From: Brachyspira sp. SAP_772
GTDB taxonomy: Bacteria > Spirochaetota > Brachyspiria > Brachyspirales > Brachyspiraceae
DNA: 64,000 nucleotides
NCBI RefSeq assembly: GCF_009755885.1
Contig: NZ_VYIX01000003.1
Coordinates: 68 to 64,067 of the forward strand
Direction of reading: 5' to 3'
Made by a program: the position numbers and the translations under genes. Of this stretch, positions 1-64,000 are shown in pieces. The notes under the pieces are model-generated. The model searched no databases. It was given only the letters and a program-made list of their open reading frames with translations, and was not told the DNA's origin. Within the stretch, counting starts at the first letter, position 1; each line of letters starts with the position of its first letter.

Positions 1-29
1 ATCCTTGATTTTTTATTTTATTAAAGAAA

Positions 30-680
30 TTACTTTAAAGACTTCATTATAGTGACACCATTACTAGTACCTATTCTATTAGCACCAGCATTTATCATTT
101 TTATGGCATCTTCATAAGTTTTTATTCCGCCTGAAGCTTTTACTCCTATTTTATCTCCAACTGTCTTTCTCATAAGCTCAACATCATGCTCTGTAGCTCC
201 ACCTGTAGAAAAACCAGTAGAAGTCTTAACAAAATCTGCCCCAAACTCTTTAGCTATCTTACAAGCTAAAACTTTCTCTTCATCTGTTAAAAGGCAAGTC
301 TCTATTATAACTTTAAGTACCCCTACATGACAAGCATCTCTTACTTTCTTAATATCTCTTTCAAATAGGTCTATCTTTTTACTCTTTAAAAAACCAATAT
401 TTGCAACCATGTCTATTTCATTAGCACCGCTATCAATAGCAAATTTGGTTTCATAGGCCTTAGCCTCTTTAATCATAGCTCCTAAAGGAAATCCTACAAC
501 AGAGCAAACTTTAACATTTGAATGTAAGAGAAAATTGTATGCAACATTAACATAAGCAGAATTAACACATACAGAATAAAAATTATGCTCCTTAGCTTCT
601 ATACATAATTGTCTTATATCATCTATTGTGGCATCTGCTCTTAATATAGTATGATCTATTAATTGATTAAGATTATCCAT
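30..680 (-). CDS. deoC: Deoxyribose-phosphate aldolase
   Basis: Cytosolic class I aldolase that interconverts 2-deoxyribose-5-phosphate with glyceraldehyde-3-phosphate and acetaldehyde in deoxynucleoside salvage. The 216-residue length is normal for the short bacterial DeoC form. The Schiff-base lysine lies in the motif FVKTSTGF (about residue 151), the second conserved lysine in GVKASGGIK (about 180), and the catalytic Asp region in [10 protein letters not shown]. The start is supported by a Shine-Dalgarno GAGGTG (plus-strand CACCTC at 690-695) nine bases upstream. A TTGACA-type promoter lies just beyond. No other nucleoside catabolic genes are adjacent, so it looks like a single-gene unit. 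Confidence 0.95.
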
Positions 681-702
681 TTTTTATACACCTCTATATA
701 CT

Positions 703-731
703 AGGATATAAAATATTATGGACTTTGTCAA
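703..731 (-). promoter_or_regulatory. Predicted sigma-70 promoter of deoC
   Basis: On the minus strand a perfect TTGACA (plus 726-731) is followed after 17 bp by TATCCT (plus 703-708), about 23 bp from the deoC start. The -35 is perfect and the -10 is weaker; TATATC two bases earlier is an alternative. Confidence 0.45.
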
Positions 732-773
732 ATTTATTTTTTCTATTACATATAAAATTTATACAAAAAACAG

Positions 774-2135
774 TTATGAAACATTTATCAACTTTTTTTT
801 AGCTTTTTTATATATGTAAATATACATTATAGCAGACAACAATATAGAAACAATATCCGCTATAGGCTGTGACCATATTATACCTTGTATGCCAAAAAAT
901 TTAGTGCCTATGTATATAGCAGGAATAAATGCTAAACCCTGCCTGCATATAGAAAGTATTAGAGATGGTAAAGCCTTTCCCAATGCCTGAAATGTTGATA
1001 TAAATACAAATTGAAAACCTATAACGGGAGCCACAGAATAAGCTGCTATTAAAAACTTAGAGCCATATTCTATAACCTCATCATTATCTATAAAAATCCT
1101 AATTAAATCTTTAGAAAATATAAAAGCAATAATTAAAAATAAAACACCAGAAACAAAACTAATTAAACAAGAAAGTTTTATAGAAGCATTCATTCTCTTA
1201 TAATTCTTTGAAGCGAAATTATAGCCTATAAAAGGCTGCACACCCTGCCCCAAACCTATAAACACCAATAACACAAGCGTAAATATTCTTTGCGACACTC
1301 CAAGCCCAGCAACTACATTGTCATTATATTTAGAAGCAAAATTGTTAATTAAAATATTCGCCACACTTATAAGCACATTGTTCATAAACACAGGAAAACC
1401 AATAGAAAATACATTGTTTAATATATCACTGCTAATTAAAAAATCTTTTATCTTTATAGAGAGAAAAGTGCTTTTTTTGAGTATATAAAAAGTATAATAG
1501 AAAAAAGAACATGCATTTCCTATTATAGTAGCCAAAGCAGCACCAGCAACACCCATATTCATATAAATTATCATTATAGGATCAAGTATAATATTTACTA
1601 CAGTACCAAGCACCATTCCAAACATAGCCTCCTTAGAAGCCCCCTCAGAACGCACAACCTGCCCCATAGACATCTGACAAACTACAAATATAGCACCAAT
1701 AGCAACTATAAGTAAATAATCCCTAGCAAAACTATAAGTGTTAGAACTAGCTCCAGATAATTTTAATATATTTTCTAAAAACACAAAAAATACTATCATA
1801 CACACTAAACCAGTAGCAACACTTGCATAAAAAACAAAAGATGAAACCTTTTTAGCTTTGTCATAATTCTTAGAGCCTAAACATCTAGATATATATGAAG
1901 CTCCGCCTATACCATATATAGAACCAAAAGACATAAGAACCAAATATATAGGCATAGTTAAAGAAACAGCAGCAACCTGATTGGGGTCACTTGTCTTACC
2001 AACAAAAAATGTATCAACCATATTATAAAACACGTTTACAAGCATTCCAAGTATTGTTGGAAGAGCTAATGTAATTAATGCCTTATAAACAGGATAGTTC
2101 TCAAACACATCAATTTTTTTATCATTTTTATTCAT
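774..2135 (-). CDS. MATE family multidrug/sodium efflux protein
   Basis: Integral inner-membrane exporter of the MATE family, which exchanges drugs or metabolites for Na+ or H+. About twelve hydrophobic segments are visible. The N-terminal half has the family pattern LALPTILGMLVNVFYNMVD, followed by VAAVSLTMPIY; the second half repeats the pattern (IGFPVFMNNVLISV, FIGLGQGVQPFIGYNF). The frame opens at 2204, but the extra 23 residues precede the usual N-terminus. An ATG at 2135 has AGGA just upstream and gives about 453 residues, the usual length, so I chose it. The substrate cannot be read from sequence. Confidence 0.9.
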   Translation of the reverse strand: MNKNDKKIDVFENYPVYKALITLALPTILGMLVNVFYNMVDTFFVGKTSDPNQVAAVSLTMPIYLVLMSFGSIYGIGGASYISRCLGSKNYDKAKKVSSFVFYASVATGLVCMIVFFVFLENILKLSGASSNTYSFARDYLLIVAIGAIFVVCQMSMGQVVRSEGASKEAMFGMVLGTVVNIILDPIMIIYMNMGVAGAALATIIGNACSFFYYTFYILKKSTFLSIKIKDFLISSDILNNVFSIGFPVFMNNVLISVANILINNFASKYNDNVVAGLGVSQRIFTLVLLVFIGLGQGVQPFIGYNFASKNYKRMNASIKLSCLISFVSGVLFLIIAFIFSKDLIRIFIDNDEVIEYGSKFLIAAYSVAPVIGFQFVFISTFQALGKALPSLILSICRQGLAFIPAIYIGTKFFGIQGIIWSQPIADIVSILLSAIMYIYIYKKAKKKLINVS

Positions 2136-2225
2136 ACATTTCCTAAATACAATTATAATTAAAAAGCATTGTATTATAATCCATTTTATCATTATATCAA
2201 GCAATAAATAATTAAATGGATTTTA

Positions 2226-3611
2226 CTATTTCAAATAAGATGAAAGCATAAGATAAGCACCATATTCAAATCTTTCGTCAGCGTCTTCAAATTTTATTTC
2301 TATTTCTGTTTCATCTGAATTGGAAGCTCCGTAATAAATATTTGATACATGTATATATACATTAGCTTTATTATATGAATCATGAAGTAAATAATAATTA
2401 ATAAATCCTCCATCGCCGTCATCTTTTTCTAAACCTAATTTTGATACAGCTCCTCTTACTGATCCAACAGTAGTTTTTGAAGGAATTTTTTCAATTAATT
2501 CATCTTTTGTTTCTAATGAAAGCTGATTGAAAGGCTGAACTATTTCATAATCTAAAAGCTGAGCTCTCCATTTTTCTATTAAAGATTTTTCAATTTCTAT
2601 TGGGCTTACTAAAGTGATAAAGACATTATCTTCTATTTGTATTTCTTCATCTTCAGAATTATTGAAAGAACCATCTTCCATATATCTAAATGTTTCTATT
2701 AATTTATTATCTTTATCATATACTCCCCATATAAGTTTAACAGCGAATGCCTTCATTAAAGGATTCTCAAAAAATATTTCTTTCCACTCTGTTAAAGTCC
2801 ATTTCCTAGCATCCATAAATACTAATTGTAAACGCTCTGTTTGAAGTTTTAATACTTTGTTTATTTCACTTTTTAATTTTGATAATTCTTTTTTTGGAAT
2901 CTCCGGAAAATCTTTAGGCAATGTTTTGTATTCTTTATTTTTTATTTCATCGAATATTGATATAGTAAAATCTGATTGTAATGTTATTTTGAATTTTTTA
3001 CCTTCGCTTTCTATTATTCTAATGCCGTCTTTATTAAAATCAAAGTCGGGGATAATTTTATCTGCAAATGCTTCTTTTGTGATTTTAAGTCTTATAGTTA
3101 TATCATTCAAAATTCCAGCACATGTATTTCTTACACTTGTTTGTTTGAATTTTCTTGAGGCTTCATATACAAAAGCTAATGCCTTTTTATTAGCACTTAA
3201 TGCAAGAGCTTCAAGCATAAAGCATGCTAATTTAGCTCTGCTTCTTGCAATGTCTTTAGCATGATTATAAACTCTTTCAAGCTGAATACTATTTCCAAAT
3301 ATGCAGTAAGGATAAAGTATTCCTTTTGTTTTGTTGTCCAAATTCCAAATATTATATATATTCTCTAATGCTTTATTAAAACTTTCTTTATCTAAAGCAT
3401 TACCTATTAAATCAGCATTTCTTAATCTGTAGGCGTCTTTTATATCTAAGTATTCGCCTATAATATATCTAATTACTTTAGTATCTGCCAAATTAGTTTT
3501 ATCTTTAATAAATACATTAGATATTATTGAGTCATCTATAAATGAAGTAGTTTTATCAAATTTTTTATTATAATTTTTCTCTACAAAGGCATTAATTTCT
3601 TCTATAGTCAT
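2226..3611 (-). CDS. DUF4132-like protein of unknown function
   Basis: Soluble protein of 461 residues with no signal peptide or membrane segment. The central part carries a run resembling the DUF4132 family (often found with WGR or MolR-like proteins): LQLVFMDARKW, then LTEWKEIFFENPLMK, then VKLIWGVYD and a C-terminal strand-rich domain. The N-terminal 200 residues look helical and may form HEAT-like repeats. The start at 3611 has AAGGAC about ten bases upstream. The function of the family is not established. It sits alone between a MATE exporter gene and a repeat cluster; the gap to the MATE gene is small, so the two may be cotranscribed. Confidence 0.6.
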   Translation of the reverse strand: MTIEEINAFVEKNYNKKFDKTTSFIDDSIISNVFIKDKTNLADTKVIRYIIGEYLDIKDAYRLRNADLIGNALDKESFNKALENIYNIWNLDNKTKGILYPYCIFGNSIQLERVYNHAKDIARSRAKLACFMLEALALSANKKALAFVYEASRKFKQTSVRNTCAGILNDITIRLKITKEAFADKIIPDFDFNKDGIRIIESEGKKFKITLQSDFTISIFDEIKNKEYKTLPKDFPEIPKKELSKLKSEINKVLKLQTERLQLVFMDARKWTLTEWKEIFFENPLMKAFAVKLIWGVYDKDNKLIETFRYMEDGSFNNSEDEEIQIEDNVFITLVSPIEIEKSLIEKWRAQLLDYEIVQPFNQLSLETKDELIEKIPSKTTVGSVRGAVSKLGLEKDDGDGGFINYYLLHDSYNKANVYIHVSNIYYGASNSDETEIEIKFEDADERFEYGAYLMLSSYLK

Positions 3612-3810
3612 AATAATGAAGTCCTTTTTATTTTATATATTATGATGAAAAATATTATAATGAAATGATTTTTAATTCAATTTATATATTTGTGATGAAG
3701 TTATTTAATCTGTATTTGTCAAATGAAAATTAAATTAGATTTTCCGCCCTTTAGGTTTTCAGCTTTTTCTCAATTTTTATGTACTAAAAATTTTTAAGTT
3801 TCTCAATTTT

Positions 3811-4100
3811 TTTGTTGTTCTTTTTCCCGCAGCTCGCTGTGCGGACTTTGTCAAAGTTTTCGCCCTTCGGGCACGCTTCACGAAAGTGCACTTTATATTG
3901 GAATATGTATTAATATAAAATAATACCTTTATTTTAAGGTAAAACAATGCAGTTTTTTTGGTTCTTTTATACCAATAAAAGAACTGGGGGTGCGGGGGCT
4001 AGTCCCCGCAGATAATAAAAAAGATAAAAATTTTGCTGTTCTTTTGCTTCTTTGGGTTACACCTTACCTAAAGGTACTCCTTTAAGTTGCAAAAGAAGTA
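3811..4100 (+). repeat. Intergenic hairpin repeat cluster, copy 1 (modules A, B and a B variant)
   Basis: Noncoding, GC-richer block filling most of the 544-base gap between the DUF4132 gene and clpC. Module A (3811-3892) starts GTTCTTTTTCCCGC and carries nested arms, including CGCCCTTCGGGC. An AT-rich link follows, then module B (3947-4010) with a perfect 10-bp palindrome GTTCTTTTAT-ACCA-ATAAAAGAAC and the G-rich hairpin GCGGGGGCTAGTCCCCGC. A further B-like hairpin (4035-4100) has CTTCTTTG paired with CAAAAGAAG around a variable arm. The same modules recur at 17533, 21419, 28876, 30519, 52514 and 55630. I see no gene here. Confidence 0.85.
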
Positions 4101-4114
4101 GATATTAATTACAT

Positions 4115-4148
4115 AAAAAAGCCCCAAATAAATTAATATTTGGAGCTC
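4115..4148 (-). terminator. Intrinsic terminator of clpC
   Basis: Read on the minus strand, AGCTCCAAATA pairs with TATTTGGGGCT (one T-G wobble) and is followed by a run of T. It begins within ten bases of the clpC stop codon. Confidence 0.8.
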
Positions 4149-4155
4149 TTAATAA

Positions 4156-6657
4156 TTAACTTTTAGATAACTCTTCTATCTCATTTTCACTATAGGTCTT
4201 AAGCTTTTCAACATTAAATAGCAGCGACTCTCCATTAGAATCAACATTAACATTATCGCCCTCTTCAATATGACCAAAAAGTATCTCTGTACTAATATAA
4301 TCTTCAACCTCTTTTTGTATAGCACGTCTTAAACTTCTCGCACCATATTTCTTATCAAAGCCTTTATCTATTATATAATTTTTTGCCTCATCAGTTAAAC
4401 TTATAAAAATATTTCTATCTTTTATAGCTTCATTCAACTCTCTAAGCATAATTTCTATGATATCTTTCAAATCTTCTTTTGTAAGAGTATGGAATACTAT
4501 AATATCATCTATTCTATTTAAGAACTCAGGATTGAAATTCTGTTTCAATTCTTCCATAGCAAAGTTCTTCATATCGTTAATATCTTTTTCACTTCCAATA
4601 GCATTAAACCCTAAAGAAGTTCCTTTAACAATATCTCTTGCTCCCAAGTTGCTTGTTATAATAATTATAGTATTAGAGAAATCAACCTTTCTTCCAAAAT
4701 TATCTGTAAGCTGACCTTCTTCAAGCACCTGTAAAAGTATATTTGTGATATCTGGATGAGCCTTTTCTATTTCATCAAAAAGTATTAAAGAATAAGGTTT
4801 TCTTCTCACCTTTTCTGTAAGCCCGCCTCCCTCTTCATAACCGACATATCCCGGAGGAGCTCCAATAAGTCTGCTTACTGCAAACTTCTCCATAAACTCA
4901 CTCATATCTATTCTTATAAGAGCATCACTGTCGCCAAACATAAACTCTGAAAGCACTTTAGCTAAAGCAGTTTTACCAACACCAGTAGGTCCTAAAAATA
5001 TAAAACTTCCAAGAGGTTTTTTAGTGCTTTTTAAACCCGCTCTTGCTCTTCTTATAGCTTTTGATATAGATGATATAGCCTCTTTTTGACCTACTATCTT
5101 ACTGTGAAGCTCATCTTCCATGCCAATAAGTCTTTTACTCTCAGAATCTAATAATCTTTTTACCGGTATATTTGTAATCTCTGATATCACATGTCTTATA
5201 TCATCTTCATTAATAATTGTCTCTGTTTTATCTCTCTCACTTCTCCACTCAGCTTCTTTTTTATCCAATTCCTCTTGTAAAGATTTTATAGCATCTCTTA
5301 ATTTAACAGCCTCTTCAAAAATCTGATTTTTTACAACAGTCTCTTTTTCTTGATTAAGCTCTTTTATTTTGTTTTCTAAATCTTTTAATTCCTGAGGTCT
5401 TACCATATTCATAAGTCTTGCCCTTGAACCTGCCTCATCAATTAAATCTATAGCCTTATCCGGCAAATGTCTTTCAAATATATATCTTTTACTTAATACA
5501 GCAGAAGCATAAATAGCCCCATCAGTATATTTTACTTTATGATGCTCTTCATATTTAGATTTTATTCCGTTTAATATTTCTATAGTGTCCTCAATAGAAG
5601 GCTCTTCAACATTTATAGGCTGAAATCTTCTCACCAAAGCACCGTCTTTTTCTATATATTTTTTATATTCATTGATTGTAGTTGCCCCAATACATTGAAT
5701 CTCTCCGCGAGAAAGTGCAGGCTTAAGCATATTAGCAGCATCTAAAGCACCCTCTGCTCCGCCAGCCCCAATTAAAGTGTGAAGCTCATCTATAAATATT
5801 ATAATATTGCCAACTTTTTTTATCTCCATTACTATGTTTTTTATTCTCTCTTCAAACTCACCTCTATATTTAGTGCCCGCAACAACAGAAGATAAATCTA
5901 AACTCAAAACTCTCTTTTTTAATAATATATCAGGCACATCAGTAGAAACAATCTTTTCAGCCAACCCCTCAACTATAGCAGTCTTACCAACACCCGGCTC
6001 TCCTAATAATATAGGATTATTTTTCTTTCTTCTTGAAAGTATTTGTACAACTCTCATTACCTCATTTTCTCTGCCAATAACTTTATCTAATGCTTTCTCT
6101 CTAGCCATTTTAGTTAAATCACGAGCAAATTTATCTAAAGTAGGTGTTCTTGCTGTATTATCTTCTTGAATACTAGAAGCAGCTTCAGAAATACTTGATG
6201 AAGAGCCTGACTTTCCTCTAATTCTCATCATCTCTTGTCTTAATGTTTTTAAATCCAAATTATAACTAATAAGAACATTATAAGCGATACCATTTTCTTC
6301 TTTTAAGATACCAAGAAGCAAATGTTCTGTGCTTATGCAATTATCTCCTAATGATTTAGCCTCTTCTGCCGCTCTGCTTATTAAATGCTGAATACGTGGT
6401 GATGGAGGTATTTTACCAAATAATTTAGTATTGCTTGTAGATTTTGTCATAGAAGATTCTATATCAAATTTAATCTTCTCTATATCTATTTTTAATTTAT
6501 TTAAAACATTAACAACTATTGAATCTGTTTCATGGAATATTCCTAATAAAACATGTTCTGGGGTAAGCATATCATGATTTAATCTCTTAGCTTCTTCCAC
6601 AGAGTGCAAGTCTAATATTCTTATAGCTTTATTAGTAAGACGAAATGGATAAGACAT
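4156..6657 (-). CDS. clpC: ClpC-type ATP-dependent protease ATPase subunit
   Basis: Hsp100 unfoldase that threads proteins into the ClpP peptidase. The 833 residues show the full ClpC layout: a double Clp-N domain (1-150), AAA-1 with Walker A GEPGVGKT near 219 and Walker [11 protein letters not shown], a middle coiled-coil with a UVR-like stretch near 430-470, and AAA-2 with Walker A GPTGVGKT near 553 and GYVGYEEGG pore loop. An LGFNA tripeptide-type loop in AAA-2 matches the ClpP-docking loop (VGF in Bacillus). The start has AGGA seven bases upstream. It is downstream of a sigma-factor/ClpX-like cluster but separated from it by a terminator. No clpP or mcsA/mcsB is in the window. Confidence 0.95.
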
Positions 6658-6733
6658 ATTTATTTCCTATAATCATAAATTTATATATACTTCTTTTTTC
6701 AATATTTATCGGATATAAAAAAACTAAGCTTAT

Positions 6734-6776
6734 AAAAAAATAGAATTGCATATTAATCAACATATACAATTCTATT
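6734..6776 (-). terminator. Intrinsic terminator after the sigma/anti-sigma operon
   Basis: On the minus strand ATAGAATTGTATATG pairs with the downstream arm ATATGCAATTCTAT and is followed by seven T residues. It closes the minus-strand chain ending at 6803 and isolates clpC. Confidence 0.8.
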
Positions 6777-6802
6777 ATATATTACACTACTTTTAGAAAA
6801 AA

Positions 6803-7144
6803 TTACAACCTAGATACATTAATAACAGGTACATTTCTTCTATTAGTAGAAGCCGTATTAATACTATCCAACTCATTACTTTTTATAACACTAGGATTAG
6901 CGTATAAAAAAGATAAAATCAATGCTGCAATTATAGCCATAGACAGTACAAATGAAAGCTTCCTAGAGCACATCATAGAATACATATAATTAAAAAGAGT
7001 ATTTTCTTTTTTCACTATAGTACTCTCTACTTTAGCCCTGCTTAACATGCGAGCCCACTCATCATCTGGCAAGTTATTCAAACTGAAATAATTCCTTTTT
7101 CTTTCAATTTTAGTTTTAAATTGCATCATTTCATGTAATTTCAT
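6803..7144 (-). CDS. Small single-pass membrane protein, candidate anti-sigma factor
   Basis: 113 residues: a charged cytosolic part (1-62), one membrane helix (about 63-84, LSFVLSMAIIAALILSFLY) and a short outer tail. Its ATG overlaps the TGA of the upstream sigma-factor gene (ATGA), so the two are translationally coupled. Position, topology and size are those of membrane anti-sigma factors that hold ECF sigma factors. However, I do not see the zinc anti-sigma motif HxxxCxxC, and there is no family signature I recognise. The assignment as anti-sigma is inferred from context; it could also be an unrelated small membrane protein. Confidence 0.55.
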   Translation of the reverse strand: MKLHEMMQFKTKIERKRNYFSLNNLPDDEWARMLSRAKVESTIVKKENTLFNYMYSMMCSRKLSFVLSMAIIAALILSFLYANPSVIKSNELDSINTASTNRRNVPVINVSRL

Positions 7145-7710
7145 AAAAGAGTCCTTTCTTTTTCTAACAAAGTTTTCATTTTTTTGAGAGCATAAGAATA
7201 ATTACTCTTAGCAGAATCACTAGATATATTCAAAATATCTGCTATCTCTTTATAAGAATAATTTTCATAATATCTCAAGATGAATACATCTCTTTGTTTT
7301 CCTTTCAATTTGCTAGAAGCTGTATATATTTTTTCTTGCAAATATACTCTCTCATATTCTTTTTCTGTATTATATCTTTTATCGTCCACAACCTCTAATT
7401 TTTCAAGATAAGGAGACTCACGCCTATAAGCTTTAGAATACATATTAATAGCAGTATTGCTAATTATTCTGTATAACCAGCCTTTAAAATAATTTCTCTC
7501 CTCATATCTTCCTATAGCTTTATAAACGCGTATTAAAACATCTTGAGTTAAATCCATAGCGTCTTCATAATTATGCATAAAGCGATAAGATATATTAAAG
7601 ATATAATTTTTATACCTAGTAAGTAAAATATCTAAAGCTTCATTATCCCCATTCTTGTGGGCTTCTATTAATTCATAATCTTTTAATAATTCTTTTTCTT
7701 TTGTCATCAT
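7141..7710 (-). CDS. ECF-type RNA polymerase sigma factor
   Basis: About 189 residues with the two ECF sigma domains: region 2 (YRFMHNYEDAMDLTQDVLI, then FKGWLYRIISNTAINMY) that binds core polymerase and the -10 element, and region 4 (LKGKQRDVFILRYYENYSYK, then EIADILNISSDSAKSNYSYA) with a helix-turn-helix for the -35 element. The frame is open to 7761, but GGAG lies ten bases upstream of the ATG at 7710, which I take as the start. It follows a ClpX-like gene and overlaps a small membrane-protein gene by four bases. The regulon is unknown; the Clp genes nearby suggest a link to envelope or proteotoxic stress, which is an inference. Confidence 0.88.
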   Translation of the reverse strand: MMTKEKELLKDYELIEAHKNGDNEALDILLTRYKNYIFNISYRFMHNYEDAMDLTQDVLIRVYKAIGRYEERNYFKGWLYRIISNTAINMYSKAYRRESPYLEKLEVVDDKRYNTEKEYERVYLQEKIYTASSKLKGKQRDVFILRYYENYSYKEIADILNISSDSAKSNYSYALKKMKTLLEKERTLL

Positions 7711-7771
7711 TATTTGCCAACTCCATATACTGTTTACATATATAAAACAGTATTCAACCATTTAAGTAAAA

Positions 7772-9556
7772 TCAAGCCATATAAGTTTTATCTTCTTTTA
7801 TACTAATATTAGTTTTTTTAACAAAATCTTTATCGCTTGAGATTACTACCTCTCTCTCTTCAAATGCTTTCTCTATATCTTTTTTAGTTAGAGTTAAAGC
7901 ATTTCCTTTTATACCATCTAAATTAAAAAGTATATTAACCATTGCAGTTTCAACTATACTTTTTAATGATCTCGCACCCATATTCATAGTAGAAGCTTTA
8001 TCCACTATATAATTTATAGCATCATCTGTTAATATTAGCTTCTTTCCTATGCTCTTAAAGAAATCTACATATTTTATTATAGGAGATTCTTTAGTTTTTA
8101 GCAATATATCTTTTAAATTATCTTTAGTAAGTTCATTTAAAGTTACAATTATCGGTATTCTTCCTATAAACTCTGGTATCATACCATATTTCTCTACATC
8201 TTTTACATCCACCTGACTAAGTATTCTATTTTTCTGAAGTTTATTTATAACCGCATTAGAACCAAAACCTAAACTGCTCTCACCTTTAAGACGCATCTTT
8301 ATAATATCTTCAAGCCCAACAAAAGCACCGCCAAAAATAAATAAAATATTTTTAGTGTTCATTACAATACCATCGCTTGAATGCATCATTCTTCTGTCGC
8401 CAAATTCAGGCACTCTAATATCCTCGCCATTCATCATAGAAAGCAAAGCCTCTTGAACAGCCTTGTCTGAAGGATTACCTGTAGTAGATTGATGAGCATC
8501 TGCTTTTGCTATCTTGTCTACCTCATCTAAAAATACTATACCATTTTGTGCTTTCTCTAAATCGCCATTAGCCTTTTTATAGAGATTATACAAAACAACC
8601 TCAACATCATCACCCACATAACCTGTCTCTGTAAGTGTGGTTACATCTGCACGTGCAAATGGTAAACCTAAAATATCCGCTAATGTTTTTACTAAATATG
8701 TTTTACCAACACCAGTAGGTCCTATCATAAGAATGTTTGACCTAAATGGTATATCTTTATTTCCATTAATTCTCAAACAATGCAAATAAGCATGTACTGA
8801 TAATGCCTTCTTAGCATCATCCTGACCTATTACTGTTTTATTAAGCTCGGATACTATCTCTTTTGGTGTTAATATTCTTGGCTCTTTTATAATCTTCTTT
8901 TTAGATTTAGTATCTATATAGTTTTCTTTGTTTGTAATATCTAATATTAAATCATAGCTTTCTTTCTCTAAAAAAGCAAAAACTATCTTTGAATTAATAA
9001 ATGTAATTAAAGTATTAGATACCTCTAAAAGACCAATACTAGAATAAGGTTCATGAGATAAAACTAATATGCCGCTTGACATTAATCTACTTTTACTGTC
9101 AAAATAATGATACTTATTAATATAAATATCTGCATCCATTGTTATGAGTTCTAATATTCTTCTTACAGATATGGCAGACATAGAATCCCCATAAATTGTA
9201 TAAGTAATTAAACAATATAAAATAAATCTCTCATCATCATTTAAACCAAACTCATTTATAAACCTTTCTATATTAAAATTATATTGTTTAAATGTATGTA
9301 TCTTTTTTAAATCTTTTTTTATAGAGTCTACTAATATAGATATCTCATCATTATTGTTATTTACAGTTTTTTCATCATTAATAATTGTATCATCATCATA
9401 ACCTAATACTCTGTTTATATTATTAGAAAGTCTTCTTGTCATGTCGTTTCTATCAGATATTAAGTTTAATGTGTATACAATTTTACTCACGCTTTCAAAA
9501 TAATCTCTAAAAGCCTCTTCTCTATTTTTGTATTCTTTATTATTATTTTTTTTCAT
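7772..9556 (-). CDS. clpX: ClpX-like AAA+ unfoldase lacking the zinc-binding domain
   Basis: 594 residues. The C-terminal 370 match ClpX: Walker A GPTGVGKT near 278, pore loop TETGYVGDDVE, Walker B GIVFLDEVDKI, sensor GMIPEFIGR and the C-terminal GARSLKSIVE helix. The ClpP-docking loop is LGF (SSLGFGSNA), where E. coli has IGF, so ClpP binding looks preserved. The N-terminal 220 residues replace the usual four-cysteine zinc domain with an Asn/Asp-rich helical region with no Cys cluster. The RKH loop is also altered (GDRRMMHSS). It lies between rimO and the sigma factor gene with gaps of 31 and about 60 bases. It may be the cell's ClpX or a specialised paralogue; the window cannot decide. Confidence 0.82.
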   Translation of the reverse strand: MKKNNNKEYKNREEAFRDYFESVSKIVYTLNLISDRNDMTRRLSNNINRVLGYDDDTIINDEKTVNNNNDEISILVDSIKKDLKKIHTFKQYNFNIERFINEFGLNDDERFILYCLITYTIYGDSMSAISVRRILELITMDADIYINKYHYFDSKSRLMSSGILVLSHEPYSSIGLLEVSNTLITFINSKIVFAFLEKESYDLILDITNKENYIDTKSKKKIIKEPRILTPKEIVSELNKTVIGQDDAKKALSVHAYLHCLRINGNKDIPFRSNILMIGPTGVGKTYLVKTLADILGLPFARADVTTLTETGYVGDDVEVVLYNLYKKANGDLEKAQNGIVFLDEVDKIAKADAHQSTTGNPSDKAVQEALLSMMNGEDIRVPEFGDRRMMHSSDGIVMNTKNILFIFGGAFVGLEDIIKMRLKGESSLGFGSNAVINKLQKNRILSQVDVKDVEKYGMIPEFIGRIPIIVTLNELTKDNLKDILLKTKESPIIKYVDFFKSIGKKLILTDDAINYIVDKASTMNMGARSLKSIVETAMVNILFNLDGIKGNALTLTKKDIEKAFEEREVVISSDKDFVKKTNISIKEDKTYMA

Positions 9557-9587
9557 TAATTTTCCTTTTAATTATACGGTAAAATCA

Positions 9588-10910
9588 TTATTCCAAATTA
9601 CCAATTAAATCATACTCCGTATTATGTACTATTTTCACCTTTACTATATCGCCAATATTAATATTATCAACATTCTTTTTATCAAAATAAACCTCAACAA
9701 ATCCATCAACTTCAGGAGCATCATATTTGCTTCTGCCTATAAACTTATCTTCCTCTTTCTTTTCTATAAGCACATCAATAGTGCTTCCTATAAACCTAGA
9801 AAGTCTCTCTTCAGATACTTCAAGAGCAATTCTCATAAGTTTATCTCTAAGCATTAGCATTTTATTTTTACTAATTTTCTTTTTATTAATAAGCAATGCA
9901 TTAGTATTTTCTTCTTCAGAATATGTAAAAACTCCAACCCTATCAAGCTTCATCTTTTTTACGAATCTTGCTAATTTTTTAAAACTCTCTGCACTCTCAC
10001 CCGGAAAACCTACAATTAAAGAAGTTCTTATAACCGCATTTTCATCAAAACTTCTAATGTAATTTATCATGTCCTTATAAAAAGAATATCCCCTATTTCC
10101 TCTGTTCATGTCTTTTAATATATCTTTATCTATATGCTGCAAAGGTATATCAAAATAAGGAACAACTTTTTCTGTTTTAAACATAGCATCTATTATACTT
10201 TTATTTAAAATAACAGGGTTTTGATAAAGAACTCTAATCCATTCTATACCGTCTATAGAAGAAAGCTCTTTTAATAAATCCGGCAATGCTAACTTGTTAT
10301 ATATATCATAACCGTAATATGTAGTTTCATGGGCTATTAAATTAATCTCTTTAGCACCATTTTTTGCATATTCTCTAGCTTCTGCAACTATATCTTCTAT
10401 TTTTCTGCTTCTATGTTTACCCCTTATTGAAGGTATAGCACAAAAACTGCAATTAGCATGACAGCCGTCGCTTATTCTTATATATACACTATAATTCGTA
10501 GAAGTGTTTATTCTATCAACATACTCTTTATAGGTAGTATTTTCTTCAGCATCATGAAAACCGTCTTTCTCTACAGCAGTTAAAATCTTCTCTAAATCAT
10601 GTATACCAATAGCCGAATCAACTTCCTTAAACATCTCCATAAAATTTTCTTTATATCTCTCACTCATGCATCCGGATACTATAAGTCTCTTACATTTTCC
10701 ATATTTCTTATAAAGTGAATGGTCGAATATAGCATCTATTGACTCTTTTTTAGAATCCTCTATAAAAGCACAAGTGTTAATAACTATAACATCTGCATCT
10801 TCTGCTTTATCAACTATCTTGTATCCATTTTTATTTAATATAGCAAGTATATGCTCGCCATCAACTGTATTCTTCTCGCATCCTAAACTGTGTAAATATA
10901 TGTTTTGCAA
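9588..10910 (-). CDS. rimO: Ribosomal protein uS12 methylthiotransferase RimO
   Basis: Radical-SAM enzyme that adds a methylthio group to the conserved aspartate of ribosomal protein S12. The 440 residues show the three MTTase parts: an N-terminal UPF0004 domain starting IYLHSLGCEKNTVDGE (RimO style rather than MiaB), with Cys ligands also at NTCAF and SGCMSE; the radical-SAM motif CHANCSFC near 149-156; and a C-terminal TRAM domain (EVYFDKKNVDNINIGDIVKV). It follows rodZ closely on the same strand, an arrangement common in several phyla, and precedes the ClpX-like gene. Confidence 0.92.
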   Translation of the reverse strand: MQNIYLHSLGCEKNTVDGEHILAILNKNGYKIVDKAEDADVIVINTCAFIEDSKKESIDAIFDHSLYKKYGKCKRLIVSGCMSERYKENFMEMFKEVDSAIGIHDLEKILTAVEKDGFHDAEENTTYKEYVDRINTSTNYSVYIRISDGCHANCSFCAIPSIRGKHRSRKIEDIVAEAREYAKNGAKEINLIAHETTYYGYDIYNKLALPDLLKELSSIDGIEWIRVLYQNPVILNKSIIDAMFKTEKVVPYFDIPLQHIDKDILKDMNRGNRGYSFYKDMINYIRSFDENAVIRTSLIVGFPGESAESFKKLARFVKKMKLDRVGVFTYSEEENTNALLINKKKISKNKMLMLRDKLMRIALEVSEERLSRFIGSTIDVLIEKKEEDKFIGRSKYDAPEVDGFVEVYFDKKNVDNINIGDIVKVKIVHNTEYDLIGNLE

Positions 10911-10966
10911 ATCACAACATCCTTATCTTTTATTTTTTTTGAAAACTACTTTTTTATTTTAATTAA

Positions 10967-12301
10967 TTATTTAGTATCAGTCATAATCAAATTGTATTTA
11001 GTAGAATCATTTAAGTTCTTAGTCCATTTAATAGTTTTATTAACTGTCTCTCCTGCAGCCCCCACATCAACTATCTTTCCATTAACCTTAACTACAACCT
11101 CTCCTGCATTACCTATAGTAAGCATCATCACGTCCCTTGCCTCTAAATATAATGTCTTTCCGCTTAAAAGATTTGTAGTAGCAGGTCCGCCAGAGTCAAT
11201 AAAATATCTTAAATAAACAAAATGTTTAGCTGTTATCTCTATTCTAATATTTGATTTCTCAGTGTCTTGTTCTATATAAGTTTCTCCATCTATTACAGGT
11301 AATTTTGCATCTGATGATACAGCAACATTATTAGTAACATTATTTAAATAATTAGTATTCTCTTCATTATAAGCAGAATTAATCATCTGATTTTCTTCAA
11401 GTTTTTCCATCTCCACAGTAGCTAAATTATCATAAACCTCTATTATGCTTATCTTAAAATCATTAATTCCATTTCCATTCAAATCTAATATTATAGGATT
11501 GCTCTTAGAAAAAGATAAATCCTGTCCATTGATATTCATTCTAATAACATTGCCCACACTATTAAATTTAATAGTAGCAGATATTCCAAGAGGTTTGAAA
11601 TATATAATATCACCCGGTTTTACATTTTGCCTAGCATTATTATCAACTATATTTCTTGCTATTTCAACTTCTCTTCTATTGTCATTATTATTTGAGGAAA
11701 ACATAGATTTTATATTGTTTATATTAAAAAATATAACAGCTAAAACAACTAATATAGCCAATATTACTATAATAGGCACAAAAGAAATAGATTTTTTATT
11801 TCTAATTTTATTTAAATCCCGCTTTGTAATATATAATAATTCTGCTTCAGCACTGCTTGGAGTATATGTTTTACTATTTACTGAAACAGTGCTGCTAGTT
11901 TTATTAATATCTTCCTTTTTGTTCTCTTTATTTTCTTTATTTTCTTCTTTAGGATTTTCGTTATTAGTTTCTTTTATCTCTTCTTTTTTAGCTTCTGATT
12001 TTGATTCTTTCTTTTTAGGAACTATTTTAAACTTTCTAGACTTTGATAAATCTTCTTCAAATTTATTTTCATTTTTTTGCAAATTATAACGCTCTATCAT
12101 AGCATCAGAATCTAATGAAAGCTTATCACTTATATTTTTAATAAAACCTTTAACATATATCTCACCAGGCAACAAATCAAACTGTTCATCTTCTAAGGCT
12201 TTTATAAATTTAGGTATAATATATGTACTTGATGCCAACTCTTCTATGGTAAGCCCTTTTTTTTCTCTAGCATTTTTTAATATTTGTCCTATGGTTTCCA
12301 T
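10967..12301 (-). CDS. rodZ: RodZ-like HTH and membrane protein (cell shape)
   Basis: 444 residues with RodZ architecture: an N-terminal XRE-type helix-turn-helix (IGQILKNAREKKGLTIEEL, residues 3-70, including PKFIKALEDEQFDLLPGE), a lysine/glutamate-rich linker, one membrane helix near 172-192 (SFVPIIVILAILVVLAVIFF) and a large periplasmic part ending in a DUF4115-like beta domain (TAKHFVYLRYFIDSGG, LYLEARDVMMLTIGNAGEV). RodZ couples MreB to the cell-wall machinery at the inner membrane. It is longer than E. coli RodZ (337). The linker is unusually rich in Lys-Glu-Asn. It lies between lolA and rimO, with a 24-base gap to lolA. Confidence 0.82.
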   Translation of the reverse strand: METIGQILKNAREKKGLTIEELASSTYIIPKFIKALEDEQFDLLPGEIYVKGFIKNISDKLSLDSDAMIERYNLQKNENKFEEDLSKSRKFKIVPKKKESKSEAKKEEIKETNNENPKEENKENKENKKEDINKTSSTVSVNSKTYTPSSAEAELLYITKRDLNKIRNKKSISFVPIIVILAILVVLAVIFFNINNIKSMFSSNNNDNRREVEIARNIVDNNARQNVKPGDIIYFKPLGISATIKFNSVGNVIRMNINGQDLSFSKSNPIILDLNGNGINDFKISIIEVYDNLATVEMEKLEENQMINSAYNEENTNYLNNVTNNVAVSSDAKLPVIDGETYIEQDTEKSNIRIEITAKHFVYLRYFIDSGGPATTNLLSGKTLYLEARDVMMLTIGNAGEVVVKVNGKIVDVGAAGETVNKTIKWTKNLNDSTKYNLIMTDTK

Positions 12302-12325
12302 ATAATTTAAAATCCTTTAAACTTT

Positions 12326-13045
12326 TTAATTGCCTGATATTAAACCATCTTTTAAAACCTGCATCTCTTCTGGTATAACAGGTACAAATGTCTTATTATC
12401 ATATTGAACATTATATCTAATAGACTTAAATAAATATTCTACGGGAACATTAGTAGTAGATATTCCAAGTATTCTAACAATCATACCATCTTCAGCAATC
12501 CATAAATGTATTGTAGGAAAACCTGTTCTGTCAACACTAGCCTGTTTAGGAGTAAGAAGCATATGATAAGCTAATCTATTATCGTCACTAGTATATTGAG
12601 AACTATTATAGCCAGATATATTTAAAGCACTGCCGTCAAAACTGCTTACAGGTCTTAATGCTCTGTCAGAATAAAAATCTATATTGTATTTAGATATAAG
12701 TCTAGATATGCCTGCTTTTGTATAAATAGCACCAGAATCTCCATAATGCAATGTTTGCTCACTTACAACTTTTTTTCTTGGAAATATCATCCATAATGTT
12801 TTACCATCACAATATATAGAATCGCTGTTAGTGCCACCAGAATATTCTAGTTTAAATATATTTGGATTTTTACTTATAAGAGTGCCTGTTTTTATTTTAC
12901 TTCCATTTCTTTCTGTAAAGCTAGATGAGAAACTATTCATTGCAGCGAATCTATTTGACATCATACTAACAACTCTTTCAGGTGTCATTATCTGCGAAAA
13001 CAATGGAATTGAAAATAAAAACAATAATATAAATATCTTTTTCAT
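12326..13045 (-). CDS. lolA: LolA-like outer-membrane lipoprotein carrier
   Basis: Secreted periplasmic protein of 239 residues with a cleavable signal peptide (MKKIFILLFLFSIPLFSQ). The body fits the LolA fold: NSFSSSFTERNG, then GTLISKNPNIFKLEYSG, SDSIYCDGKTLWMIFP and WIAEDGMIVRI, the strand pattern of proteins that carry lipoproteins across the periplasm to the outer membrane. It heads the minus-strand chain lolA-rodZ-rimO. The family is divergent, so exact orthology is less certain than the fold. A second, weaker LolA-like protein is at 18527-19189. Confidence 0.75.
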   Translation of the reverse strand: MKKIFILLFLFSIPLFSQIMTPERVVSMMSNRFAAMNSFSSSFTERNGSKIKTGTLISKNPNIFKLEYSGGTNSDSIYCDGKTLWMIFPRKKVVSEQTLHYGDSGAIYTKAGISRLISKYNIDFYSDRALRPVSSFDGSALNISGYNSSQYTSDDNRLAYHMLLTPKQASVDRTGFPTIHLWIAEDGMIVRILGISTTNVPVEYLFKSIRYNVQYDNKTFVPVIPEEMQVLKDGLISGN

Positions 13046-13210
13046 AATTTTTCTACTTCTGTCCTAAAAATAAAATAATAGTTATTATACCTATAATATA
13101 ACAAAAAACCATAAAAAACAAGCATTAATACTACTATTTTTAATTATTATAATTACATAGTAATATATTTTGAAATTTAAGCTCTAATGTAAAGTTTATG
13201 TCATAAAATG

Positions 13211-13239
13211 TTGATATTTTGTAAAAAATTTGTTATATT
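13211..13239 (+). promoter_or_regulatory. Predicted promoter TTGATA-N17-TATATT next to a possible leaderless start
   Basis: TTGATA at 13211-13216 and TATATT at 13234-13239 with a 17-bp spacer. The likely start codon of the next gene is at 13247, only seven bases after the -10, so the transcript would begin at or within a base or two of the ATG. The same -35/-10 pair occurs at 48427-48455. Confidence 0.5.
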
Positions 13240-13246
13240 TAAAAAT

Positions 13247-13681
13247 ATGTTTAAGAAATTTGTATTAGTTAGCAATCTATTTCTTATAGTAATTTTTCCT
13301 TTTAAATTATTAGCGTATGACTCTATATCATTAGATAATCTTCCAGAAACTTCAAAAATTTTTATAGAAGATAATTTTCATAACACTAATATAAGAACCA
13401 TAAATAAAATAAATAATCGTTTTCATGTATTATTAGAAGATGATTTTTTACTAATATTTGATGATGTAGGAAATTGGTATGAAGTAGATGGAAAAGATAA
13501 AGCTATACCTACTAATTTTATACCAGAAAATGTAATGTATACTGTTAATAAAACCAACCCAAATACAAATATACTAAAAATAGTAAAGAAATGGAATACT
13601 TATATTATAACCTTAGATACTCATATTAATATATTTATAGATTCTTCAGGAATGCTTGTAGGACAAAAAATTCCAGATTAA
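13247..13681 (+). CDS. Periplasmic PepSY-like protein
   Basis: Secreted protein of about 144 residues. The open frame extends to 13208, but the signal peptide begins at the ATG at 13247 (MFKKFVLVSNLFLIVIFPFK), and an excellent promoter overlaps the upstream part, so I chose 13247. The mature part has two repeats of the PepSY-like (DUF2874) pattern: LPETSKIFIEDNFHNTNI and later NVMYTVNKTNPNTNILKIVK, each followed by a strand ending in a D-G or D-S turn (FDDVGNWYEVDG, IDSSGMLVGQK). The family is periplasmic and its role is poorly known. The next gene is a paralogue 15 bases downstream. Confidence 0.7.
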   Translation: MFKKFVLVSNLFLIVIFPFKLLAYDSISLDNLPETSKIFIEDNFHNTNIRTINKINNRFHVLLEDDFLLIFDDVGNWYEVDGKDKAIPTNFIPENVMYTVNKTNPNTNILKIVKKWNTYIITLDTHINIFIDSSGMLVGQKIPD

Positions 13682-13696
13682 TAAAAAAGGACTTAA

Positions 13697-14116
13697 ATGA
13701 AAAAAGTATTTATATTATTAGTTGTATTCAGCTCGCTCCTAATGGCAGATGAGTGGAAAATTGACCCCGCTGAGCTTCCTCAAAGTGCCATAGATTTTAT
13801 AAACAAATTCTTTCCAAATAATAGAATAATATTAGCTGAAAGAGATAGAAAAAAATATGAAATTGTGCTTGAAAATGGAGTGGAATTAGAGTTTTTTATC
13901 AATGGAGAATTTAAAGAAGTAGAAGGTAATTATGTAGCAGTACCCCCAGAAATATTGCCAAAAACCGTAGCAAATACTGTAGCAATGACTTTTCCAAATG
14001 CAATTATAACAAAAATAGAAAAAAAATGGAATTTATATGAAGTAAAACTCAATAACTCTATGGAACTTTATATAGATGTCAATGGGCAGCTTCTAGGACA
14101 AAAATTTGATGATTAA
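13697..14116 (+). CDS. Periplasmic PepSY-like protein, second copy
   Basis: 139 residues, paralogous to the preceding gene, with a short signal peptide (MKKVFILLVVFSSLLMA). The same duplicated PepSY-like units are visible: LPQSAIDFINKFFPNNRI with VLENGVELEFFINGEF, then LPKTVANTVAMTFPNAII with VKLNNSMELYIDVNGQL. Both copies end in the same pattern, LGQKF-DD or VGQKIPD. AAAAAGGAC lies just upstream of the ATG. The pair is probably one operon. Family members bind or inhibit other proteins in some bacteria, but no target can be inferred here. Confidence 0.75.
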   Translation: MKKVFILLVVFSSLLMADEWKIDPAELPQSAIDFINKFFPNNRIILAERDRKKYEIVLENGVELEFFINGEFKEVEGNYVAVPPEILPKTVANTVAMTFPNAIITKIEKKWNLYEVKLNNSMELYIDVNGQLLGQKFDD

Positions 14117-14142
14117 TATGCAATTTTATCCTTATTGCTTAC

Positions 14143-14171
14143 TTGACAATTTAAAATTATTCTATTATATT
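14143..14171 (+). promoter_or_regulatory. Predicted sigma-70 promoter TTGACA-N17-TATATT
   Basis: TTGACA at 14143-14148 and TATATT at 14166-14171, spacer 17 bp, giving a leader of about 45 bases before the gene starting at 14224. The leader carries a G run (GGGGGGA) about 13 bases before the ATG that may serve as ribosome-binding site. Confidence 0.65.
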
Positions 14172-14223
14172 ATATTTTATAGAATAGTATATATCTTTAT
14201 ACTGGGGGGACTTTTTTTGATTT

Positions 14224-15204
14224 ATGGCGGATGAACTATTTTCGAGAAAAGAAACAGTAAAAGATATTTTTTTAATTGTAGAAGAAAAATTAAAAAAAGG
14301 CCTATTCCAAGACTCTATGGAATATTTGGATAAAATTATGTCTATGGACTTTGAATATCCAAATCTATATGAAAATATATCTTGTGTAAAGTTTTGGATT
14401 AATAGAGTAGGCAAAATAGAAAGTGTTAAAGGAGATTATTTAGAATACTGCAAGTTTTTAGATTTATCTTATAAAAAATTTGAGGAGTTTATAAAGAATA
14501 AATCATACGATAAAACTTTAATAACAATAAAGGCCATTCATTACTTTATATACAATAGCATTATAACAACTGTAATGCAAAAAAATATAGAAGAAATTAG
14601 AGGTAAAGATGAATTGCATTTACTGGCTAATGCTTTTATAGAACTTAATGATTACTCAAGAGCATTAAAAGCATATGAGTATTTAAATGTAATAGAGCCT
14701 TATAATGGTAATACTCTTTCAAATATAGCACAAATTAATCATATATTAGGAGATACTAGAAAAGCAAAAATGTATATTAGAGATGCTTTGTTTTATGGTC
14801 CTTTAGATATAGAATTTGAAAGAATTACAATAGATGCGGTAAGAGAAATTAGAGATATTATTATAAGAAGAGGTATTCATAATAATAGCCAAGAAGAAAT
14901 CATCTCTTGGATGAGTGCTTATGGCGAACTTATGAATATATTAGATATTAAAAGAGAATTAAATAAAGAAGAAGAATTTGAGTTAAGAAAAAATATATCT
15001 AGACTAGAAGCAGATTATAGAAAGTTTAAATTAAGAGAAACCACTGCTCCAAAACTTTTATCTGCATATGCTTTTTTAACAACATATTTAATAATGAGGC
15101 ATACAGAAGAAGATATGAATGAAATAAAAATATTGGGCAGAAAAATGTCGGAAATAGATAAAGATTTGCTTCAATTTTATATAAAAATATTAAATAAGGG
15201 GTAA
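14224..15204 (+). CDS. TPR-like cytosolic protein of unknown function
   Basis: 326 residues, no signal peptide or membrane helix. It is almost entirely helical; one clear TPR unit is LLANAFIELNDYSRALKAYE and the next begins NTLSNIAQINHILGDTRKAK. The C-terminal third is charged and helical without a recognisable domain. It is followed after four bases by a large gene that also has TPR-like repeats and a strong ribosome-binding site, so the two are probably co-translated and may form a complex. I do not recognise the family. Confidence 0.7.
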   Translation: MADELFSRKETVKDIFLIVEEKLKKGLFQDSMEYLDKIMSMDFEYPNLYENISCVKFWINRVGKIESVKGDYLEYCKFLDLSYKKFEEFIKNKSYDKTLITIKAIHYFIYNSIITTVMQKNIEEIRGKDELHLLANAFIELNDYSRALKAYEYLNVIEPYNGNTLSNIAQINHILGDTRKAKMYIRDALFYGPLDIEFERITIDAVREIRDIIIRRGIHNNSQEEIISWMSAYGELMNILDIKRELNKEEEFELRKNISRLEADYRKFKLRETTAPKLLSAYAFLTTYLIMRHTEEDMNEIKILGRKMSEIDKDLLQFYIKILNKG

Positions 15205-15208
15205 ACAG

Positions 15209-17419
15209 ATGTCAGAAGCTCTACAAAAATTAGAAAACATATTTTCAGAAGAAACTTTTACAAGAAAACCTTTATTGAATTATACTGTGAAATATTTTGC
15301 AGATCTATCTGCAATTATTAATGATATTAATAGCAATGAAGATATTAAGTCTGCTTTAGATACTGCTAATTTGCAATTGCAAAAAAATGCTAATCATATA
15401 TCTGCATTATATGCAAGCGGATTTTTAAATCTTAAACTTCAAAACTATTCTGATAATACATTAGATAAACTTATAGGTATATTTAAAAATGCTAAAAAAT
15501 GGAATATAGTAGAATATATTGCACAAAAAATATTAGATGAATATTATGAATGCGATTATGCTTTAAGATATTTAGCTAGTTATTATCAAACATCAAATAA
15601 AGAAGCTGAAGCTTTGGAGATTTTAGAGAGATTAATAAAATTTGATGTATCAAACCCTGAATTGCCAGAAAAGATAGCCCATACAAAAGAGTTAGCTGGA
15701 GATATTACTAGTGCTGTACATTATTATAAAATTGCTTTTGAAAGAAATTTAATAAGAAAAAGAACTAATGCAGAAAGCAATATTAAAAAAGTGCTTGAAT
15801 ATGAACCTGACAATTATAATTATTTATTAAAACATGAAAATGCTTTAAAAGAATTAGTTGATGCTAATATTATGATAGATGTATGGAAAATAATATTCTT
15901 CTATTACTTTGAAAATAACAGAGTTAATGATGCTTTAAAAACTATTAAAAATTTATTAAATTACGAGCAAGCTATAGTAGCTCAAAATAATAAAAAAGCT
16001 AAATTCTTTAGACATAGATTAGTAGATGTTTATGCTAAATTATATCCTAATCATACTCTTTTTGAAAAGATAGAAGAAATATCAACTATTACTAATGTTA
16101 ATAAACAGCCAAAAGCTTGTATAGAAATATTTGAAAAGTATATACAATATGATGTAGGCAAATATGTTATGCATAGAAACTTTGGTGTTGGTAAAATTAA
16201 ACATATAGACATCAATGAATTAAAAATAAAATTTGTATCTCAAGAAGAAGAGAGAAAAATGACATTTGACATGGCAATACAATCTCTCACAACGCTTCCA
16301 GAAGATGATATAAATGTATATAAAGCTTATAAATTAAATGAGCTAAAAAAAATAGCAGAAGAAAATCCTACAGAACTTCTTACTATAATATTAAAATACA
16401 AAAAAACTATTAACACTAAAGATTTAAAACAAGAATTAACTACTCCTCCTCATGTAGTGATAGCAGATTCTTCTTACAACAAATGGCTTGAAAATGCTAA
16501 GAAATCTGTAAGAGCTTCTACTACAGTAAAATTTGATAAAAACACTTTCCTTTATAATGAAGAAGCAGAAACTTATGATGCTGAAAGTTTATCTAAGTTT
16601 AATAAGACAGATAATTTCCTTGAAAAATATCAAATATACATGGAATATCTCACTTATACTCCAAACTTAAACTCTGATGAAGCAAAAGAAATGTATAATT
16701 ATTTTGTTGATACAGCTAAAGACAAAAAGGCTCCTAGCGACAGCAGAATAATAAGTACAATATATCTAAAAACACAAAATGATACTAATAAAGATATACC
16801 TGTTCTTTCAGAGCTTATAAAAGATGTTGATAATAATTATACTAATATATATGAAATATTACCATCTTCAAACTATAGAGATAAATTTGTAAAAGCTATA
16901 CAGGAAGGAAAACCAGATGAATATTATAATATTATATTAAAAATATTATATTCACCTCAGGTAAAAAATCACTACTTAATAGTAAACAAATTATTCTCTG
17001 ACGGCAAAGTTGATATGCTTGCTAAAACTATAGATGATATATTTTTACATTACAAAGAATATCCAGAATCTTTTGTTTATTTTGCTCAAAAAATACTTGA
17101 CGGTGAGTATTATGATGAAATAGATGGCGATATAAAAATTAATAAAAACTCTCTAATGATAGGTTTATTAAGTATAATACCTAATTTATCAAAAATGCTA
17201 GACAATAAAGAAACATCTCCTCAGGGAAGAAAGTTAATAAAAATAGTATATGATTTAGTATTTGATAAGGCTTATTTGCTTAAGTTTATAGAAACAGAAA
17301 ATGAGGAAGATGTAAAAATAATATTTAATGAATTCCAAAAATTGGTTAATTTGGAACAGCATTACAAAACAGATATAATAACAGCTGTATTAAAGAGATT
17401 CCCAAATTGGAAAATATAA
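15209..17419 (+). CDS. Large TPR protein with CarD-like segment (spirochaetal GreA N-terminal-like, no GreA domain)
   Basis: 736 residues, AAGGGG ribosome-binding site eight bases upstream. Residues 1-300 are TPR-like helices. Residues about 310-365 read DVGKYVMHRNFGVGKIKHID and, further on, KMTFDMAIQSLTTL, which fits the CarD/TRCF RNA-polymerase-interacting Tudor-like pattern. In other spirochaetes I recall a long GreA with a TPR front, a similar segment, and a C-terminal GreA domain. Here the protein stops after a helical region (TDIITAVLKRFPNWKI) with no GreA coiled coil or FKBP-like domain. It therefore looks like a stand-alone version of the accessory part. A transcription role is inferred. 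Confidence 0.6.
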   Translation: MSEALQKLENIFSEETFTRKPLLNYTVKYFADLSAIINDINSNEDIKSALDTANLQLQKNANHISALYASGFLNLKLQNYSDNTLDKLIGIFKNAKKWNIVEYIAQKILDEYYECDYALRYLASYYQTSNKEAEALEILERLIKFDVSNPELPEKIAHTKELAGDITSAVHYYKIAFERNLIRKRTNAESNIKKVLEYEPDNYNYLLKHENALKELVDANIMIDVWKIIFFYYFENNRVNDALKTIKNLLNYEQAIVAQNNKKAKFFRHRLVDVYAKLYPNHTLFEKIEEISTITNVNKQPKACIEIFEKYIQYDVGKYVMHRNFGVGKIKHIDINELKIKFVSQEEERKMTFDMAIQSLTTLPEDDINVYKAYKLNELKKIAEENPTELLTIILKYKKTINTKDLKQELTTPPHVVIADSSYNKWLENAKKSVRASTTVKFDKNTFLYNEEAETYDAESLSKFNKTDNFLEKYQIYMEYLTYTPNLNSDEAKEMYNYFVDTAKDKKAPSDSRIISTIYLKTQNDTNKDIPVLSELIKDVDNNYTNIYEILPSSNYRDKFVKAIQEGKPDEYYNIILKILYSPQVKNHYLIVNKLFSDGKVDMLAKTIDDIFLHYKEYPESFVYFAQKILDGEYYDEIDGDIKINKNSLMIGLLSIIPNLSKMLDNKETSPQGRKLIKIVYDLVFDKAYLLKFIETENEEDVKIIFNEFQKLVNLEQHYKTDIITAVLKRFPNWKI

Positions 17420-17445
17420 TTAAATAAATATTTTAATTAAGAAAT

Positions 17446-17484
17446 AAAAAAGAGTGCAGGCAGTAAATCTTGCACTCTTTTTTT
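17446..17484 (+). terminator. Intrinsic terminator of the 14.2-17.4 kb operon
   Basis: AAAAAGAGTGCA pairs with TGCACTCTTTTT around a 12-base loop and is followed by T residues. The A run on the left side would let it act on minus-strand transcripts as well. Confidence 0.88.
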
Positions 17485-17532
17485 ATATACAAAAAATTTT
17501 ATATTTCTTAAAAATTAGTTTTTTATTTTAAT

Positions 17533-17706
17533 TATTGCGGGGACTAGCCCCCGCCCCCCACTTCTTTTATACCAATAAAAGAAGCAAAAAGAACTGCATT
17601 TTTTTAGCTTAAAATGTAGGTATTACAATATAGTATATACATATTGAAAACATACAAAGCTATAGTACTTGCACTTTTTGGTTCTTTTTGCGGCGGGAAA
17701 AAGAAC
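17533..17706 (-). repeat. Intergenic hairpin repeat, copy 2 (inverted orientation)
   Basis: The reverse complement of the repeat arrangement seen at 3811. Module B (17533-17601) shows the G-rich hairpin GCGGGGGCTAGTCCCCGC and the palindrome CTTCTTTTAT-TGGT-ATAAAAGAAG in minus-strand reading. The AT-rich link is about 65 bases. Module A (17667-17706) carries GTTCTTTTT-CCCGCCGC-AAAAAGAAC. It fills the gap between two convergent genes. Confidence 0.85.
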
Positions 17707-17759
17707 AAGAAAAAATTGAATAAAAAATTCTATTACAAAATATACTTATTTATCTATAA

Positions 17760-18506
17760 CTAATCTCTTTTAAAATACGGAGATAAATCTATATATTCAT
17801 CATCTAGCCAAGAAGAAGCTACACATTCATATTTATTCTTGTTTAATTTATAAATTTGATACTCTATCTTTTCAGCTCTTCCTACAACTCTCTCTTTATA
17901 CTCTACCAACATCTCGCTTACTCCATCATCATCAATATCTCTAAAAGCAAATTTCATCTCATTTACAACACCGCTTTTCATAGAATTAATCTCTCTATAA
18001 TAAGATACATCAGCAACTAAACTAATTTTATTATTTTCAATTCTAAAAATATAAAGATAAATATCCCTATCCTCTCCGCTATCATTTAGTATATAATATT
18101 TTATAATACCAACCTCATTTTTTTTATCATAAAAACTCTCTAAATCTATAGCAGCATTTTTACCTATTTTAGAAGATTGATAAGAAAACTTTTCATCTAA
18201 ATTGCTTCCATAAACAGATATTTTCTCTCCCTCAATTGAGCTAATCAAAGCTATAAACTCATTTCCTTTTGATGACTCTAAAACATCTGCTATCACTATA
18301 GAATATACTTTATAACCATCTCTTTCTAATTCTGTTTTTAAATTATCTGCCTGAGAATATTCTCTGCTGTCTATAACACTGCCCCCATTATAATAAACAA
18401 TATCTCCGCTAGCTTGCAAATTAAATAATGCATTAATATCGTCATTGGCAGCATATAAACTCATAAAGCTAAAAATAAAGAAACAAAAAATAAAGAATCT
18501 TTTCAT
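17760..18506 (-). CDS. Secreted protein of unknown function with an Asp-rich loop
   Basis: 248 residues with a signal peptide (MKRFFIFCFFIFSFMSLYA) cleaved near residue 20. The mature protein is strand-rich. Near residue 205 it has a DIDDDGVSE loop typical of calcium-binding FG-GAP or EF-like loops, in the context FAFRDIDDDGVSEMLVEYKE, which is common in VCBS-like secreted proteins. It follows an 18527-19189 secreted-protein gene by 20 bases on the same strand, so the two are likely one operon. I do not recognise the family further. Confidence 0.65.
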   Translation of the reverse strand: MKRFFIFCFFIFSFMSLYAANDDINALFNLQASGDIVYYNGGSVIDSREYSQADNLKTELERDGYKVYSIVIADVLESSKGNEFIALISSIEGEKISVYGSNLDEKFSYQSSKIGKNAAIDLESFYDKKNEVGIIKYYILNDSGEDRDIYLYIFRIENNKISLVADVSYYREINSMKSGVVNEMKFAFRDIDDDGVSEMLVEYKERVVGRAEKIEYQIYKLNKNKYECVASSWLDDEYIDLSPYFKRD

Positions 18507-18526
18507 AATAAAATATCCAATAATAC

Positions 18527-19189
18527 TTATTTGGAAGACACTTTTATATCAACAAACTTTATTTGAGAGTTTACCCTACCATCAGAACTTCTATATTTTA
18601 TAATTTCAGGAACAGTATAACTATCAATATTGGTGTACGATATATCAACATCATAAATCTTTGATTTTTTATTATAATAATCAGCACTTTCTACCAAAAG
18701 ACTATTTTTATCTATTTTATAATTTATACTATAGTCTTTATTCTCACCAAGAGCCCTTAATACAACTTCATATTTATCATTATCCTCTTTTACAGAATCA
18801 ACAGTAAACTTCTTTGAAATAGAACTGTAACTCTCAGATACAATAGCATAAAATCCAACCGTTTCCAAAGGCTCTTCAAACACAGAAAACATCTTAGCAT
18901 AAAAACTATCAACATTTTCAAGTACAATGCTTGGTTTGGAGTTTTGAACGAGAGTAAACTTTAATCTAATTTTGTCTTTTGAAGAGAGATAATTTTTTGC
19001 AGGTATAGTTGATATTTGAGCTTCTACTATTTTACCTTCTATATATGCCTCAAAACGCTTTGGGTATATAGTTGTATAATTATCTTTTATTTTGTTATAA
19101 AGTTCTTCAAAAGAAATATCCTGAGAATGAAGTAAATTAAAAAAAGATAATAAAAAAAGTAAAGTTATAAAAGTAAAGTATTTTCTCAT
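18527..19189 (-). CDS. Secreted protein with LolA/LolB-like features
   Basis: 220 residues with a signal peptide (about residues 1-22, ending LLHSQ). The mature part is a series of amphipathic strands: AYIEGKIVEAQISTIPAK, KIRLKFTLVQNSKPSIVLEN, YSINYKIDKNSLLVESADYY and VPEIIKYRSSDGRVNSQI. This order resembles the half-barrel of lipoprotein-sorting LolA-like proteins (WxxP-free form), but the match is loose. It could be another periplasmic beta-rich protein. It is upstream of the secreted-protein gene at 17760-18506, with which it probably forms an operon. Confidence 0.5.
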   Translation of the reverse strand: MRKYFTFITLLFLLSFFNLLHSQDISFEELYNKIKDNYTTIYPKRFEAYIEGKIVEAQISTIPAKNYLSSKDKIRLKFTLVQNSKPSIVLENVDSFYAKMFSVFEEPLETVGFYAIVSESYSSISKKFTVDSVKEDNDKYEVVLRALGENKDYSINYKIDKNSLLVESADYYNKKSKIYDVDISYTNIDSYTVPEIIKYRSSDGRVNSQIKFVDIKVSSK

Positions 19190-19260
19190 AGTTTTTTTAA
19201 TTGTCTTCCTTAAAAGTTATTATCGTAATATATATAATTTGCTTAAACAAAATAATTATG

Positions 19261-20079
19261 TTAATTTACATATTTGCTAGTGTCAATAGGAAGCTCTAAA
19301 ACCCTCGAAGCATTAATTAAAGCATTCTTCATAATATCTGAAACACTCTCTCCCCTCACCTCTGCTAAAACTTCTGCAGTATATGGTATAAAGGCAGGTT
19401 CATTAGCTCTTCCTCTCATCTTCTGCGGAGTTAAATACGGAGCATCTGTCTCTATTGTAAACATATCCTTAGGAACATATTTTGCAGCGTCTCTTAAAAA
19501 ATCATTCTTCAAATATGTACAAGAGCCAGAAAAAGAAAGTATATATCCCAAATCTAAAGCATTTTTAGCATCTTCCACATTGCCACTAAAACAATGAAAT
19601 ATTCCCCTCTTTGGTATATCTGCTTCTTTAAGTATATTAAAAGTATCTTTGAAAGCATCTCTGCTGTGAATAAGTATTGGAAGATCAACATTTTTTGCAG
19701 CATTACATAAAGCACTAAAGAATTTCTTTTGTTCCTCTTTGTTGGAATCATCATGATAATAATCTAAACCTATCTCTCCAACGGCATAAATAAGTTTTTT
19801 TCTATTTTCTAAAGTTTTTTTGTTTATAGTTTTTATTTTTAATTCAAAAGCCTTAATAGTGTGTTCATCATTTTCATTAGCATAATCTGGATAATAACCC
19901 ATACTAAAAAATACACCTTCAGCATCAGATAATATATATAAACGCTCATCTATATCGCTAGGATGAACTCCTATATCAACAAAATAATATATTCCAGCCT
20001 TGTTTGCTCTCTCTAAAACATCTTTTAAATCTTTAGCCTTCTTGGATATATAAGTAAGATGGCAATGACTGTCTATCAT
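19261..20079 (-). CDS. tatD: TatD family metal-dependent deoxyribonuclease
   Basis: 272-residue TIM-barrel hydrolase of the TatD family, a cytosolic 3'-5' DNA exonuclease. All metal ligands are visible: DSHCHL (HxH, residues 3-7), EIGLDYYHD (Glu), LIHSRDAF (His), IFHCFSG (His) and TIETDAPYLTP (Asp). The length is standard. It lies 20 bases after the HIT protein gene on the same strand, so the two are probably cotranscribed. Confidence 0.93.
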   Translation of the reverse strand: MIDSHCHLTYISKKAKDLKDVLERANKAGIYYFVDIGVHPSDIDERLYILSDAEGVFFSMGYYPDYANENDEHTIKAFELKIKTINKKTLENRKKLIYAVGEIGLDYYHDDSNKEEQKKFFSALCNAAKNVDLPILIHSRDAFKDTFNILKEADIPKRGIFHCFSGNVEDAKNALDLGYILSFSGSCTYLKNDFLRDAAKYVPKDMFTIETDAPYLTPQKMRGRANEPAFIPYTAEVLAEVRGESVSDIMKNALINASRVLELPIDTSKYVN

Positions 20080-20099
20080 AATAACTCCTAATTAGTTTT

Positions 20100-20429
20100 T
20101 TAAAAATTGTCTTTTAAATTAGATCCAGACAAAACATGAAAATGCAAATGAAATACGCTCTGACCAGCATTCTCTCCGCAATTATTAACTATTCTAAAAG
20201 ATTCTAAATTATTTTCTTTAGCAACCTCTTTAATAGTGTCTAATACTTTTCCCATCAAATCATTATCTATTTCTGTTATATCTTTTAAATGTTTCTTTGG
20301 CACAACAAGCAAATGAACATCAGATTTAGGATTTAAATCTTTAAACACAACACAATATTCATTTTCTTTTATAAAGTTTGAAGGTATTTCTCCTTTAACA
20401 ATCTTACAAAATATGCAATCGCTGCTCAT
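20100..20429 (-). CDS. HIT family nucleotide-binding hydrolase (HinT-like)
   Basis: 109-residue histidine-triad protein. It shows the N-terminal CIFCKIVKGEIPS zinc-type motif and the catalytic triad HLHFHVL, with the second conserved stretch DVHLLVVPKKHL. HinT-type members hydrolyse adenosine phosphoramidates. It ends shortly before tatD, in the same direction, and is divergent from the ZIP transporter gene, with 129 bases between starts. Confidence 0.92.
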   Translation of the reverse strand: MSSDCIFCKIVKGEIPSNFIKENEYCVVFKDLNPKSDVHLLVVPKKHLKDITEIDNDLMGKVLDTIKEVAKENNLESFRIVNNCGENAGQSVFHLHFHVLSGSNLKDNF

Positions 20430-20493
20430 AATATAAAACTCCTATAATTTATTAATAAACAAAAAAATTATTAATAATTATTACTAATTAGTA

Positions 20494-20521
20494 TTGAAAA
20501 TTAATTTAATATGTATATAAT
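20494..20521 (+). promoter_or_regulatory. Predicted promoter of the ZIP transporter gene
   Basis: TTGAAA at 20494-20499 and TATAAT at 20516-20521, spacer 16 bp. The start codon at 20559 lies 37 bases downstream. Confidence 0.55.
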
Positions 20522-20558
20522 TATAAAATAAAAACAAAAAAAATAAAAGGCGGTAATA

Positions 20559-21365
20559 ATGATAGAGAATGCCTCACCAGTTATGTTAGCATTATTTGGA
20601 GGAAGTATTACATTTGCTTTTACAGCATTAGGAGCAGGGTTAGTATTTTTCTTTGTATCCGAAATAAAACCTAAACTGCTTGCTACTATGTATGGTTTTG
20701 CTGGTGGGGTAATGACAGCTGCTAGTTTTTGGTCTTTGCTTGCTCCATCTATAGAGCTATCAGAAAATACTAATTTACCAAATTGGCTTATACCTGTTGG
20801 AGGTTTTTTATTTGGTGCATTTTTTATATGGGTATTAGATAAATCATTGCCGCATATGCATATAGTTAATGGTCATGAAGAGACTGAGGGAGCTAAAGTA
20901 AAACTATCAAAAAGCATACTGCTATTTTTAGCAATTACATTACATAATATACCAGAGGGTTTAGCGGTAGGTGTAACATTTGGAGCTTTTTCTATAGGAG
21001 ATAGCGGGGTGAGTTTTAATGCTGCTTTAGCTTTGGCACTTGGTATAGGTCTTCAAAACTTCCCAGAGGGAGCTGCTGTTTCTTTGCCTCTAAAAAGTAC
21101 AGGCGTTTCAAAATCAAAATCTTTTTTACTTGGAGCAATATCAGGAATAGTAGAGCCTATTGCTGCTGTGATAGGTGCTATTGCTGTTACTAAACTTACA
21201 TTAATACTTCCTATAGCTTTATCATTTTCTGCAGGTGCTATGATATATGTTGTTATAGAAGAATTAGTACCAGAAGCTGTTGCAGAAGAGCACAATCACT
21301 TTGGAGTATTTGGCTTTATATTCGGCTTTGCTATAATGATGGTTTTAGATGTTGCTTTGGGATAA
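20559..21365 (+). CDS. ZIP family divalent metal transporter (ZupT-like)
   Basis: 268-residue inner-membrane transporter with eight predicted helices. The two ZIP signature helices with the metal-binding residues are present: LHNIPEGLAVGV (helix 4) and LQNFPEGAAVSLPLK (helix 5). A histidine-containing loop (HMHIVNGHEETEG) sits between helices 3 and 4. This family takes up zinc, iron or manganese; the exact metal is not readable. It is monocistronic, followed by a long repeat cluster. Confidence 0.9.
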   Translation: MIENASPVMLALFGGSITFAFTALGAGLVFFFVSEIKPKLLATMYGFAGGVMTAASFWSLLAPSIELSENTNLPNWLIPVGGFLFGAFFIWVLDKSLPHMHIVNGHEETEGAKVKLSKSILLFLAITLHNIPEGLAVGVTFGAFSIGDSGVSFNAALALALGIGLQNFPEGAAVSLPLKSTGVSKSKSFLLGAISGIVEPIAAVIGAIAVTKLTLILPIALSFSAGAMIYVVIEELVPEAVAEEHNHFGVFGFIFGFAIMMVLDVALG

Positions 21366-21399
21366 TCTTGTATGTTTAGAATATATATACTACAGGATA

Positions 21400-21990
21400 A
21401 TACCAACATTTTAAGCTAAGAAATGCAGTTCTTTTGCTTCTTTTATACCAATACCAAGTAGGTGCCTATTGGCAAAAGAAGTGGGGGCGCGTACCCTATG
21501 GGCACGCTTTGCAGGGGGCTAGTACCCACAAACAAAAAACTTAAAATATATTTTTTGATAAACTAAAATCAACATATTCTAAAATAACTATATTTTGTTA
21601 TATTATTTTTTTATTCAACTTTTTTGTCGCTCTCGCGGTGCGGACTTCGTCAAAAAGTTGCAAAAAACGCAAGTACTATAACTTTGCATGTTTTGAATAT
21701 GTATAAACTATATTGTAATACCAACATTTCAAGCTAAAAAATGCAGCCTTTTTGGTTCTTTGTGGCAACAAAAGAACTGGGGTGCTACCCTAAGGGCACG
21801 CTTCGCAGGGGGCAAAGCCCTGCAAATAATTAAAATAAAAGAGTCAAAAATTTTTAATATATATTAAAAATTTTATTTTCTATAATTTTTGGTTGTTCTT
21901 TTTCCCATAGCTCGCACCCACAGGCACTCCTTTCAGTCGCGGTGCAGACTTCGTCAAATAACCAAAAAGTGCAAGTAAAAAAATAATACT
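21400..21990 (+). repeat. Intergenic hairpin repeat cluster, copy 3 (tandem B-A-B-A)
   Basis: The largest repeat cluster, in the 828-base gap between convergent ZIP and lptB genes. Module B at 21419-21535 includes TTTTATACCAATACC with an expanded arm and GGGGGCTAGTACCC. Module A at 21616-21661 has a 9-bp stem CAACTTTTT / AAAAAGTTG around a GC-rich arm (CTCGCGGTGCGG). A second B (21738-21829) and a degraded A (21893-21985) follow. The rest of the gap (21990-22193) is AT-rich with no gene I can support. Confidence 0.85.
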
Positions 21991-22193
21991 AGATCATATT
22001 AATTATGCTTTATATTTAATTAAAGTATTTTATTTATACTAAAAATATACTCTTTTTGTTTCCTTGTTCCAATACAGTAGAGACTCTATTTAGTTGTAGA
22101 AAAATACGGAAGTTACGAAGTGTTCACAGAGCTTGAACAAAGCCACCACAAATAAAAAACTAACAATTGAAAATATAATTGTTTAAGCTTATA

Positions 22194-23021
22194 TCACATA
22201 CTGAAAGATTCACCTAAGTAAATTTTACGTGCTAAAGGATTCGATACAATATCTTCTGGGCTTCCTTGAACTAATATTTTACCATTACCCATTATATATG
22301 CCCTATCTGTAATCCTTAAAGTTTCGCGTACATTGTGGTCAGTTATTAATATGCCAAGCCCTTTTTCTTTTAATGAGGCTATAATATTTTGTATATCAAT
22401 AACCGCTATAGGGTCAACTCCTGCAAATGGCTCATCTAATAAAATAAATTTGGGGTTTACAGTTAATGCTCTTGCTATCTCGCATCTTCTTCTCTCACCA
22501 CCTGAAAGAGTATATCCTTTTTGTTTTCGTACATGTGTAATATTAAACTCTTCAAGTAGTCTATCTGTAATATCCATTCTATCTTTCTGAGTTAAAGCAT
22601 CATTATATTCAAGTATAGAAAGCAAATTGTCTTCAACAGAAAGTTTTCTAAAAATAGAAGCCTCTTGCGGTAAATAACCTATGCCAAGCTGAGCACGCTG
22701 ATACATGTGAAGTTTAGTAATATCTATATCATTTAAATAAATATTTCCCTTAGTAGCAGTAACAAAACCAACAGTAATATAAAAACTAGTAGTCTTACCC
22801 GCACCATTAGGTCCTAAAAGCCCTACTACCTCACCCTGCTTTACACTATAAGAAATATCTTCTATTATTTTTCTCTTACCGTAAAATTTTGTTAAACTTA
22901 CAGCTCTTATCTCTGAAGGATTTTCTTTATCATAATTAAAAAAGTTGTCTACAGTAATTCTATTTGCAGAGGGTATATCCTTATCTTTCTTTTTAAAAAT
23001 ATTTAAAAACTTATGAAACAT
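22194..23021 (-). CDS. lptB: LPS-export-type ABC transporter ATPase
   Basis: 275 residues. The ABC motifs are complete: Walker A GLLGPNGAGKTTS, signature LSGGERRRCEIARA, Walker B FILLDEPFAGVDPIAV and switch His LITDHNVRETL. The FAGVDPIAV and GILITDHNVRETL wording is that of LptB, the cytosolic ATPase that powers lipopolysaccharide extraction. The protein is about 35 residues longer at the N-terminus (a Lys-rich extension before the RAVSLTKFYGKR core). The other Lpt genes are not adjacent. In a spirochaete that makes lipo-oligosaccharide, this role is plausible; other ABC export cannot be excluded. Confidence 0.88.
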   Translation of the reverse strand: MFHKFLNIFKKKDKDIPSANRITVDNFFNYDKENPSEIRAVSLTKFYGKRKIIEDISYSVKQGEVVGLLGPNGAGKTTSFYITVGFVTATKGNIYLNDIDITKLHMYQRAQLGIGYLPQEASIFRKLSVEDNLLSILEYNDALTQKDRMDITDRLLEEFNITHVRKQKGYTLSGGERRRCEIARALTVNPKFILLDEPFAGVDPIAVIDIQNIIASLKEKGLGILITDHNVRETLRITDRAYIMGNGKILVQGSPEDIVSNPLARKIYLGESFSM

Positions 23022-23051
23022 ATACCCTCACTTTAATTATTATTTTATTAT

Positions 23052-23591
23052 TTATTGTTCATCAGAAGAAGAACTAGAATGTTTTTTAGAATCAAAATCT
23101 GCCATAATGTTATCAAATGTATAAAGGTCTCTTCCTTCTAGTTTTCCATTTCCAAGCATTTTTATTTTGCTAAGTATTTCATTAAATAGCTCTTCTTCTT
23201 CTAACTGTTCTTGTATAAACCAATCTAAAAACCTTGCAGTAATATGGTCTTTACTTTCCATTGCTTTTCCAACTAATTCATTAATGCAAGAAGTAACATA
23301 TTCTTCATGTTTTAATATAGCTTTAAATAAATCCTCTACAGAGTTAAAACTACTTTGAGGAGCTTTCATCTCTGTAATAATAGCCTGTCCGCCAACTTTA
23401 TTAATAAAATCTCTAAACTTTTCAAAGTGAGTTGTTTCCTCTTTGAAATGGCCATATAAAAATTGGCTGCATCCTTTTAATCCCTCTTTATCACACCAGC
23501 CTGCCATATTGAAATAAAGACTAGCAGAATAAAGTTCTTTATTTAACTGTTCATTTAATAATTTAATTATATCTTCTTTTATTATAGACAT
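23052..23591 (-). CDS. ftn: Ferritin
   Basis: 179-residue bacterial non-haem ferritin that stores iron in a 24-mer. The four-helix bundle motifs are clear: LNEQLNKELYSASLYFNMA, GHFKEETTHFEKFRDFINKV with the ferroxidase Glu and His, and WFIQEQLEEEELFNEILSKI. An A-G-G-A ribosome-binding site precedes the ATG by eight bases. The C-terminus has a serine/histidine-rich tail (KKHSSSSSDEQ). A separate ferritin-like/VIT fusion is at 59103. Confidence 0.93.
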   Translation of the reverse strand: MSIIKEDIIKLLNEQLNKELYSASLYFNMAGWCDKEGLKGCSQFLYGHFKEETTHFEKFRDFINKVGGQAIITEMKAPQSSFNSVEDLFKAILKHEEYVTSCINELVGKAMESKDHITARFLDWFIQEQLEEEELFNEILSKIKMLGNGKLEGRDLYTFDNIMADFDSKKHSSSSSDEQ

Positions 23592-23617
23592 AGAATAACT
23601 CCTATTATAATATAAAT

Positions 23618-23646
23618 ATTGTATAATATTATAACAAATATATCAA
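23618..23646 (-). promoter_or_regulatory. Predicted ferritin promoter
   Basis: Minus-strand TTGATA (plus 23641-23646) and TACAAT (plus 23618-23623) with a 17-bp spacer, 27 bases from the ferritin start codon. The region is AT-rich and divergent from the lexA promoter; no Fur-type palindrome is obvious to me. Confidence 0.45.
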
Positions 23647-23673
23647 GAAAATGTTATTTTTAATTTATAAATG

Positions 23674-23701
23674 TTGACATCATATTTTTGTATAGTATAA
23701 T
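23674..23701 (+). promoter_or_regulatory. Strong lexA promoter
   Basis: Perfect TTGACA (23674-23679) and perfect TATAAT (23696-23701) with a 16-bp spacer. LexA usually represses its own gene, but I cannot point to an operator in this sequence. Confidence 0.75.
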
Positions 23702-23737
23702 AATAAATATTATAATAATATATATGAGGTGTCTAAT

Positions 23738-24364
23738 ATGACAGAATTAACAGACAAGCAAAAGCATATATTAAATTTTTTGCAAAAGTTTATGAATGAA
23801 AACGGATATCCTCCAACAGTAAAAGAAATAATGGTTCATTTTAATTTTGCCTCCCCTACTGCGGTAACTACACATTTAACAGCATTAGAAAAGAAAGGGT
23901 ATGTAAAAAAGACAGGTAAAAGAGCAAGAGGAAGTGTGCCTATAAATACAGCAGAAAAAAAAGATAATCTTATCAAAATACCTTTGCTTACAAATGAAGT
24001 TAAGGCTGGTCTTTTAATGGATGTTTCTGATGAGTCTTATGAAGATTTTTTCCCATTACCAGAATCTATAGCTCAAAATGAAAACAATTTTCTAATGAAA
24101 GTAAAAGGCGATTCTATGATAGATGCTCATATAAAAGAAGGCGATATGGTATTAGTTAATCCTTCAAATATAGAGCCTCAAAATGGAGACATCGTAGTAG
24201 CTAAAATAGATGATAATGGTGATGAAGAGATAACTATTAAAAGATTTTTCAAAGAGAAAGACTGCATAAAATTAGTTGCTGAAAATAAAGAATATCCTCC
24301 TATCATACAGGAAAAAGTTTCTATAGTTGGTAAAGTGGTTGGACTAATAAGATTAAAAATATAA
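23738..24364 (+). CDS. lexA: LexA SOS repressor
   Basis: About 208 residues. N-terminal winged HTH with GYPPTVKEIMVHFNFASPTA and HLTALEKKGYVKK; C-terminal S24 self-cleavage domain with the scissile Ala-Gly in NEVKAGLLMD, the catalytic Ser in VKGDSMIDAHI and Lys in VVAKIDDNG or EITIKRFF. RecA-stimulated self-cleavage derepresses the SOS genes. A GTG at 23729 opens the frame, but it lies in the ribosome-binding sequence GAGGTG, which is correctly spaced (8 bases) for the ATG at 23738, so I chose that. No terminator with a good T run follows on this strand. Confidence 0.95.
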   Translation: MTELTDKQKHILNFLQKFMNENGYPPTVKEIMVHFNFASPTAVTTHLTALEKKGYVKKTGKRARGSVPINTAEKKDNLIKIPLLTNEVKAGLLMDVSDESYEDFFPLPESIAQNENNFLMKVKGDSMIDAHIKEGDMVLVNPSNIEPQNGDIVVAKIDDNGDEEITIKRFFKEKDCIKLVAENKEYPPIIQEKVSIVGKVVGLIRLKI

Positions 24365-24375
24365 AAAATAAAAAC

Positions 24376-24409
24376 ATAAAAAAAGAGACCCCTTAAAAAG
24401 AAGCCTCTT
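24376..24409 (-). terminator. Probable terminator of the mglB operon
   Basis: Minus-strand AAGAGGC pairs with GTCTCTT (one G-T wobble) around a 12- to 13-base loop and is followed by seven T residues. The stem is short, so moderate confidence. Confidence 0.6.
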
Positions 24410-24428
24410 CGAAAATTCTTATAAATAC

Positions 24429-25469
24429 TTATTTATAAGCCTCCATAGCATCATCAGCATTTTCTATAGTTATTGCTTTATATGGAACTCTCACAGCTTT
24501 TACTTCATCTAAAGTATAACCAGTATCATCAACTACATCTTTATTATTTACAACATTCATAACCATATCAACTATAGCCTTAGCCTGATCTTTAGGGCTT
24601 TGTAATACTGTACCAAGTATAGCACCTTTCTTTATCTCTTCTATAACTTCTGGTATAGCATCAACTCCTACTATTGGTATAAATTTATTACCATTTCCTA
24701 TATTATAACCCTCTTTTTGTATAGATTTCAAAGCTCCCAAAGCCATAGCATCATTATTAGAGAATATAAACTCAATATTATTCTCATATTTTTTTATCCA
24801 AGCATCCATTAAAGTTTGTGCCTGAAGTATATCCCAATTAGCATTATTTATCTCTAATTCTTCCAATACTATTCCATTTTCTTCTAATATAGCCTTAACT
24901 CTCTCTGTTCTTGCTTCAGCATCTGGGTGACCTTCTTCTCCTTTAAGTAAAACATACTGCAATTTACCGTCTTTATTTTTATCTAAAGCAGGATTAGAAA
25001 CCCAAGCATTTAAAACTATATTTCCTTGCATATCTCCAGATTCTAAACTTCTAGTTCCAACATACCACACCTTATCATAACTCAACAAATCTTCTTTTTT
25101 AGGCTCTTTATTAAAAAATACTACTGGTATATTAGAAGGTCTCACTTTTTCTATAACCAAATTAGCAGCTAAAGGATCAACCAAATTAACAGCAAGAGCA
25201 TCAACATCTCTCTGTATGGCAGCATCTATTTGGTCATACTGCTTAACTTGATCATTCTCAGCATCAGTCATAGTAAACTTTACATTATCAGCCTTTAAAA
25301 AGCTTTCAATGTTCCTTCTCATAAATGAAATAAAACTATCATCATATCTATATATAGCAACAGCAATATCTACACCATTATCTTTATTAGAAGACTCATT
25401 AACCTTATCCGATGAACAACTAGATAAAATAGATAAAAATAATAGCAATGAAAAAATAAACTTGCTCAT
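24429..25469 (-). CDS. mglB: Galactose/glucose-binding lipoprotein, MglB
   Basis: 346-residue periplasmic sugar-binding protein of an ABC importer and chemotaxis partner. The N-terminus is a lipoprotein signal (lipobox ILSSC, Cys near 18). Strong agreement with E. coli MglB: YRYDDSFISFMRR, QVKQYDQIDAAI, VFFNKEPKK, and the calcium-binding loop DKNKDGKLQ. Sugar contacts are present: HPDAEAR, the NNANWD tryptophan, SNNDAMALGA and VGVDAIPE. An IS or mglA/mglC is not in the window, so the permease genes are elsewhere. It follows a diverged paralogue 29 bases upstream. Confidence 0.92.
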   Translation of the reverse strand: MSKFIFSLLLFLSILSSCSSDKVNESSNKDNGVDIAVAIYRYDDSFISFMRRNIESFLKADNVKFTMTDAENDQVKQYDQIDAAIQRDVDALAVNLVDPLAANLVIEKVRPSNIPVVFFNKEPKKEDLLSYDKVWYVGTRSLESGDMQGNIVLNAWVSNPALDKNKDGKLQYVLLKGEEGHPDAEARTERVKAILEENGIVLEELEINNANWDILQAQTLMDAWIKKYENNIEFIFSNNDAMALGALKSIQKEGYNIGNGNKFIPIVGVDAIPEVIEEIKKGAILGTVLQSPKDQAKAIVDMVMNVVNNKDVVDDTGYTLDEVKAVRVPYKAITIENADDAMEAYK

Positions 25470-25498
25470 AAAATTACTCCTATTTTTAAATAAATATA

Positions 25499-26518
25499 TT
25501 ATTTATAAATTTCAATAGCCCTATCTAAATTAAACATCGTTATAGGTATATAAGGCACAAAAATATATTTATTATTATCAAAACTCAAAGTTGTGCCGTC
25601 TAATGGAGCTCTATTATTTATTATATTTAATGAAACCTTAGACAAAACTTCAGCCTGTGTAGAAGGGTTCTGCATTACTGTAGCAAATACAGAGTAGTTT
25701 TTTATAGCTTCTAAATATTCTGGTGTACCGCCTATTCCTACTATTGGTATATAATTAAGCATTCTTCTATCATTGTTAAAACCTAATTTCTTAATGGAAT
25801 CTAATGCTCCCAATGCCATATTATCATCATTAGCAATAATATATTCTATTTTTTGAGAATATTTAACCATTAATTTATCCATTTCTATAGAAGCAGTTTT
25901 TCTATTATCAAAAGCATAAACCTCAGCTAATATATCAAGTTTAATATTATTTCTTTTTAAATAATCTTTCATATATTGAGTTCTATTCTCACTTTCAACG
26001 CTGTTAGTTCTCCCTCTTATTATTACGCATTGTATCTTTCCATCTTCATTTTTATCCCAATTAGCATGCGACTTCCAACTATCTGTTATTACTCTGCCTT
26101 GAGCTGTACCCGCATTCTCGCTGCTTCCTCCAATATACCAAACATTATTATAACTATTAAGAGCCTCTAAATCCGGCTCTCTATTAAAAAATATAATAGG
26201 TATATTTCTAACGCTCACTTTATTTATTATCGTTTGAGCATAGCTTTCATTTACTAAATTAATTGCTATAAGATTAACGTTTTTATTTAAGAATATATCT
26301 ATTTGATCATTTTGTGTTATTTGACTGTTATGAGAATCTAATATAGTAAGAGAAGCTTTATTACCAATATTTTTTTCTATATAGCTTTTTAAATATTTAA
26401 TATAATTATCATCAAATCTATATAAAGCCATACCTATAGTGCTTTTTTTGTTCTGAGTAAATATTAAAGATGATGATATAAATAATAAAATAACAAAATT
26501 TAATATTCGCCTACCCAT
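25499..26518 (-). CDS. MglB-like periplasmic binding protein, diverged paralogue
   Basis: 339 residues, aligned end to end with the neighbouring MglB and including a signal peptide (RRILNFVILLFISSSLIFTQ; no lipobox cysteine). The calcium loop is kept (DKNEDGKIQ), as are RFDDNYI and IANDDNMALGA. Several sugar-contact residues are lost: the HPDAEAR segment is SVESENR, the binding-site Trp segment is Phe (YAFDN), and VGVDAIPE is VGIGGTPE. A changed ligand or loss of galactose binding is therefore likely. It has its own TTGACA-N17-TATAAT promoter and is the first gene of the pair. Confidence 0.85.
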   Translation of the reverse strand: MGRRILNFVILLFISSSLIFTQNKKSTIGMALYRFDDNYIKYLKSYIEKNIGNKASLTILDSHNSQITQNDQIDIFLNKNVNLIAINLVNESYAQTIINKVSVRNIPIIFFNREPDLEALNSYNNVWYIGGSSENAGTAQGRVITDSWKSHANWDKNEDGKIQCVIIRGRTNSVESENRTQYMKDYLKRNNIKLDILAEVYAFDNRKTASIEMDKLMVKYSQKIEYIIANDDNMALGALDSIKKLGFNNDRRMLNYIPIVGIGGTPEYLEAIKNYSVFATVMQNPSTQAEVLSKVSLNIINNRAPLDGTTLSFDNNKYIFVPYIPITMFNLDRAIEIYK

Positions 26519-26534
26519 AAATACCTCAATTTAA

Positions 26535-26563
26535 ATTATAGTTAAATATATTTCTATTGTCAA
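26535..26563 (-). promoter_or_regulatory. Strong promoter of the mglB-like operon
   Basis: Minus-strand TTGACA (plus 26558-26563) and TATAAT (plus 26535-26540), both perfect, with a 17-bp spacer. It lies 16 bases upstream of the paralogue's start, within the gap after the oxidoreductase gene. Confidence 0.8.
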
Positions 26564-26572
26564 GATAGATTA

Positions 26573-27535
26573 TTACCAAGTTTCTTTAATTTTTTTAAGT
26601 ATATCTTCTGTTAATTTTATAGTATTTACATCATTTTCCACAGAGACAAATCTTTTATCTTTGCCTAGTATACAATTAGCAAAATGCTCGTCTTCCAATT
26701 TTAATGGATTATCTCTGTGAATGAATACTCTTTCAATAATTGATTCTTGAGTATAATTAATTCCTATGGAAGTTTTTATTTTGCTTTCGCTGCTTGCTTG
26801 TCTGTGTATTGTGATATCTTGAGTGGCATAATCTAATATAAAATAAGCATCTTCTGTACTTATAGCTAAAGTTCTAATTTTCTCTTGTGTGATTCTGCTT
26901 GCACTTATTGTTGCTATAGTTTCATCTTCAAACTCTAATAAAGCACTTGCAATATCTTCGTTGTTTGTTCTCACTCTCTTTCCGCTTGCAGAAAATCTTA
27001 TAACAGGCTTTTTCACAAGAGAAGTTACTATATCCAAATCATGAATCATTATATCAAATACAACACCTACATCTGTGATACGCGGTGTAAATGGTGCCAA
27101 TCTTCTTGCTTCTATTAAATAAGGTTTTTCTATGATATGATGAAGCTCTTGAACTGCTCCGTTAAATCTTTCAACGTGTCCTACTTGAAGTATTACATTT
27201 TTTTTATTTACTATCTCTTGTAATTCTTTAGCTTGTGCATAGGTTTCTGTCATGGGCTTTTCTACTAATACATGTTTGCCTTTTTCTAATGCTTTTTTTG
27301 CTATTTCAAAATGAAACTTCGTTGGACTTGCTATTATTACTGCATCTGCATTATCTATAGCTTCATCTAAACTTTTAAATTTATCAATATTATATTTATT
27401 AGCTACTTCATTGAGATGATTTTCATCGGCATCATATATACCTGTTAAATTAATACTATCTATTTGACTCATAACATTAAGGTGAAATTGCCCCATTCTG
27501 CCTACACCTATAAGAGAAATATTTACTTTATCCAT
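26573..27535 (-). CDS. Gfo/Idh/MocA family NAD(P)-dependent oxidoreductase
   Basis: 320 residues: an N-terminal Rossmann fold (ISLIGVGRMGQFHLNVM, residues 5-21), the family EKP motif (LVEKPMTETYAQAKEL, about 95), and a C-terminal alpha/beta dimer domain with MIHDLDIVTSL, which holds the catalytic-histidine region. Substrates of the family are sugars or sugar-like compounds, for example myo-inositol or UDP-sugars. The VFDIMIHDLDIV wording fits several subgroups, including UDP-GlcNAc 3-dehydrogenase GnnA, but I cannot assign the substrate. It is the gene upstream of the mglB pair, yet separated by a promoter. Confidence 0.85.
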   Translation of the reverse strand: MDKVNISLIGVGRMGQFHLNVMSQIDSINLTGIYDADENHLNEVANKYNIDKFKSLDEAIDNADAVIIASPTKFHFEIAKKALEKGKHVLVEKPMTETYAQAKELQEIVNKKNVILQVGHVERFNGAVQELHHIIEKPYLIEARRLAPFTPRITDVGVVFDIMIHDLDIVTSLVKKPVIRFSASGKRVRTNNEDIASALLEFEDETIATISASRITQEKIRTLAISTEDAYFILDYATQDITIHRQASSESKIKTSIGINYTQESIIERVFIHRDNPLKLEDEHFANCILGKDKRFVSVENDVNTIKLTEDILKKIKETW

Positions 27536-27726
27536 TATAATAATATCCTTTTATACACAAAAATTTAATTATAAAGATTATAATTATAATATAGTAAAAT
27601 TCAATAACAAATTGATATTTTATTTAAGAATAATTGATTATATAGCATAATAAACACTTTAATATAGAAAGTTTATAAAAAATAATATATACTAATAAAA
27701 AATTAAAATTTTAGGAATATAGAATA

Positions 27727-28836
27727 ATGGGAAGCGTATTTGGAAATAATTTGAAATTAAGCATATTTGGAGAATCTCACGGTGAGGCTATAGGCTGTGT
27801 ATTGGATGGATTTCCTTATGGAATAAATATAGATAATAATTTTATAGAAAGTGAAATGGAGAGAAGAAGAGCTAAAAACAACAAACTCTCTACTACAAGG
27901 CAAGAAAGCGATAAAGTTGAAATATTATCAGGTATTTTAGACAATATAAGCACAGGTATGCCTATAGCTTCTATTATAAAAAACGAAAACAAAAGAAGCT
28001 CTGATTATTCTAATTTAAAAGTTGTGCCTAGACCATCTCATAGTGATTATACTGCTATGCTTAGATATGAAGGTTTTAATGATATAAGAGGAGGCGGGCA
28101 TTTTTCTGGAAGGCTTACTGCTCCTTTAGTATTTGCTGGTGCTTTAGCTAAACTCGCTCTTAAAGAAAAGTTTGATATTAATATAGCAGGACACATAAAA
28201 CAAATATACAATATAAAAGACAAATATCCTAATAATGAACTTCCAAGTTATGAGGAGTTTATAAAAAATTATGATAAAGAATTGAGTGTGTTTGATGATG
28301 ATGCTATGGAGAAAATGATTAGCACAATAGAGAAAGCTAAACTTGATATGGACTCTGTGGGTGGAATTATAACGGCAGTTGCTTTTAATGTGCCTGCTGG
28401 ATTTGGCGACCCTTTTTATTCTTCTATAGAGAGCAGAATTGCTTCGTCCATGTTTGCTGTACCTGCAGTAAAAGGTGTAGAGTTTGGAATTGGTTTTGAT
28501 TTTGTAAACTACAAAGCAAGCGAGTGTAATGATGCATACACCATAAAAGAAAACAACAACATAAAAACTATAGAAACAAAAACTAACAATAATGGCGGAA
28601 TATTGGGTGGTATTTCTAATGGAATGCCTATAGTTGTAAATGCGGCAATAAAGCCTACCCCTTCTATTTCTAAAGAGCAATTAACATTAAACATAGAAAC
28701 AAAAGAAGAAGAAATTTTAACTATAAAAGGACGTCATGACCCTTGCATTGCTGTAAGGGCTGTTGCGGTTGTAGAAGCTGCACTTGCTATAAGCATACTT
28801 GATTTATGTTTGGACATGAAAGGAAAGATATATTAA
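27727..28836 (+). CDS. aroC: Chorismate synthase
   Basis: 369-residue FMN-dependent enzyme of the last step of the shikimate pathway (EPSP to chorismate). Family signatures are clear: GESHGEAIGCVLDG near the N-terminus, RPSHSDYTAMLRY, RGGGHFSGRLTAPLVFAGAL, and GISNGMPIVVNAAIKPTPSI with the C-terminal RHDPCIAVRAVAVVEAALA. It stands alone in the window; no other aro genes are adjacent. It has a weak ribosome-binding site (TAGGAATATAGAATAATG). Confidence 0.95.
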   Translation: MGSVFGNNLKLSIFGESHGEAIGCVLDGFPYGINIDNNFIESEMERRRAKNNKLSTTRQESDKVEILSGILDNISTGMPIASIIKNENKRSSDYSNLKVVPRPSHSDYTAMLRYEGFNDIRGGGHFSGRLTAPLVFAGALAKLALKEKFDINIAGHIKQIYNIKDKYPNNELPSYEEFIKNYDKELSVFDDDAMEKMISTIEKAKLDMDSVGGIITAVAFNVPAGFGDPFYSSIESRIASSMFAVPAVKGVEFGIGFDFVNYKASECNDAYTIKENNNIKTIETKTNNNGGILGGISNGMPIVVNAAIKPTPSISKEQLTLNIETKEEEILTIKGRHDPCIAVRAVAVVEAALAISILDLCLDMKGKIY

Positions 28837-28875
28837 TTATATTTTTATAAATTATAATTATCAACTTTTTCTAAC

Positions 28876-29070
28876 AATAAAGTTTTTTTCTTATTGGTAC
28901 GCTTCGCGAAAATACAAGTGTGTTAACTTTATATATTTGGAATATGAATAAAATATAATATAATACCTGTATTTTAGGTTAGGAAATGCAGTTCTTTTGG
29001 TTCTTTTATACCAATACCGAGTAGGTGCCTATCGGCAAAAGAACTGGGGGTGCGGGGGCTAGTCCCCGAA
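28876..29070 (+). repeat. Intergenic hairpin repeat, copy 4
   Basis: Module A is reduced to a remnant (28876-28925, ACGCTTCGCGAAA). Module B (28986-29070) is complete, with an expanded arm: GGTTCTTTTATACC, then CCGAGTAGG-TG-CCTATCGG, closed by CAAAAGAAC, followed by the G-rich GCGGGGGCTAGTCCCC hairpin. It occupies the 288-base gap between convergent aroC and mcrC. Confidence 0.82.
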
Positions 29071-29124
29071 AACAATAAAATATAAAAACTAAATTTTGAC
29101 AAACTTGAAAATTTTCAATATACA

Positions 29125-30477
29125 TTAATTAAGCTTAGAGATTAACTCTTTTTCTAAACGCCCCATTGTTTCAATGAAATCTTTTATGTTATTAAAATTA
29201 TCTCCGTTTAATTTTTTTGAAGGAATTTTTAAAGCATATTTATGTATTTCGCAATTAAAATTATTATATTCATTGTTTAGCTTTCCTATAGAAGTCTTTT
29301 CTTTATAATTATCAATTTCAGTAGGATAAATAAATCCAGCCTTTTTGGCATTAAGTGTATAGGCATAAGAGACTATTTGATGTTTGTCGTTTCTGTCTAT
29401 GCTTTCACTGTCTGAATAATTAAGTCTTTTGTATTTAGCATCAAGAACTATATTATTTTTATTGTCGTCTGATAATTTATAAAAATCTGGATACATCCTC
29501 CAGCCATTATTAAGAAGGTTAATGCCGTTTTTTGAATTTCTATTTTCTGCATGAATAAAATTTTCCTTGCCTAAAAAACTATTTAAATATTCTTCAAATA
29601 GCCATGCTCCGTCAAATAACAAACCATATACTGTATTATCCTCTCTTCCATACTTTAACTTTTCATGCCTTAATATTTGAATACATATTTTTCTTAATGG
29701 CTCATATTCATAATAGTAGGGGTGCGATAATTGTTTTAAGTTTTTATTTATAATGCTTTCTCTTTTATTTCTCTCGTAGCTAGGTGTAGAATAAAATATT
29801 TGATGAGTATAATCTTTTATTTCATTATCAAAATTCAAAATATATTTGTTTTTTGTGTTTATATATTCTATGGTGTGTCTTATTAATTGAGTAATATTAT
29901 TATCATAGCTGTATTCTCTAGTGTTATAAGAAATTTTACCATTGAAAGGAATATTGTTTTTGATGTATCTATTAATATCAATAGTGCCTTTAACATTAGA
30001 ATCATTATGTTTTATTAATTTATATTGCCTAAAAAGCCCCTGTCTTAATGCTCTCTTAAAAAAACTAATAAACATATAAATTAAAAAATCAAATGAATCA
30101 TCATAATCCTTATTATGCTCCAAATTAACAACATTAAGAGAAAGCACTTTCATAAGCATGTAATGTAGAAAATAATCTTCATTATCATTGAAAGCAAATC
30201 TTGAAGAAATTTTTATTTGTGTATTATTGTAGCTAATAAAGCCCATTATATTGTTAGTGTATATACTATCATTAATAATATCAAATATTCTGCTGTCTTC
30301 TTCTAAGTCCTTACTTTTTTTAATAGAGTTAGGAAATATGATAATATTATCTTTTATAGCTGATATAGTTTTGCCTGAAATTTCTTTTATTGAGATTATA
30401 TCTTCTTCTGAAATATTGTTATGTATTTCATGTTTAGTATTATCTTTTAATTTAATAATTTTATTGTTGATATTCAT
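29125..30477 (-). CDS. mcrC: McrC nuclease subunit of a type IV (5-methylcytosine) restriction system
   Basis: 450 residues. The C-terminal third has a PD-(D/E)xK nuclease core: LLFDGAWLFEEYLNSFLG near 290, WRMYPDFYKL and NIVLDAKYKRL near 340, then HQIVSYAYTL. The N-terminal half matches the McrC DNA/McrB-contact region (RALRQGLFRQYKL, then NVKGTIDINRY). McrC supplies the cleavage activity when activated by the McrB GTPase ring on methylated DNA. It is the second gene after mcrB, but 103 bases away with a repeat hairpin in the gap. No DNA methyltransferase is beside it, as expected for type IV. Confidence 0.85.
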   Translation of the reverse strand: MNINNKIIKLKDNTKHEIHNNISEEDIISIKEISGKTISAIKDNIIIFPNSIKKSKDLEEDSRIFDIINDSIYTNNIMGFISYNNTQIKISSRFAFNDNEDYFLHYMLMKVLSLNVVNLEHNKDYDDSFDFLIYMFISFFKRALRQGLFRQYKLIKHNDSNVKGTIDINRYIKNNIPFNGKISYNTREYSYDNNITQLIRHTIEYINTKNKYILNFDNEIKDYTHQIFYSTPSYERNKRESIINKNLKQLSHPYYYEYEPLRKICIQILRHEKLKYGREDNTVYGLLFDGAWLFEEYLNSFLGKENFIHAENRNSKNGINLLNNGWRMYPDFYKLSDDNKNNIVLDAKYKRLNYSDSESIDRNDKHQIVSYAYTLNAKKAGFIYPTEIDNYKEKTSIGKLNNEYNNFNCEIHKYALKIPSKKLNGDNFNNIKDFIETMGRLEKELISKLN

Positions 30478-30507
30478 TTTTTATTTATACATACTAAAAA
30501 TTTGTAT

Positions 30508-30556
30508 TTTTTTTTATTGTTCTTTTTCCCGCCGCAAAAAGAACCAAAAAGTGCAA
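30508..30556 (+). repeat. Intergenic hairpin repeat, copy 5 (module A only)
   Basis: Module A with the perfect 9-bp stem GTTCTTTTT / AAAAAGAAC around CCCGCCGC (30519-30544), followed by the conserved CAAAAAGTGC tail. It is the only copy lying inside a gene pair that should be one operon (mcrB-mcrC). No T run follows on either strand, so it is not an ordinary terminator. Confidence 0.8.
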
Positions 30557-30580
30557 ATTAATTATAATTGATATTCTTTT

Positions 30581-33001
30581 TTAATCAGCTTTTTCTTTTA
30601 CTATAAACTTTTTTAATTCATCAAGTTTACTTTCGGCATCGGGCATACCCCTCAAGTAGTCAAACAAAAGCCCTTTCAAATGATTCTCCCACAAACTTTT
30701 AAATGCTGTTTCTTTATTATCGCTTGAACTCTTATAATAATTTTTTAACTTCAAGAAATAAGAAGCCCCTATATGATAGGAAGAATTAAATCCATCAATT
30801 TTCTCTATCGCATCGTTTAAATTATTCATTCTATCAATTGCATCTTTTTTTATACTATCATCTAAATCTTTTAATATACTCTCTTGTGTATCAATAGCCT
30901 TAACCTCTTTCCAAGCGAACCTCCTACGCATAGCAAAGTCCATACTCTCAACGCTTCTGTCAATATCATTCATAGTGCCTATTATATAAACATTCTCTGG
31001 CACAAAGAAACCATCTTCAAAATAATCATCTTCTTCTTTATTAATTAAATTATTATATTGTGTTTTTACTTTTCCTTTAATGCCTCTATATCCGGGGTCT
31101 ATAGCAAAGAATAACTCACCGAAAATTTTTGAAATCTCTCCTCTATTTATTTCATCTATAATGAATACAAAATTTTTCTTTTCAATTTTTTCTACAGTAT
31201 TATTATCATTTAATTCTTTTTCTATTTCATAATTATATTTTTCATAGAATGCTCTCAAAAAACCGTAAAAATATGTAATACGAGATTCAAATCCAAATGC
31301 ATCTATTAACATTCTTCTATCCCATTCACTAATGGATTTACTAATAAATATTTTATATAATCTAATCATACCATCTAAACTTTTTTTAATATTATGATTA
31401 CTTTTAGTATCAATATCAAATGATATAGTTGTATCATCCAACAATTCTATTTCTTTTATAGATGCTACTTTTCTTTTAGGATCAATAGAATTTAGTTTAA
31501 ATAGTTTTTCCTGTGATTGATCAATTTCATTTCCAATATCTTCTACAAATTTGAGTAAATTATTTTTTATAATAGCATCTTCATTCAATTCTGAAATATC
31601 TTTTTGACTGTCAATTAAATTTTTAAGTGCCTTTTTACAAAACTCTTTAAAAACACCGTCCTTTCTTTCAAATACAATATTTCCATTATTATTAATAGGT
31701 CTTAACCCCTCAACAAAATCGGTATAATCATAAGAAGGGTGAAACTGCACAAATCCATAATCTGTTTCTTTAAAATTGATATTTTCCATTTCTCCTTCTA
31801 ACAACTTAACGTTTTCTAACAATATCATTCTAATTATATATGAATCTATATCATTTAAATTGTCATCAAAGAATTTCTTTATATTTTTATTTAATTCATA
31901 TATATTATCATTATCTTTTTCTATACCAAATATATTACATATGTTAATCATATCTTTTTTAGGCATCATAGGAAAATATGTATATGGGTGATATGTATTA
32001 TATATTTTTATTGCTAAATAATGATTACGCTTATTAAATACAGAATCTTGATTATCATAATCTTCTGTATTAGCCATGTTATATAATTCTTCGCCTATTT
32101 CTTTTATAAGTTCATTATCAGGCTTATCCGTTTCATTTACTATATTACCTGTTTTTTTATCATAATATAAAATATAATATCTAGAACCTCCTATAGAAAA
32201 ATTATCTAATAATTTTCTATCAAGCCCGAATTCAATCCAATAACAAAAAGAATTATTATCTCCTCTGCCTATAGCATAATCATCTATACTTATATTTTTC
32301 AAACTATCCATAGGAAATTTCTTTATAAACTCTTCTCTTAATTTATCACCTTGTTTTTTTAAATCATCTAAACGCTCTTTATTTTTATTATAATACTCTC
32401 TTATAAACTCTTTATAATCTTTAATATTTTCATTATCCTTCATCATTTCTTTTGCTATATCTTTAGCCAAATAAGTTTTTCCTGTACCCGGTGCCCCTGT
32501 GAGTATGAGGTTATAATCTTCTTTTAAAAGTTTAACATATTCTTCCATACACTTATCCTTTTTAATATTGAAAACATTTAAAATCTTCAAAAACTCTCTT
32601 ATTACTTTTTTATCATATTCATTACTTTTATTTAATTCATATATTGCTGGAGGTGTCTGATTACTTTCATTTGTACAATTTTTATCCCATGATATTTTTT
32701 CTTTTATACGAGTAAATTTTTTTAATTTTCTTGCCTGTATATAACGGTCTTGATAATTATAATGATAAGAATCAGAATCAACAATACCAACAAAATAATC
32801 TTTTCTTTCCCAATTTACTCTTAAACTTATTATTATAATATCTCCTAACTTTACATCATTTTCAAATTTCGCTCCTAATGGCTTATCTTCTTTCCAGCCC
32901 ATTAAAGCAACATTGTCTTTTTCCATCATATTAATAAAATTTTTAATAGGATGCTCTTTTGGCTTAGCTAAAACATTTGGACTAATTACCCAATATCTCA
33001 T
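30581..33001 (-). CDS. mcrB: McrB GTPase subunit of a type IV restriction system
   Basis: 806 residues. The AAA+ core has Walker A GAPGTGKTYLAKD near 168, Walker B FVFIIDEINRGEISK and the McrB-type GTP-specificity motif GTMNDIDRSVE, followed by DFAMRRRFAW. A 300-residue insertion between Walker A and Walker B is Asp/Asn/Lys-rich and helical. The N-terminal 120 residues (MRYWVISPN; DIIIISLRV; DYFVGIVDS) look like a PUA/EVE-type base-recognition domain, a fold that reads modified cytosine in other McrB proteins; this is an inference. It partners with mcrC downstream. An N-terminal SRA domain is not seen. Confidence 0.85.
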   Translation of the reverse strand: MRYWVISPNVLAKPKEHPIKNFINMMEKDNVALMGWKEDKPLGAKFENDVKLGDIIIISLRVNWERKDYFVGIVDSDSYHYNYQDRYIQARKLKKFTRIKEKISWDKNCTNESNQTPPAIYELNKSNEYDKKVIREFLKILNVFNIKKDKCMEEYVKLLKEDYNLILTGAPGTGKTYLAKDIAKEMMKDNENIKDYKEFIREYYNKNKERLDDLKKQGDKLREEFIKKFPMDSLKNISIDDYAIGRGDNNSFCYWIEFGLDRKLLDNFSIGGSRYYILYYDKKTGNIVNETDKPDNELIKEIGEELYNMANTEDYDNQDSVFNKRNHYLAIKIYNTYHPYTYFPMMPKKDMINICNIFGIEKDNDNIYELNKNIKKFFDDNLNDIDSYIIRMILLENVKLLEGEMENINFKETDYGFVQFHPSYDYTDFVEGLRPINNNGNIVFERKDGVFKEFCKKALKNLIDSQKDISELNEDAIIKNNLLKFVEDIGNEIDQSQEKLFKLNSIDPKRKVASIKEIELLDDTTISFDIDTKSNHNIKKSLDGMIRLYKIFISKSISEWDRRMLIDAFGFESRITYFYGFLRAFYEKYNYEIEKELNDNNTVEKIEKKNFVFIIDEINRGEISKIFGELFFAIDPGYRGIKGKVKTQYNNLINKEEDDYFEDGFFVPENVYIIGTMNDIDRSVESMDFAMRRRFAWKEVKAIDTQESILKDLDDSIKKDAIDRMNNLNDAIEKIDGFNSSYHIGASYFLKLKNYYKSSSDNKETAFKSLWENHLKGLLFDYLRGMPDAESKLDELKKFIVKEKAD

Positions 33002-33095
33002 ATATTACTCATTAAAATAAAATTATATTATTTAAGTATATAAAGATTATTTTTTTAATCAATAAACTATATTACACTTTAAAAAAACAAACATA

Positions 33096-33124
33096 TTTAC
33101 TTATATACCCATATATAGTATAAT
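33096..33124 (+). promoter_or_regulatory. Predicted promoter of a tiny membrane-peptide gene
   Basis: TTTACT (33096-33101), 17-bp spacer, perfect TATAAT (33119-33124). It precedes the AAGGAG ribosome-binding site at 33138-33143. The -35 is a 4/6 match. Confidence 0.45.
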
Positions 33125-33149
33125 AAAATAAAAAACATAAGGAGAATAT

Positions 33150-33233
33150 ATGTGAGGAGTAGCTTGCTTAATCGGTCTGATTATAGCTGGAATTATTAGC
33201 TTAATTGATAAAATAAAAGGAAAAAAAGAGTAA
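33150..33233 (+). pseudogene. Tiny hydrophobic-peptide reading frame with TGA as second codon
   Basis: ATG at 33150 has an ideal ribosome-binding site (AAGGAG, six bases away), yet the second codon is TGA. Apart from that, the frame runs 26 codons to TAA at 33231-33233 and encodes GVACLIGLIIAGIISL followed by a Lys-rich tail (IDKIKGKKE). That is a single membrane helix with a basic end, the form of small membrane peptides, including some type I toxins. It may be a TGG-to-TGA mutant (pseudogene), a recoded codon, or coincidence. A GTG at 33152 in another frame gives a 15-residue peptide with no such character. Confidence 0.4.
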
Positions 33234-33234
33234 A

Positions 33235-33642
33235 TTATCTATATTTATTTAATAATTCATCTATTAATTTAATTTTATCTTTATTTTTTATATGATAAAA
33301 TTTGCCTATTGTAGTAGGAAAATAATCTTCTTCTTTTAATTTATATATTTTCACTTTAGCAGCTATCACCCAATTAGAAACATTAACTCTCTCAATTTCA
33401 TTTTTATTAAATTTAATATTGAAGTTGTCAAGAGAATCGGAATCAGTTAAAGCCTCAGCAACGGCAACCGCAGTTAAACCATCGGCTATCATTATTTTAC
33501 TGCCTTTTAAAAATTTTTTCTCTTTTACTTTTTCAGCTCCAGCCTTCACTTCAGCAAATACAATGTTATGATTATAAAATATATCTAAAAGTTTAATCTC
33601 TCCATGCTCCCCTCTCCTGCTTCCAAATTTCACATACTGCAT
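33235..33642 (-). CDS. Protein of unknown function next to prmC
   Basis: 135 residues, soluble, with no signal peptide. The pattern is alternating strand and helix: EIKLLDIFYNHNIVFAEVKA, then KGSKIMIADGLTAVAVAEAL, and VNVSNWVIAAKVKIYKLKEE. I do not recognise the family. It begins 31 bases after the stop of prmC on the same strand, so it is probably in that transcript. A small nuclease-like or translation-linked role would be guessing. Confidence 0.6.
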   Translation of the reverse strand: MQYVKFGSRRGEHGEIKLLDIFYNHNIVFAEVKAGAEKVKEKKFLKGSKIMIADGLTAVAVAEALTDSDSLDNFNIKFNKNEIERVNVSNWVIAAKVKIYKLKEEDYFPTTIGKFYHIKNKDKIKLIDELLNKYR

Positions 33643-33673
33643 ATTATTTGTTCTCCTTAAATTTATTATCTAA

Positions 33674-34540
33674 TCAATTTATATCATCACAAACAAGAAA
33701 CCTATCCTTACCGCTTAAATCTTTTTTTACTAATACATTTTTTATATTAAGAGAATCGCATATATCAATTAATGCCTCTCCCTGATCATAGCCTATTTCA
33801 AAAAAGAAAGCCCCATTATCTTTTAAATATTTTTTTATTACACTTAAAAAACTCTTATAAAAATCAAGCCCATCATAACCGGAATATAATGAATTTTGAG
33901 GCTCGAAGTCTAAATCTTTCTGAAGAGAATCTTTATCTCTTAATGGCACATAAGGAGCATTTGAAACAATTATATCGAATCTTGTTTCTGGCGTAAAAGT
34001 TAAAGCATCAGTATTTATTATATTAATAGATTTTTCATCACCCAATATACTAATAGCATTTTTCTTTATAACTCCAAAAGCACTTTGGCTAATTTCAATA
34101 GTTGTAATATCAATATTTTTGTTTTGCTCTAAAAATATTTTTTTTAATGTTATTGCTATGTTTCCGCTTCCGCCTCCAATGTCGCATATTGAAATATTAT
34201 TTTTATCTTTCGTATAATCTAATACCAAATCAATAAGCTCTTCAGTTTCTGGTCTTGGTATTAATACATTATTATCCACATAAAAATTAAACCCGTAAAA
34301 CTCTTTTTTATTTATAATATAGGAAATAGGCTCATAATTAAGCCTTCTTTCAATTAATTCTTCTATATTATTAATCTCTTCTTGAGTTAATTCTCTTAAT
34401 GCATCCGTTATCAATTTGATTTTATTTATATTTAAAACATGCATTATAATAGTTTGTGCTTCTATATAAGAAACTTTATAATCATCATTTATTTTTTCTA
34501 ATATTTTAGCATATTTTACCAAAGCATCATTAATATTCAT
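33674..34540 (-). CDS. prmC: Release-factor glutamine methyltransferase PrmC (HemK family)
   Basis: 288 residues, SAM-dependent methyltransferase that modifies the GGQ glutamine of release factors 1 and 2. The N-terminal helical domain is present, then FYGFNFYVDNNVLIPRPETE, motif I ICDIGGGSGNIAITL and the motif IV segment IIVSNAPYVPLRD. The usual PrmC motif is NPPY; here Pro is Ala (NAPY). C-terminal GYDGLDFYKSFL and FFEIGYDQG are normal. No prfA is next to it. The change keeps Asn and Tyr, so activity may be retained. Confidence 0.9.
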   Translation of the reverse strand: MNINDALVKYAKILEKINDDYKVSYIEAQTIIMHVLNINKIKLITDALRELTQEEINNIEELIERRLNYEPISYIINKKEFYGFNFYVDNNVLIPRPETEELIDLVLDYTKDKNNISICDIGGGSGNIAITLKKIFLEQNKNIDITTIEISQSAFGVIKKNAISILGDEKSINIINTDALTFTPETRFDIIVSNAPYVPLRDKDSLQKDLDFEPQNSLYSGYDGLDFYKSFLSVIKKYLKDNGAFFFEIGYDQGEALIDICDSLNIKNVLVKKDLSGKDRFLVCDDIN

Positions 34541-34916
34541 TGTATCTATTCACTTTATCAAACTTTTAATTTAGAATCTGTATTATATAGAATTATAGCA
34601 AAGTTTATAAATAGTGTCTATATAATTTTTTAACATATTTCTAATAATTAATCTAATAATTATTGTACCTATCAATATACAACATTTTTATTTTAAATAA
34701 ACATTGTGAAAAATTACTAGAATTTATAAAAAAATATTGTATAATTTATATACTGCTTTATTTTTTTGAAAAAATTACTATATTATAAGTAGAGACGTTT
34801 GATAATTTTTCTAGGTAGTGTTGATAATTAAAATTTATGAGAAATTAATCGAAAATATATAGTAGTATTAGTAAAACGAAAAATTAGAGTAATACAAATA
34901 TAGAGGTTGTTTTTTT
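34541..34916. other. Divergent intergenic region between prmC and the chemoreceptor gene
   Basis: 376 bases of AT-rich sequence without a gene. The best promoter-like match for the chemoreceptor is TTGATA (34799-34804), an 18-bp spacer and GATAAT (34823-34828), leaving a leader of about 85 bases. A ribosome-binding site GAGG lies nine bases before the ATG at 34917. I do not see a sigma-28 chemotaxis promoter. No repeat module occurs here. Confidence 0.4.
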
Positions 34917-36776
34917 ATGAAAAGAATACATAGTTTATCAGTAAAAGTACCAATTATGGTTAGTTCTATTATAGTAGTAACTGTATTGGTATTATCTATC
35001 ATACTTACAATTGCTGCTTCTAGAGGTATAAGAAATGCTACTTTAAATGGCTTTCAAACTACAGTACAAGGTTATGCTTCAACTATAGAATTAGTACTGC
35101 ATGAACAGCTTATGCTTATTCAAACATATTCAAAAAGTACTGCTTTTCAAAATTTTATCACTAATTATAATGATCCAGAAGCACAAAATAATTTGCAAAG
35201 AGTGTTAAAAAACTATAATGATATTAACTACTATTCAACAAATACAGGTATAGCTACTGTTGATGGTATTATATTAGCAGATAGTTCTGACCCTAAATTG
35301 CTAGGAGTTTCACTTGCTGAGATACATCCTGAACTTTATCAAGATATAGTAAAAAATAATTATGATTTTAAGTTTGATAATATAATAAAGAAATCATTAA
35401 CTACAGGCAGAAATTCTTTACTTCTAATGGGCGGTATAAAAGATGATGTTGGCAATGTACTTGGTATAGCATATATAAATTTAGATATAGATAAAGTAAA
35501 TAACTCTTTCATTAAATCTTTACCTCTTCAAGGAAGTGAAAGATTAACAGTAGCAAATCATGATAAAATGGTATTATTATCATCTGATGATGAGTTTGTT
35601 GGAGTTACTTTATCCCCTGTATACGATGTTATTAAAACACAAGATAAAGGTATTATAGCTTCTTATAAAAGTGTTAATACATCAACAGCAAGAACATCAG
35701 CATATAATGCTATAAATGGAGTTCCTTGGTCTGTAATACTTGCTAAAAATGATTCTGATATATATAGTCAAATTTATAGTATTATTGCACAATCTGTTAT
35801 TATAGGTGTAGCATTTATAATAATAGCTTCTGTTTTAGTGTTATTATATATTAGAAGTATTACTAATCCTTTACAAAAAATTATAAAAATATCTAAAGAA
35901 ATATCTAAAGGAGATTTAACTAATACAGACCAAACAATACATAGAAAAGATGAACTTGGAGAATTGGCAGATTCATTTTCTACAATGCGTCATGAACTTG
36001 TAAACATCATAGTAAGAGTAAGAGATTCAGTAGAAAAGATTACTAACAGTGCACAAGAGCTTTCACAGGGAAGTAATGATTTATCACATAGAACAGAATC
36101 TCAGGCAGCAAGCCTAGAAGAGACAGCAAGCTCTATGGAACAAATGGCTTCTACTATAAAATCTTCTACAGACCAATCAGTACAAGGTAATAGAATGATG
36201 GTTGAATCTAGACAGTCTATAGAAAGTGCCGGAGATATTATACTTGAAACTACAAAAAATATAGAAGAAGTTTATGATGCTAGTGCCAAAATTAAAGATA
36301 TTACTAATATAATAGAAAACATAGCATTCCAAACAAATATACTTGCTTTGAACGCTGCGGTAGAGGCTGCACGTGCTGGGGATCAGGGTAAAGGTTTTGC
36401 GGTTGTTGCTAGTGAGGTTAGAAACTTGGCTCAAACTACTCAATCTTCCGTAAAAGATATTACAAACTTGGTGGATAACGCTTATGATAAAATCAATAAA
36501 GCTACCGAATCTGCTAGAACTTCTCAAGAGATATTTAATGATCTTAGAGTAAAAATAGATGAAACAGCTAGAATAATGCAAGACATTAGCTCTACTGCTG
36601 TAGAACAACAAACTGGTGTTGATCAAGTTAATAGGGCTGTTGCTGATATGGATAGTGTTACTCAGCAAAATGCTGCTTTAGTAGAAGAGTCATATGCAGC
36701 TACTATGTCTTTATCTAATCAGGCACAAGAACTTTATGAGGCTATGAAATTCTTTAAAATAGATAAAGATGAATAA
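34917..36776 (+). CDS. Methyl-accepting chemotaxis protein (Cache domain)
   Basis: 619-residue chemoreceptor. TM1 at about 10-32, a periplasmic dCache-like sensor to about 288 ([20 protein letters not shown] and [10 protein letters not shown] are typical), TM2 at 290-312, a HAMP domain ([20 protein letters not shown]), and a long cytosolic signalling coiled coil with the conserved hairpin tip [20 protein letters not shown] and [14 protein letters not shown]. The sensor ligand cannot be read. A G-U paired stem follows 20 bases after the stop. Methylation sites are likely in the [20 protein letters not shown] run. No CheA/CheW is nearby. Confidence 0.95.
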
Positions 36777-36795
36777 TTATAAAATACTATAATAT

Positions 36796-36829
36796 CAGTA
36801 ATAAGTGCTTCATAAAGCATTTATTACTG
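36796..36829 (+). other. 15-bp hairpin between the chemoreceptor and TPR-Mrr genes
   Basis: CAGTAATAAGTGCTT and AAGCATTTATTACTG form a 15-bp stem (one G-T wobble) with a CATA loop. There is no T run after it in either direction, so an ordinary terminator is unlikely. It may be a 3'-end stabiliser or a protein-binding palindrome. Confidence 0.7.
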
Positions 36830-36868
36830 TGAAAATAAAAAATTTATTTTTAATATATAGGTGCTTTT

Positions 36869-38545
36869 ATGGAAGTTATTTATCTTTATGCTTTAATTAT
36901 TTTAGGTGTATTATTTGCCACATTGGTGCTTCTAAAAACATTAATACTTAATAAAGATAAAGTAAAAAAACCAAAAGCATTAAAAAAACGTATAGAAGAA
37001 TTAAATAAAAGAATTAAAAAAAATCAATATGACTATGATGCTATAAATCAGCTTGCTAATATAGAAGAAGAATTTGGAAGCAAAGAAAAAGCATTAGAAC
37101 TATATAAAATAGCATTAGATGGAAACTTCTTTTCAGATAAAGATAAAATAGAAATATATAAAAAATTAGAAAGTATTTGTGAAGAATTAGGCGATATACA
37201 ACAAGCGTTTAAATATACTTTAATTATAAACAAAGAAGAGCCTGAAAATAAATATTATTATATAAAAATAGCACACACTCTAGTAGAAGAAGGTTATTTT
37301 AAACTAGCATATGAATACTATCATAGAGCTTTAGTATTAAAATCAGAATTTTCTATAGATGATTTTAAATATGCTGCTTTTTCTGCTTTTCAGTTAAAAG
37401 ATTATAAAAGAACAATTATTTATTTAGAAAAATTGTATAAAAAAATGTGTAAAGACATAAATCAATATAAAACTGATATTGCTAAATTGATGCAGTCTTT
37501 GGTTTCTATATATATACTTTCTGATGAAATTAATATTGCTAAATCTTTTATAGAAGAAGCTTTTATATATAAAGCTATAGATAGTGATAATAGACTTTAT
37601 ATGAATAAAATTTATTTATTTATATTATATAAATTGGATGATAATAAAAAATTCAATGAAATATATAATAAATTAATAGACATGTATAAAATAAATAATG
37701 ATTCTATAGACCTTGCTGATTTAATATTTGATTATGGTTTTTATAGTTATTTCTTAAAAGATATAAAATCTTCTATTAGATATTTTAATATAATAAAATC
37801 TTTCAATATAGAATTGTATAGTGTTTTCAATATTAATGAAATATTAGAATATTTAAAAAATGTAGAAATAGCTAATTCTCAATTAACAAAACTATATGAA
37901 GAAAAAAAGATATATGATTCAAAATATAAAAATGATAATTTTGAAAACTATATTAAAAAAGAATATATAGATAATTGGGAAAGAGCTATTAATTTATGGG
38001 AAAGCTCATTTATACATTTAGACTATATATCTAATCTAGTAGAACTCAAAAAAACTATGAATATAGACGAAGTATTGAAAGAGTTTAAACTATATGATTT
38101 GCCAAATTATAATACACAAGACCATCAAAAAACTACTGTAGCTTCAAATAAAATTGAGAAAATATTTAGCTTAAGTTTTTCTGATTTCAAAAAGATTTGT
38201 CAAAATATAATATTATCAAAACTTTCATATACCATAGTGCAAGAATATATAGACAGTGCCGATAAAATAAAAGGAGATGAAATAGATTATTTAGCATACA
38301 ATAATAAAATGGCAAGAGTTGAACTTACTTTAATATCTTTCAAAAGATGGAATAAGGTAGATATAGGTGAATTAAGTATTAGAGATTTCTTTATGAAAGT
38401 ACAAGAATCTGGAGCTAAAAATGGAATATTAATTGTTACTGCTGAATTAACTAGAAGTGCTAGAAGTTATGTTTCTCATAATGAAAGTATTACTGTATAT
38501 TCTAAAAATCAATTTAACAATTTACTTAAAGGAGAAATATTCTAA
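36869..38545 (+). CDS. Membrane-anchored TPR protein with C-terminal Mrr-nuclease-like domain (copy 1)
   Basis: 558 residues: one N-terminal membrane helix (about 4-24), TPR repeats over about 45-330 (for example KEKALELYKIALDGNFFSDK, and FKLAYEYYHRALVLKSEF), and a C-terminal domain from about 427. That domain follows the Mrr restriction-endonuclease pattern: DEIDYLAY (Asp 473), TLISFKRWNKVDIGELSIRD (Lys 492), SGAKNGILIVTAELTRSARS and SKNQFNNLLKG. In Mrr the second site reads QxKRW; here Gln is Ser, so catalysis is uncertain. The next gene is a paralogue. Such an anchored TPR-nuclease fusion is unfamiliar to me; cytosolic orientation is assumed. Confidence 0.75.
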   Translation: MEVIYLYALIILGVLFATLVLLKTLILNKDKVKKPKALKKRIEELNKRIKKNQYDYDAINQLANIEEEFGSKEKALELYKIALDGNFFSDKDKIEIYKKLESICEELGDIQQAFKYTLIINKEEPENKYYYIKIAHTLVEEGYFKLAYEYYHRALVLKSEFSIDDFKYAAFSAFQLKDYKRTIIYLEKLYKKMCKDINQYKTDIAKLMQSLVSIYILSDEINIAKSFIEEAFIYKAIDSDNRLYMNKIYLFILYKLDDNKKFNEIYNKLIDMYKINNDSIDLADLIFDYGFYSYFLKDIKSSIRYFNIIKSFNIELYSVFNINEILEYLKNVEIANSQLTKLYEEKKIYDSKYKNDNFENYIKKEYIDNWERAINLWESSFIHLDYISNLVELKKTMNIDEVLKEFKLYDLPNYNTQDHQKTTVASNKIEKIFSLSFSDFKKICQNIILSKLSYTIVQEYIDSADKIKGDEIDYLAYNNKMARVELTLISFKRWNKVDIGELSIRDFFMKVQESGAKNGILIVTAELTRSARSYVSHNESITVYSKNQFNNLLKGEIF

Positions 38546-38577
38546 AAAATAATTATATATACTTTTAGAGTCTGTTT

Positions 38578-40251
38578 ATGGAAAATATTTACATTTATGT
38601 CTTTATATTTCTACTGCTATTATTATTTATTATAGCCTTATATTTATTTATAAGTAATAATATTTATAAAAGAAATAGTGCATCTGATAGAAATATTATT
38701 GCTGAATTAAATAAAAAACTATTAAAAAATCCAAATGATTATAATACTATTTATAAGTTGGCATTAATTAAAGATGAGAATGGAGATATTCTTGATGCTC
38801 TAAAAAAATATGAGTTTCTTATATCTGTTAATTATTTTAATGATAATGAAAAAATTAAAATATATAAGAGAATAGAAAGCATATGCACCGAATTAGATTA
38901 TAAAGATGAAGCTTTTAAATATTCTGTGATTATCACAAATCTAGAGCCAACTAATATACATTATTTAGTAAAAGTGGCTTATACGTTATTTAATGAAAAA
39001 AAATATCAATTAGCATGTAATTATTTTAATAAAGCCATTATGTCTAGGAAGGAGTTTAATATAGATGAACTTAAAGCTGCAATATATTCTTATTATGATA
39101 TAAAAAATTATGATAAAGCTATTGCTTTCTTAGAAGATTTGGATAAAAGAATAAAAAAAGATTCTGTAAATTTTCAAAATGAATTAATAGAAATTAGAAA
39201 GACTTTAATATCTATATATTTATTTACTGATAAACTTCAATATGCTATAGAATATATAGAAGGACTTTTAAATGAATCTAATAATGTAGATAGAAATTTA
39301 TTAATTTATTATAATAGAATGTATTTATTTGTATTACATAAATTTGGAGACAAAAAGAAGTTTAAAGATGTATATAAGAAAATAAAGACAACATTAAAAA
39401 CAGATGAATTAGAATCTACAAATGAAGAATTAATTTTTGATTATGGATTTTACTCATATTTTTTAGGATATATAGAAGATGCTATAAAATATTTTGAGAC
39501 AATTAATAAATTTAGTTCCAACATATTAAAAACATATAAAATAAGCGAAGTTTTAATATATTTATATCAAGTTTACAGAGCTAATTTGCAAGTTAATAGA
39601 GGAAACCGCAAATTAGATAATATTTATGAACATCAATATTATGAAGATTATGTACAAAAAGAAAATCTCAATGAATGGGAAGACACTGTAGAGATTTGGG
39701 AGAATAGTTTTACTAATTTTGAATATATTAATACTTTAGCTCCAACAAATAATGAAAACTCAATAGATGTAGATAATATATTATTAAATCTAAAAGTTAC
39801 TCATAATATTAAATTTGACAATAAAACAAGAACAACATCTAGTAATTCAAACAATAATATTGTAGATAAAATATATAATTTAAGTTTTAATGATTTTAAA
39901 AAGTTATGCAGAAATATAATAACCAATAAACTTTCTTATACTATAGTACAAGAGTTTATAGATAATCCAGATGACAATATAGATGAAATTGATTATCTTG
40001 CATATGATAATGAAACTGGAAAATATAATTTAACATTTATTTCTATTAAACGATGGCAAAATACTAATATAGGAGAATTAATATTAAGGGATTTTATTGT
40101 AAAAGTAAAAGATTCTGGTGCTAAAAGAGGGGTATTAATAGTACCTGTAGAATTAACAAAAAGTGCCAAAAGTTATGCTGTACATAGTGAAATTGTTACA
40201 ATATATTCTAGAAGCCAATTAAACAATTTACTAAAGGGAACAGTATTTTGA
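38578..40251 (+). CDS. Membrane-anchored TPR protein with C-terminal Mrr-nuclease-like domain (copy 2)
   Basis: 557 residues, paralogous over its full length to the gene 32 bases upstream: N-terminal membrane helix (YIYVFIFLLLLLFIIALYLF), TPR region (for example LACNYFNKAIMSRKEF, IEDAIKYFETINKF), and C-terminal Mrr-like domain with DEIDYLAY (Asp 472), LTFISIKRWQNTNIGELILRD (Lys 491) and VLIVPVELTKSAKSYAVH. The Ser-x-Lys in place of Gln-x-Lys is shared, so it predates the duplication or is selected. Both copies end LNNLLKG plus two or three residues. They are likely cotranscribed. TPR segments diverge more than the C-terminal domain. Confidence 0.75.
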   Translation: MENIYIYVFIFLLLLLFIIALYLFISNNIYKRNSASDRNIIAELNKKLLKNPNDYNTIYKLALIKDENGDILDALKKYEFLISVNYFNDNEKIKIYKRIESICTELDYKDEAFKYSVIITNLEPTNIHYLVKVAYTLFNEKKYQLACNYFNKAIMSRKEFNIDELKAAIYSYYDIKNYDKAIAFLEDLDKRIKKDSVNFQNELIEIRKTLISIYLFTDKLQYAIEYIEGLLNESNNVDRNLLIYYNRMYLFVLHKFGDKKKFKDVYKKIKTTLKTDELESTNEELIFDYGFYSYFLGYIEDAIKYFETINKFSSNILKTYKISEVLIYLYQVYRANLQVNRGNRKLDNIYEHQYYEDYVQKENLNEWEDTVEIWENSFTNFEYINTLAPTNNENSIDVDNILLNLKVTHNIKFDNKTRTTSSNSNNNIVDKIYNLSFNDFKKLCRNIITNKLSYTIVQEFIDNPDDNIDEIDYLAYDNETGKYNLTFISIKRWQNTNIGELILRDFIVKVKDSGAKRGVLIVPVELTKSAKSYAVHSEIVTIYSRSQLNNLLKGTVF

Positions 40252-40271
40252 ATGATTCTCAAAACAAAAAA

Positions 40272-40421
40272 TTAAACTTCTACATTTATAGAATTAAACT
40301 CTTTTACATAAAAAATTTGGGATACTACTTTGCAATTTATTGTCACTAAATCAGCCAAAATCTTTACGCTATATATACTTCCACCATCTTTGATAATTTT
40401 TCTATAGTTATGAATAGTCAT
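40272..40421 (-). CDS. Possible 49-residue small protein or gene remnant
   Basis: An ATG at 40421 (minus) opens 49 codons to TAA at 40272-40274. The peptide begins MTIHNYRKIIKDGGSIY and has a balanced helix/strand composition, unlike noise from AT-rich spacers. However, no good ribosome-binding site is present, and I see no family. It occupies most of the 269-base gap between the TPR-Mrr copy 2 and the KAP gene. It may be a real small gene or a remnant. Confidence 0.3.
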   Translation of the reverse strand: MTIHNYRKIIKDGGSIYSVKILADLVTINCKVVSQIFYVKEFNSINVEV

Positions 40422-40520
40422 TATAATTTAGTATATATTCTAAATATAGTAAGTTATAGTTGGATTTTCAAATTTGTATTAATTATTTATATTATTTTCA
40501 AAATCATATTTTAGTTTTTT

Positions 40521-42146
40521 TTAATATAGTTTTAATTCACTATGTAAAGCTTTATAAAAATTGTCATTTTCTCCCAATTTTTCTTTTATAATATTATTTA
40601 GAATATAATTGAAATTTATAGAATTGATTATATGGTCAGTTTTTATATTTTTATAAAAGTTATAAAATATATAAAAAATTATATCCTTTATTATTATTTT
40701 ATAATCTTTATTGTCTTTGAATTTATTTAGAACAATTATTAGAGCATTCATTTCACGAAATTCTATAACTAATTTTTGTGGCACATAGAAATCCGCTAAA
40801 TTCGATCCTTTATCAATATAAGAATTCAAATTATTAATTTTATCAAAAATAGCTTCATTTACTTTTTCTGATTCATTATTTATGTTTACTTCTTTTAGAT
40901 AGCTATCTAATGCTATTAGATATGATATATAGTAATAAGGTCTATTAATACAAATTTCAATTAAATCATTTATTTCTGTTATATCCAATTTTCCAGCAAT
41001 ATAACAGCTTATGAAAAATAAATTACAATTTTTATAACTTATATTATTATCATTACTTATACCGTTTTTATTAAGTTCGTATAATATCTTTTTAACATTA
41101 GTTGCATATTTAAATAATGCTATAATCATTAATAAATTTAAATTATCAATGTAAAAATATGCATCTTTATATAATATAATGTTATTTAAATACAAATCAA
41201 TATATCCATCATCTATTAAAAAATGATAGTCTTTTAATGTATTATCAAAAATATCAAAATTGGTTAATTTAGAAAAATAATCATAATCAAATTTTTTTAT
41301 ATATATTTTATCAATAAAAGATATATATTCAAAAATTACTTTTTTATTATCTAAATTCTTATACTGATCTTTATATACATGTTCAATGCAATATTTTAAT
41401 AACTCTCTTAATTTATTAAGATATTTATTTTTATTATTAGAAAAAACAAAAAATTTAAATATATTTACTATAAAAGTATAATTAGTATTAATATTATTTA
41501 TTTTTATTGCTTTATCAAGTACTATATCTGTTATTATAGAGTTATTTTCTAGAAAAATTATATTATATTTTTCTAAAGAATTATATATATCTATTATATA
41601 ACTTGTAATATCATAGATATTATCGTTAGTTTGTAATACCTCTTTAATAGCTTCACTTAAATTTTCTTTTAATTTATCATTATCAAAAATTGAGAAATAA
41701 TCTGAAATATTTTTTATATTTTCACTATTATTGAATGTATTAAAATTATCAATTAATTCAATAAAAGCATCCTTATCAGGAATTTGCATTTTATAATATA
41801 TAATATTAATATATTCTATCAATTTATCTAAATCAATTTTATTTTTATCAAGAATTTTATTATATATAGTACCTAATTTATTTTTTATATGGTTATTTTT
41901 TTCATTACCATTATTTTTGTATATTTTTATTAATTCTAATAACTTTTTTTCATTATTAAATATTTGTGCTGATGATACAAATAAAGATGCCATAAAAAAT
42001 ATTTCTTCATTATAAGCCTCATTTTTTAAATATTTGTTATCGCTTTTATTTTTCGTATTTTGTAATAAATCAATATTTGAATAATAATTTATCTTTATTT
42101 GATTTATTAACTTTTTTATCTCTCTAGGTGTATAATCCATATTCAT
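40521..42146 (-). CDS. C-terminal part of a KAP-type NTPase, or a separate helical protein
   Basis: 541 residues. The first 20 read DYTPREIKKLINQIKINYYS, which resembles the sensor-2 'xPRxIKRLIN' element near the end of KAP P-loop NTPase domains. The rest is Asn/Ile/Lys-rich, largely helical and unrecognised. Its ATG (42146) comes one base after the upstream gene's TAA and in the +1 frame; an AAGG sequence lies close by. It therefore may be a translationally coupled second gene or the back half of a frameshifted KAP protein. Confidence 0.6.
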   Translation of the reverse strand: MNMDYTPREIKKLINQIKINYYSNIDLLQNTKNKSDNKYLKNEAYNEEIFFMASLFVSSAQIFNNEKKLLELIKIYKNNGNEKNNHIKNKLGTIYNKILDKNKIDLDKLIEYINIIYYKMQIPDKDAFIELIDNFNTFNNSENIKNISDYFSIFDNDKLKENLSEAIKEVLQTNDNIYDITSYIIDIYNSLEKYNIIFLENNSIITDIVLDKAIKINNINTNYTFIVNIFKFFVFSNNKNKYLNKLRELLKYCIEHVYKDQYKNLDNKKVIFEYISFIDKIYIKKFDYDYFSKLTNFDIFDNTLKDYHFLIDDGYIDLYLNNIILYKDAYFYIDNLNLLMIIALFKYATNVKKILYELNKNGISNDNNISYKNCNLFFISCYIAGKLDITEINDLIEICINRPYYYISYLIALDSYLKEVNINNESEKVNEAIFDKINNLNSYIDKGSNLADFYVPQKLVIEFREMNALIIVLNKFKDNKDYKIIIKDIIFYIFYNFYKNIKTDHIINSINFNYILNNIIKEKLGENDNFYKALHSELKLY

Positions 42147-42147
42147 T

Positions 42148-43224
42148 TTACCTTATATCAGTATTATCTTCTTTAAAAAAGTCTAACAATAAATATATTT
42201 GATCCAAGTTTTTAATTTCTTTAATAATGTTATTATCAAAATTATTAAACAGTTCTTTTTTAAAGTAGGTGCCAACTAAAAAATTATTCATCTCTGGTAT
42301 ACTTACTTCATAAGGACTTAATTTATCATAAAATGAATTATCTACACTACTATTATTTTTACCTATATTTTTTTTATCAACAGCCAATATAAACCAAATA
42401 TTAATATTATCATCTTTTTTCTGCATGCATTCTATAAAAGTATATAATGATGAAATAAATTTTTCTTCTTCATCTTTTGAAAGCCTATCCATATTGTCTA
42501 CTACAATAACAACATCTTTATCAAAGAAGTCAGAATATAGACTATAAAATTTTTTTACAAATTGTTTAAATTGATAAGGAGTTAAATCTTTCCCTTCTTC
42601 ATATTCTGAATAACTATCTGAGGAACCATATAAAAAAGGAAATAATATTTTAACAATATAATTTTTAAACATAAATGATATTAGTAATATAATAAGAAAT
42701 AATATATAGTAATGTTGACTATTAAAATTTATATTATTAAGTGGGCTATTTTTTATATAAGTTAATATAGGAATTCCTATAAATACGAAACAATATATTA
42801 ATATTGTAATAAAATTAATATTTGATTTTACGTTTTTTTCAATAGTATCTATATCCTTTAATAATTTATCAAGAGGATTTTTTAAATGATCAGCATACTT
42901 CCCTTTTTTTATTTTACCTCTTTGATCTAATACATTTCTAAATAGACATCTTAAAAACTCTTTCTTTAAAACATTTTCAGGAGCATTCCATGCATCTATT
43001 GTTATAAATATTTTATCTTTTTCATTTTCTCTAATAAGTTTTTGTATTATTGTAGTTTTACCTGACCCTCTCACTCCACTTAATAATATTACTTTTCTTA
43101 ATACATTTTTATTATTATCAATTATATTTAAAATACTATTACATGTTTGTTTATGAGGTAATGAATTATCTGGGTTTTCAGCTGGGGATTCATCTAATAA
43201 TTTTATAGCATTTTTATCAGGCAT
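42148..43224 (-). CDS. KAP family P-loop NTPase (N-terminal part)
   Basis: 358 residues. Walker A is LLSGVRGSGKTT at about 48-58; Walker B is VVIVVDNMDRLS with the following KFISSLYTFIEC and INIWFILAVDKKNI. Two membrane helices (about 130-190, including FITILIYCFVFIGIPILTY) sit between the Walker motifs, a hallmark of KAP NTPases. These are membrane-attached ATPases, several of them linked to anti-phage or anti-plasmid systems. The frame ends DNTDIR before the family's expected 'PRxIKRLIN' helix, which is found at the start of the next frame. The KAP domain is thus broken at this point. Confidence 0.8.
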   Translation of the reverse strand: MPDKNAIKLLDESPAENPDNSLPHKQTCNSILNIIDNNKNVLRKVILLSGVRGSGKTTIIQKLIRENEKDKIFITIDAWNAPENVLKKEFLRCLFRNVLDQRGKIKKGKYADHLKNPLDKLLKDIDTIEKNVKSNINFITILIYCFVFIGIPILTYIKNSPLNNINFNSQHYYILFLIILLISFMFKNYIVKILFPFLYGSSDSYSEYEEGKDLTPYQFKQFVKKFYSLYSDFFDKDVVIVVDNMDRLSKDEEEKFISSLYTFIECMQKKDDNINIWFILAVDKKNIGKNNSSVDNSFYDKLSPYEVSIPEMNNFLVGTYFKKELFNNFDNNIIKEIKNLDQIYLLLDFFKEDNTDIR

Positions 43225-43265
43225 AAATAAGTCTCACACTATTATATTTTTATTATACATCAAAA

Positions 43266-43303
43266 TAAAAAAGAGTTCCATAAATTAACATGAAACTCTT
43301 TTA
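43266..43303 (-). terminator. Intrinsic terminator of gatB
   Basis: AAAAGAGTT and AACTCTTTT form a 9-bp stem around a 16-base loop; on the minus strand T-rich sequence follows. It is 22 bases after the gatB stop. Confidence 0.8.
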
Positions 43304-43324
43304 TAAATAATTATTATATATTAA

Positions 43325-44776
43325 TTATTCGCTTAAAATCTTTCTCAAAACTTCATTAACAAGTTTAGGGTTACCCTGACCTTTAGTAGCTTTCATTGTT
43401 TGCCCTACTAAGAAACCAAATGATTTTTCTTTACCTGCTTTGAAATCTGCTACTGATTTAGGATTTTCTTCTAAAACTTTTCTAATTATTGTTTCAAGTT
43501 CACCAGTATCGCTTACTTGTTTAATTCCTTTTTTCTCAACTATAGCCGAAGGAGCTTCTCCTGTTTCACACATATCTTCAAAAATCTCTTTCGCTATTTT
43601 ACCGCTTATAACATTCTCATCTATAAGTTTAAATATTTCAGCAATATGTTCTGGTTTTGGTTTGAATTCTTTTATAGTTAGAAGTTTTTTGTTTAAGTAT
43701 GCATTAACTTCAACCATTATCCAGTTGCTTATTTTCTTAGGCTGTTTAGGATAAGCTTTTACTGCTGCCTCATAATAATCAGCTAAAGCAGCATCTTCTG
43801 TTAATACAACTATATCCTGATCCGGTAAATCATAATCTTTTTTTAGTCTCTCACGTTTTTGCTGAGGAAGTTCTGGAAGCTCTTTTTTAGCCTGCTCAAT
43901 CTCTTCATCTTTAAGAACTAAAAGAGGTATATCAGGGTCTGGGAAATATCTATAATCTGCAGCACCCTCTTTTGAACGCATTCCTTTAGTAGTGTTTTCT
44001 TTAGCATCATAAAGTCTTGTCTCTTGTAAGATTTTCTCTCCATTGTTAAGAGCTTTTATTTGTCTTTTGATTTCATAGTCAATAGCAAGTCTTACATTTC
44101 TAAAACTGTTCATATTTTTAACTTCAGTTTTAGTTCCAAGTTCTGTGCTTCCTTTTGGTCTTATAGAAACGTTAGCATCGCATCTTAAAGAACCCTCTTC
44201 CATATTACAATCAGAAACATCAATATATTTAAAAATCTTTTTAAGCTCTGTTAAATATTGATAAGCCTCTTCACCTGTAGAAATATCAGGCTCGCTTACA
44301 CATTCTATCAAACAACAACCAGCACGGTTTAAATCTACATAACTTAAAGGTCTTCCAGTATCATCATGCACAAGTTTACCAGCATCTTCTTCCATGTGTA
44401 TTCTGTTTATTCTTATGCTTTTATTGTATGAAGAACCATCTTCATTAAGTACAGTTATATCAAGATGACCTTCTGTACAGATTGGTTCATCCATTTGAGT
44501 AATCTGATAGTAAGAAGGCAAATCTGGGTAGAAATAATGTTTTCTAGCAAATCTGCTTTTCTTTTGAATAGTGCAGTTAGTAGCAAGTCCTGCTTTAATA
44601 GTTTTATGCACCATTTCTTTATTAACTATAGGCAAAGTACCGGGGTGAGCCTGACATCTTGGACAAGTAAGAGTGTTTGCAGGAGCACCGAAAGTGTTTG
44701 GGCATGAACAGAATGCTTTTGTTTTTGTATTAAGCTGAACATGCACTTCTAATCCTATGACTGCTTCATATTCCAT
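43325..44776 (-). CDS. gatB: Aspartyl/glutamyl-tRNA amidotransferase subunit B
   Basis: 483-residue subunit that binds mischarged Glu-tRNA(Gln) or Asp-tRNA(Asn) and transfers the amide. The family start is clear (EAVIGLEVHVQLNTKTKAFC, then CPRCQAHPGTLP with zinc ligands CxC/CxxC), followed by FARKHYFYPDLPSYYQITQ, RIHMEEDAGKLVH and the YDLPDQDI core. The C-terminal YqeY-like tail domain is present (EVLRKILSE). gatA and gatC are elsewhere, which is usual in some spirochaetes. A terminator follows it. Confidence 0.95.
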   Translation of the reverse strand: MEYEAVIGLEVHVQLNTKTKAFCSCPNTFGAPANTLTCPRCQAHPGTLPIVNKEMVHKTIKAGLATNCTIQKKSRFARKHYFYPDLPSYYQITQMDEPICTEGHLDITVLNEDGSSYNKSIRINRIHMEEDAGKLVHDDTGRPLSYVDLNRAGCCLIECVSEPDISTGEEAYQYLTELKKIFKYIDVSDCNMEEGSLRCDANVSIRPKGSTELGTKTEVKNMNSFRNVRLAIDYEIKRQIKALNNGEKILQETRLYDAKENTTKGMRSKEGAADYRYFPDPDIPLLVLKDEEIEQAKKELPELPQQKRERLKKDYDLPDQDIVVLTEDAALADYYEAAVKAYPKQPKKISNWIMVEVNAYLNKKLLTIKEFKPKPEHIAEIFKLIDENVISGKIAKEIFEDMCETGEAPSAIVEKKGIKQVSDTGELETIIRKVLEENPKSVADFKAGKEKSFGFLVGQTMKATKGQGNPKLVNEVLRKILSE

Positions 44777-44886
44777 ATTTATTAATCCTAATTTTAAAAT
44801 TATTATCTGCTATATTTTATACGAATTTAATTTTTTTTCAATATATTAAAAAAATATTTGATATAATCCATTAAGCTTCAACAAAA

Positions 44887-44914
44887 TTGACAAAGCATAT
44901 AATATTGTTATAAT
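44887..44914 (+). promoter_or_regulatory. Strong promoter of tRNA-Thr
   Basis: TTGACA (44887-44892) and TATAAT (44909-44914), both perfect, with a 16-bp spacer. The tRNA starts at 44924, ten bases after the -10. Confidence 0.85.
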
Positions 44915-44923
44915 TATTAAAAA

Positions 44924-44996
44924 GCCAACCTAGCTCAGTTGGCAGAGCAACGCATTCGTAATGCGTGGGTCGTGGGTTCGATCCCCATGGTTGGCT
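44924..44996 (+). tRNA. tRNA-Thr (anticodon CGT)
   Basis: The cloverleaf folds in full: acceptor GCCAACC / GGTTGGC, D arm GCTC...GAGC, anticodon arm ACGCA-TTCGTAA-TGCGT, variable loop GGGTC, T arm GTGGG-TTCGATC-CCCAT with one G-T pair. The loop TTCGTAA gives anticodon CGT, which reads ACG threonine codons. No CCA is encoded. A perfect promoter precedes it. Confidence 0.95.
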
Positions 44997-45062
44997 TTTA
45001 TATTTGTAAAATATTTTTTATAATTAATTTATCAATAAAAAAATATAACAATAAAACATAAT

Positions 45063-46013
45063 ATGAAAGAATTTGAACTTATAGAAAAAATAAAACAACT
45101 GTCAAATAACCACAATAAAACTTCAAACATCAATATCGGCGATGATTGTGCTGTGTTAAGAAATATTAGTGATGAAAAAGATATTCTAGTAACAACAGAT
45201 ATATTAGTTGAAAACATACATTTTAGCCTTAAATATTATTCTTTTTATGATGTTGGATATAAATCAGCACAAGTTAATATTAGCGATATTATATGTAAAG
45301 GTGCTTTTCCTAAGAGTGTGTTTGTGTCATTATCTATACCAAAAAACATTACAGAAGAAAATATTTTAAAATGGTATGATGGTTTTTTGGAAGCATGCAA
45401 ACCATATAACATAGAAATTGCAGGAGGAGACACCACTAGTTCAAACAATGATTTTTTTATATCTATAACATTAATTGGTGAAATAGAAAAAAATAAATCA
45501 ATACTTAGAAGCAATTCAAAAGATAATGACAATATTTATGTTTTAGGAATTGTTGGTGAAAGTGACTGGGGTCTAAAAAAACTATTATCTGGCAACTACA
45601 GCTATGATGATGAAAGTGTAAAAACCCATTTAAGACCAAAACTTTTCTTTAATGAATGGCAAGAGATAATAAAAAAATACAAAATAAACTCTTCTATAGA
45701 TATTAGTGATGGACTGTTACAAGATTTATCTCATATAGCAGAGAAGTCTAATTTGTATGCTAAAGTATTTGAAGATTCTAATTGGCAAAAGGTTAATAGA
45801 TTTTTTGATGGCAGCAAAGAAGTATTAAACTCAATACTCACAGGCGGAGAAGATTATGCTGTGTTATTTACCACTCAAGATAATATAGAAGAAAAAGACA
45901 ATCTTATAAAAATAGGAAAAATGACATCATCAAAAGAAGATAATAGAGTTTCATTTATAGATAAAAATAATAAAACAGTAAATTTTAAATATAAAGGATA
46001 TACTCATATTTAA
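45063..46013 (+). CDS. thiL: Thiamine-monophosphate kinase
   Basis: 316 residues of the ThiL/PurM-like ATP-dependent kinase, which phosphorylates thiamine phosphate to thiamine diphosphate. The conserved motifs are GDDCAVLRN, VTTDILVENIHF, EIAGGDTTSSNND and SSIDISDGLLQDLSH plus GGEDYAVLF. There is no strong ribosome-binding site before the ATG at 45063. It shares three bases at its 3' end with the convergent glycosyltransferase gene. No other thiamine genes are nearby, and no TPP riboswitch is seen upstream. Confidence 0.92.
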   Translation: MKEFELIEKIKQLSNNHNKTSNINIGDDCAVLRNISDEKDILVTTDILVENIHFSLKYYSFYDVGYKSAQVNISDIICKGAFPKSVFVSLSIPKNITEENILKWYDGFLEACKPYNIEIAGGDTTSSNNDFFISITLIGEIEKNKSILRSNSKDNDNIYVLGIVGESDWGLKKLLSGNYSYDDESVKTHLRPKLFFNEWQEIIKKYKINSSIDISDGLLQDLSHIAEKSNLYAKVFEDSNWQKVNRFFDGSKEVLNSILTGGEDYAVLFTTQDNIEEKDNLIKIGKMTSSKEDNRVSFIDKNNKTVNFKYKGYTHI

Positions 46014-47125
46014 AACTTACTATCAGCAATTTTATCTAATGCATATTTTTTGTATTTTTCTCTAAGAGTGATAGAAGGTATCCACCAAGCCACAGAAAAC
46101 ACTTTTTTCTTTATAGATTCTATCTTGTCTATATAAACTTTATAATCATCATAAGTTTTCATTACATAAACATTGTATGAATAGAATGCATGTTTTTTTC
46201 TATCTATTTCAACATCAAGTTTTTTTATTAAGTTATGACAGAGTTTATAAAACTCATCTTTATTCTCTGCTTTATAATTATTAAAAGTATGAAGCAAAGA
46301 AAAGAAATTATAATAATTACAATCTATAAGCAAATCTTTTTTATTTTCTTTATAATAATTAAAAACATTTTCAAAAACTTCTAATATCGCTAAAGGCATA
46401 TTTTTAGTGTAAGAGATATTACCTATTAAAGAAGTGCTCCTTTGTAAATAATAATATTTTGCGTTATTGTTATAACATATTTTTGGATTATAAACTAAAA
46501 ACCTATAAAACATATCCACATCTTCAGCTAATCTATATTTTGAATAAAGTAATTTATGTTCTATTAAAAAATTTTTCTTATATAATTTATTCCAAGCAAC
46601 AACTAAAGGATATTCTGGAGTATTTTCTTTTTCTGTAGTATTAACATTAAAATTACTAATACCTTCAATGTAGGAGTTTTTAAATTTCTTCTTCCAAATA
46701 TTTAATCTGTTATGATAATAAGGCTTTATATTATTAGTAGCTTCATTAAAAGTATATATATTATTTGTAAAAACTATGTCAGCATCACTTTTTAAAGCAG
46801 TATTATATAACTCTTCAATAAAGTTCTCAGATACAAAATCATCAGAATCTATAAATGAAATATAATCTGCATTGCTTTCTAATAAACCGCTATTTCTTGC
46901 AAAACCTAAACCTTGATTTTCCTTATGATTAATAATTTTTACTCTATTGTCTTTATTTATATATTCTTTAATAATATTTTCTGAGTTGTCAGTAGAACAA
47001 TCATTAACACAAATTATTTCTATATCTTTTAATGTTTGATTAATCACACTATCCAAACATTTTCTTAAATATTTTTCAACATTATAAATTGGTAAAACAA
47101 CAGAAACTTTAGGCATTAAAAACAT
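46010..47125 (-). CDS. Family 2 glycosyltransferase
   Basis: 371 residues. The GT-A domain is at the N-terminus: VSVVLPIYNVEKYLRKCLDS, IEIICVNDCSTDNS and the DxD segment YISFIDSDDFV, with the substrate region YRLAEDVDMFYRFL near 230. The C-terminal part has a helical, non-membrane character (IPSITLREKYKKYA). The enzyme probably builds lipo-oligosaccharide or surface glycan, since no other biosynthesis genes give a specific substrate. The ATG at 47125 could be replaced by the one four codons in (47113). It is in the same direction as pepT upstream, seven bases away. Confidence 0.85.
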   Translation of the reverse strand: MFLMPKVSVVLPIYNVEKYLRKCLDSVINQTLKDIEIICVNDCSTDNSENIIKEYINKDNRVKIINHKENQGLGFARNSGLLESNADYISFIDSDDFVSENFIEELYNTALKSDADIVFTNNIYTFNEATNNIKPYYHNRLNIWKKKFKNSYIEGISNFNVNTTEKENTPEYPLVVAWNKLYKKNFLIEHKLLYSKYRLAEDVDMFYRFLVYNPKICYNNNAKYYYLQRSTSLIGNISYTKNMPLAILEVFENVFNYYKENKKDLLIDCNYYNFFSLLHTFNNYKAENKDEFYKLCHNLIKKLDVEIDRKKHAFYSYNVYVMKTYDDYKVYIDKIESIKKKVFSVAWWIPSITLREKYKKYALDKIADSKF

Positions 47126-47131
47126 CTCCTA

Positions 47132-48364
47132 TTATTTATAATTAGCATATATACTTACTATTTTTAGTAAAACCTCAACCATCTTCTCCAAAGACTGAAC
47201 AGGAATATACTCAAATCTACTATGGGCATTTTCTCCTCCAGTAGAAAGATTAGGACAAGGAAGATTTCTAAACGATAACCTAGCACCATCAGTGCCTCCT
47301 CTAATAGGAACTTGTTTTTCTTTTATACCGCATTCATTAAAAGCTATTTTAGCATTTTCTATTAAATGCATATGAGGAAGTATTTTTTCTTTCATATTGT
47401 AGTAACTATCTTTAAGCTTAACTACAAATGTGTTTTCACCATACTTTTTATTTAGAAACTCACAAATATTTTTTATAAACTCTTTTTTATTTTCAAACTT
47501 TTCTCTGTCATGATCTCTTATTATATATTCAAGCTTAGCATTTTCTTCATTGCCTTCTATATATGATAAATGATAAAAACCTTCATAATTTTCTGTATAC
47601 TCTGGCTTTTCGTTTTGCGGAAGCATGCCATTAAACTCCATAGCAAGTAATATGGCATTTTTCATTTTGTTTTTAGCATAACCCGGATGAACATTAACCC
47701 CATTAACAACTATATTACAAGAAGCAGCATTAAAGTTCTCGTATTCTATCTCTCCTAATTCTCCGCCGTCTATAGTATATGCAAAATCAGCTCCAAACCC
47801 TTCAACATTAAAATGCTCTATACCAGAACCTATTTCTTCATCTGGAGTAAATGCTATTTTTATCTCTCCATGCTCTATACTTTTATCTTTCATTATAGTT
47901 TCAACCATAGTCATAATCTCAGCAATACCAGCCTTGTCATCAGCACCCAAAAGTGTTGTACCGTCTGTTACTATTAAATCAGAGCCTATATATTTATTTA
48001 AATTAAGAAAATCTTTTACACTAAATATTATGTTTTTTTCTTTGTTTAATATTATGTCTTTACCATCATAATTTTTGATTATATTAGCCTTTATATCCTT
48101 GCCGCTAACATCTTCAACAGTATCCAAATGAGCAATAAAACCTATTTTGGCTTTATCCTCTTTTCCCTTAGTTGCAGGAATTGCAGCATATACAAAAGAT
48201 TTCTCATCAATATAAGAATTATCAACTCCTAAATCTTTTAACTCTTTTAATAAATATTCAGCAAACACTCTCTGCCCAATAGAGCTTGGTGTTTCATTTT
48301 CATTGGCAGACGATGATGAAGTGTCAAAAGCAGTGTATTTTATAAATCTTTCATAAGCTTTCAT
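47132..48364 (-). CDS. pepT: Peptidase T (tripeptide aminopeptidase)
   Basis: 410-residue M20B zinc peptidase that removes the N-terminal residue of tripeptides. Metal and catalytic motifs: IAHLDTVEDVSG, TTLLGADDKAGIAEI, FTPDEEIGSGIEHF, TIDGGELGEIEYENF and RGGTDGARLSFRNLP with GGENAHSRFEYI at the end. The length is standard. It is the upstream gene of a pair with the glycosyltransferase and divergent from a probable outer-membrane protein gene. Confidence 0.95.
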   Translation of the reverse strand: MKAYERFIKYTAFDTSSSSANENETPSSIGQRVFAEYLLKELKDLGVDNSYIDEKSFVYAAIPATKGKEDKAKIGFIAHLDTVEDVSGKDIKANIIKNYDGKDIILNKEKNIIFSVKDFLNLNKYIGSDLIVTDGTTLLGADDKAGIAEIMTMVETIMKDKSIEHGEIKIAFTPDEEIGSGIEHFNVEGFGADFAYTIDGGELGEIEYENFNAASCNIVVNGVNVHPGYAKNKMKNAILLAMEFNGMLPQNEKPEYTENYEGFYHLSYIEGNEENAKLEYIIRDHDREKFENKKEFIKNICEFLNKKYGENTFVVKLKDSYYNMKEKILPHMHLIENAKIAFNECGIKEKQVPIRGGTDGARLSFRNLPCPNLSTGGENAHSRFEYIPVQSLEKMVEVLLKIVSIYANYK

Positions 48365-48426
48365 AATATTATCCTAAAAATTAATATTTATATATTATCA
48401 AAAAAGAGTAAATATTCAATATTTAA

Positions 48427-48455
48427 TTGATATTTTAATTTCTTTATGTTATATT
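48427..48455 (+). promoter_or_regulatory. Predicted promoter of the outer-membrane protein gene
   Basis: TTGATA (48427-48432) and TATATT (48450-48455), spacer 17 bp; the likely start codon is 30 bases downstream. The two hexamers are the same as those at 13211-13239. Confidence 0.6.
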
Positions 48456-48484
48456 TGCTAAATTAATAAATTATGGGTAAAATT

Positions 48485-49768
48485 ATGAAAAAATATTTGT
48501 CTTTAGTTATTATCATTTTTAATGTTTTTAATGCATTATACAGTCAAACAACAAACATACAAACAACAAATACAAACTCTGGTAAATATGGAATTTTAAG
48601 TGCATCATTAGAATTAATAGCATATGGAAGAATGAGTGATTTAATAGAACAAACAGGAAATGAAGATACATTAGGGGTACTTCTTTATGGAGATTTGCAC
48701 TATATAAAAGAATATAAATATGCATCTATTGAAGCAAATATAAATGCTAGATTTTATGAACCTTTATCTCATAAAGCTAGATTTTATAAAGATATGTCTC
48801 CTCCTGTTGTTGATTTTTCTAAAATGAATCTATTTGTAAATTTCAAATATATTGGAGTAAGAGCTGGGGTATTAGAACCATACACAAAAAATATACCTAT
48901 GACTTCATATTTCCCTACACTATTTTATTTTCACACAGTAAGCAGCAACAAAGCAACTATATTATCAGGACCAAGAGATATGCCTATAGGTTATGAAACG
49001 CAATTTATACCAAGATACGATACAGGTCTTATGATAGAGTCATCGTTCTATGGAGTATTCATTGGAATTGGTGTGGTCAATGGTGAAATGGGGCTTGACC
49101 CTAACTCTTCTAAAGGATTAATGGCTAAAATATCCTATAGTAACGATTATATTAATACTGGTGTTGCAGGTATAGTAAGTCAGCTTGGATCAATACCTAT
49201 AAAAGAATATGGAGATAGTATTAATGCTTTTTTCTATTTTAAAAATGGCAAAAATGGAAGATTTACAGTAGGAATAGAAGGATTTTGGTTTAGACATGGA
49301 ATAATGAGATACAATGAATATTCACCGGGAAACGAAAATAATAATCCTCACAATTATAATGGAGGATACTATACAGATTTCTCTATTCAAACATTTGATG
49401 GCAATAAACCTTATTATGCTATGAGCGGTTTTCTTTTCTTTGAGGCGAGAAGATTATGGATTATAGATATTACAGCACATGTTGGAGTGCATGATAATAA
49501 TATTTATTCAAACAGTGAAGATATTTTTCAGCCTAAATATAGAGCATTTTTAAAACTTACTTTTAATGTTACAGAAGATTTTAAAATTATGGTTTCAGAT
49601 ACATTTACATATGACCCTGTATATAAAAATAATTATCAATATTATGAGCTTGAAAATAGAAATCAAGTTGGCGTAATTTCATATAATGAAAAAAACGGTC
49701 ATTACACTGTAGACAATGATTTTTATATAGGTTTGAGTTTTAAATTTGGTGGAGTTTGGGGTAAATAA
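48485..49768 (+). CDS. Probable outer-membrane beta-barrel protein
   Basis: About 427 residues after a signal peptide (KKYLSLVIIIFNVFNALYSQ). The frame opens at an ATG at 48473, but the signal peptide begins four codons later, so I chose 48485, which has GGG seven bases before. The body is a run of amphipathic strands with aromatic ends (YASIEANINARFYEPL, YINTGVAGIVSQLG, FTVGIEGFWFRHG, FLKLTFNVTEDFKIMVSD) and a terminal strand YIGLSFKFGG, typical of a porin-like barrel. I do not recognise a family. It is divergent from pepT and has its own promoter. Confidence 0.7.
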   Translation: MKKYLSLVIIIFNVFNALYSQTTNIQTTNTNSGKYGILSASLELIAYGRMSDLIEQTGNEDTLGVLLYGDLHYIKEYKYASIEANINARFYEPLSHKARFYKDMSPPVVDFSKMNLFVNFKYIGVRAGVLEPYTKNIPMTSYFPTLFYFHTVSSNKATILSGPRDMPIGYETQFIPRYDTGLMIESSFYGVFIGIGVVNGEMGLDPNSSKGLMAKISYSNDYINTGVAGIVSQLGSIPIKEYGDSINAFFYFKNGKNGRFTVGIEGFWFRHGIMRYNEYSPGNENNNPHNYNGGYYTDFSIQTFDGNKPYYAMSGFLFFEARRLWIIDITAHVGVHDNNIYSNSEDIFQPKYRAFLKLTFNVTEDFKIMVSDTFTYDPVYKNNYQYYELENRNQVGVISYNEKNGHYTVDNDFYIGLSFKFGGVWGK

Positions 49769-49774
49769 ATATAA

Positions 49775-51388
49775 TTAAGAAACAAAATTATCAATTTCTT
49801 TTAAAATATTTTCTCTTAAGATGTTTCTTTTTGTTTTAATTTCTTTTAGAATATCCAATGCAAGAGAAGCATCTTTGAGAGATTTTCTTATCTGCCAAAA
49901 GCCGCTGTCCCAAAGAGATATTTTAAATTTATCTGCATTAACTTTTTCTATATTAGTATAAAAATATTTATAAAGCTCTTTTGAAATATCAATTAAATCT
50001 TTAGCTTCTTTTGTGAAAGAAATATTTTTTAAATAATCATATACAAATCTGCTTTCTCCATCATAACTAAAAAAACTATTATTGCAAAAAACTTCTTTAT
50101 AATCAAACGGATAAAAATGATTAATTATTTTATAATATTTGTTATTATAAAAAATATTATCCATAGCAGAGGTTTGATTGGAAGTAGAAAATAAGCTCCA
50201 CACTATAGAGTCATTTTTAAAATCATCAGAAAAACTTTTTTTTGGAATAATAAATTGATCACTTCCATTAAGCCAATTAACTTTTACACTTCTTCTAACG
50301 GCATGTATAATCATAGCTTTTTCAAAATTTTCTTTTGTGATAGAAAGAGAACCTGCAGAAGCCTGAGGAGCAGAAAATATTGCTGTGAGATTTTGTTTTT
50401 GTAAATCGCTTCCGCAGCTCATAAGTGAACCTATAAAACCATCGCATATTTTGTTTCTTATGTCTTTTCCATTTTCTTTTACAACTATAGCAGATGATAA
50501 AGGCACAAATGATGATGTTGTTCTTATTCTCTTTATCCATTTATTTAACAGTTCTTCTCTAGAAACCACGCTATAATTTTTTTTAGTTTTTAATTCTCCA
50601 TTATCATTAAGTATATCTAATACTATATTTTCTTTTTTTATGTTAAACAATTTTGAAACTTTCCATATTATAAAACTCACAGGAAAGGGAGTTGTTTTTG
50701 AAGTGTTATCAAAATTAGAAGAAGAGAATATAAAACCATTCATAAACTTATAATTACAAACATTGTTTCTAAACTTTTCATTATTGTTTGATTTTATATA
50801 ATTTGTTTTAGAAAATATTGCTAAATAAACTTCTCTATATAAAAACTCTCTGTATATTCTAAACATAAACTGAGCATAAAGCTCTCTCGAAGATTCTCCT
50901 AATTTTTCGGCGTGCATAATATCTCTTATTTTGCTAATACTCACATTTTTTTTGCTTTTTGAATTTGTGCCTGCAACTTGACTTGTAGCATATGGAGGGT
51001 TTATAAATATTAACCATTTTAAGTTTTTATTATTTAAGTCTTTTATTAATTTTTTTGGAAGCTTTTGATAGTTAAAAATATTTTCTGAAACAACTATATC
51101 ATCATTCAAATAATCATATTGAAATAAACAAACTCCTCTGAACTTTTTCTTGCAATAATCAATATCTTTTTCATCTATTGTAGACATATACAAATATTTA
51201 TACAATTCTTTATCTAAATAATATTCTAAATTCCCTCTTCCAGATGCCATATCCCATATTCTATAATTGCCGCTTTTTAATTCATCTATAGAAATAACAC
51301 TATTTATATACTCTAAAGACTTTTTGGCAAATATCAAAGGTGTATAAAACTCACCTAAATATCTTTTTTTGGAATTATATTCACTCAT
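49775..51388 (-). CDS. DNA adenine methyltransferase-like protein, orphan
   Basis: 537 residues. N-terminal SAM-dependent fold: YLGEFYTPLIFAKKSLEYIN, motif I-like IWDMASGRGNLEYYL and catalytic INPPYATSQVAG (NPPY, N6-adenine type). A further region, GSLMSCGSDLQKQNLTAIFS, and a C-terminal helical part look like a recognition domain. No restriction enzyme is adjacent, so it could be an orphan methyltransferase or a type II/IIG fragment. Its start lies one base after the stop of the upstream PP-loop gene, so the two are translationally coupled, which is unusual for a methyltransferase. Confidence 0.75.
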   Translation of the reverse strand: MSEYNSKKRYLGEFYTPLIFAKKSLEYINSVISIDELKSGNYRIWDMASGRGNLEYYLDKELYKYLYMSTIDEKDIDYCKKKFRGVCLFQYDYLNDDIVVSENIFNYQKLPKKLIKDLNNKNLKWLIFINPPYATSQVAGTNSKSKKNVSISKIRDIMHAEKLGESSRELYAQFMFRIYREFLYREVYLAIFSKTNYIKSNNNEKFRNNVCNYKFMNGFIFSSSNFDNTSKTTPFPVSFIIWKVSKLFNIKKENIVLDILNDNGELKTKKNYSVVSREELLNKWIKRIRTTSSFVPLSSAIVVKENGKDIRNKICDGFIGSLMSCGSDLQKQNLTAIFSAPQASAGSLSITKENFEKAMIIHAVRRSVKVNWLNGSDQFIIPKKSFSDDFKNDSIVWSLFSTSNQTSAMDNIFYNNKYYKIINHFYPFDYKEVFCNNSFFSYDGESRFVYDYLKNISFTKEAKDLIDISKELYKYFYTNIEKVNADKFKISLWDSGFWQIRKSLKDASLALDILKEIKTKRNILRENILKEIDNFVS

Positions 51389-51389
51389 A

Positions 51390-52442
51390 TTATAATATCT
51401 GTGTAAATTGTGTTTCTTTAGATTTTTTATTATCTATCTCGATTATCTCTTTTTCATCATCTTTATCATTATAATTATAAGAAATCGTTATAGACAAAGT
51501 TTCAGCCTCTTCTTTAGAAAAATAACCCATTATGTTTGCAGATTTTAACACTACTTCTTTTATGTTCTCAACTTCCCCATAAAGCTCTAAATAACCAAAA
51601 GGCCCCTTATTATAATTTGGTCTAAATGTAATAGCGTTTTTTCTCTCTCTTTTTTCTAATGCATCATTTTCATTTTCATTTCTTCCAAGTATAAGTTTTG
51701 CATTATCATCAATTCTTATATGCCTTCCTATAGCTAAATACTGCATAAGCTCCATATTAACAATATCTCTTCCATTATGAGAAACTAGCTCCTCGTATCT
51801 TCTTCCATAATTTTTATCAACTATAGAACAGCACCCGCCAGAAGGAATAGGATAATCATCTATACCAAACTCTTTAGCAAGCTCCATCTGTACATGCCTG
51901 CTTCGTCCATATATATCATAAAGATTTTCTCTGTTTATAAGCCCCTCGCTTTCTGCTATTGTGATTGGAAGAAGCTTTGCAGATAATGGTCTTAAAAGTT
52001 TGCCCTCAAGTCCGCTTTCTCTTATAGAATTAATTAAGTCTTGAGATTTTTGACTCATAGGTCTTTGCCCTTTAACTTCTCCAGTAGCAATAAAATCAAA
52101 TCCCTCTTCTTCCATTATATTTTTAGCAGTTTTAAGCATAAGTATATGGCAATCCAAACAAGGATTAATAGAACTTCCATAACCATATTTTGGATTTAAA
52201 AACATATCAATATATTTATCTTTCAAAGAAACAAATCTTATTGGAATATTAAGAAAATCGGCAGCCTTTTTAGCAGGGTCATTATAATGTATATTCATAA
52301 GCTCATTTTTAATTACAGGGTATTCAAGCCCTGTAACGAATCTTACAGCAAGAACATCAATATTTTCTCTTTTTAATATAGCCCCCACAAGCATACTATC
52401 AAGACCGCCTGAAAGAAGCAAAATAGCCTTAGCTTTTTTCAT
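51390..52442 (-). CDS. PP-loop ATPase, ThiI/MnmA-like, with NFACT-R-like C-terminus
   Basis: 350 residues. N-terminal PP-loop motif ILLLSGGLDSMLVG (residues 7-20) and a paired-cysteine stretch SINPCLDCHILML near 90-100, plus FIATGEVKGQRPMSQ and SGGCCSIVDK, as in tRNA sulfur-transfer enzymes such as ThiI and MnmA. The C-terminal part has LILGRNENENDALEK, resembling the NFACT-R (DUF814) domain. The family probably thiolates tRNA, but the exact position is not known. The methyltransferase gene begins one base after its stop. Confidence 0.75.
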   Translation of the reverse strand: MKKAKAILLLSGGLDSMLVGAILKRENIDVLAVRFVTGLEYPVIKNELMNIHYNDPAKKAADFLNIPIRFVSLKDKYIDMFLNPKYGYGSSINPCLDCHILMLKTAKNIMEEEGFDFIATGEVKGQRPMSQKSQDLINSIRESGLEGKLLRPLSAKLLPITIAESEGLINRENLYDIYGRSRHVQMELAKEFGIDDYPIPSGGCCSIVDKNYGRRYEELVSHNGRDIVNMELMQYLAIGRHIRIDDNAKLILGRNENENDALEKRERKNAITFRPNYNKGPFGYLELYGEVENIKEVVLKSANIMGYFSKEEAETLSITISYNYNDKDDEKEIIEIDNKKSKETQFTQIL

Positions 52443-52513
52443 TTACATTTACCTTTATTTTAATAATTTTTTTGAGTATATACTAAAATTTTCAAATTTG
52501 TCAATTTTTTAAT

Positions 52514-52729
52514 GTTCTTTTTCCCGCCGCAAAAAGAACCAAAAAGTGCAAATATTTAGACTTTATATTTTAATAATATATATAATCTAAAATAATATCT
52601 ATATCTTTGAATAAAAATGCAGTTCTTTTGCTTCTTTTATACCAATACCGAAGGCACTTCCTACGGTCGTAAAAGAAGTGGGGGCGTGTACCCTATGGGC
52701 ACGCTTTGCAGGGGGCTAGTCCCCACAAA
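52514..52729 (+). repeat. Intergenic hairpin repeat, copy 6
   Basis: Module A (52514-52551) with GTTCTTTTT-CCCGCCGC-AAAAAGAAC and the tail CAAAAAGTGC; an AT-rich link; module B (52617-52729) with an expanded arm around CCGAAGG and CCTACGG, closed by AAAAGAAG, then GTGTACCCTATGGGCACGC and GGGGGCTAGTCCCC. It occupies most of the 436-base gap between the PP-loop gene and the metallopeptidase gene; no gene is seen. Confidence 0.85.
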
Positions 52730-52819
52730 TAAAAAAATTAAAAAATATTTCTGACAAAATTTATTTATTTTAGTATATATTCATTTTCTAATTTATTCAA
52801 TAATAATAATTTGTTAAAA

Positions 52820-52851
52820 TAAAAAGGCTAATCATAAAAATGATTAACCTT
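52820..52851 (-). terminator. Intrinsic terminator of the YugP-type peptidase gene
   Basis: On the minus strand GGTTAATCA pairs with TGATTAGCC (one T-G wobble) and is followed by TTTTTATTTT. It is 28 bases from the stop codon. Confidence 0.8.
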
Positions 52852-52878
52852 CTTTAATAAATCTCTTATCTATAATTT

Positions 52879-53589
52879 TTAATCTCTTCTTCTATTAGCA
52901 AGCATCAAAAGTCTTAGTAAACTTAGTACCGCAGTAACAGCAGCAGCAACATAAGTTAAAGCAGCAGCATTAAGCACTTTTCTAGCCCCATAAAGCTCTT
53001 CAGAATCCAAAAATCCGCCCTTATCCAAAATCTTTATAGCCCTATTAGAAGCATCAAACTCTACAGGCAATGTTATTAAAGAGAATAAAACAGCAAAAGC
53101 AAATAATATAATACCTCCCATCATAAGATATTGAGAAATGCTTCCAGCCCCTCCAATAACAATACCAATAAGTACAAGCATAGGTCCAAATTGATTACCA
53201 ATAGCACATAATGGATAAAAACTATTTCTTAAAGTTAAAGGTGCATAGCTTCTATCATGTTGTATAGCATGCCCAACTTCATGAGCAGCAATACCTAAAG
53301 CAGCAACATCAGTACCATTATAAACATCATTAGAAAGTCTTAAAACTTTAGCACTTGGGTCATAATGGTCTGTTAAATGCCCGTTTATTCTCTCTATAGG
53401 AATATTTAAGCCATAAGCATCTAATATATATTTTGCTGTTTGTGCTCCTGTTATTCCTCTTTTGTTTTCTACCCTACTATATTTTGAGTAAGCACCATTT
53501 ACTTTCATCTGTGCCCATAAACCCAATAATATACCGGGTATTAATATCCATATATATCCAAAATAATATTCAAAATATCCGCCAAACAT
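52879..53589 (-). CDS. YugP-type membrane zinc metallopeptidase
   Basis: 236 residues with a zinc-binding HExxH-type site (HEVGHAIQH, about residue 117) and the second-ligand region around FDASNRAIKIL. An N-terminal membrane helix (YFGYIWILIPGILLGLW) and three further hydrophobic segments place the site at the inner membrane. The family is DUF2933-unrelated 'neutral zinc metallopeptidase' (YugP, PF04298), of unknown substrate. It ends with a terminator and lies 77 bases downstream of mnmG. Confidence 0.85.
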   Translation of the reverse strand: MFGGYFEYYFGYIWILIPGILLGLWAQMKVNGAYSKYSRVENKRGITGAQTAKYILDAYGLNIPIERINGHLTDHYDPSAKVLRLSNDVYNGTDVAALGIAAHEVGHAIQHDRSYAPLTLRNSFYPLCAIGNQFGPMLVLIGIVIGGAGSISQYLMMGGIILFAFAVLFSLITLPVEFDASNRAIKILDKGGFLDSEELYGARKVLNAAALTYVAAAVTAVLSLLRLLMLANRRRD

Positions 53590-53666
53590 TATTTATCCTC
53601 CTCACATTATTCTAAAATTATAGCATTAAAATATAACAAGCTCAATACCAATAAAGTAAAATATTT

Positions 53667-55511
53667 TTACTTCTTTGTAAGAGTTAATATTAAAACCTGA
53701 ACAACTGACATATCAATTTCAGGAACTCTCAAAGCCTGAGCAATATTATACGGCTTATATTGCTTAAGTTTGTTAATAGCATCAATTTTTACACTCTTTA
53801 AAGTAGAATAATCAAAATCTTCAGGTATACGCATTTTCTCGTATTTTTCTATATCTCTTATTTCGTTTAAATATCTTGCAATATATCCTTCATATTTTAT
53901 AGCAATTTCGGCATTCTCCAAAACATTTTTATTATAATCGCCGTCTATTAAATGTTTAAGCATATCGATACCGCATTCCGGACGTTTAATTACAGAAGAT
54001 AAACTCATAGTACGGTACTCTTTAGCTTCTTTTGTAAATCCTAATTCTTCGGTTTCTTTTTGAGTGAGTGTGCGTTTGTTTAAGTATTCTACAAGTATTT
54101 GAGTTTTTTGTTTTTTGTCTCTTACTTTATCAAGTCTTTCTTTACTCGCAAGACCTATATTATAAGAAAGCTCTGTAAGTCTTTCATCAGCATTGTCTTG
54201 CCTTAAAAGCATTCTATGTTCTGCTTGGGAAGTAAACATTCTATGAGGCTCTTTAGTTCCTTTGGTTGTTAAATCATCAATTAAAACACCAATATATCCG
54301 TCGCTTCTTTTAAGTATAAACGGAGCTTCTTTTTTTATTTTTAAACTCGCATTTATTCCTGCCATAATACCCTGACAAGCTGCCTCTTCATATCCGCTTG
54401 TGCCGTTAATTTGTCCTGCCAAAAATAAGCCTTCTATTTTTTTAGTCTCCAAAGTAGGTTTTAATTCTATAGGGTTCACATAATCATATTCTACCGCATA
54501 TGCTGGTTTTAATATCTTTACTTCTTCTAAACCTTTTAATGACCTTATCATCTTTATTTGAACATCTTCAGGCAAACTTGAAGAAAATCCATTTATGTAA
54601 ACTTCATTTGTTCTGTAGCTTTCTCTCTCTAAGTGTAATTGATGACGAGGCTTATCTGCAAACCTTACAACTTTATCTTCTATGCTTGGGCAGTATCTTG
54701 GCCCTATTCCTGTTATAACTCCGCTATACATCGGAGATAAATGAATATTGTCTTGAATTATTTTATGGATATTTTCATCTGTGTAAGTAATATAGCAAGG
54801 CTCTTGAACTATGTCAATTTTGTTGTCCAAAAAAGAAAATGGTGTTATTTCATCATCGCCTTTTTGCATTTCTAATATATCAAAGTTAATAGAATAATAA
54901 TCTACTCTCGCAGGTGTGCCTGTTTTTAGTCTTCCTACTTCAAGCCCTAAACTTCTTAAATTATCCGAAAGCCCTATTGCAGGAAGCTCTCCAATTCTGC
55001 CTGCTTGTTTTTGATACTTACCAATATGAATAAGACCATTTAAAAATGTTCCTGTAGTAAGTATCACAGCATTACATTCATATTCTCTGCCTCTTTCTGT
55101 TTTTAGTCCTTTAACTACATTATTTTCTACTACTATTTCTGTTACTATATCCTGATGAAGTGTGAGATTATCCTCGGCGTATAATGTTTTAGTAGCCTCT
55201 TCCTTATATGCATATTTATCTGCCTGTGCACGCGGAGCCCATACTGCTTTGCCTTTGCTTCGGTTTAGCATTCTAAACTGCATCATAGTTTTATCTATTA
55301 ATATGCCCATCTCACCGCCGAGTGCATCAATCTCTTTTACAATAGTACCCTTAGCAACTCCTCCTATAGAAGGATTACAAGACATTTGACCTATTGTATC
55401 CAAATTAATAGATATAATCAAAGTTTTCATTCCAAGTCTTGCAGAAGAAAGTGCTGCCTCTATGCCAGCATGCCCAGCACCAACTACTATAACATCATAT
55501 TTATTATTCAT
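53667..55511 (-). CDS. mnmG: tRNA uridine-34 carboxymethylaminomethyl-modification enzyme MnmG
   Basis: 614 residues. FAD-binding site [20 protein letters not shown] at the N-terminus, the conserved [12 protein letters not shown] and [17 protein letters not shown] motifs, a helical region near 400-430 ([17 protein letters not shown]) and a C-terminal tRNA-binding domain ending [12 protein letters not shown]. With MnmE it adds the cmnm group to wobble uridine. mnmE is not in the window. The length is usual. A repeat-bearing gap lies upstream. Confidence 0.96.
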
Positions 55512-55629
55512 AATTAAGAGTTCTCTCTATATTTTTTATTAATTATTAAGAATGATATATTAAAATATAAATATTGTCTATATAGTTTATCATATATCCA
55601 AACAGCTATATTTAGAAGTTTTTTTATTC

Positions 55630-55727
55630 AACTTTTTCCCGTAGCAAAAAGTACAAATATTTAGATTTATATTTATGGAATATATATTAAATATAACATA
55701 AAACCTAAATTTTAGCTTAAAAATGCA
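55630..55727 (+). repeat. Intergenic hairpin repeat, copy 7 (truncated)
   Basis: A reduced module A, ACTTTTT-CCCGTAGC-AAAAAGT (55631-55652), the AT-rich link with CCTAAATTTTAGCTTAA, and the first bases of module B (ATGCAGTT, 55722-55729) before it breaks off into T-rich sequence. Confidence 0.7.
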
Positions 55728-55750
55728 GTTGTTTTTTTATTTAATATCTA

Positions 55751-55930
55751 CTTACCGCACGCAGAATTAAGCTAAAAAAGGTAGGGTTATTTGTAATTAA
55801 AATTTTATTATATTATAAATTCTGTTAACCGTGCGTTGAAGAAATTTTTAATCTAATCAACACTTGGGCGGGCGTTAACAATTCTAATTAAATTAACAAA
55901 GAAATTAAAAATACAAATTTACAAATACAT
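55751..55930. repeat. Second type of GC-rich intergenic block
   Basis: In the 466-base gap between mnmG and the next minus-strand gene. It has short GC-rich segments in AT-rich DNA: ACCGCACGCAGAATTAAGCT (55753), GTTAACCGTGCGTTGAAG (55827) and CTTGGGCGGGCGTTAAC (55863). CGCACG and CGTGCG are inverted copies. It is different from the A/B modules and occurs once here. No gene is seen. Confidence 0.5.
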
Positions 55931-55977
55931 TAATAAAGAATAAAGGACGGGGTATGTAAATAAATTTTAAAAAATTA

Positions 55978-56367
55978 TCATTCGTTTTTGCTTATAGCGT
56001 ATATATTAAAATATCTAACTATCAAATTTTCTATAATATCGTTATTTAAACTAAACCTAATGTTAAAACCAATAAAATATTTGTTATTAATTAAAACTTT
56101 TCTCTCTCTTTTATAATTATCATTATTAGAAATATAATCATAAATAATCATATCAACTTCTATATGAATATCAGATAAAATATAACCATTTTCAAATATC
56201 TCAGCGGTAACAACTTCAAAATTATTATTATAGCTATACTCACTAACACAAGAAGAACTATATAATTTCAAAACATTATTATCCAAATAATTTTCAACTT
56301 CCTCTTTTATTTTTTTCTCAAGATTTTTATCACTGCAAATCTTTTCTCTAATATCATATTTATCCAT
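55978..56367 (-). CDS. Small soluble protein of unknown function
   Basis: 129 residues with no signal peptide. The N-terminal half is helical and charged (KKIKEEVENYLDNNVLKL), the second half alternates strands (FEVVTAEIFENGYILSDIHI, VLINNKYFIGFNIRFSLNN). I do not recognise the family. It is divergent from the TPR gene at 56458, with about 90 bases between. Confidence 0.55.
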   Translation of the reverse strand: MDKYDIREKICSDKNLEKKIKEEVENYLDNNVLKLYSSSCVSEYSYNNNFEVVTAEIFENGYILSDIHIEVDMIIYDYISNNDNYKRERKVLINNKYFIGFNIRFSLNNDIIENLIVRYFNIYAISKNE

Positions 56368-56457
56368 TTTTATTATTTCTCATAAATATATTTACTTCAA
56401 ATATTATATACTATATAATACGAAAATCAAAAAAACTATAAGGCAAGAATCACCTTT

Positions 56458-57135
56458 ATGAATGAAAGCTTAGAAACTAAAATTAATAATACAATAGAAC
56501 AATATAAAACCATTTGCAAATTAGAACCTAATAACCACAAAGTGAGAATAGATTTTGCAATATTTTATACACAATTACAAAAATATAATGAAGCTATAGA
56601 AGTATTAAAAACAGCTCTTAATATAAATGATAAAGATTATACAATATGGCGTTTAATTGGCATATCATACACAAAAATAGAAAATTTCAAAGAAGCAATT
56701 TTTTATTTAACAAAAGCATATGAATTAGAAAATAATGATTATATAAGCCTAAATTATCTTGGAAACTGTTATATAGAATTAAGAATGTTTAATGAAGCTA
56801 TAGAGGTGTTAAACAAATCTTTTATGATAGCTCCAAGAGAATATATTAATTGGCGTTATTTGGGAATTGCTTTACTTAATACAAATAGAATTGATGAAGC
56901 AATAGATTCTTTTAATAGAGCATTAGAGCTTAATAAATATGATGAAGAGAGTTTATATTATCTTGGTTTATGCTACAAAGAAATAAATGATGACATCAAA
57001 GCAATAGAAATATTTGAGAAATGCTTAGAGTATAGTGATAACAATAAAAAAATATATGCTCTTTTATATGAATTATATAAAAAAACAGGAAATGAAAAGT
57101 CAAAATATATGCTTGAAAAAATAAATAAACTTTAA
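56458..57135 (+). CDS. TPR repeat protein
   Basis: 225 residues composed of about six TPR units of 34 residues, with the classic pattern (DFAIFYTQLQKYNEAIEVLK, then WRLIGISYTKIENFKEAIFY, YLGNCYIELRMFNEAIEVLN, YLGIALLNTNRIDEAIDSFN). It is cytosolic, with no signal peptide or membrane helix, and probably a protein-protein adaptor. AAGGC lies upstream of the ATG. The partner cannot be read. It overlaps no other gene and is convergent with the DUF1232 gene. Confidence 0.85.
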   Translation: MNESLETKINNTIEQYKTICKLEPNNHKVRIDFAIFYTQLQKYNEAIEVLKTALNINDKDYTIWRLIGISYTKIENFKEAIFYLTKAYELENNDYISLNYLGNCYIELRMFNEAIEVLNKSFMIAPREYINWRYLGIALLNTNRIDEAIDSFNRALELNKYDEESLYYLGLCYKEINDDIKAIEIFEKCLEYSDNNKKIYALLYELYKKTGNEKSKYMLEKINKL

Positions 57136-57144
57136 AACTTTTAC

Positions 57145-57480
57145 TTAAGGATTAACCATTAAATGACCAAATAATCCCACCATAAATATTATTCCAATGA
57201 TTATAACAATATATTTTATTATTCTGACAGCCCTTCTAATTCTAGGATTAAAATAAAAAACTCCATTTTGAATGCCATATAATATAGTTGCTGTTAATAA
57301 AAAACCTTCATCCACTCTTCCAGATAAAGGAAGTATATCAGACACTATATCTAATGGGGAAGTGCAATAAAATACACTAGCCACAAAAGGTATCCAAGCT
57401 ATAATATGATGATATTTATCATATATACTATATTTTGATTTTACAACTTCTTCTTCATCTTTATTAAACCAATTAAACAT
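57145..57480 (-). CDS. DUF1232 (YkvA-like) membrane protein
   Basis: 111 residues. The DUF1232 pattern is FVASVFYCTSPLDIVSDILP (about 35-54), followed by SGRVDEGFLLTATILYG, here in the form 'SPLDIVSDILPLSGRVDE'. A C-terminal membrane helix (IIKYIVIIIGIIFMVGLFG) anchors it. The family role is unknown. It is convergent with the TPR gene, ten bases apart. Confidence 0.8.
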   Translation of the reverse strand: MFNWFNKDEEEVVKSKYSIYDKYHHIIAWIPFVASVFYCTSPLDIVSDILPLSGRVDEGFLLTATILYGIQNGVFYFNPRIRRAVRIIKYIVIIIGIIFMVGLFGHLMVNP

Positions 57481-57548
57481 ACTACCCCTATAACAACATA
57501 AAAATATTAGCTATATATAATTTAACATTATAATAAAAATTTTAAACA

Positions 57549-57586
57549 AAAAATGATAGCTAATACATATTTATTAACTATCATTA
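57549..57586 (-). terminator. Intrinsic terminator of the DUF438 gene
   Basis: On the minus strand AATGATAG with the inner TTAATA pairs with TATTAGCTATCATT (one T-G wobble) and is followed by TTTTTTG. It lies 27 bases after the stop codon. Confidence 0.8.
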
Positions 57587-57612
57587 TACTATAAATATTA
57601 AATTATGACAAT

Positions 57613-58455
57613 TTATTTAATATAGTTTTCTTTTATATCTTTTAATTCATCTTCAGAAAGCACTGATGCAGCAAGAGGAATTAATATATTTTCTTCTTTA
57701 AAAATCATATCATTGATGTTGTTGCAAAGTTTATTTATCTCAGTAAAGAAACTATTATCATCAAGATTATTATTATTTATATAATCCATATACTCTATAA
57801 TATCCTTATCAACCTTAGACATCACCTTTGAAGGCTCATCATTATTATGTTTTTTTAATGCTGTAAAAATTAAAGATTCTTTTTTTATATAATGATTTTT
57901 TACTTTTTTATAAAACTCTTCAAAAATATTTCTGTTTTTATTTTCTAACATATCTTTTAACAATTTTTCTATCTCTCTGTTTGTGTTTTTAAAATATATC
58001 ATATCATCTTCACTATTTTCTATAGCATCTTTTAAAATTAAACTCCTAGTATAAAAATATTCTTTAGCCTCATCAATCTCCATTCCATCTTTTATTAATT
58101 CATGCATTGCATTATGCACTTCAAGAGCAGATACTTTATTTAATTTTGCATCAAATTCTTTTTTTATATTTTCTATATTTTCATTATTATGAAGCCTCAC
58201 TATTAAGTCTTTCAAAATAATGTTTCTATTACTAGAAATATCAAAACCGTTTTCTCTAAATTTTTCTATTAGCTTATCTTCACTTACTTTTTTAATCTCT
58301 AATGCTTTTTTAATACTTATCTTCCTAGCAACAGTATTAAACATGATAGGATTTTTTATAGCATCAAATCCCAAATCATATAATATATCTCTTATTTCGC
58401 TATGATTTTTGCATGTATTATACACACTTTCATCTATATTTATAAATTTATTCAC
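57613..58455 (-). CDS. DUF1858/DUF438 protein with hemerythrin-like C-terminus
   Basis: 280 residues. The first 65 residues fit DUF1858 (INIDESVYNTCKNHSEIRDI, then NPIMFNTVARKISIKKALEI), followed by DUF438 (LKDLIVRLHNNENIENIKKE, LEVHNAMHELIKDGMEIDEA) and a hemerythrin-like four-helix region (HYIKKESLIFTALKKHN, MIFKEENILIPLAA). The metal-ligand set is incomplete: the usual 'GHPVxTF' His in the first helix is missing (DMIYFKNTNREI). The protein lacks the PAS domain often found in this family. A role in oxygen, NO or iron sensing is possible, but inferred. It has its own terminator. Confidence 0.75.
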   Translation of the reverse strand: MNKFINIDESVYNTCKNHSEIRDILYDLGFDAIKNPIMFNTVARKISIKKALEIKKVSEDKLIEKFRENGFDISSNRNIILKDLIVRLHNNENIENIKKEFDAKLNKVSALEVHNAMHELIKDGMEIDEAKEYFYTRSLILKDAIENSEDDMIYFKNTNREIEKLLKDMLENKNRNIFEEFYKKVKNHYIKKESLIFTALKKHNNDEPSKVMSKVDKDIIEYMDYINNNNLDDNSFFTEINKLCNNINDMIFKEENILIPLAASVLSEDELKDIKENYIK

Positions 58456-58536
58456 AATAAAAACTCCTGTTATATAATGTTAGATTATTCTAACATTTAA
58501 AATATAAAAATCAATAACTAACAACAAAAAAAATTA

Positions 58537-59058
58537 TTATATTTTTTTGTAGGAAATAAGAAAATCAATGTCCTCTTTGCTTAGGACTTTTTTAGGAACT
58601 ATTATAGCAGACATATCGTCAATATATATAAAAACACATAATTTGCTCTGCTCTATTTTTTTAATATCAGATTTGTTAAAGTTTTTTATTCCTTTAGTTT
58701 CATTAAAAACAATCTTTTCATCATAAACAGTTAAAATTTTCTCACCAAAAACATCATCAAGCTTTCCTGTTTTTATATAAGACAAAACTTTTTTTACAAT
58801 ATTTTTTTGAACTCTTTTTTTATAGCTAATTATCTGCAAAATAGATACAAGAGTTATTAACAAAGCAACTATCAAAAGCATAAATAAACTACTCTTAAAA
58901 TATACAAACATTCCTATAAGAACTGCTACATATAGCAATATAATAATGATAAGATTTTTCTTTAATGAACTTTGAAGCTCAGGATTGGTTTTCAAATAAT
59001 GAAGCTGAAAGTCAATAAAATCATTATGCTCAATAGTATATCTATATTCTCTTTTCAT
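58537..59058 (-). CDS. YcxB-like two-helix membrane protein
   Basis: 173 residues with two adjacent membrane helices (about 36-78: LIIIILLYVAVLIGMFVYF, LFMLLIVALLITLVSILQII) and a C-terminal beta-rich cytosolic domain (EKILTVYDEKIVFNETKGIK, LCVFIYIDDMSAIIVPKKVL). This is the YcxB-like family pattern; function unknown. It is 44 bases downstream of the ferritin-like/VIT gene and in the same direction. Confidence 0.65.
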   Translation of the reverse strand: MKREYRYTIEHNDFIDFQLHYLKTNPELQSSLKKNLIIIILLYVAVLIGMFVYFKSSLFMLLIVALLITLVSILQIISYKKRVQKNIVKKVLSYIKTGKLDDVFGEKILTVYDEKIVFNETKGIKNFNKSDIKKIEQSKLCVFIYIDDMSAIIVPKKVLSKEDIDFLISYKKI

Positions 59059-59102
59059 TTAGAAATAATTTCCTTTTTTTTAAATATAAATTAAATACCA
59101 AT

Positions 59103-59975
59103 TTAAATATCAATACCCAAGAATTGTTTTACTAGCATTCCCACAAAGAAACTTATAGCAGCAACTGTTAAACTAACACCAGCCATCTCAAAAAATCTCT
59201 CTCTAAAAGAAATGCTCTTAGCCACAGCAATATAAAAAGTAAAACAAAATATTATAGTTATAACAATGATAAGCATAGCAATAAGTGCATAAATAGAAAG
59301 AGTAAAAACTAAATAAGGCATTATCAAAAGACTCACAGTAATTAAATACATTATTCCAGTATAAGCACAAGACTTAAAAGCATTTTTACTTCCATCAGCC
59401 TTAGCAGACAAATATTCAGAAGAAGCCATAGAAAGCGTAGCAGATATTCCAGTAATTATTCCAGACAAAGCAACAAGCCTATTATCCTGCAAAGCAAAAG
59501 TAAGCCCTGCCAAAGTTCCGCTAATTTCAACTAAAGCATCACTCAAACCCAAAACCATAGAGCCAACATATTTAAGCCTATCTTCATCTAAAATAGATAT
59601 AAGTTTATTCTCATGTTCATATTCTTCAAAAGCAATAGTCTTAGCATCAGGTATCTCATCAACTATCTTAGAATATATATACTCGGCACTCTTCTCTCCA
59701 GATTCCATTATCTTAATAACAAATGTATAGCCAAATATAAAACTTAAAATAAAAAACTTAAAAACTTTAAACTTCTGCGGTCTTAATTTTTTATTAGTAT
59801 ATTTTTCTAATATTTTAGCATGAGCAAATTCTTCTTTTCCAATATTTATAAGTATTTGCTTATCATCTTCTTTTTTTACAAACTTTGCAAGATTAAAATA
59901 TATTGCATGTTCTGTAATCTCATTTTGCTGTAATTCCAATAAAAACTTAAGAGTTTCTTTTGATATTGGCTTCAT
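59103..59975 (-). CDS. Ferritin-like/VIT1 fusion, probable iron or manganese transporter
   Basis: About 290 residues. The N-terminal 130 residues are a ferritin-like diiron domain (LQQNEITEHAIYFNLAKFVK, INIGKEEFAHAKILEKY, FEEYEHENKL), followed by a VIT1/CCC1 transporter domain with five helices (VLGLSDALVEISGTLAGLTF, SSEYLSAKADGS). Similar fusions, such as MbfA, export iron under stress. I chose the second ATG (59975), nine bases from AGGA, over the first at 59981. It is probably the first gene of a pair with the YcxB-like gene. Confidence 0.88.
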   Translation of the reverse strand: MKPISKETLKFLLELQQNEITEHAIYFNLAKFVKKEDDKQILINIGKEEFAHAKILEKYTNKKLRPQKFKVFKFFILSFIFGYTFVIKIMESGEKSAEYIYSKIVDEIPDAKTIAFEEYEHENKLISILDEDRLKYVGSMVLGLSDALVEISGTLAGLTFALQDNRLVALSGIITGISATLSMASSEYLSAKADGSKNAFKSCAYTGIMYLITVSLLIMPYLVFTLSIYALIAMLIIVITIIFCFTFYIAVAKSISFRERFFEMAGVSLTVAAISFFVGMLVKQFLGIDI

Positions 59976-60130
59976 AAACATTAATCCTAAATATTAATTA
60001 AGTTAAATAGTACAATGAAAATTAATTAATTGCAAAAATTAATATTATTTTATATAAAATTTAAATATTGATATTATAATGAATATTGATATATTATTAT
60101 ATAATATTTTTAAGTAAGGGATATATAAAA

Positions 60131-61285
60131 ATGGATAATAAAAAATTAAATGATATGATTATAAACATGAGAAGAGAATTACACAGAATACCAGAAGTTG
60201 GTACAGATTTGCCTCAAACAAAAAAATATGTTCTTGATAAATTAAAATCATTAGGGCTTGAAGTAAAAGAATGTTCTTTAGATTCTGGAATGGTATGCGA
60301 TATAGGAAATGTGAAGAGCGGGAACATAGTTGCTATTAGGGCGGATATGGACGCTTTACCTATAGTTGAAGAGACAGGTGTTGAATATGCTTCAAAGAAT
60401 GGTAATATGCATGCTTGCGGACATGATGCCCATACTGCTTGTTTATTAGGTGCTGCTTATTATTTATCAGAGAATAAAGATAGATTAAAAAATGGTGCTG
60501 TAAGATTAGTTTTTCAAGCTGCTGAAGAGATAGCAAAAGGAGCTAAAAATTTATTAAAAGATGGTTTATTAGATGGCGTTAGTGCTATAGTAGGAACACA
60601 TATTGGTACTATAGTTACAGATATACCTAATGGAGAGTTTGTTCTTCAAGGAGGCCCATTAATGGCATCCAATGATAAATTTGTTATTAAGGTTATAGGG
60701 AAAGGTTCTCATGGAGCTTACCCTCATTTAGGATCTGACCCCATATTAATTGCAAGCCAAATAGTGCAAGCTATATACAATATAAAAAGCAGAGAAATAA
60801 TAGCTACAGACCCTACAGTAATATCAATATGTATAATTAATGGAGGAAGTCAATATAATATCATACCATCAGAAGTTACTTTAGAGGGAAATTTCAGAAC
60901 ATTTAGTGAGGAAAACGTAAAATTTATAAGAAAAAGAATAAAAGAAATATCAGAGTCTATTGCTATAGCTAATAGAGCAAAAGCAGAAGTAATTATGGAA
61001 TGGGGCTGTTCTCCTGTTATTAATGACAACAAAATAGCGGAGGAATTATCAGAAGTATGTAATAAATTAGGATTTAAAAAGTCAGCTTATTTTACCTCTT
61101 CTATGGCTGGAGAAGATTTTGCTGAATATTTACATAAAATACCCGGAACATTTATTTTCTTTTCTACTATGACAGAAAAAAATACTCCGCATCATAATAG
61201 CAAATTTGAAATAGATGAATCAAAATTATATCAGCCTAGCATACTAATGAGCGAATGGGCTATAAAACATTTAGAAAATAAATAA
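60131..61285 (+). CDS. M20D amidohydrolase (hippurate/N-acyl amino acid hydrolase-like)
   Basis: 384 residues. Family M20D pattern: MRRELHRIPEVGTDLPQTK, ADMDALPIVEETGVEYASK, NMHACGHDAHTACLLGAA with the metal ligands, and FQAAEEIAKGAKNLLKDG with the catalytic Glu. C-terminal SSMAGEDFAEYLHKIPG completes the metal site. The frame opens upstream at 60086, but AAGGGA nine bases before the ATG at 60131 marks the true start. Substrates are N-acyl or N-acetyl amino acids. The gene is monocistronic, closed by a terminator. Confidence 0.92.
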   Translation: MDNKKLNDMIINMRRELHRIPEVGTDLPQTKKYVLDKLKSLGLEVKECSLDSGMVCDIGNVKSGNIVAIRADMDALPIVEETGVEYASKNGNMHACGHDAHTACLLGAAYYLSENKDRLKNGAVRLVFQAAEEIAKGAKNLLKDGLLDGVSAIVGTHIGTIVTDIPNGEFVLQGGPLMASNDKFVIKVIGKGSHGAYPHLGSDPILIASQIVQAIYNIKSREIIATDPTVISICIINGGSQYNIIPSEVTLEGNFRTFSEENVKFIRKRIKEISESIAIANRAKAEVIMEWGCSPVINDNKIAEELSEVCNKLGFKKSAYFTSSMAGEDFAEYLHKIPGTFIFFSTMTEKNTPHHNSKFEIDESKLYQPSILMSEWAIKHLENK

Positions 61286-61311
61286 TTAATAACATTAAAG
61301 AATATAAAAAT

Positions 61312-61353
61312 AAAAAAGATGCTTGAATGAAAAAAATTCCAGCATCTTTTTAT
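61312..61353 (+). terminator. Intrinsic terminator of the M20 amidohydrolase gene
   Basis: AAAAAGATGCT pairs with AGCATCTTTTT around an AT-rich loop, followed by TTATT. It is symmetrical enough to act on the convergent flbB transcript as well. Confidence 0.85.
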
Positions 61354-61386
61354 TATATAAAAATTATTTTTTATTTCTAATTTTAT

Positions 61387-62103
61387 TTAAGCTCCCATAT
61401 CCATTATACCATCATTAAGCATTTCATTATTATCTGGAGTATATGAAGGGAAATCATTAGGAGATGAAGGCACAGTGTTATTATTAGGATTAGTGCGAGC
61501 TTCATACTTTTCTAATATTCTTGCTGCCACTGCAGGGTCCATCAAACTAAGCAAATAAGAAGTAGTACTGTTTCTTCCTTCTGCTGCAGCTATTGAATCC
61601 ATCTCTACTAATACATCTATAATTAAATCATCAGAACCATTAGCAGCTAATTGATTAAGTAAAGCTACAGAGTTTTGAGGTGGCATGCTGTTAATTTTAT
61701 TAGCCAAATCTGTAAGTACTAATTGATACTGAGCAGATTCATCCATAGTAGCTTGATAATTAGACCAAGCATTTAATAAGTTTTGTCTGTCTTGTTCTAT
61801 TAATTCAGATTGTGAATTTAATTCTATAGCCCTGCTAGCTATTAAGGCTTCTTGTGCTTGTATATCTTTTTCTCTTAAATTGAAAGATTCTCTCATCTTA
61901 GCAAGATCATCTCTAGCTAAAAGAGCCATATCCTCAACTCTAGGTTTTTGAGTAAATCTAGTGAAAAAAGAAGGCACATTAGGAGCTATTTTGGTACGCA
62001 TTAAAGTATAATAATTAACAACTCCAAATATATCAAACATATAAAGTAATGCTATAAAAGCTATTAAATTAACTACAGTCAATATTGCTATTTTAAATTT
62101 CAT
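61387..62103 (-). CDS. flbB: Periplasmic flagellar collar protein FlbB (MotE-like)
   Basis: About 238 residues: an N-terminal membrane helix (about 4-25, ILTVVNLIAFIALLYMFDIF), a long coiled coil (about 60-130, REKDIQAQEALIASRAIELN) and a C-terminal MotE-like/MgtE-N-like domain (LLNQLAANGSDDLIIDVLVE, LMDPAVAARILEKYEARTN). This is the layout of spirochaetal FlbB, which organises the collar around the periplasmic flagellar motor. The second ATG (62103) has AGGTG at good spacing, so I chose it. It is alone here, without the usual flagellar neighbours. A 15-bp tandem repeat lies upstream of its promoter. Confidence 0.75.
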   Translation of the reverse strand: MKFKIAILTVVNLIAFIALLYMFDIFGVVNYYTLMRTKIAPNVPSFFTRFTQKPRVEDMALLARDDLAKMRESFNLREKDIQAQEALIASRAIELNSQSELIEQDRQNLLNAWSNYQATMDESAQYQLVLTDLANKINSMPPQNSVALLNQLAANGSDDLIIDVLVEMDSIAAAEGRNSTTSYLLSLMDPAVAARILEKYEARTNPNNNTVPSSPNDFPSYTPDNNEMLNDGIMDMGA

Positions 62104-62136
62104 AAACATTCACACCTAAATAACATAATAGTATAC

Positions 62137-62165
62137 ATAATACAGAAAAACCTATAATATGTCAA
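62137..62165 (-). promoter_or_regulatory. Strong flbB promoter
   Basis: Minus-strand TTGACA (plus 62160-62165) and TATTAT (plus 62137-62142), spacer 17 bp, 33 bases from the start codon. This is a sigma-70 rather than a flagellar sigma-28 pattern. Confidence 0.7.
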
Positions 62166-62215
62166 CTAAAAACATTATCGTAATAAAAAAATATTTAGTT
62201 ATCATATTTTTTTTA

Positions 62216-62304
62216 TTTATTTAAAAATATTTTATTTAAAAATATTTTATTTAAAAATATTTTATTTAAAAATATTTTATTTAAAAATATTTTATTTAAA
62301 ATAT
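62216..62304. repeat. 15-bp AT tandem repeat upstream of flbB
   Basis: Five perfect tandem copies of TTTATTTAAAAATAT (62216-62290) and a partial sixth (to about 62304). It lies about 50-140 bases upstream of the flbB -35 element and beside the satP-type terminator. A-tract-rich DNA like this can be bent or copy-variable. Confidence 0.9.
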
Positions 62305-62310
62305 TATACA

Positions 62311-62348
62311 AAAAAGGCCATATATAAACTATTATATATGACCTTTTT
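62311..62348 (-). terminator. Intrinsic terminator of the SatP-type transporter gene
   Basis: On the minus strand AAAAAGGTCATATATAA and TTATATATGGCCTTTTTT form a long stem with one T-G wobble and a TAGT loop, ending in T residues. It is 22 bases after the stop codon. Confidence 0.85.
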
Positions 62349-62370
62349 ATAGTGTATGTTATTTATTATA

Positions 62371-62982
62371 TTATTTCTTAAATATTCCTAATGGTTTACC
62401 TACAGGCAACACTACTCTTCCTAAATTTTTATTTAATACACCAGCAGCACATCCATAAAAACCTATTAAAGCAGCAGCAAGTTCAGCTATTCCAGCAACA
62501 AGCTGAGTTTCTTTTGGAGATATACCTAAATAATTTAATGCCATTGCTATCAATAATACATCTACAGCTATAAAAATATAAAATAAAACCTTATGAGCTT
62601 CAGCAGCAGCAAAAGTTAAAGGTATAACAAGAAATAAATATGCTATACATCCAAAAGCAAATTGTTTCATATCAAGAGAAGCCTGCATCCCCTCTCCAAA
62701 TACCCCCACAGAAATAAGCCAAATCATAGCTACAGCAAACCAAAATAATCCAAATGAGCCAAATACAACAGCACCAAATACATTCTCCTTTTTAAAATCT
62801 ACAATTGATGCTACAAACTGAGGCACACATCCTAAAAATATTGCCCAAGGCACTAACCCTGACACCCCTGTAGTAATGCCTAACTTTTGAGAAGATGCCA
62901 CAAAAGTTATTACAGCAAATCCAAACATACCAAACGGCGAGGGATCTGCTAATGATTGAGTTACTTTTACTTCATTGTTCAT
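62371..62982 (-). CDS. SatP/YaaH-type acetate-succinate transporter
   Basis: 203 residues with six membrane helices. The family motif near the N-terminus is ADPSPFGMFGFAVITF (the NPAPLGL-type pattern), and VPWAIFLGCVPQFVASIVDF and KKENVFGAVVFGSFGLFWF follow. Members are proton-coupled acetate, succinate or ammonium-linked uptake proteins. Its own promoter lies immediately upstream and the terminator downstream, so it is monocistronic. The substrate is inferred from the family. Confidence 0.88.
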   Translation of the reverse strand: MNNEVKVTQSLADPSPFGMFGFAVITFVASSQKLGITTGVSGLVPWAIFLGCVPQFVASIVDFKKENVFGAVVFGSFGLFWFAVAMIWLISVGVFGEGMQASLDMKQFAFGCIAYLFLVIPLTFAAAEAHKVLFYIFIAVDVLLIAMALNYLGISPKETQLVAGIAELAAALIGFYGCAAGVLNKNLGRVVLPVGKPLGIFKK

Positions 62983-63011
62983 TATATACTCCTATACCCT
63001 ATTTATTAATT

Positions 63012-63040
63012 AGTATAGAAAAAATATATATACATGTCAA
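63012..63040 (-). promoter_or_regulatory. Strong promoter of the SatP-type gene
   Basis: Minus-strand TTGACA (plus 63035-63040) and TATACT (plus 63012-63017), spacer 17 bp; the start codon is 29 bases downstream. Confidence 0.75.
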
Positions 63041-63134
63041 ATAAATATGCAAATAAATTATATTTTTTAAACAAAAAAAGATAATTATTGTGATGATTTA
63101 ATTTTTATTTTTTTAAATAATGTTTAATACATGA

Positions 63135-64000
63135 TTAATTAGTTCTCTTTAAAAGAATCATGCTAACATCATCTTTTAAAGGTTCTTTTGTAAAAGATTT
63201 TATCTCAGATATAATTTTTTCTTTAATATCATCAACATTATTTTTAACATTTTTAGAGAATATTTGCTTTAGATGTTCATCGCCAAACATATTATTATTA
63301 TCATCAAATACCTCATAAGCACCATCGGTAAAGACAAATAAAATGTCATTTCTATTTAATTGAACTTTCATTTCTGTATATTCACTCTCAGCAATCATTC
63401 CAATTAAAGGACCATCTATATCTACAGTGCATATTTCATCTTTGCTATTTGAATAATAAATAGGTTTTGGAGAGCCCGCAGAAGAGCATAATAATTCACC
63501 TGTATCATTATTGTAAAGTGCATAAAACAAACAGGCAAACAAGTTTTTATCGAACCCCTCTTCTATGAAAAATTTATTAAGCTTCTCCAAAAAAACAGCA
63601 GGTGAAGTATTTTTATCATCTATAATAGCATGCGAATCAAAAAAAGATTTTATCAAAATAGTAAGCATACTAGCAGCCACCCCATGCCCAGATACATCAG
63701 CAAGAAGTATAGCATAATATCCATCATTAATAAGCTTTATACCGCTATAGTCCCCAGAAACCTCATTTGGAGCATAATGATGTATAGATATTTCATTTTT
63801 TGGTATAGATGTATTACCATAAGAGAGTATAGTTTTTTGCAGTTTAGCAGCATATTCTATATCTCTTTTTAGTATATCCATATACATCATATTAGACTCT
63901 ATCGCCTTTTTAAGCCTAATATAAGACTTCATTTTAGAAAGAAACAAATCAGTATCAATAGACTTTTCAAAAAAACCATCAGCCCCGCAGTCAAAAGCTT
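63135..64000 (-). CDS. Response regulator with SpoIIE/PP2C phosphatase output, truncated at window edge
   Basis: The frame is open to the right end, so the N-terminus is missing. The visible 288 residues begin AFDCGADGFFEKS, the end of a receiver domain (GAD-F-K pattern), a helix (KMKSYIRLKKAI), then the SpoIIE-type PP2C domain: EISIHHYAPNEVSGDYSGIK, ILLADVSGHGVAASMLTILI with metal-binding Asp, DILFVFTDGAYEVFD and LKDDVSMILLKRT. RsbU-like phosphatases of this type dephosphorylate anti-anti-sigma factors. A TTG (63947) would give a shorter protein, but the receiver-like residues upstream in the same frame argue against it. Partner kinases are not in the window. Confidence 0.88.
   Translation of the reverse strand, partial: AFDCGADGFFEKSIDTDLFLSKMKSYIRLKKAIESNMMYMDILKRDIEYAAKLQKTILSYGNTSIPKNEISIHHYAPNEVSGDYSGIKLINDGYYAILLADVSGHGVAASMLTILIKSFFDSHAIIDDKNTSPAVFLEKLNKFFIEEGFDKNLFACLFYALYNNDTGELLCSSAGSPKPIYYSNSKDEICTVDIDGPLIGMIAESEYTEMKVQLNRNDILFVFTDGAYEVFDDNNNMFGDEHLKQIFSKNVKNNVDDIKEKIISEIKSFTKEPLKDDVSMILLKRTN

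Follow-up and report, generated by a model that had tools for sequence, protein, structure and literature searches.

Two adjacent genes in a 64,000-nucleotide stretch of the Brachyspira sp. SAP_772 genome (hereafter the window) encode paralogous proteins in which one membrane helix is followed by a TPR array and a C-terminal domain of the Mrr restriction-endonuclease type. The pair are lineage-specific duplicates of a vertically inherited spirochaete core protein. We propose, with a probability of roughly one half, that this protein would be a TPR scaffold of the inner membrane that carries a pseudonuclease module, acting in the assembly of the periplasmic flagellum or the envelope; the proposal is based on gene linkage and on co-loss with flagella.

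Architecture and fold of the two proteins

The reading frames of the two copies are separated by 32 bp (Table 1), and their products are 41% identical. Copy 1 has orthologues of 89-93% identity in genomes of the B. pilosicoli clade, copy 2 is a decayed pseudogene with stops in one B. pilosicoli genome (G012), and a third paralogue is encoded elsewhere in the 3.04-Mb genome that holds the window (G000, contig position C3:253368-255035).

Table 1. Positions in the window of the two genes, their predicted parts and the upstream chemoreceptor gene
Feature	Position	Strand	Basis
Methyl-accepting chemotaxis protein, upstream of copy 1	34917-36776	+	Pfam
Copy 1, membrane-anchored TPR protein with Mrr-like putative pseudonuclease domain, 558 aa	36869-38545	+	ORF, Pfam, AlphaFold model
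Copy 1, N-terminal membrane helix (residues 2-27)	36872-36949	+	AlphaFold model
Copy 1, TPR solenoid (residues 36-344)	36974-37900	+	AlphaFold model; match to solved TPR solenoids
Copy 1, PD-(D/E)XK / Mrr-like domain (residues 428-556)	38150-38536	+	Mrr_cat, domain model
Copy 1, site residue D473	38285-38287	+	
Copy 1, site residue S490	38336-38338	+	
Copy 1, site residue K492	38342-38344	+	
Copy 2, paralogue of copy 1, 557 aa	38578-40251	+	ORF, Pfam, tree
Copy 2, N-terminal membrane helix (about residues 8-26)	38599-38655	+	Hydropathy window
Copy 2, Mrr-like domain (residues 434-552)	39877-40233	+	Mrr_cat, 38 bits
Copy 2, site residue D472	39991-39993	+	
Copy 2, site residue S489	40042-40044	+	
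Copy 2, site residue K491	40048-40050	+	

Mrr_cat of Pfam was matched by residues 435-553 of copy 1 (E 8e-10, 39.2 bits) and residues 434-552 of copy 2 (E 3e-9, 37.6 bits; cut-off 21 in both cases), with weak matches to TPR models ahead of it in either protein. The AlphaFold model of full-length copy 1, built from an 84-row alignment, had a pLDDT of 88 and placed the alpha/beta domain at residues 428-552; residues 32-376 superpose on solved TPR solenoids with Z scores of up to 16.6 (Foldseek/VIA-align). A Foldseek search with the full-length model returned TPR proteins throughout, so the C-terminal domain was also modelled separately (pLDDT 90, pTM 0.86). The modelled topology of this domain, alpha-beta-beta-beta-alpha-beta-alpha-beta, contains the PD-(D/E)XK core (alpha-beta-beta-beta-alpha-beta), and superposition with VIA-align gave Z scores of 11.2 against AspBHI (128 residues, 2.8 A), 10.6 against AF1548 and 10.3 against MspJI. 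In the model, Asp473 falls on core strand 2 and Ser490-Phe-Lys492 on core strand 3, i.e. at the PD-(D/E)XK positions. The order of membrane helix, TPR array and Mrr-like C-terminus, which the first-pass annotation had read from the letters of both genes, was thus borne out by Pfam, AlphaFold and structure searches; the profile search and structure prediction that it had suggested as checks confirmed the Mrr fold and the placement of the Asp and Lys.

State of the nuclease site

The replacement of the usual Gln by Ser, pointed out earlier for the two window copies, proved to be general, with Ser (S490) in all 68 Brachyspira copies. At the position of D473, 55 of the 68 carry Asn, and at that of K492 three carry Arg, each time in copy 1 of a sister genome; in the window species, D and K are both retained in copies 1 and 2. 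Among 42 treponeme-type sequences the Asp is kept, Gln is changed to Arg in all, and Lys gives way to Ile, Val or other residues. As the residue patterns of Brachyspira and treponemes differ, the losses within the site are not the same in the two branches, and the complete D...Q-x-K set is present in none of the aligned Brachyspira or treponeme-type sequences. An ordinary Mrr protein of the same genome (L001, G000:C2:695804), used as a control, has GID...QCK and matches Mrr_N, a domain for which Pfam gave no match in the window copies or in the other members tested.

Judging from the aligned residues, the Mrr-type domain has lost its usual catalytic set. Residues F440, R493, G500, E501, L502, R505, D506, F507, G519 and A531 are invariant over 84 sequences. 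The median pI of the C-terminal domain is 8.9 (basic), compared with 6.3 for the TPR part, and the domain likely binds rather than cuts. The first guess of a membrane-located protein with a degenerate nuclease as binder appears to have been right: the degenerate site is seen in the alignments, and binding is what we infer.

Distribution and neighbourhoods of the family

All 26 Brachyspira genomes searched have between one and five copies, and tandem arrays of two or three are common. Searched with a profile built on the C-terminal domain, 332 of 393 Spirochaetota genomes gave a match (E 1e-6), as did 278 of the 328 good ones; the matched frames are usually about 445-590 residues long, and some of the weakest matches may be ordinary Mrr proteins. 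When 84,980 species were scanned with two sequence patterns, all 74 loci among the matches listed were spirochaetal. In the tree, copy 1, copy 2 and the third paralogue form separate orthologue groups in this clade, and the duplications are therefore older than these species.

This survey of genomes and neighbourhoods, proposed along with the other checks, speaks against the special two-gene system that had been suspected, since the family is phylum-wide and represented by a single gene in many genomes. It had also been foreseen that similar genes might turn out to be widespread with a known non-nuclease role; they are widespread, and no known role was found. Searches of the literature returned no functional study of the family and no papers on BB0260, BB0261 or TP0916. 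A search of NCBIfam found no family model for it and returned only TPR look-alikes below cut-off.

The order of helix, TPR array and Mrr-like domain is kept in the members checked by eye or with Pfam, including those of a 906-kb Borreliaceae-type chromosome and of a 1,139,633-bp genome presumed to be T. pallidum Nichols. Strong Pfam TPR matches were obtained for the treponeme, presumed T. pallidum and Borreliaceae-type members; in the last, Mrr_cat was not reported by Pfam and the domain was detected by the family profile only. Many genomes also encode a further, more diverged protein with this domain order (e.g. L236:6838-8247 in the presumed T. pallidum genome).

The chemoreceptor gene upstream of copy 1 belongs to a group found near family genes in 13 of the 26 Brachyspira genomes, sometimes with hisC between. 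A ZapA-like gene, annotated by eye, is convergent to the tandem in 13 Brachyspira genomes. Where the window has KAP genes, the loci of relatives hold adenine deaminase and, in some, DUF262-like genes; BLAST of both ORFs of the KAP locus gave no match in relatives' loci, and the McrBC pair was not seen in relatives' neighbourhoods of family genes. A functional link to the KAP NTPase or to McrBC was considered and rejected, neither being a conserved neighbour, and their presence near the window copies is an accident of variable spots. The split KAP gene and the proximity to McrBC, both noted at the outset, are thus correct for this window and do not hold as conserved neighbours. Rfam gave no match at the locus, and a scan for promoters and terminators found no more than in shuffled sequence.

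Linkage to a flagellar lytic transglycosylase and co-loss with flagella

In other spirochaetes, the family gene recurrently stands divergent from a gene for a membrane protein, which is followed by an SLT lytic transglycosylase gene and sometimes by ftsK (cluster 3), the latter adjoining the transglycosylase gene in eight loci. The N-terminal part of the divergent membrane protein is Hsp70-like, and its treponeme versions also contain LysM; in the Borreliaceae-type genome, a gene for an M23/LysM peptidase comes next. The transglycosylase of that genome matched NCBIfam NF047373, 'flagellar assembly lytic transglycosylase' (BB0259), with 757 bits. Among 70 chosen genomes, 53 have both the family and NF047373 (above cut-off), and in 36 of these the two are on the same contig. 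Of the 36 pairs, 29 lie less than 7 kb apart, every one of them divergent and together spanning 12 families. Adjacency by chance in a 3-Mb genome would be well under 1%. The linkage to NF047373 is absent in Brachyspira, in the presumed T. pallidum genome and in several other treponemes. In B. burgdorferi, deletion of bb0259 gives non-motile rod-shaped cells in which the hooks fail to cross the wall (PMC8517470).

The family was also compared with the flagellar protein FlhA across the 393 Spirochaetota genomes: 325 have both, 39 have neither, seven have the family only and 22 have FlhA only. Six of the seven family-only genomes are MAGs that are less than 90% complete, and the seventh, the near-complete G341, has FliG; hence, once an assembly gap is allowed for, all 38 near-complete genomes without flagella are also without the family. 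Nearly all of the non-flagellated genomes checked fall into one family (f49, presumably Sphaerochaetaceae), so that the pattern reflects few independent losses and a Fisher test overstates independence. Outside it, G362 (family f50) has neither FlhA, FliG nor the family gene and keeps three penicillin-binding transpeptidases; f49 genomes have few or none (0-1 each). Conversely, about ten near-complete FlhA-positive genomes have no member at the threshold (f35, genus g84 of f44, G035, G114, G134, G144 and G277), which implies either that flagella do not strictly require the gene or that its homologues in these genomes are too divergent to be detected.

A putative membrane scaffold and its alternatives

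In 79 of 84 homologues the residues following the membrane helix are more positively charged than those preceding it, which predicts that the TPR and pseudonuclease parts are cytoplasmic; this topology is probable, as judged only by the positive-inside rule. The single N-terminal helix would anchor the protein in the inner membrane and place the TPR scaffold on its inner side, opposite the periplasmic transglycosylase, and the Mrr-type domain, devoid of its nuclease site, could be a module that binds nucleic acid or protein. The most likely role of the protein is that of a scaffold or recruiter during the assembly of periplasmic flagella and the opening of the cell wall that flagella need, alongside the bb0259-type transglycosylase. 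For the Brachyspira copies this role is carried over from homologues, because their own neighbourhood has no bb0259-type gene. The tandem expansion in Brachyspira is left over by the scaffold reading. More tentatively, the family may represent a core factor of the flagellum or envelope, specific to spirochaetes, that arose when a restriction-enzyme domain was co-opted, disarmed and tied to the inner membrane, the nuclease fold persisting as a structural or DNA-sensing part in the assembly of periplasmic flagella.

Among the alternatives, a minor but appreciable chance falls to a chromosome-membrane tether, in which the pseudonuclease would bind DNA and the TPR and membrane parts would hold it at a division or polar site and so help segregation, flagella not being directly involved. 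The basic PD-(D/E)XK domain, the eight loci in which ftsK adjoins the transglycosylase gene and the ZapA-like gene (by eye) convergent to the tandem in 13 Brachyspira genomes are consistent with such a function; however, the family gene is tied more strongly and more broadly to that of the flagellar lytic transglycosylase, and non-flagellated spirochaetes segregate their chromosomes yet have no family gene. It is improbable that the protein is instead a general cell-wall or cell-shape factor on the peptidoglycan side, connected to flagella only through the coupling of flagella and wall in spirochaetes. The divergent Hsp70-like/LysM membrane protein and SLT transglycosylase, the M23/LysM peptidase gene in the Borreliaceae-type genome and the scarcity of penicillin-binding transpeptidases in f49 point in that direction, but G362, with neither flagella nor the family, retains its three transpeptidases and a bb0259-like SLT gene, and the predicted topology puts the functional part of the protein in the cytoplasm.

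Two further readings retain catalysis. A relocated active site for nucleic acid, formed by E501, R505 and D506 where the helix that follows strand 3 begins, together with D473 where kept, would explain why these three residues are invariant while the classical ones vary; we consider it very improbable, since a surface with a structural or binding function would be just as likely to keep R-D/E pairs invariant, and D473 is Asn in most Brachyspira copies. A membrane-bound protein active in type IV-like restriction or another form of defence, for which the Mrr_cat match, a weak PADLOC mREase_IV match and the D and K retained in copies 1 and 2 of the window species could be cited, is very unlikely given that Gln is always Ser, that three sister genomes have R for K in copy 1, that Mrr_N is absent, that KAP and McrBC are not conserved neighbours and that the gene occurs in all Brachyspira genomes searched with a distribution neither mobile nor patchy. 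The defence or DNA-uptake role envisaged by the first-pass annotation finds no support, because the gene is core and vertically inherited, phage, plasmid and IMG/VR collections gave no match to the family, and KAP is absent from sister species; a restriction or defence role is unlikely.

The scaffold reading bears on a group of pathogens, the agents of Lyme disease, syphilis, leptospirosis and swine dysentery, which share internal flagella whose list of assembly parts is still missing entries. Conserved, missing where flagella are missing and often encoded beside a proven flagellar wall enzyme, the family is a direct flagellar candidate that has had no family model. Throughout a phylum, a restriction-enzyme domain has apparently become a module that no longer cuts, which also advises caution with the label 'restriction endonuclease' given to such proteins.

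Comparison with known systems

The C-terminal domain has a homologue in the Mrr type IV restriction enzyme (Mrr_N plus Mrr_cat), whose Mrr_cat part has the same fold; in the family, the Mrr_N winged helix is replaced by the membrane helix and TPR array, and a GELxxRDF motif is family-specific. AspBHI, MspJI and AF1548 share the fold over 112-128 residues (Z 10-11), but AspBHI and MspJI are complete modification-dependent restriction enzymes and, unlike the family, lack TPR and membrane segments. Binding without cutting has a precedent in the Rpb5 jaw domain of eukaryotic RNA polymerases, a related non-catalytic fold, although its context is unrelated, the sequence match is weak (E 0.006) and the similarity (Z about 8) is near the level of a common arrangement. 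NA-iREase1 (PF22722, NACHT-associated inactive REase) is, as in the family, an inactive REase-fold module inside a larger protein; its matches to family members are sub-threshold, and the family has no NACHT.

T. pallidum appears to have two members, TP0915 and TP0468 (names deduced from gene order and PMC4403809). TP0915, in which the Lys and Gln of the nuclease site are gone, carries the label 'restriction endonuclease, type II', given by in-silico annotation only (PMC4403809). FlcA and other collar proteins are, like the family, TPR proteins, there with an established place in the spirochaete flagellum, but they have no Mrr domain; the FlcA model NF047371 gave 25-46 bits against a cut-off of 300 in the members tested and did not list the window copies. 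BB0259 is distinct from the family, being a periplasmic enzyme whose role in flagella is known, and its gene is the divergent neighbour of the family gene in 29 genomes.

Genomic neighbourhood of the tandem

The spot occupied by the KAP NTPase gene pair beside the tandem TPR-Mrr genes is a variable insertion site. The pair is found there only in the window's species, whereas sister species carry an adenine deaminase gene, in some cases also with DUF262-like genes, with gatB adjoining; membrane helices are present in the KAP NTPase. In 13 Brachyspira genomes, two genes convergent to the tandem were identified by eye, one ZapA-like and one encoding a coiled-coil protein; the loci include L040, L042, L044, L047 and L051, plus others.

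Features in the window and at compared loci
Locus (genome)	Coordinates	Strand	Feature
Window (source genome)	36869-38545	+	TPR-Mrr copy 1
Window (source genome)	40521-43224	-	Adjacent ORFs, 541 aa and 358 aa; second, KAP NTPase
L004 (G000:C1)	460-2532		RES-domain-toxin-like gene, then Mrr-like nuclease-domain protein
L042 (G005)	9625-13428		TPR-Mrr member inside 1267-aa open frame
L055 (G012)	10226-11593		Copy 2 remnant, decayed pseudogene; many stops
L236 (G078)	6838-8247		Second, more divergent TM-TPR-Mrr-like protein; adjoins uvrC

Variants and relatives of the family

In one B. pilosicoli genome (G012), copy 1 is intact whereas copy 2 has decayed. Further paralogues appear broken in three other genomes (G002, G015, G016), and in the G005 member a long N-terminal extension precedes the TPR-Mrr part. 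The second protein of G078, a genome of T. pallidum size, is probably TP0468 (named from gene order and PMC4403809); second weak matches of this kind occur in many spirochaetes.

The Mrr-like protein of L004 in the source genome retains ECK in its nuclease domain and also carries a HEIGH metalloprotease motif. Such a fusion is unusual and may serve in toxin-antitoxin or defence.

The C-terminal domain of copy 1 weakly resembles the Rpb5 jaw domain of eukaryotic RNA polymerases, both in sequence (E 0.006) and in structure (Z about 8). This jaw domain has a related fold and does not cut.
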